Source: a virus. Taken from it: a stretch of 21,966 nt of DNA. Below are positions 1-21,966 of the stretch, piece by piece. Position 1 is the first letter of the stretch. Each line of letters begins with the position of its first letter. A program made the position numbers and the translations under genes. The notes beneath the pieces are model-generated. The model was given only the letters and a program-made list of their open reading frames with translations. It did no database searches and was not told where the DNA came from. Location of the stretch: positions 1 to 21,966 of IMG/VR virus record IMGVR_UViG_3300006919_000533. The stretch is one strand, 5' to 3'.

Positions 1-1
1 A

Positions 2-139
2 ATGCTCATGGCCGGGGTCGAGCCCGCATTTGCGGCCAAGCAGCTCGGTCACACCACTGAGATGTTTCTGAACACCTATGCCGACTGGATCTCAGGCGTG
101 AAGGATCGCGATCAGGTCAATCTCCTAAACAACATCTAG
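2..139 (+). CDS. int: Phage tyrosine integrase, C-terminal end (partial)
   Basis: The last 45 codons of a tyrosine recombinase are open from the left edge of the window to a TAG. The sequence carries the LGH box (in AAKQLGHTTEMF), the conserved His region of the catalytic domain, followed about ten residues later by the nucleophile Tyr in NTYADW. The spacing between LGH and the Tyr is that of phage integrases; the catalytic Arg residues lie outside the window. The enzyme performs site-specific recombination between attP and attB. Its position about 390 bp from a tRNA-derived att core agrees with this, since many phage integrases sit next to their attP. It runs on the + strand, convergent with the virion genes. 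The first in-window ATG is probably internal and not the true start. Confidence 0.9.
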   Translation: MLMAGVEPAFAAKQLGHTTEMFLNTYADWISGVKDRDQVNLLNNI

Positions 140-180
140 CCTGGGTAAATAGTGCGTTTGTCCCTCGTTCACTACTGCGG

Positions 181-229
181 ACTCCTGCGGTTACTCCTGC
201 GAAAATACCGGAAATCTCGGAAATCTCGG
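181..229. repeat. Short direct repeats downstream of int
   Basis: Two pairs of close direct repeats: actcctgcg at 181-189 and 193-201, and ggaaatctcgg at 210-220 and 219-229. They lie between the integrase stop and the att core. Short tandem repeats at this position are candidates for integrase arm-type or excisionase binding sites, but this is inferred from position only. Confidence 0.5.
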
Positions 230-410
230 AGCTTAAAATAGGCCGTGGCCAAAATTTACAACTCGAAAAAACGCCGTAACCTATTGTTTTAATTTTAATT
301 ATTGCGTTTTTGCGCCTAAATTTTTAACACTAATAGACCCCTCTACCCCCTGGCCTAGTATGGGTGGTGCGATTTCGGCAAAAACCCTTGACTACCCCAG
401 ACCTGGCATG

Positions 411-441
411 TGCCGGCAGATGCCTAGAAGCTGCCGGCAGA
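411..441. repeat. Direct repeat of tgccggcaga near attP
   Basis: The decamer tgccggcaga occurs at 411-420 and 432-441. Its first eight bases, tgccggca, are palindromic, so the two copies can also form a hairpin. This is a possible protein binding site in the attP region; nothing in the sequence identifies the ligand. Confidence 0.5.
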
Positions 442-460
442 CACGCAGAAATGTGGCAAA

Positions 461-479
461 AAGCGGGAAAAAAGCGGGA
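461..479. repeat. aagcggga direct repeat pair
   Basis: Two copies of aagcggga at 461-468 and 472-479, spaced 11 bp start to start. A second, similar pair (aggcggga at 653-660 and aagcggga at 666-673) lies on the other side of the att core. Matching short motifs flanking the core on both sides are what arm-type integrase sites look like, but function is inferred. Confidence 0.45.
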
Positions 480-514
480 TATATCGACGGCTAGATCGTA
501 ACTAGCTGATATAT
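479..514. repeat. Dyad-symmetric element next to the att core
   Basis: An interrupted inverted repeat: atatatc (479-485) plus gctag (490-494) on the left, mirrored by ctagc (502-506) plus gatatat (508-514) on the right. It ends 11 bp before the tRNA-like att core. There is no T-tract, so it is less likely a terminator than a protein-binding site in the attP intasome region. Confidence 0.5.
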
Positions 515-525
515 AAGAGGAAAAA

Positions 526-549
526 TGGCGGAGCGGACGGGACTCGAAC
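526..549 (-). other. attP: attP core: 3' end of tRNA-Asp(GUC)
   Basis: Read on the - strand, these 24 bases are the 3' end of a tRNA with its CCA: the T-loop TTCGAGT, the T-stem 3' strand CCCGT, the acceptor 3' strand CCGCTCC, then G and CCA. This matches proteobacterial tRNA-Asp(GUC) as I know it (acceptor GGAGCGG). Upstream the sequence stops matching: the T-stem 5' strand should pair as ACGGG but reads CACAA, and no anticodon arm follows. It is therefore not a tRNA gene but a carried fragment that restores the tRNA 3' end on integration. It is flanked by the integrase on one side and phage virion genes on the other. Confidence 0.85.
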
Positions 550-566
550 TTGTGCGCTAGTGTTTT

Positions 567-654
567 GTCATGCTCCGTCATGCTCCGTCATGCGCGTAAT
601 CACTGGGCTATCACCCCAATATGAGCATAGCGACGCATGGCGAAGCATAGAAAG
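567..654. repeat. Helically phased 10-bp repeats beside attP
   Basis: Two short arrays with an exact 10-bp period. The first has gtcatgc starting at 567, 577 and 587 (two full copies of tgctccgtca). The second has gcatRgcga-like units starting at 625, 635 and 645. A 10-bp period puts each copy on the same face of the helix, as in cooperative excisionase or integrase arm sites. The second array overlaps the 3' end of the zinc-ribbon reading frame. Confidence 0.5.
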
Positions 655-833
655 GCGGGAAAAAAAAGCGGGAAACAGACATAGAGCAGTGTCAGCATTG
701 GGGTCAATTCCTGACACCGTAATTTGGTCGCCCAACTATTGAGCGACCACTTTTTTCTGGTGGCTCTGCACTCGCCGCATAGCGCGTCCTTGATCGGAAC
801 TCCTGCCTTGTTGCAGCGATAGCAGTGCAGCAC
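600..833 (-). CDS. Small zinc-ribbon protein
   Basis: A 77-aa reading frame that starts with GTG two bases after the preceding stop. A good ribosome-binding site (TGGAG, 7 nt before the GTG) supports this start. The first 30 residues form a compact zinc-ribbon, CYRC at residues 4-7 and CGEC about 12 residues later, which suggests a small Zn-binding protein of unknown role. The C-terminal half is less convincing: it is hydrophobic and overlaps a + strand terminator-like hairpin and the phased repeats near attP. The N-terminal part is likely genuine, while the tail may be a recent extension. It is the last gene of the - strand block. Confidence 0.5.
   Translation of the reverse strand: MLHCYRCNKAGVPIKDALCGECRATRKKWSLNSWATKLRCQELTPMLTLLYVCFPLFFPAFLCFAMRRYAHIGVIAQ
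725..756 (+). terminator. Intrinsic terminator-like hairpin on + strand
   Basis: The 7-bp stem tggtcgc (725-731) pairs with gcgacca (743-749) around an 11-nt loop, followed by C and six Ts (751-756). On the + strand this has the form of a rho-independent terminator. It would stop transcripts coming from the integrase side before they run antisense into the virion genes. On the - strand there is no T-tract. It lies inside the zinc-ribbon reading frame, so chance is possible. Confidence 0.5.
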
Positions 834-835
834 GA

Positions 836-970
836 TTAACTCCAGATCCAGAGCGCGATCAGTAGCACGTTAAGGAGCGCAGCCCCAACGAACACCATGC
901 CGGCCTCGGCTTCGGTGAGGTGCATAAAGCGAGACTTGCATTGCTTGCCGATAGATTTAATGAAGGTCAT
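836..970 (-). CDS. 44-aa single-TM protein
   Basis: The chosen start is the ATG at 970, with AGGG 8 bases upstream. It overlaps the 3' end of the preceding gene by 14 bp. A longer upstream reading in the same frame would cover most of that gene and is rejected. The N-terminal half is basic (FIKSIGKQCKSRF). The C-terminal half is one membrane segment (GMVFVGAALLNVLLIALWIW), giving a small N-in or N-out inner-membrane protein. Size, charge and place at the end of a virion operon would fit a small lysis-associated protein, but one TM and no recognised motif do not prove a holin. Function unknown. Confidence 0.6.
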   Translation of the reverse strand: MTFIKSIGKQCKSRFMHLTEAEAGMVFVGAALLNVLLIALWIWS

Positions 971-1433
971 ATTGATTACCCTGTGTGGTTGTTGAATTCT
1001 GTAGAGCGGCCTGGGGCACGAAATATGCCGGTCTACCGCCGGCTGGGTCTTTCCAATAACACTCACGCTTAGCTTCTCGAGCATAGATGCCGCCGTGGAA
1101 TCGGTATTGACCATTCCCGCCAGTCAGCAAATAGATGTAACGATCATCAGGATCTCTGTCGTGAACAATCAGATCGTATGAATGTCTGCTCCGGGTTCGT
1201 ACATCACATTCACCGACGTCTGGGGCGCGCATTTGTCCCTTGCCATCCCAGTACACGCCAAGATGTTTGGCTAATGCCATCTCCCCCAGGGCACCCTCTA
1301 TGTGGAGCTGCCAATCATTTTTATTGCCGGCCCCATAAGCTGGGCACGCACCCGTCTTGAGATTTTGTACTTGCCGCTGCACTCCAACCTGGGCCGCAAT
1401 CTGCATCTCGGCCAAGCTCAGCTTAATAATCAT
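957..1433 (-). CDS. Hypothetical protein, possible PD-(D/E)XK-like nuclease fold
   Basis: 158 aa. The start is set by an ATGA overlap with the stop of the preceding gene at 1430-1433; a start six codons further upstream would overlap more. Near residues 45-90 the sequence shows GALGEMALAKHLGV, then APDVGECDVRTR, then SYDLIVHDRDPDD and YIYLLTG. A helix with a conserved Glu followed by D-x(n)-(E/D)xR/K on beta strands is the layout of PD-(D/E)XK nuclease folds. The usual Lys would be replaced by Arg here (DVR), so catalysis is uncertain. This is a fold guess from motif spacing and not a firm family assignment. The gene is translationally coupled inside the small-gene cluster downstream of the giant virion gene. 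Confidence 0.65.
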   Translation of the reverse strand: MIIKLSLAEMQIAAQVGVQRQVQNLKTGACPAYGAGNKNDWQLHIEGALGEMALAKHLGVYWDGKGQMRAPDVGECDVRTRSRHSYDLIVHDRDPDDRYIYLLTGGNGQYRFHGGIYAREAKRECYWKDPAGGRPAYFVPQAALQNSTTTQGNQYDLH

Positions 1434-1897
1434 GCAGTGGAAATAATCCAAACTACGGAATAGATAACGAAGGCGCTGACACCAATACCCACAATGCCGG
1501 CTACAACGTCGAGTAAAAGCCGTCGCCGTCTGCGCTGCCTGTACAGCGTCCGTTCACGGCGCTCCTTGATCTCTCGCCGCATCTGCATCATCTCGCGGTA
1601 GACTTCGGTGCCATACGCCATGCAAATCATTCCGCGTATGGTGGCCTCATGCTCCTTGAGCTTTTGCTTCGCAATCGTGGCGTTCAGCGCCTCTTGCTCT
1701 ACAGACTCCCCCCCGAAGAGCTGCTTAAACAACGGCGGGTTTTCCGCCTCCTGCTCCGCTTGGGTAATGTCTGCGGCAAGTGTGTACCACTGGCCCAACT
1801 TCGTGGCGATCTTCTCGATCTCTGCGCCTCTGGCGACCAGACCCTCGATCCCCTTCACGACGGTTGAGGCCATCGCGAGCATCGATAAAGGATCCAT
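1430..1897 (-). CDS. Hypothetical phage protein with C-terminal membrane segment
   Basis: 155 aa, starting two bases after the stop of the giant gene. The N-terminal 70 residues are helical and include KLGQWYTLAADITQAEQEA. A long charged helix follows (residues about 90-128, rich in Arg/Glu, ending in RQRRRRR). A single hydrophobic segment near the C-terminus (LLLDVVAGIVGIGVSAFVIY, continuing VVWII) completes it. The poly-Arg before the TM would keep the N-terminal domain in the cytoplasm. I recall similar proteins in marine podoviruses, annotated only as hypothetical. Placement after the ejection-type proteins and before a small TM gene could indicate a lysis or membrane-remodelling role, but no spanin or holin motif is seen. 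Confidence 0.8.
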   Translation of the reverse strand: MDPLSMLAMASTVVKGIEGLVARGAEIEKIATKLGQWYTLAADITQAEQEAENPPLFKQLFGGESVEQEALNATIAKQKLKEHEATIRGMICMAYGTEVYREMMQMRREIKERRERTLYRQRRRRRLLLDVVAGIVGIGVSAFVIYSVVWIISTA

Positions 1898-1899
1898 GA

Positions 1900-4800
1900 T
1901 TAGCTACCGTACTTTTCTAGGTGTTCTTGATAGCGCTTGTTGAAGCGATCGATCCGATCGTCCATGCGCTCTCTGATCCTCTCTAGCTGCTCGTCACGCT
2001 CAGCCTCTGTGAGCCTATCGTCATCCCTGACCTTATCCCTGCGATCTCTCTGCTGACGTAGGAACTTCTCTGTGGCCAGCATCTGCGGATAAAGCCGGTG
2101 GATAAAGTTATTAGCCTGGTCGGCGGCAATGCGCTCCTGACCCCGGGCATCTTCGCGCTCTTTCTTGGCGTTGATGATGAGCTGGCGGGTATCGTAGAAA
2201 CGCTCTTGATCCGCATAATCAGAATCGTCACGACCAAACACCTTGCTCAAAAACGGCACTCGAGTGGGATCAACCTCCCGATCTGACGTCACGCGCTCAA
2301 CAGCATCGATGGCACCCATGCCGGCGCGATAGATCCCGCCCAGCCCAAACTCCGTGATGTGCTCGATGACATCCGGGCTAATGTCCGTGCTGATATCAAA
2401 CATGAAGCCCAGGCTTCCACTTCGGTACTCAGAGCCGCCGCCTACCGTATCGTTTAGGAACTGCGCGATCGCAACGTAGGGCTCCTTCGTGCTGTTCCAG
2501 TAGTTATGTGCGGCAGCTCGTTGCGGCCCTGACGGGAAGTTTTCACGCACGATGTCACTGCCGAAGAAGTTTGTATTCGACGCCAGCTCAAACGCAGGAA
2601 CAAAAACCGTTGGTGACGCAGAGATCGCCGCGTTTGCGTGAACCGAGATCGGGGAGAACGCAGTGACGAACGAATTGAACACTTCGCCCAGTGCGTTTTC
2701 TTTGCGCCTGGCAGATCCGTTTTGCATCGCTTCAACAGCGGTGCCGATCGTGTAGAAGAAGTTATACCCGTAGGGCAGAGGGATCTTGAAGTATGCGACT
2801 TCAGACAAAAATCCATCATCCCCGATCTCACCATAGCCGGGCTTCATCAAGATCAGGTTACGCTCACGGATCGCCGGGTTGATCTTGTCGTAGAACGCCT
2901 CGCCATCATCGTCCTCGCCGCCGATTTCACGGTTGAATACTGCGGCCGCATAAGCAACACCAACCAAACCGCCGGCAATCTTCTGGGCCCGATTGAGTTT
3001 GCGCTGCACCTGTACATTGCCTTCGTAATCAAGAGTGATCGGAGACAAAGTATTGGTGAACTGCTTGAGGCCCTGCACCGCGGCATTGAAGAACATATAC
3101 CAAGAGTTAATGTGAGCGCCCGCACTACCCTTCCGGTTGAAATTTACCGTCAAATTTTTGGCTAGTGACGCGGCTTTGGATTTATCTATCCCCGCCTTGC
3201 GAGCCTCGATGTACGCGCTCAGCCTGACGCCATTTTCCACAGCCAGGTTGTAGTCGCTGACAAAATCACCGATCCATTTCGCAGCGGTCTTACCCTTGGC
3301 CAATGCCCCCTCGCCCTGGTTAATACGGGCCGCTAGGCGCTTCTCGAGGACATCGAGATCCGGGGAGTCGAAGTAGCCAGTCTTGGCACCGACATCTAGG
3401 AACTCTTTAAAGTAACGCTCGTACTCAGTATCGCCATCACCGACCTTCTTGTTCCGGACGTAGTTGCGGATAGCGCCGACTGCCCTGGGCGTACCCTTGG
3501 CTACCTTAGCGCCGATCCGCTCGCCTTCGATCAAGCCGCCCTCTTTTGTCTGCTCGCCGGCAACATTGATGAGCGCTGCCTGGATATCTCGAGCGAAGTT
3601 GGTCAGTACAAACGTGGGGTCATACGCGGTGTTGACGCTAGACAGGAACCGGGTGACGCCGCCGACAATCCGTGTGGCCGCGCCCAACTGCTCCGGGCCT
3701 ACGTTCTGCATGGCATTGAGGAGCTTGCGATCTCTGACCTTGATGTAATGCACAACGCCGTCACGCTTCACGCCCAGGTATGCGTCACTGCGCGCCATCT
3801 CCATCTGCGCGGTACGCTTGTTAGCCTTGGGGCCTCTAAGTGCCGCCGGGTCAGGGTTGGCGTCTGTGAACACTTGCCACTGAGATGGATCTGGATTGTT
3901 CTCCACCATCTGCAAGAACGCCTTGCTTACTTCATTCTTGCGATTGCGGATGATCTTCCCGGTCAGGTCAGCAATAACCTGGGCAAGCGGGCCCTGCGCC
4001 CGTGACTTGCGCCCATACGCTCGCTTGGCCTCCTTGCCGCGGATATCAAACCCACGGCCGGTGGGGATCCTGCCACCCTTGGCATCCACTTCGTTGTCTG
4101 CAAACCCACGCAGAGGAACGTAGTTTTCGTAGGTAGCCTCCCAGGAATCAGTAACCTCATCTGCCTGCAAGCCGCTGGCGCGCAACAGATCGCGGGTCAA
4201 CTGTGTCATCTGGTAAACGCGATCCGCCAGATCCTCCATCTGCTGGAGCTTCTCACCCGTGTACTGCCCAAGGATCTCTGCTGCCTCTGCATCCGACATA
4301 CCGGAACCAGGGCCCTCAAACTCTGGGTTGATCTCTCGAATGACCCGGTTACGCTCTGGTGCGTGTTTGGCGTACAGATAATCGTTTAACTGGTCAGAGC
4401 TAACCCCAGCCTCTTTCATGGCCCGGATCAGGGGCTCTACAAATCGCAGCTCTAACTGACGCAGATCCTCTTCGGTCTTGCCGTAGAACAGCTCTTCTGT
4501 CAGGTAGGGATTCTCAGAGACGTCCAGCTCGCGCTCGTTCTCGACCTCGATCGCCTGCTGGGTGCGATATACCGGGAGCATCTTGTCTTGCAGCACTCGC
4601 AAGAACTTGTCCCGTAGACGCTCTTCAGCAGGCTTCTTGGGATAGATGCGGCCATCTGATCCATCCCGGCGGAACATAGGTAGGCCGGTTTCTTTGACGT
4701 TTTCGGCGAGCTCTGGGGTGATTGGATACGCCCAGAAACCATCGCTCGAAACATCGTCGCCAGTCTCGAGCCGGCCACTTTCGTCCATGCTCTGGGCGGG

Positions 4801-7800
4801 CATCCCCATGAGCTTGTCCATCGCCTTCTTGAGCTTGCGGTTATAGATGGCTTCGTAGTCGTAATTCTCGCTCCAGCGATTCTGAACGCGATCGCCCTTG
4901 GAGAAAGCAATGCCGGTTTTCCGCTCTGTAATCGCCTCACGCAACATGATCTTGGCGACAAGATCCAGGTACTTGTCATCGCGGAAGGGAGATTCTGGTG
5001 GTGCGGATTTAAGGGCGCGGCCTTTCTTCTCCATATTGTTCACCCGGGACATAAGCTCCCGGTATCGAGCGTCGTTCTCGGCAAACTCCTGAGCCATTGT
5101 CCGCAATTCTGCCACCTCCGGGGTGATGTCTTGCGTAGCCCTGGAATTCAGCTCCTCATCTCGCAAAGGATCGTAGCCAGTGAGCTCCTTGCTGTTTATG
5201 CGGAAATCAAAAATTTGTATGAAATTGTCTCTAAGTAGCTTCTCAACCGCAGCGGGCTCTTGCACCTTGATGTCGATAGTCCAGTATTTCTGAGCGATAG
5301 GAGACTCGACCATGACCTTCATTATCTCGGAAACCGTCGATTCCCTCGTCAAACCCCTATTCCCACCAGTGCCGATATACCGCTTGCCGCCTTCTTTGCT
5401 GTTGTAAACGATCGCGGCCATCTCCCATATGCCGGCATCTGTCAGCTTGGGTGCTACATCAGTGAGGAACTTGCCCAGATTGGAGACGTTACCCAGGAAC
5501 TCAGTGGTCTTGCGTGTGCCTGGTATTCCCTCTATGCGCGCGCCATACGCCATCAGCATTTCGCTGTTTTTTGTGTTGGCAGCGGCCTCCTCTATCCGGA
5601 GATCCTGGGCTTCCGCTAATAGTTGGTCGCCTTTTACCGGGTCATAGGTGCCGCCGGCCCTGCGTATCGCTGAGTGCCAGTCAGACTGGGTTTCCTCAAT
5701 CGCCAAGGTATCGCCAAACTCAGTGGTGCGATCAGTAGCCAGGACATGGAAAAGCATATTTTCCACATTGAAGTGACCACCGTGGTAGGTACTGTCTGAA
5801 AGCCGGTTATCCTCGAGCGATACAACGACTTCGCGGTAGTCATTGATGTCAGACGGTGCGATCTTTAAGTAGTCAAAGTATTGGGTGTCGCCCTCCGGCG
5901 CACCAATTAAACCGTTGTCCTCTGCGTAAAGCTGGAACTGCACCCGCGCTTCATCGATGTCGTAGATTGCCTGTCTCTCTGCGAAACGGTTTCCAGCGGA
6001 GTCTCTGAGTATGTACCCAGTGTCATCGTTGCCGATGATATCCCCGATGACATCATCATCAGCGTTGTAAACGCTGTATCGATAGTAGGGATCGTCTAGG
6101 TATCGCTGCTCCGCGAGCTCCACAATCGTGTCATCGACCAGGTTTTCTCCGTATGCGTCAACGAGCCTCTGCGGCAGGACATCATTTTCGGTTTCGGATA
6201 CATAAGTCTCAAAGATGTCGAATGAGAGCGCTGAGTCGACTACCTCCATGCTCATGTTCGGGAAGTCAACCGAGGCCATGTTCTTCATTATGTCCTTGTC
6301 GTAGTCGTACAGCGCGGTAACAAGGTCTGCTAATGAGAAATTATCGGTACCGTCTGCCCCGTTATCGAAGATATCGGTTCGCATATCATCGATGATGTGC
6401 TGGTAGTTTTCTTGATCGTCGAGGATTTCGCCATCTGTTATGCCGATTAGTCGGTCATTTTCACTCTCGATGCCACTCCTAACGTCAGCCCTCAGATCCG
6501 GGGCGTTGTCTCGCAGGATCTGAATCACCTCGTCCCGGGTGAAGCTCTGCACAGAGCCCAGGTCTACTAGCTCAGCCTCAAGGTCGACATAGGTGGCCTC
6601 TTCCTTTTTCAGCCCTCTAGCCTTCAAGAAGCTAAGGATCTGGTCGCCCTTAACGCGACCCTCTGGGTTTTTCTTGGACGGCTTAAATATCTTGTCGCCC
6701 TGATCCAGCAGGATTTGCTCAGCATTGCTGTACAGACCCAGATCGGTCTGCCGGGCCCGGGCCTGCTCCGCAACGATGCTAAATGCGGGCTCACCATTAC
6801 CTTTGGCTGTCTCGCTACGGAGGCCATTCTCCCTGGCTTTCTTGGCGATATAGGTAATGTCGCTGACGCGCATATTTGCCAGCGTCATCAGGCCGTTTTT
6901 GCGTAACCAGTTTCGGATAGCGCCGATCACCTCACGGACACGATCCTGGAAAGTCTTAGATCCACGCTCGCCAACATAGGCCAGCATCTCATTAACTAAA
7001 ATTTCGTTACGGACTGTCTCGGATACAGCATCTTCACGCGCAAGACCCTCTCGGTATGGCGCAATCTGGCGCTCAATACCCAGATCCTTAGCCATCTTGT
7101 TGAAGCCCTTGGCACCGCCCATGGCAACGTACATCCGGTTCATTGCCCGGCGAACACCCTCATCTGCGTACATCGCGTTGATGCCCACATGGGTGCCTTC
7201 GTGCAGCAGGGTTCGCTCCATGCGAGCCTTACTTCTCATGCGGCCACGGACAATGTAGATTTGCCCCCTATGGGTAACAGCATCTACATCAGAGCCATCA
7301 GATCCTTGCTTGCGCGCTGCAATCCGCAAAGGCTCTGGAAGGTCAGCGAAGCTATCGACAGCGACGATGCGGGCACGGGCTTCCGGGTTATCACCGACGA
7401 TCCGATCAATGACCGTATCGAATTCTTCGTCAGTAATGACCGGGCGCGGAGTAGCGCCTCGATTGATCCCTAGCTCACGATCTCTGCGGAACAAACCACC
7501 CTGATTGCCATCAGTCTGCGTCGGATCGTTTGTGCCGGCGATGGTGCCCTGTCCAGAATCTAGGTCGAACAGCTCGCGCTCACGATCGATCTGAGCCCGG
7601 CGCTCTCCAGCCTCCGTATCAACGGCCGATCGATCTTGCAAATCCTGCTCTGTATAGCTTTCAAGCAGAGGCGCTTCAGTCTTGCCAGAAAACTCCGCAG
7701 GGGACACTGGATCGCTTCGGCCATCTGCCATACCATCAAAGCGCTCTCTCAAGCGCATATCAGCCTGTTCGTAATCGAGGTCGATGTAGTAGTCATCATC

Positions 7801-10800
7801 GATGATCGAAAAGATGTCATCCTCTGTCATACCGTAGTTAGAGACGGCATCCTCGATCACACTTTTGTTCATCATGTCGAAGCGGTTTTGTGCAGACATA
7901 ACCGGGTGGTCGATCTGGTTGTTCGCATCAAAAAAGGCGTAAGAGAAGCCCTCTTGCGTCTCGCTTCTTGCATTCTTAGTAGCCAGGGACTTGCCGCCAT
8001 ACTTCTGGTGCATCTTGGAGCCGGCGGTGGGCTCTGTTGGCGCAATCGGCAAATCAGCGTTGAAGCGACCCCACAGCAAGGTTTTCTTGGTGTAGTCCTC
8101 ACCCAAGTGATAAGGGTCGAATGACAGTCTCCAGTCAGGCAGGCCGGTCATTCTCTGGATGCGGCCGACTGGATTTTCGATAGCCCATATCTGAGGCTTG
8201 AAAAACTCGATGGTGGCTAGGGTCTGCTGGACAAGCTGCACACTGGCGTAAGTGCGCCCATCTTCATCCTTGGCCGCAAAGTGCCGCGCACCACTGCTTG
8301 CGAAATCCGTGCAGGGGCAGGCAGCAAGCACTGCGTAAACCTCTTTCCCGTCGAACGCATTGAAGTTATCAACGAAGAACTGGGTGTCAAAGTTATTGAT
8401 ATCCCCCATGAACTCGTCATCTTGGATATCGAAGGTGTAGACGTCATATCCCGCCTCCGCCCATGGGCGCGACCACGATCCCGTGAGATCAAAGAGAGAC
8501 AGCACCACTTTGTTGCCGTTGATCCTGCGCTTCTCTGGGTCAATCCCCTGGTCGATGGCGTTTCTTTTCCAGCCGGCGATCGTTGTTTCAGCCTGAGACT
8601 TGCTCATGTAGCCCGACTCAGAAACATAGTTGTCGACCTTGTTTTTCAGTCGCACCACATCTTCGTTGGCAGGGCCCTCGAACACACGGGTGACTTGCTC
8701 GCCATCCCGGTACATCTCCTGCTGGTATGCGTTGAACGCATCCACCATTGCGTCCAGCTCTGGCTTGCCTACGCCGCGATCTGCGCCTCTGTGCTCCGGG
8801 GCTTCGCTTGGCTGTTTTGGCTCTCCGCGCTCTGGCGGTAACTCCATTACCTCGAGCTGATCCCCTGGCGGCGGCTGTATGCCTTCCGCTGCGGGCAGGG
8901 TTTCGGCCTGCTCAGCACCCGTAAAGCGATCCCAGTTGAACGGGGCCCATCGGATGATTGCGTCTGACACAGACTTGGGAAGTTTCGTGATGTCATCAGT
9001 GTTGAGGCGACGAGCTTCCTGCCGGCCTTCTCCGACACCAAAGGCGCGAGCGGCTTCTATGTTGGCGCTCTGCCCGGACTCCACCCGGTATGAGGCAACG
9101 TCCTCGAGCATCCTGCGGCGATCCTCTTGGGTGGCGTTACTCCACCACTGGGTTACTTGATCCCGGTTTTCCTCCAGCCATGATTGAATCTGCTCATCTT
9201 CAGACGCCCTGGCTTGCTCTTGCTGGGCGGAGGCGGCGTCTCTAGTGGCCTCATCTCGGTCGCGCTGCGCTTGCGTTTCTGGCGTGAACTCCGGGATATT
9301 CGTCATCCCTGCCCGATTCAGCACGTTGTAGATAGAGAACAGGTTAGTGTTTGTCTGCTGGGGGCTAATCTTTCGATCGCCAGATCGGCGGAGCGCATCG
9401 GCATAGCGTGCGATGGTGTCCGGGCTCAACCCGTTATCTCGCACTAACGCTTGTTCCGCAGACTCAAAGCTGTCGTATTGGTTCATTAACGCCCCGGCTT
9501 CGCGGAACGTAATGATGCGATCGATCTTATCCTGGCGATTGCCTACCGTTCGTAGGCCGGCTTCTTGTAGTAGATTGGTAAGGTCTTGGGTTTTGACGTT
9601 AGCGAGGCGCTTGGTAAGTCGTTCTTTCTCTGCGCTGAAATCGAAAACGGGGCCTTGTGGCCCCGTCTGCGGTGTTACTGATTGTCGCCCTTGCGGCGGG
9701 CCATCACTTTGGCGAAGCTCTCTATCGCGGCTTGCCTCACCTCTGGGCTCAAGCTGCGGCTGGATCTCACTTCCTCGATCTCCTCCGGGGATAACATTGT
9801 CCCGAGCCGGAGCAATCTCTGCCTCCGCACTTCGCGCAGCTCTTCCTGTGTCAGCCCTGCCATAGACTTCATCATACATCTCCTCATATAGCTGTGCGAT
9901 CAATACTTCATCTTCTGGAGTAATCTGCTGATCGGTCTGCTTTAACTCAAAAAGCGCCTGCTCAACCGTGTCCAAACGCCTCTGCGCTTCTTGGATCTCC
10001 GCGCTTTTTCCGCTGTTGAGGAAGTAAAGCTGACCATCTGCATTAGCTCTCAAGGCTTCTGAAACAATTTCCAGCGCTTGATTAGCTGTTTGCACCCCAT
10101 CATCATAAGTTGCTGACTCTGCGGCCGATCTAATAAAACCGTTTTCAGCCAAAAACTCCGCCACGCCATCCATGTCCATGCCGCCTTGCCGTCGGAACAA
10201 AGATAGCCGGCCGCGGCCAGGGTTATCTGCTGTATCCAAGCCCTCATATCGCGCCGCCTCGATACTAATCCCGCCACCCTTTGCGATTGCGGTCAGCACA
10301 TCATCATCAGTTGAGACTGCAGTTCCCGTTCTGCGCGTCTGTAGATCGCTCAAACGATCCGCTATGGCATCTAATTCATTGAATAGGGGCTGGGTATCCC
10401 CTGCCTCATATGCTTCCGTCAGAGCGTTAAAATCGCGCTCTACTGGCTCTAGCGCGGCTTCTCTTTCGATCTCTAGTCGGGATCGCTCCCCAGGGCGTCC
10501 AATCTCCCCTTCTGGGTCTACCTCGAAGTCAGTCGGGGGCTGATAAGCGATCTGCCGACCCTCTGCAATTTGACGCGGCGTTAGAGCGCCAATGCCACGC
10601 AGCGCCTGTATAGACTCATCAATGCGGGGCAACAACTCACCTTCAAGGACATTGACGTATGAGAACGCCTGGCGAGCGCCAGATTCTTGATTAATGGCAT
10701 CACCCACCTCCCGGAGAATGTTCTCAACCATCTCGCCTTGACCGGCGACTCGCTCAGATTCGGGTAAGGCTTGGAGCTCACGGGCACTGCGGATTCGGCT

Positions 10801-12222
10801 CTGCAGCGCTCGTAGTTTTACGGAGTCATCCTCTAGCGCATTGGCGGTCGCCTCGTCGCCATCGCTCAAGGCTCGGCGCTGATCTCTGGCATTAAGCACG
10901 ACGGCACGGTTAATGCTCCGATTAGCCAAATCCAAGGTATCGAGGGGGTCGAATGGAGTAGGGGTAAGGAGAGGATCGAACTGGGTAGCCTGGAGAGGCG
11001 CGTCCGTGGGGATGGTGGTTTCTTCTGGGCTAAGGGTGACGGGCTCAACGCGGCCCTGATTGATACCAAATCTCTCTCGCAGAGCTTCAACATCGGACTG
11101 ATTGCCCTGCATTTCGATTGTGGTCTGCCCGGTGGAGCTGTTGATCGTGTCGACAGTAGAAACTTGGGCGGCTTCCTGGGCGGCTCTGGCAGACTGATCC
11201 AGGGAGTCTCCCCCCTCTGCTCGAGCCTGATTGGCACCACGTTCCGCGGCCTCGGCAATCCTGTTTGTAGGGCTCAGACCGCCTACTGCTCCACCCATCA
11301 AGCCGCCTAAAAGACCACCTTGTGCAGCGGCCTGACCTACGCCTTCTGTAAGGCTCCGTGACGGGTCTAAAGGCTGAATGTTAAGGTTGGCTATGGCCTG
11401 ACCGCCGCCCTCTTCTACGGCCTCCTGTAGCGCCTCAGAGATGAATCCACGACCAAGGTTTCCAATGCGGGTTGTGTTATCTGCAACGCCACCAACCAAG
11501 GTTTTCTCAATCGTGCTTGGCAATACGCCGGCAGTGACTGTAGACAGCGCGCCAACAGCCAAGGCAGTGTTCCTGGCCCCCTCGAGTGCCAACTCCTTGC
11601 GCGCTTCCTCCGGGCCAATCTCCGCGCTTCGCACTCGGTACGCATCGTTTCTTTGCAGGACATCTTCCGGCAACTGCATGACATCGGAGTACATACCTCC
11701 GGCGATATCGCCTGCGTTTAGGCCGGCACCAGAAAGGATGCCTGCTGCCTGCCCTGCGCGAACAGCTCCAGTGGCCCCGCGAACTGCCAAGCCAGCGCCA
11801 CCAGAAGCTACAAGCGGTGCAATCTGCTGAGTGAGAAAGGAAAAGGTTAGGGAAGGATCTGTGATCGTGCCGACAATCGCTCTGCCGGCCTTGTCTAGCT
11901 CGTCAGCGCCACCGTCAACGTACTGCTGGAACTCTCTCTGCCGGCGCTTCTGATCCTCTGTTTGGAGATCCTCATAGAACCTGGTTGTCTCACCCCCAAG
12001 CCGGGTGACGGCGTTATCCATATTCCCGGATGCAAGCCCGTACAGGGTGCCAATAGACGAGACAAGATTTCCCGTGCCGATACCAAAATCTGAGACAAAT
12101 CCTTGGCCAAAAAACTCGTCATCTTCCTCGCGTAGCGGATCGATATTGGTAAGTCGACTCGTCAGGTAGCTCGAATTGCCGGTTCTCAGGCGCGAGGTTA
12201 GGTAATCGGATTTTCCCGACAT
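1900..12222 (-). CDS. Giant polyvalent (multi-domain) virion protein
   Basis: 3440 aa from the ATG at 12222, with GGGGA 8 nt upstream; a TTG 15 bases earlier is possible but weaker. Regions in order: a Gly/Ala-rich, partly hydrophobic N-terminus (about 100-330); an LPD-like segment (about 635-735); a SAP-like helix pair (about 860-905); a C5-cytosine methyltransferase-like domain (about 1230-1435; LFDLTGSW, Pro-Cys at 1303-1304, Glu1349 in IENPVG); a zincin-type peptidase (HEGTH at 1674-1678, possible third ligand Glu1745 in NEMLAY); a module with EETQSDWH (about 2176-2183) closing with PITPELAENVKETGLPMF; an LPD38-like region (about 2530-3310); and a charged coiled-coil tail. Known family biology: such polyvalent proteins are thought to enter the host with phage DNA and protect or establish it. 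Ejection and self-processing are inferences. N4-type RNA polymerase motifs are not seen. Confidence 0.93.
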   Translation of the reverse strand: MSGKSDYLTSRLRTGNSSYLTSRLTNIDPLREEDDEFFGQGFVSDFGIGTGNLVSSIGTLYGLASGNMDNAVTRLGGETTRFYEDLQTEDQKRRQREFQQYVDGGADELDKAGRAIVGTITDPSLTFSFLTQQIAPLVASGGAGLAVRGATGAVRAGQAAGILSGAGLNAGDIAGGMYSDVMQLPEDVLQRNDAYRVRSAEIGPEEARKELALEGARNTALAVGALSTVTAGVLPSTIEKTLVGGVADNTTRIGNLGRGFISEALQEAVEEGGGQAIANLNIQPLDPSRSLTEGVGQAAAQGGLLGGLMGGAVGGLSPTNRIAEAAERGANQARAEGGDSLDQSARAAQEAAQVSTVDTINSSTGQTTIEMQGNQSDVEALRERFGINQGRVEPVTLSPEETTIPTDAPLQATQFDPLLTPTPFDPLDTLDLANRSINRAVVLNARDQRRALSDGDEATANALEDDSVKLRALQSRIRSARELQALPESERVAGQGEMVENILREVGDAINQESGARQAFSYVNVLEGELLPRIDESIQALRGIGALTPRQIAEGRQIAYQPPTDFEVDPEGEIGRPGERSRLEIEREAALEPVERDFNALTEAYEAGDTQPLFNELDAIADRLSDLQTRRTGTAVSTDDDVLTAIAKGGGISIEAARYEGLDTADNPGRGRLSLFRRQGGMDMDGVAEFLAENGFIRSAAESATYDDGVQTANQALEIVSEALRANADGQLYFLNSGKSAEIQEAQRRLDTVEQALFELKQTDQQITPEDEVLIAQLYEEMYDEVYGRADTGRAARSAEAEIAPARDNVIPGGDRGSEIQPQLEPRGEASRDRELRQSDGPPQGRQSVTPQTGPQGPVFDFSAEKERLTKRLANVKTQDLTNLLQEAGLRTVGNRQDKIDRIITFREAGALMNQYDSFESAEQALVRDNGLSPDTIARYADALRRSGDRKISPQQTNTNLFSIYNVLNRAGMTNIPEFTPETQAQRDRDEATRDAASAQQEQARASEDEQIQSWLEENRDQVTQWWSNATQEDRRRMLEDVASYRVESGQSANIEAARAFGVGEGRQEARRLNTDDITKLPKSVSDAIIRWAPFNWDRFTGAEQAETLPAAEGIQPPPGDQLEVMELPPERGEPKQPSEAPEHRGADRGVGKPELDAMVDAFNAYQQEMYRDGEQVTRVFEGPANEDVVRLKNKVDNYVSESGYMSKSQAETTIAGWKRNAIDQGIDPEKRRINGNKVVLSLFDLTGSWSRPWAEAGYDVYTFDIQDDEFMGDINNFDTQFFVDNFNAFDGKEVYAVLAACPCTDFASSGARHFAAKDEDGRTYASVQLVQQTLATIEFFKPQIWAIENPVGRIQRMTGLPDWRLSFDPYHLGEDYTKKTLLWGRFNADLPIAPTEPTAGSKMHQKYGGKSLATKNARSETQEGFSYAFFDANNQIDHPVMSAQNRFDMMNKSVIEDAVSNYGMTEDDIFSIIDDDYYIDLDYEQADMRLRERFDGMADGRSDPVSPAEFSGKTEAPLLESYTEQDLQDRSAVDTEAGERRAQIDRERELFDLDSGQGTIAGTNDPTQTDGNQGGLFRRDRELGINRGATPRPVITDEEFDTVIDRIVGDNPEARARIVAVDSFADLPEPLRIAARKQGSDGSDVDAVTHRGQIYIVRGRMRSKARMERTLLHEGTHVGINAMYADEGVRRAMNRMYVAMGGAKGFNKMAKDLGIERQIAPYREGLAREDAVSETVRNEILVNEMLAYVGERGSKTFQDRVREVIGAIRNWLRKNGLMTLANMRVSDITYIAKKARENGLRSETAKGNGEPAFSIVAEQARARQTDLGLYSNAEQILLDQGDKIFKPSKKNPEGRVKGDQILSFLKARGLKKEEATYVDLEAELVDLGSVQSFTRDEVIQILRDNAPDLRADVRSGIESENDRLIGITDGEILDDQENYQHIIDDMRTDIFDNGADGTDNFSLADLVTALYDYDKDIMKNMASVDFPNMSMEVVDSALSFDIFETYVSETENDVLPQRLVDAYGENLVDDTIVELAEQRYLDDPYYRYSVYNADDDVIGDIIGNDDTGYILRDSAGNRFAERQAIYDIDEARVQFQLYAEDNGLIGAPEGDTQYFDYLKIAPSDINDYREVVVSLEDNRLSDSTYHGGHFNVENMLFHVLATDRTTEFGDTLAIEETQSDWHSAIRRAGGTYDPVKGDQLLAEAQDLRIEEAAANTKNSEMLMAYGARIEGIPGTRKTTEFLGNVSNLGKFLTDVAPKLTDAGIWEMAAIVYNSKEGGKRYIGTGGNRGLTRESTVSEIMKVMVESPIAQKYWTIDIKVQEPAAVEKLLRDNFIQIFDFRINSKELTGYDPLRDEELNSRATQDITPEVAELRTMAQEFAENDARYRELMSRVNNMEKKGRALKSAPPESPFRDDKYLDLVAKIMLREAITERKTGIAFSKGDRVQNRWSENYDYEAIYNRKLKKAMDKLMGMPAQSMDESGRLETGDDVSSDGFWAYPITPELAENVKETGLPMFRRDGSDGRIYPKKPAEERLRDKFLRVLQDKMLPVYRTQQAIEVENERELDVSENPYLTEELFYGKTEEDLRQLELRFVEPLIRAMKEAGVSSDQLNDYLYAKHAPERNRVIREINPEFEGPGSGMSDAEAAEILGQYTGEKLQQMEDLADRVYQMTQLTRDLLRASGLQADEVTDSWEATYENYVPLRGFADNEVDAKGGRIPTGRGFDIRGKEAKRAYGRKSRAQGPLAQVIADLTGKIIRNRKNEVSKAFLQMVENNPDPSQWQVFTDANPDPAALRGPKANKRTAQMEMARSDAYLGVKRDGVVHYIKVRDRKLLNAMQNVGPEQLGAATRIVGGVTRFLSSVNTAYDPTFVLTNFARDIQAALINVAGEQTKEGGLIEGERIGAKVAKGTPRAVGAIRNYVRNKKVGDGDTEYERYFKEFLDVGAKTGYFDSPDLDVLEKRLAARINQGEGALAKGKTAAKWIGDFVSDYNLAVENGVRLSAYIEARKAGIDKSKAASLAKNLTVNFNRKGSAGAHINSWYMFFNAAVQGLKQFTNTLSPITLDYEGNVQVQRKLNRAQKIAGGLVGVAYAAAVFNREIGGEDDDGEAFYDKINPAIRERNLILMKPGYGEIGDDGFLSEVAYFKIPLPYGYNFFYTIGTAVEAMQNGSARRKENALGEVFNSFVTAFSPISVHANAAISASPTVFVPAFELASNTNFFGSDIVRENFPSGPQRAAAHNYWNSTKEPYVAIAQFLNDTVGGGSEYRSGSLGFMFDISTDISPDVIEHITEFGLGGIYRAGMGAIDAVERVTSDREVDPTRVPFLSKVFGRDDSDYADQERFYDTRQLIINAKKEREDARGQERIAADQANNFIHRLYPQMLATEKFLRQQRDRRDKVRDDDRLTEAERDEQLERIRERMDDRIDRFNKRYQEHLEKYGS
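7189..7203 (-). other. HEGTH zinc-site codons of the metallopeptidase domain
   Basis: Codons for H-E-G-T-H at residues 1674-1678 of the giant protein, preceded by RMERTLL and followed by VGINAMYADE. This is the HExxH zinc-binding helix of gluzincin-like peptidases. A Glu in NEMLAY 67 residues later (6976-6993) is a candidate third ligand. All residues expected for activity are present. Confidence 0.75.
7905..8540 (-). other. C5-cytosine DNA methyltransferase-like domain of the giant protein
   Basis: The segment has VVLSLFDLTGSWSRPW (motif I, SAM binding), YTFDIQ (motif II), LAACPCTDFASSGARHF (motif IV with the catalytic Pro-Cys), IENPVGR (motif VI) and a KKTLLWGRFN block. A GFSYAFFDAN end follows. 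It resembles compact stand-alone phage C5-methyltransferase-like proteins that lack a large target-recognition domain. The catalytic Cys (codon 8311-8313) and motif VI Glu are present, so it is probably active. Confidence 0.75.
9647..9666 (-). terminator. GC-rich hairpin inside the giant gene
   Basis: A perfect 8-bp stem, ACGGGGCC / GGCCCCGT, with an ACAA tetraloop, followed on the - strand by TTTCGATTTC. It begins 8 bases after the stop of the nested reading frame at 9675-9872. Its form is that of an intrinsic terminator with a weak T-tract. Within the giant frame it encodes TGPQGPVF. If it terminated efficiently the giant mRNA would be cut short, so it is either weak, regulated, or a relic. 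Confidence 0.4.
9675..9872 (-). CDS. Candidate nested gene (65 aa) in another frame of the giant gene
   Basis: A GAGGAG ribosome-binding site (9880-9885) stands 7 nt before the ATG at 9872 (a second ATG at 9875 is 4 nt away). The 65-aa product is highly charged and helical (LTQEELREVRRQRLLRLG, then MLSPEEIEEVRSS, LSPEVRQAAIESFAKVMARR). It looks like an ordinary small phage protein. The giant frame across the same bases gives a disordered linker rich in Gly, Arg, Asp and Pro and uses more of CGA, AGA, GGA and AGT. A hairpin lies just after the stop. It could be a real overlapping gene or a relic overprinted into the giant protein; function unknown. Confidence 0.4.
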   Translation of the reverse strand: MKSMAGLTQEELREVRRQRLLRLGTMLSPEEIEEVRSSRSLSPEVRQAAIESFAKVMARRKGDNQ

Positions 12223-12235
12223 AAAACTTTTCCCC

Positions 12236-12260
12236 AAAAAAAATGGGGCCGAAGCCCCAT
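12236..12260 (-). terminator. Intrinsic terminator before the giant gene
   Basis: On the - strand, ATGGGGC and GCCCCAT form a 7-bp stem closed by the extra-stable TTCG tetraloop (C-UUCG-G) and followed by eight Ts. It starts 16 bases after the stop of the 233-aa gene, and its T-tract runs directly into the GGGGA ribosome-binding site of the giant gene. It should end most transcription of the upstream virion genes and limit readthrough into the giant gene, or protect the 3' end of the upstream mRNA. Confidence 0.88.
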
Positions 12261-12276
12261 GGAATACTGAATTGCC

Positions 12277-12978
12277 TTAGCGCTGGTACAGACGGTCGTA
12301 GTAGTCGCCGTAATCGTCCCGGTAGAATTTCCTGAGCTGTTCTAGCGTGGCTCCTGAGTAGGTGACTCCATCTATCTCTACGGAATCCGGGCCTATCCCA
12401 TCATCACCAAACAGCGCACGGCCATCTGCCATAATCTGCTCTGGAGTGGGCAGATCAGAGGTAGTCTCACGGCCCAGTCGCATCCGAGACTCTTCATACG
12501 CCTGATTAAACTGATCAGTAGCGCGCTCCAATCGATCCCAAACCGCCTCGTTGTCTCCGCGCTGCGTAATGCCCAGCCTTGACGCCTCTGCTTGTGCGTT
12601 TTCAAGTGCCCGCAGAGTTGGCGTCAAAAGGGGATCCACCGTAGCAAGCTGGCCCAGATCAACCATCTTTCCAGACCGCGTTATGCCCTTCAGATTGCCC
12701 TCATCATCCAATTGGGTGGAGGTGACATAGCCAGCTTCGGTATTTCTCACGGTGTCCTGGTATGCCCGCTCGTCTTTCAGTAAGCCTTTCTGGAACTCGC
12801 GCTGAGATGCAGTGTCAGCAAGCTGATCCGCCCTGGAGCGCGCATAATTCTTGTCCGCAATCGCCTGTAGCCGGGCCTCGCGATCCTTCTCAATCTGGAC
12901 GTTGAACATCGTGTTGGCAAACTGAGATATCCCCGCGCCCAATCCGCCAAGCGCACCAAGCAATCCTCTACTGGCCAT
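12277..12978 (-). CDS. Putative internal virion / ejection-type protein, 233 aa
   Basis: The ATG at 12978 comes one base after the preceding stop and has GGGAG 7 nt upstream. An upstream ATG giving eight more residues overlaps the previous gene and is less likely. The N-terminus ASRGLLGALGGLGAGISQFA is a glycine-zipper-like hydrophobic stretch. A long charged helical region follows (residues about 25-90), then a mixed C-terminus rich in Tyr and Asp. It is not assigned to a named family. A glycine-rich membrane-active N-terminus followed by coiled coil, between other structural genes, fits a minor ejection protein. It is the last gene before the strong terminator. Confidence 0.82.
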   Translation of the reverse strand: MASRGLLGALGGLGAGISQFANTMFNVQIEKDREARLQAIADKNYARSRADQLADTASQREFQKGLLKDERAYQDTVRNTEAGYVTSTQLDDEGNLKGITRSGKMVDLGQLATVDPLLTPTLRALENAQAEASRLGITQRGDNEAVWDRLERATDQFNQAYEESRMRLGRETTSDLPTPEQIMADGRALFGDDGIGPDSVEIDGVTYSGATLEQLRKFYRDDYGDYYDRLYQR

Positions 12979-12979
12979 A

Positions 12980-13516
12980 TCAGGCTCCCATTTCTTTTTC
13001 ACCTACCGGGACATCTTCATCCGGCAGTGAATCACCATAATCATCTGGCAAGGCTTCAGCTTCGCTTGCCAGCTCTGCGTCATCTACTTGAACCATCGCT
13101 TCCTTCAAGCTGGCCACTTCATCTGGAGACAATCCCTGCTCTTGAGCAAACATAATCACCATTTCTTTAAACGCAGATGAAACATCAGCACCGGATACTT
13201 GAACCCCCGACGCATCTGCAATCGTGAATACTTCGTTCAGCGCCATCATTCCCAGGATAGAAAGATTCTCTTCCTTGATGTCGCCATCTGTTTCAGCGTC
13301 TGATGTTTCTGCCAGCTTCAAAGCCGCCATGGCCATTAGCTTGGGCTGAGCTCTTTCAGACCTAGAAATAACTTTTGCAATTTCCTCAGACAAATCTTCG
13401 GAGTACAGCTTTTTGCCCATGTAATTGATTGCTGACTCCAGCGCGGGATCGTCAAGAGCAGGAACTCCCCCCTCTGCCTGCATAGGAGCCGCTTCATTTT
13501 GCAGTAGTCCCGCCAT
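12980..13516 (-). CDS. Acidic helical protein, 178 aa, unknown function
   Basis: The start overlaps the previous stop by one base (TAATG). The protein is acidic and mostly helical, with runs such as LSEEIAKVISRSERAQPKLM and SSAFKEMVIMFAQEQGLSPD and an Asp/Glu-rich tail. There are no membrane segments, Cys pairs or catalytic motifs. An acidic, soluble protein lying between a basic membrane-active protein and another ejection-type protein could be a chaperone or scaffold for them, but this is only suggested by charge and position. Confidence 0.8.
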   Translation of the reverse strand: MAGLLQNEAAPMQAEGGVPALDDPALESAINYMGKKLYSEDLSEEIAKVISRSERAQPKLMAMAALKLAETSDAETDGDIKEENLSILGMMALNEVFTIADASGVQVSGADVSSAFKEMVIMFAQEQGLSPDEVASLKEAMVQVDDAELASEAEALPDDYGDSLPDEDVPVGEKEMGA

Positions 13517-14442
13517 TAGCCTTTCCCTCCGTACAGCACAGCATTTCCGTATTGGTCATATTGCAACGCACTCGATCTATAAGGGTTCGGCACCTCGTAC
13601 CGCCCTGTCTCTGGGTTATAAACCGGGGTCTGAATAATCCCGCCTATATTTGCCTGATACCTAGCTAACGCCTCTTCCTCCGCATCCTCCTGCGCTTTCG
13701 CAGCGGCGTAACCTTGAAGCATTTGGCCACCAACCATCACTGTGCCAAATTGACCAGCAGGGCCTAGCGCGTTCCAGCCTTTGCCAATCCCGGCAGCGGC
13801 ACGGCCCAGTAGTCCGGGGTTTACGGCAGGAGCAAGAGAGGCCGCAGTAGTGGCACCTCCAACTCCGCCTACAGCGCCAGGAGCGGCCGCATTAAGGCCG
13901 GTAGCCTGACCCGCACCAACTGCATTGCCCAGAGAACTAAAGCCCGAGGGGGCTGTTGTAGAGGCTCCTGTTAAATAATTACCAGTAGTCGCCGCTCCAG
14001 CGCCGGCACCAGCACCGGCACCGCCCGTTGCTGTTGTGACGCCCGCGCCAGGCGCTGTATACGCCGGAGTCGCTGTAGCAATCGGGGCAAGACTTGACGC
14101 TACCGTACCCGCCCCAGCGCCATAAGCCCCAGTAAAACCGCCCGCTAAAGAGCTACCAGCTCCAGCGATATTTCCAGATGCCAACGCAGCGCCTGCACCC
14201 GTGATGCCTCCCCAAGCTGATGCCACACCGGCTTTCGCGCCGGCTATAAACCCCGCTCCGCCGGTCGCCCCTCCGATGCCGCCCAAAAGGGCAGCACCTC
14301 CGAAATAAACAGCAGCCGCAATCGCAACAATCTTTAAAAATTTACTTGACTTGACCGCCTTCCAGACCTTCTTGACGCCTTTTACAACGCCCTTCACGAC
14401 CTTCTTGATGACCTTGCCGACCTTCTTTACTACCTTGCTCAT
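13516..14442 (-). CDS. Cationic, Gly/Ala-rich putative ejection (pore) protein, 308 aa
   Basis: The start at 14442 is fixed by an ATGA overlap with the acetyltransferase stop; an eight-codon longer reading is rejected. Residues 1-33 are a Lys/Val amphipathic helix (VVKKVGKVIKKVVKGVVKG and onward). A membrane-like segment follows (FLKIVAIAAAVYFGGAALLG). About 200 residues of Gly/Ala/Thr-rich low complexity come next, then a short C-terminus with YQANIGGIIQTPVYNPETG. The amphipathic cationic helix plus hydrophobic helix suggests membrane insertion, as expected of proteins that extend a short-tailed phage's channel through the envelope. That role is inferred; no named family is recognised. Confidence 0.82.
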   Translation of the reverse strand: MSKVVKKVGKVIKKVVKGVVKGVKKVWKAVKSSKFLKIVAIAAAVYFGGAALLGGIGGATGGAGFIAGAKAGVASAWGGITGAGAALASGNIAGAGSSLAGGFTGAYGAGAGTVASSLAPIATATPAYTAPGAGVTTATGGAGAGAGAGAATTGNYLTGASTTAPSGFSSLGNAVGAGQATGLNAAAPGAVGGVGGATTAASLAPAVNPGLLGRAAAGIGKGWNALGPAGQFGTVMVGGQMLQGYAAAKAQEDAEEEALARYQANIGGIIQTPVYNPETGRYEVPNPYRSSALQYDQYGNAVLYGGKG

Positions 14443-14879
14443 GTTTGACCTCGCACATAGGTGCAATTCATAGAAATACGGGAAAAGCCGATCCGGCTAA
14501 GAAACTTTAATAGCCTGGGATCGGACTCTGGCTCTAGCTCGATTACGGCGACTTTGATGACCGGGCGAGATTTCACCCACTTGCCGAATTGACGCAGGAG
14601 TTTGACTCCTTCGCCGGGTACTCTGGTGTAATACAGCATCACACTGCACTGCTGGCGTTCATACCAGAATGACCGCTCCGCCATTGCCCCCACGGCGGCG
14701 ACTACCTCACCGTCTATTTCTGACACCCAGACAAAATGGCGGTTGCCAGAGATCGCCTCCGTGGCTGTCTCTGCCATAGAGTCTCTGCAAATTCTGACTG
14801 GGAGGGGGTTTTGGCTTACTGACTCTACTGCTAAGTCGACAATAGCTGGCACATCCGCCAGCGTGGCTTCTCTAATCAC
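14439..14879 (-). CDS. GNAT-family N-acetyltransferase
   Basis: 146 aa with a GTG start at 14877-14879 and no strong ribosome-binding site. It begins like GNAT enzymes (IREATLADVPAIVDLAVES). A central strand pair follows (HFVWVSEIDGEVVAAVGAM), then a helix and strand (KVAVIELEPES) and the C-terminal LLKFLSRIGFSRI, typical of the last GNAT helix and strand. The usual acetyl-CoA loop (Q/RxxGxG/A) is only weakly matched, by VPGEGVKLLRQFGK. It would acetylate an amine; the substrate is unknown. GNAT genes inside podovirus virion operons are known, and modification of a virion or host protein is plausible. It overlaps the next gene by 4 bp. Confidence 0.82.
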   Translation of the reverse strand: MIREATLADVPAIVDLAVESVSQNPLPVRICRDSMAETATEAISGNRHFVWVSEIDGEVVAAVGAMAERSFWYERQQCSVMLYYTRVPGEGVKLLRQFGKWVKSRPVIKVAVIELEPESDPRLLKFLSRIGFSRISMNCTYVRGQT

Positions 14880-14901
14880 TTACGGTCTAAGGAAAATAGT
14901 T

Positions 14902-17319
14902 TTACGCTTCATCAGTGGTGGTGCTGCCGCCATCATCTCCGCCATAATCTCCGCCACCACCTCCGCCGCCACCACCTCCGCCGCCATCATTTCCGCCGCC
15001 ATCATTTCCGCCGCCATCATTTCCGCCGCCATCATTTCCGCCGCCATCATCTCCGCCGTCATCAATGGGCATAATTCGAATCGGGTTGTCCATTCGATCT
15101 GTAATGTTTTGCATCAATCCTGGCATTTCCAAAGCCAGATTCATTACGTTCTGAGCAGCAAAACTTTTTTGTGTCAAGGTTAGATTGGGGTCAGCGTAAA
15201 TTGCGGCAATGCTATCCATAGTTGAGTACATAACCGTAGATGCCGCCTGCGCGTTGACCGCATATTTTTTAAACTCACGATCCAGCGCATTTTGAGTTGC
15301 GTTCCATTCGTTCTGGTTGCTCTGTAAATAAGACTCAAAATTTCTCTGTTTCTGCGCTTCCATAGACTGGAAAGCGTGCTGAGTTGCAAGTTGAGTCGCC
15401 TGGAACGACTGTGCGTTATTCTGATACGCCAACTGGAAGTCCCTGTCGAGTTGAGCCTGGGTGCCGGAAAACGCAAGCTGAGTCTCTTGCAGCGCTTTCT
15501 CTGCGGCAATCTTTGCGGCAGCGATCGACTCGTTAGACGCAAGCTGCGAATTCTGCAAGGTTGTTTGCAGAGCACGATCTAGCTGGTTTTGATCTCCAGT
15601 CCAGGTTAATTGCTCGTTCTGCAGTTGCTGCTTCAGCGCCCTGTCGAGCGCATTTTGGTCACCAGTAAATGCAAAATTGCTTTCCTGCAAGGCAGTCTGC
15701 AAGGCGCGATCCAGCGCCGACTCTTGCGACGTTAAATCTCGATCAAGCTGGTTTTGTTCACCAGTAAAGGCGAATTGATTCTGCTGCAAGGAAGATTGCA
15801 AATCTCGATCAAACTGGTTTTGTTCACCAGTAAAGGCGAATTGATTTTTCTGCAAGACAGATTGCAATTCTCGATCCAGCGCGTTCTCGCCACTGGTGAA
15901 GTCAAACTCATTCTGCTGCAGATACTTCCTCAACTCACGGTCAGCTTCATTTTGCTCTGCAGTAAAGAGCTGCTGGTCATCTTGGAGCAGGCGTTGCGCC
16001 TCTCGATTCAAGAACGACTGAATTGCGGTATTAGCCGCATCAGCATTAAACGCACCGGCCTGGTTAATTGACTCCGCATTGAATCTGTTGGTCACATTTC
16101 CTTCACCAACATTAAACATGCTTACGTTGGTGCCTAAAGACGCATCCTGCAGTGAAGCTCTGTTTGCAGCTTCTACGCTCTGAGCATCAGCGCCGGCATA
16201 AGTAGCGGCATCCTGCTCCGCAATTCTGGTGGCCGCATCAATTACTGCCTGCTCACTTGCCTGGGCCGCAATAGATGAATTCAACAGGCCGCGTTGATTG
16301 GCGTACTGCATACCCCGGGTTCTTGCGCTCTGCAATAACGGAGAATTTCTGTTAAGGATCTGGTTCAGTTGATACTGAACAGTTTGTTGTGGAGTTACTT
16401 GGCGCTCAGTGACGTTGGCCTGCTGGGCATCCGCCACTCCAGATTCTGCGGCCAAAGCCGGATCATAGGTAGCGACCTCTTCTGCAGCTTGCGAAGCAGA
16501 AGTTTGACTCCCAGTTTCTACGTCGGACTGCACGGTGGGTGCTATTTGATTAGCGTTCGCCGCAGCGGCGGCTTGCTCTGCAAGTTTCTGCTGAGCAATA
16601 GCCTGCGCTTCGGGCGAGTTCTGGATGCCTGCCAGAATCTCCTCGAGCGGCTGTCCTCCCCTAGCGGCGGTAACAAAAGAATTTATTTCTTCACCAGTAG
16701 GCGATCTTCCCAAAAACTGAGAGTAAGCTATGCCAACCTCAGATATGACTCTGTTGCCGAATTCTGGCGACTGGCGGATGTTGTAATTTAGATCATCGAT
16801 GCTTTTTCCTTTCAACAAATCATTACGCCAGTAATCCAAGCCAGCCTGACGGGCTTCTCTGCCTAGCAATCCTTGAAACGCATCCTGCACGCGCTGGTTA
16901 GCCACCCCATACGCCTCGTCGCTTCCAGCAAGGTTATATCTGAGATCGTCCAGAGTTGCGCCACTATTTAGCCCTTGCTGCCAATAATCAAGCCCAGCCT
17001 GCGCTGCATCTCTCCCAACGTATTGCTGAAACAGGGAGTTAATATCACTGGAGTAATCCCGGGGCCCAGGGAAGGAATCAGCAACAACGCCTGGCATGAC
17101 CTCGGGGGGATCGACAACCGGCATTGGTGTATGGCCGCCAGTTTGAGGAGCCACCGGCTTGACTTCAGGGGGATCGACAACCGGCAATGGAGTGTTTCCA
17201 CCAGTTGGTGGAGCCATAGGGCGCGCCCCACCAGTTTGCGGCACCATTTGATCCGGCTGCATTTTCTTCAGGCGCTTGCGCTCCTCCTCCGTCATAGAGG
17301 ACATAGTAGTAGTAGGCAT
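14902..17319 (-). CDS. DUF4214 and coiled-repeat structural protein, 805 aa
   Basis: The ATG at 17319 lies 5 bases after the previous stop. Residues 1-65 are Pro-rich with two near-identical units containing PVVDPPEV. Residues about 68-240 hold DUF4214-like repeats (GRDAAQAGLDYWQQGL, then GREARQAGLDYWRNDL). A helical region follows. About residues 440-690 carry a 22-aa repeat (QNQFAFTGEQNQLDRDLQ type). The C-terminal 60 residues are Gly/Asp-rich with five tandem GGGND-type units. DUF4214 is often seen in large secreted adhesin/RTX-type proteins. The position between fibre chaperone and ejection-type genes suggests a virion component, perhaps a tail or ejection protein with an elongated coiled shaft. 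The exact role is unknown. Confidence 0.88.
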   Translation of the reverse strand: MPTTTMSSMTEEERKRLKKMQPDQMVPQTGGARPMAPPTGGNTPLPVVDPPEVKPVAPQTGGHTPMPVVDPPEVMPGVVADSFPGPRDYSSDINSLFQQYVGRDAAQAGLDYWQQGLNSGATLDDLRYNLAGSDEAYGVANQRVQDAFQGLLGREARQAGLDYWRNDLLKGKSIDDLNYNIRQSPEFGNRVISEVGIAYSQFLGRSPTGEEINSFVTAARGGQPLEEILAGIQNSPEAQAIAQQKLAEQAAAAANANQIAPTVQSDVETGSQTSASQAAEEVATYDPALAAESGVADAQQANVTERQVTPQQTVQYQLNQILNRNSPLLQSARTRGMQYANQRGLLNSSIAAQASEQAVIDAATRIAEQDAATYAGADAQSVEAANRASLQDASLGTNVSMFNVGEGNVTNRFNAESINQAGAFNADAANTAIQSFLNREAQRLLQDDQQLFTAEQNEADRELRKYLQQNEFDFTSGENALDRELQSVLQKNQFAFTGEQNQFDRDLQSSLQQNQFAFTGEQNQLDRDLTSQESALDRALQTALQESNFAFTGDQNALDRALKQQLQNEQLTWTGDQNQLDRALQTTLQNSQLASNESIAAAKIAAEKALQETQLAFSGTQAQLDRDFQLAYQNNAQSFQATQLATQHAFQSMEAQKQRNFESYLQSNQNEWNATQNALDREFKKYAVNAQAASTVMYSTMDSIAAIYADPNLTLTQKSFAAQNVMNLALEMPGLMQNITDRMDNPIRIMPIDDGGDDGGGNDGGGNDGGGNDGGGNDGGGGGGGGGGGGDYGGDDGGSTTTDEA
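14986..15060 (-). repeat. 15-bp minisatellite encoding GGGND
   Basis: Four perfect tandem copies of atcatttccgccgcc (14986-15045) and a fifth degenerate copy (15046-15060). Less regular Gly-rich units extend toward 14935. Translated on the - strand they give repeated Gly-Gly-Gly-Asn-Asp in the C-terminal tail of the 805-aa protein. The period is a multiple of three, so copy changes keep the frame. Confidence 0.9.
15748..15879 (-). repeat. 66-bp tandem repeat in the 805-aa protein gene
   Basis: Two adjacent 66-bp units. A 33-bp block beginning ctggttttgttcaccag is identical at 15748-15780 and 15814-15846. Each unit encodes 22 aa (LDRDLQ...QNQFAFTGEQNQ). More diverged copies extend on both sides, from about 15270 to 15990. 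Recent duplication is indicated by the exact identity. Confidence 0.85.
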
Positions 17320-17324
17320 ATTTT

Positions 17325-17837
17325 TTACTCGGGTTTGGTGGGCCAGGTAATCGTCGCAGGAAAGTCTGCCTGCTGGGGTACGTCTCTCAATGACTGGCGA
17401 TAAGCAGTCATCTCATCGGTCATAGTTAAATCCGATAAAGCGTAGTGGTCTGTCTCTTGGAGTAAAGCATTTCGCGTTGCACGCGCCCTTTCCGCGAGTG
17501 CAGCATTGTCGGCAGCTACCTTGGCATCTTTCTGCTCCTGTACGGTAACAACCCGCTCAACCCCTTCCTCATCAATTTCAGTGCGCTCAAAAAACATATC
17601 GCGCTCAATCCATGTCCACCGCCAGTGCCCATTAGCATCTTGCTCTAATGGCCCGCGGCCAAACACCTTGAAATCATCTGAGGGTTCTGGAGGGAAAGAA
17701 GGTGCGATTGGGTCAACTCCCAGGCTGTCATATGTGTTAGCGCTCCATACTTTCGGAAGCGAAAGATTAGGATGCTCACTTACAAGCTGACTCTTCGTTT
17801 TGACTTCTCCAGTATCCCTTAGTCGATATTGTGTCAT
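17325..17837 (-). CDS. Tail fibre assembly chaperone-like protein, copy 2
   Basis: 170 aa from an ATG at 17837, with AGGG 9 nt upstream. The N-terminus is MTQYRLRDTGEVKTKSQLVS. The middle has DANGHWRWTWIERDM and a charged helix, and the C-terminus reads EMTAYRQSLRDVPQQ, then ITWPTKPE. The YRQxLRDxPQQ...WPxxP ending is typical of phage tail-fibre assembly and tail-assembly-chaperone families, which fold or attach the fibre encoded just upstream. Here the 1080-aa fibre lies 9 bases upstream. A paralogue with the same C-terminus ends at 21642. The middle of this copy has an extra charged segment that the other copy lacks. Confidence 0.8.
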   Translation of the reverse strand: MTQYRLRDTGEVKTKSQLVSEHPNLSLPKVWSANTYDSLGVDPIAPSFPPEPSDDFKVFGRGPLEQDANGHWRWTWIERDMFFERTEIDEEGVERVVTVQEQKDAKVAADNAALAERARATRNALLQETDHYALSDLTMTDEMTAYRQSLRDVPQQADFPATITWPTKPE

Positions 17838-17846
17838 TACAAAGCC

Positions 17847-20800
17847 CTATCTAATTGCAAGAAAAATATAAGTTTGGTTATTTTCGTTTGCTCTGCCTTC
17901 AACTGATCCCGCGTTATTTTTTACCGCAAAACCGCTCCCGGTCGGGTCAATTTTATCTTGAGTGTTTGTTTGCGCCCCGGTGGCATTGAGTCTTAACTGG
18001 TAATCATTGGCGTTCGGTAGAATCCCGCGCTCAGTGTCATATACAAACCAGTGGCCAACTCCAGTAGCCTTCTTTATCACCACGAAGCGAGGCTGAAATC
18101 CGCAGTCAATAGTTTTTGATCCATCTGTAGTGTTATCTCCGGTATACGTTCCGAGTGTGCATTGCCCAGGAGATGAGGCCCATAAATAAGCAATATTTTT
18201 CGTGCCAGAAGCCGCCGCAAAACCGCCAACCGTAAACTCATCAGCAGTCGGCGCTGTATTACCAAATCCTGCATTGTTGTTAGTGACCACGGCCGCAGTG
18301 TTTTCAAGCCTCAAATATGCGTTGTGCGGCGTAGCGTCCATATCTTTGTGATAGACCCACCAAACATCGCTAGAATCTCTGCGCTTCACCCACATCATTT
18401 CGGGCACAACACCTAAATTGTGGGGAATGGTTTTAGTGCTGCCTCCGTCACCTTCAAAAAGAACAATGTCAAAAAACCCGGGCGCTCTGCGAAACATCCA
18501 TGCTTGCTCGAGGGTAACGGAACCAGTGGGATAAACTCCGTTGTTAAAGCCCCACCCCGTAGATGTACCGCCAACCATTTTGCTTTCGGCAACTTCAGCA
18601 TTTGAAGAGTTAGTGTTCATGTATTGCCGATAAGTCAGTTTCGACAAAACCTCAAACGCCCCGCCAACAGTAGGCTGACCGTACATAAACATATCCGGGC
18701 TAAAAGGCGCTCTGAATTTCGGGGATCTGCTTGCACCAATATCACCTAAAGCAGTTTGATATAACTCGGTATGGTTGTAGTTTGATGCCGGTTTATGAGG
18801 GCCGCGGATTGCAACATAAACAAAATCAAGATTAGCCCCACCACTTACAAGACTGAATCCGTTTTGTCTGTGATGCCACAAAGTGTTATCGACCTCGGCG
18901 GCATTGCTTTCCATTACGAGCGCGCGGCTCTCAGAGTCGTATGAAAAGCCTCTCTGTAAATCAAACATAGCCCAACCACCACTACTGCTGGTTTTCTTCG
19001 CAAGCAACCACGCAGGCTCAAACCCAACATCTACAAGTGCATTGCCGCTACCGTCAGTAGTAAAAATTCCGCATTTGACTACCGACTCATCGCCATCAGT
19101 GCCAAACCTCTGGTCATCATGTGCCCATAAATATGCTATGTACCTTTCACCAAGCGAATTGTTTACCCGCTCATACTGGCCAACCGTAAAAGTAGTGTCA
19201 GATACAGATGGAAACATTTGAGTGTTGCTTGCGGCGTCAGTGCGATTAGGTGTCAAAAACTGAGTTGGGATGCTCCTGTGATAAGCCGCCCAATAATTAG
19301 ATCGATCTAGGCACTTAATCATTATGAAGCCCGGCTCACTACCCAGGCTGTGCGGCACTGTTAAGTTGCCGCTCCCATTGCCGGTGTACTCAACAACATC
19401 AAAAAAACCGGGGTGTTTTCGGAACACCCATGCGGCAGTAGGAACATTATCGCGATTTACTTGTGCGCTAGTTTCAGCAGTAAACCCAGCAGGGTTGAAC
19501 GAAGAAACAGCCATGTTGCTAAGAGTAGTTCCTGGGTCATACTCTGCATCTTGTAGATTCGTATATATTTCTTTGTGATAGCCACTTGCATTTTTTCTGA
19601 CGCTATCTACTAGAACATGGTTCCTATTAGCATCATTAAATCTATGGCGCTGCCAAACCATTCCGCCATCACTTTCGGTAGGCCCGATTGTGATATCTAT
19701 CTCTGGCTCAAGCTGCTCAGAAGCGGCAGTTGTAGACCAAGTGTAATTTAAACTGTTAAAAGTAAAGCTGGTATCGGATACCGTCACTGTCTTTGAGGCC
19801 GCAGTTATTCCTGCATCAGCAAAAGTACCGCCAGCGGGCACAATAGTTGTATTTCCGAAGTCTCCAATAAAGTCTTTAAATTTTTGAATAATGATAACAA
19901 CAGGGCTGTACTGACTAGATGTGGGCTTATCTTGTCCAGCACCCATAAACAACGTGCCATCACTTGTGCCCGAAAATGACGGGTTGCTCATTCCCCCCTG
20001 CAAGGCTTCTTTAGTGCCAAATGCTCTGTTTGAAACAAGATTGCCGTTGGTGTCTAAACCAATGACATTAGTGGTTTCTCCGGTAGTTGATACGCCATAC
20101 ACCACGCCGTCAGAATAAAATGCTCCTGAGCGGGTGTTATGGGCTTGCGAGTCCCTTAAATCTTTACTCCATTGCAAAGCGCCAGAAGAATTAAATTTCG
20201 ACATCCAAAAGTTTGTATAGGTAGAGTCATAGTTTCTTCCGGTAATGTAAACATCATCATTGTTATCTACAGCAAGGCCAAAGCCAGTTGATGAGGAATT
20301 TTCGAGCTTGCTGGCCCACTGAAAAACCCCGCTACTGTTCAGTTTAATAACGCATTTACCTTGCAACGCAGTTCCAGTGTAGTTGTATCCACCTACATAA
20401 ATATTTCCAGATGAATCAGTGACTACTGACTGAAGATTATGGACATGATCTGTAGCATTGGACAACGATTTTTGCCATTGCAGAGAGCCAGAAGAGTCAA
20501 ATTTAATTAAATACATTATGTTTAAAGTTGAAGAGGTGTCCTGTATTAACCAATAAGCATTGCCAGAGCTATCTACATGAACCCATTTGCTTACAAGGTT
20601 AATAACACTGTCAAGGTCATACGCCCAAACGTGATCTCCGTTCGTATCAATTTTTGCTAAAACCTGGCGATTGGATCCAGATGAGTTATCCCTCAAAGCT
20701 AAATAGAAATTAGTTGAGCCAGGATCCCCCATAAATTGATATTGAGCGTTGACGCCACTCGGAAAATCTTTGTACCAAGCAATATCACCGTCTTTTGTAA

Positions 20801-21089
20801 ATTTTAAGAGCTTAGTTCCTACATTGTTGCTAGCGGCTTCTAAATTAATTTTCCAAATACAATCTTGAGCGCTGTTGGGCCCAAACCCGCTCAGTGCATA
20901 ATCATTGGTTCCATCCCACCGCATATAACTGGCTTTACCGTCATATGTGCTTAAAGGGGCTGTGCCATTTACATTGAAGCTATGCTGAACGCCCTGATAA
21001 GAGTTATTGCTAAACACATCTTCTACATAAACAGGATCTCCACCAGCGTTACCGGCAGCTCCTTGCTGTAAGAATCGTCCGACGCTCAT
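17847..21089 (-). CDS. Large tail fibre protein with propeller-like and DUF7483-like domains, 1080 aa
   Basis: The start at 21089 is fixed by an ATGA overlap with the preceding fibre gene. Residues about 75-380 carry repeated strands of the type DSSGNIYVGG and KLNSSGVFQWASKL, resembling beta-propeller repeats. A linker follows. Two related blocks then occur, starting near residues 553 and 863: RKHPGFFDVVEYTGNGSG and RRAPGFFDIVLFEGDGGS. Each is followed by a PHSLG/PHNLG box, a W-rich strand and YIAYLWA/NIAYLWA, as in DUF7483 proteins of marine phages. It ends in QTYIFLAIR. It is probably a receptor-binding or side fibre; trimerisation and receptor are unknown. A cognate chaperone gene follows immediately. 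Confidence 0.88.
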   Translation of the reverse strand: MSVGRFLQQGAAGNAGGDPVYVEDVFSNNSYQGVQHSFNVNGTAPLSTYDGKASYMRWDGTNDYALSGFGPNSAQDCIWKINLEAASNNVGTKLLKFTKDGDIAWYKDFPSGVNAQYQFMGDPGSTNFYLALRDNSSGSNRQVLAKIDTNGDHVWAYDLDSVINLVSKWVHVDSSGNAYWLIQDTSSTLNIMYLIKFDSSGSLQWQKSLSNATDHVHNLQSVVTDSSGNIYVGGYNYTGTALQGKCVIKLNSSGVFQWASKLENSSSTGFGLAVDNNDDVYITGRNYDSTYTNFWMSKFNSSGALQWSKDLRDSQAHNTRSGAFYSDGVVYGVSTTGETTNVIGLDTNGNLVSNRAFGTKEALQGGMSNPSFSGTSDGTLFMGAGQDKPTSSQYSPVVIIIQKFKDFIGDFGNTTIVPAGGTFADAGITAASKTVTVSDTSFTFNSLNYTWSTTAASEQLEPEIDITIGPTESDGGMVWQRHRFNDANRNHVLVDSVRKNASGYHKEIYTNLQDAEYDPGTTLSNMAVSSFNPAGFTAETSAQVNRDNVPTAAWVFRKHPGFFDVVEYTGNGSGNLTVPHSLGSEPGFIMIKCLDRSNYWAAYHRSIPTQFLTPNRTDAASNTQMFPSVSDTTFTVGQYERVNNSLGERYIAYLWAHDDQRFGTDGDESVVKCGIFTTDGSGNALVDVGFEPAWLLAKKTSSSGGWAMFDLQRGFSYDSESRALVMESNAAEVDNTLWHHRQNGFSLVSGGANLDFVYVAIRGPHKPASNYNHTELYQTALGDIGASRSPKFRAPFSPDMFMYGQPTVGGAFEVLSKLTYRQYMNTNSSNAEVAESKMVGGTSTGWGFNNGVYPTGSVTLEQAWMFRRAPGFFDIVLFEGDGGSTKTIPHNLGVVPEMMWVKRRDSSDVWWVYHKDMDATPHNAYLRLENTAAVVTNNNAGFGNTAPTADEFTVGGFAAASGTKNIAYLWASSPGQCTLGTYTGDNTTDGSKTIDCGFQPRFVVIKKATGVGHWFVYDTERGILPNANDYQLRLNATGAQTNTQDKIDPTGSGFAVKNNAGSVEGRANENNQTYIFLAIR

Positions 21090-21637
21090 GCCAGGGCTTG
21101 CCCCGCTGTAAACCCGTACCAGGTAGTTCCGCCGTCAGAGGTATAGAATACAAATTGATCTACAGCAGACGCTGTGGCCGTCAGAGTGGGCGCTGTAGCC
21201 GCCGGCCAGTCAACAGAAGCAGGCCACGCCACCGTGTATCCAGAAGCACTAGCGTCCTGGATAATCTTTAAAGAAAACCCAAAGGCCGTACCAGACGCAG
21301 GAGGATTGCTAAAGGTGAATGTAGTGTTTTCAGTAAGCGTATGGCTGAACACATTGCCAGCCTCACAATCTATTGTTGTCGCGTTACTAGAGCTCGTTGG
21401 AGCTACATATGTTTCGTTATAGCTATCGACCAATAGTTCGCCTGTAATGTCTACATCGCCAGTGTAGTTAGCGCCGACCTTGGAATCTAACTGTGTTTGC
21501 ACAGCAGAAGTCACGCCAGAGAGGTAATTGATTTCAGAAGCGGTCGCGGTGACTCCAGTAATCTCAGCGAAGCTAACTTGGCCATCAGCCAGGACACCAC
21601 TGCTAATGATGTCAGCAAAATCTCTTGCCCTGCTCAT
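21086..21637 (-). CDS. Short fibre / adhesin protein, 183 aa
   Basis: The ATG at 21637 has GGAG 8 nt upstream, set into the stop of the previous gene. It begins MSRARDFADIISSGVLADGQ. TATASEINYLSGVTSAV and QTQLDSKVGANYTG follow, the repeat type common in phage tail fibres and their attachment segments. A beta-rich C-terminus (about residues 80-183) ends with FYTSDGGTTWYGFTAG. It may be an N-terminal fibre adaptor or a separate short fibre. The 4-bp overlap with the 1080-aa fibre suggests the two are made together, and they may assemble together. Confidence 0.82.
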   Translation of the reverse strand: MSRARDFADIISSGVLADGQVSFAEITGVTATASEINYLSGVTSAVQTQLDSKVGANYTGDVDITGELLVDSYNETYVAPTSSSNATTIDCEAGNVFSHTLTENTTFTFSNPPASGTAFGFSLKIIQDASASGYTVAWPASVDWPAATAPTLTATASAVDQFVFYTSDGGTTWYGFTAGQALA

Positions 21638-21641
21638 ATTT

Positions 21642-21966
21642 TTACTCCGGTTTGGTAGGCCAGGTTATTTCGCCGGGGAAGCCGGCCTGCTGGGGAACAT
21701 CGCGAAGTGCCTGGCGGTATGCTCTCATTTCGTCCGACATGGTGACGTCAACAAGGGCAAAGTGATCGGTTTCTGTTAGCAAACCATCTCGCTTTGTTCG
21801 TGCTTCCAGCGCGTTTTTTTCATCGTGCGCTATCCTGTCATCACCGGTAATGTCTTGCTCTATCCACGCCTGAACCCAATTTCCGTCTGCGTTTTGTTCG
21901 ACTCCGTTGCGCGTTACAGCTTTGTAAGCCCCAGATGGCTCTGGGCGCGGAGTTGAAAGAACAGGA
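21642..21966 (-). CDS. Tail fibre assembly chaperone-like protein, copy 1 (partial, 5' end outside window)
   Basis: An open frame of 107 codons runs in from the right edge to a TAA at 21642-21644. It contains PRPEPSGAYKAV, QNADGNWVQAWIEQDI, TETDHFALVDVTMSDEM, AYRQALRDVPQQAGFP and ITWPTKPE. This is clearly paralogous to the 170-aa protein at 17325-17837, and the match extends through the stop into the TAAAAATATG junction with the next gene. It is shorter in the middle charged region. It is likely the chaperone for a fibre gene lying further to the right. Confidence 0.8.
   Translation of the reverse strand, partial: PVLSTPRPEPSGAYKAVTRNGVEQNADGNWVQAWIEQDITGDDRIAHDEKNALEARTKRDGLLTETDHFALVDVTMSDEMRAYRQALRDVPQQAGFPGEITWPTKPE

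Follow-up and report, generated by a model that had tools for sequence, protein, structure and literature searches.

Polyvalent proteins, as PMC5512222 describes them, are giant multidomain products of genes that lie beside virion genes, and they combine zincin and LPD domains with a DNA methylase, in most cases an adenine enzyme resembling EcoKI or TaqI. P1 DarB is a large virion-packaged adenine methylase-helicase that is implicated in protection from restriction, and the first 30 residues at its N terminus are enough to target it to the capsid (PMC9024508). The DarB model in PMC5512222 treats the SWI2/SNF2 motor as strictly required. The DarB-like giants of Bcep22-type phages, such as BcepIL02 gp70 and JC1 gp69, possess an adenine methylase together with an SNF2 helicase, are encoded among late genes and have a C-terminal LPD38 domain. 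JC1 gp69, a protein of 4515 aa, was present in CsCl-purified virions, where it was represented by 51 unique peptides (PMC9144972).

The protein described here shares the multidomain organization, the location beside virion genes and the combination of zincin, LPD and DNA methylase domains, and judged from its sequence by testable criteria it is a phage polyvalent protein. Its methylase, however, is of the C5 type. The gene lies on an incomplete linear IMG/VR contig of 21,966 bases, referred to as the window, and a megablast of the whole contig against phages gave no match. A frame scan found an uninterrupted minus-strand frame that runs from a TTG at 12237 to 1900 and comprises 3445 codons (3445 aa); residue numbers refer to this frame. 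The ATG at 12222, which has GGGG about a dozen nt upstream, gives the single 3440-aa reading frame claimed in the sequence-only reading, and that frame is real, as chance could hardly leave 10.3 kb open. A collinear homologue with 78-83% protein identity is found in a sister phage, L002. Since the contig is incomplete, the share of nearly half of the window that was noted for the gene does not amount to half of a genome.

The gene is surrounded by late genes, which Pfam and PHROGs assign to tail fibre, tail-fibre assembly and DUF4214 proteins (Table 1), and the second of the two small genes that follow it (164 aa) matches phrog_18407. The earlier label of ejection-type proteins for the neighbours is plausible in the case of the 316-, 178- and 241-aa genes. 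The late gene run also includes an acetyltransferase-family gene, alongside a giant which itself bears a predicted GNAT-fold module. The tail-fibre-assembly-type genes at 17325-17837 and 21642-21965 (minus strand) have near-identical C-terminal ends, a duplication that flanks the tail-fibre genes, and the 805-aa protein terminates in a Gly/Asp/Asn-rich low-complexity repeat (DGGGNDGGGN..., 14902-15050, minus strand). The sister phage carries tyrosine integrase, RecE-like, Sak-like and DnaB-type genes at 19381-27234 of its sequence, and is therefore probably temperate.

Table 1. Features of the window and of the giant protein (percentages are identities to related phages L002 and L008)
Feature	Position	Strand	Residues and remarks
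Small gene pair following the giant (155 aa, 164 aa)	957..1897	-	81-85% identity in L002
Giant polyvalent protein gene	1900..12222	-	3440 aa from ATG 12222
C-terminal module	1906..4629	-	residues 2537-3444; common to Bcep22-type, Stx-type and Vibrio podophage giants
LPD38 domain	2248..2892	-	residues 3116-3330
EEIQSDW module	4633..6702	-	residues 1846-2535; EETQSDWH at 5674-5697
Zincin-type metallopeptidase	6826..7365	-	residues 1625-1804; HEGTH at 7189-7203, third ligand E1750
Long-form C5-type DNA methylase	7738..8850	-	residues 1130-1500
SAP-like element	9502..9594	-	residues 882-912; weak match, E 0.2
N-terminal domain	11146..12090	-	residues 50-364; common to DarB-like giants
N-terminal twin tag	12151..12219	-	residues 7-29, SGKSDYLTSRL / TGNSSYLTSRL
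Strong intrinsic-terminator-like hairpin	12243..12260	-	ATGGGGC-TTCG-GCCCCAT then T8; directly precedes the giant's start codon
241-aa protein	12277..13002	-	syntenic in L002 (60%) and L008 (30%)
178-aa protein	12980..13516	-	syntenic in L002 and L008 (51-53%)
316-aa Gly/Ala-rich protein	13516..14466	-	syntenic in L002 (51%)
146-aa acetyltransferase-family protein	14439..14879	-	phrog_1249; 71-86% identity in L008 and L002
805-aa DUF4214 protein, virion-type	14902..17319	-	
Tail-fibre assembly chaperone and tail-fibre genes	17325..21637	-	

The scaffold of the protein is that of known giants. HMMs show that BcepIL02 gp70 is homologous to it in the N-terminal domain (E 1e-54), the zincin (E 3e-38) and the C-terminal module (E 1e-113), and its late gene location and C-terminal LPD38 domain are those of the Bcep22-type giants. 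Residues 2537-3439 match PHROG giant-protein families (E 9e-191), and the LPD38-like region scores above the Pfam cut-off (E 1.1e-32). The N-terminal part gives weaker PHROG matches to DarB-like and N4 virion RNA polymerase families; Pfam found no T7-like RNA polymerase domain in the giant, and phrog_2206 covers its N-terminal part only (profile 173-557 of 3406). The giants of 933W-like Stx phages and of Vibrio podophages are about 38% identical to the studied giant over the C-terminal 900 residues, whereas their middle part is unlike its own; the Vibrio giant matches the N-terminal and zincin HMMs as well, and a C5-type methylase was not found there. Residues 1480-2579 and 6-1146 gave no tblastn match to phage records at 1e-5, which means that profiles are required for both stretches. 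When solved structures were searched by sequence, neither the whole protein nor the methylase, zincin and EEIQSDW profiles gave a meaningful match.

Where the Bcep22-type giants have an adenine methylase and a helicase, this protein has a C5-type methylase instead. Eco57I, SNF2 and Helicase_C had no Pfam match at E 1 or better in the studied contig, whereas L012 and L013 do match these families. Because the methylase-helicase dyad is absent, the protein is not filed as a DarB, and none of the five HMMs from this analysis matches P1 DarB. The five-module fusion described from the sequence alone is borne out by profiles for four modules, the methylase, zincin, EEIQSDW module and LPD38, while the SAP-like element stands at E 0.2, a value also obtained with the corresponding segment of L014.

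The two enzyme assignments on which that description turned, methylase and peptidase, are both supported by profile searches. The C5-methyltransferase-like domain matches phrog_757 over residues 1240-1454 (E 1.5e-42). PF00145 matches all eight aligned members of the methylase family, the best at 2.5e-8; on the studied methylase alone it gives E 0.0013 and 18.7 bits, below the Pfam cut-off of 22, and the L012 methylase scores above that cut-off. Behind an N-terminal extension, the domain contains motif I (FDLTG, 1249), the catalytic Pro-Cys of motif IV (PCTDF, 1308, with Cys1309), the Glu-Asn of motif VI (ENPVG, 1354, with E1354) and TKKT at 1383. A target-recognition domain was not found between motifs VIII and IX, which are separated by only 33-42 residues, and it is missing throughout the long-form subfamily; for this reason the enzyme is called C5-type and is not filed as a canonical C5 member.

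This methylase recurs within at least 72 distinct giant ORFs, 37 of which are complete and measure 1796-5237 aa (the viral scan took the best 80 of 537). Pseudomonas phage 8P, for which a literature search found no paper, encodes one of these giants as a 5145-aa 'structural protein', and various others additionally carry InPase, ART, RadC, ddrB-ParB or DarB-type methylase-helicase domains. Such recurrence bears on the main rival explanation, in which the methylase acts in the producing cell, as a late protein that modifies progeny DNA still to be packaged, and any copies in the virion have a structural role. The placement of the gene among late virion genes would suit that explanation, as would the small stand-alone relatives of the methylase, which are ordinary phage genes (plain phage methylases are about 190-250 aa and have neither the N-terminal extension of roughly 100 residues nor the C-terminal tail that the fused form possesses). 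Modification of progeny DNA leaves unexplained, however, why the methylase is found inside so many giants, some with a virion-type scaffold, and we regard it as unlikely.

The methylase also behaves as a cassette. The giant of the sister phage shares 78% identity in residues 1-447 and 83% in residues 1525-3445, its middle part is different, and no methylase was found within 27.5 kb of that phage. Because the sister phage keeps the scaffold without the methylase, the cassette is swappable; in L014, a segment that resembles the one before the studied methylase sits behind the methylase. That a close relative lives without the enzyme could also mean that the main task of the giant is structural or lies in ejection and that its enzyme-like domains are decaying passengers, a reading to which the occurrence of HEXXXH in place of HEXXH in some zincin relatives could be added, though HEXXXH is regarded as functional in PMC5512222. 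Decay is nevertheless difficult to reconcile with catalytic Cys and Glu motifs that, like motif I, are at least 90% conserved among 89 long-form methylase rows, fused and long plasmid forms together, or with the zinc ligands. The claimed zinc peptidase stands as a family, with H1679-E-x-x-H1683 and the distal E1750 invariant in 13 aligned relatives, and the passenger explanation is improbable.

Among the main classes in plasmid leading regions are orphan methylases, which are enriched there (PMC11541004). Plasmids, most of them from Pseudomonas and Acinetobacter, carry the long form of the methylase as genes of about 350-435 aa. The orphan 'DNA cytosine methyltransferases' of pAtCFBP6625c, pP33-1, pGRT1 and pPC9 belong to this long-form subfamily and are 53-62% identical, but they are single, unfused genes whereas the studied methylase is built into a giant. 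Long-form single genes (including L287-L292) are present on many plasmids, some of which bear resistance genes; a megablast of the giant's gene against plasmids gave no match. A tree made by a quick method, with moderate support, places the fused and long plasmid methylases in one group, within which the plasmid genes branch off at several points. The exceptions are a long-branch row (L157) inside the group and, outside it, the separately fused giant of L280 (6005-20662), whose methylase falls among the short stand-alone enzymes and apparently represents an independent fusion. In the two cases inspected, pAtCFBP6625c and pP33-1, the methylase gene adjoins ssb, parA, parB and mobC. One methylase subfamily links phage virions, in which the fused form would be carried, and plasmids. 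Given the intact motifs and the presence of the same subfamily on plasmids, the proposal that the giant methylates incoming phage DNA is plausible. C5-type enzymes without a target-recognition domain can act on RNA, as in the Dnmt2 family, and since C5 specificity is predicted here from motifs and profiles only, the target might be a host nucleic acid (RNA, or DNA modified to alter expression) and not phage DNA, but the plasmid relatives lie beside ssb and partition genes, a DNA-entry context, and this last alternative is very improbable.

The EEIQSDW-type module had been named and left unexplained in the sequence-only reading. Residues 1846-2480 are matched (E 4e-27) by an HMM derived from 21 further loci, and the module, which Pfam does not name, is present in at least 120 viral contigs; a literature search for the motif found no paper. 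According to structure models, it adopts a GNAT fold into which a large helical segment is inserted. The model of the studied module has a confident core, and among the structures that resemble it, coiled coils aside, are the GNAT toxins AtaT, KacT and GmvT as well as an acetyltransferase, SpNatD (Z 7.8-8.6). The model of a compact homologue from L035 is better (pLDDT 87), and each of the 50 matches listed for it is a GNAT or GNAT-like domain (Z 6.7-9.3); with Foldseek alone the module had no match at an E below 0.1. Of 52 members, 7 have the complete acetyl-CoA motif [RQ]xxGx[GA], which the studied giant lacks, and 50 have [RQK]xxG. As the canonical motif is mostly incomplete, the fold alone is claimed for this module and not an activity. 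Together with the methylase, the zincin and LPD38, the module places several unrelated enzyme-type domains in one polypeptide.

Many methylase giants carry, within the first 75 residues, a short peptide in two or three copies whose sequence is phage-specific (L008, L012, L209, L227, L235, L236, L240, L242, L244, L261, L004 and others). A repeat score of 35 is reached by 35% of 62 non-redundant giant N-termini, compared with 2% of 1130 control windows drawn from the same giant proteins, an enrichment with a p of 1e-12 that overstates independence because the proteins are related. Some EEIQSDW giants outside the recovered set of methylase carriers have the repeat too. In 22 giants, identical residues of the copies differ in codon at 91 of 190 degenerate sites, or 0.48 compared with the 0.54 expected at random from independent codon choice between copies, and in the studied giant at 7 of 8 identical degenerate positions. 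A recent DNA duplication is thereby ruled out as the origin of the repeat, and the near-saturated synonymous differences mean that it is maintained at the protein level. A search for the tag in other virion proteins or neighbour genes of the same phage, covering 23 loci, gave no support, and no N-terminal repeat was found in P1 DarB or BcepIL02 gp70. These data suggest that the twin tag is a selected virion-loading signal, for which it is a candidate. A loading signal is a reasonable reading of the tag since the capsid-targeting sequence of P1 DarB, which has no repeat, lies at the same end of the protein.

The terminator-like hairpin that precedes the giant is found in three related phages, the studied contig, L002 (8370-8430) and L008 (3640-3675). 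Transcription of the giant would need read-through of this hairpin inside the late gene run, which would perhaps set a low dose of the protein. A terminator before the start codon was rejected as a general trait of giants, as it precedes only 3 of 68, compared with 4 of 2040 control windows.

The evidence at the level of sequence consists of the architecture, the intact motifs, the recurrence, the swapping of cassettes and a scaffold common to giants with a homologue among virion proteins. From it we infer virion presence, injection, enzymatic activity, self-cleavage and anti-restriction, and we give an even chance to the reading that the giant is a virion-borne anti-restriction effector which is processed by its own zincin. 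The protein would be synthesised late, loaded into the virion by way of its N-terminal region (with the twin tag as a candidate signal) and the common scaffold, and ejected into the next cell together with phage DNA. For the earlier claim of delivery with the genome, homology is what speaks, in the form of the BcepIL02 gp70 scaffold and the presence of the JC1 giant in virions (PMC9144972), and packaging and injection are extended from there to this phage. After ejection or in the virion the zincin would probably cleave the giant itself and release its parts. Self-processing is likelier than cleavage of host proteins, which had also been proposed and finds no support in this analysis, because of the precedent of P1 DdrB (reviewed in PMC5512222). 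The N4 virion RNA polymerase counts against self-processing, as it has a zincin-type domain yet is packaged uncleaved, according to that review. The C5-type methylase would modify phage DNA so that host restriction fails, replacing the adenine methylase and helicase of DarB-like giants, and acetylation of a protein, from either host or phage, may be the task of the GNAT-fold module. The studied giant probably works like DarB-type giants, although its lack of the SWI2/SNF2 motor is a point against the anti-restriction reading.

Injected polyvalent giants are known, and it is the cytosine-methylase version and the repeated N-terminal tag that appear to be undescribed. In the main text of PMC5512222 the word 'cytosine' occurs in a reference only, and no description of the EEIQSDW module or of a terminal twin tag was found in the sections covered. 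A broader proposal, put forward tentatively as possible rather than probable, is that long-form C5-type methylases act at DNA entry both for phages, as virion-carried proteins, and for plasmids, as single genes, and so would form a cytosine counterpart of the DarB strategy, while the giants would be addressed to their own virion by an N-terminal peptide whose sequence is phage-specific and whose repetition is under selection, a loading code. The sister phage and the studied phage, without and with the cassette, form a natural comparison, and the GNAT fold is a testable hypothesis for a module that has had no name. If the tag is a loading signal, it would help to explain how very large proteins are selected for packaging. 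Anti-restriction by injected protein would extend from adenine methylase-helicases to cytosine-type methylases.
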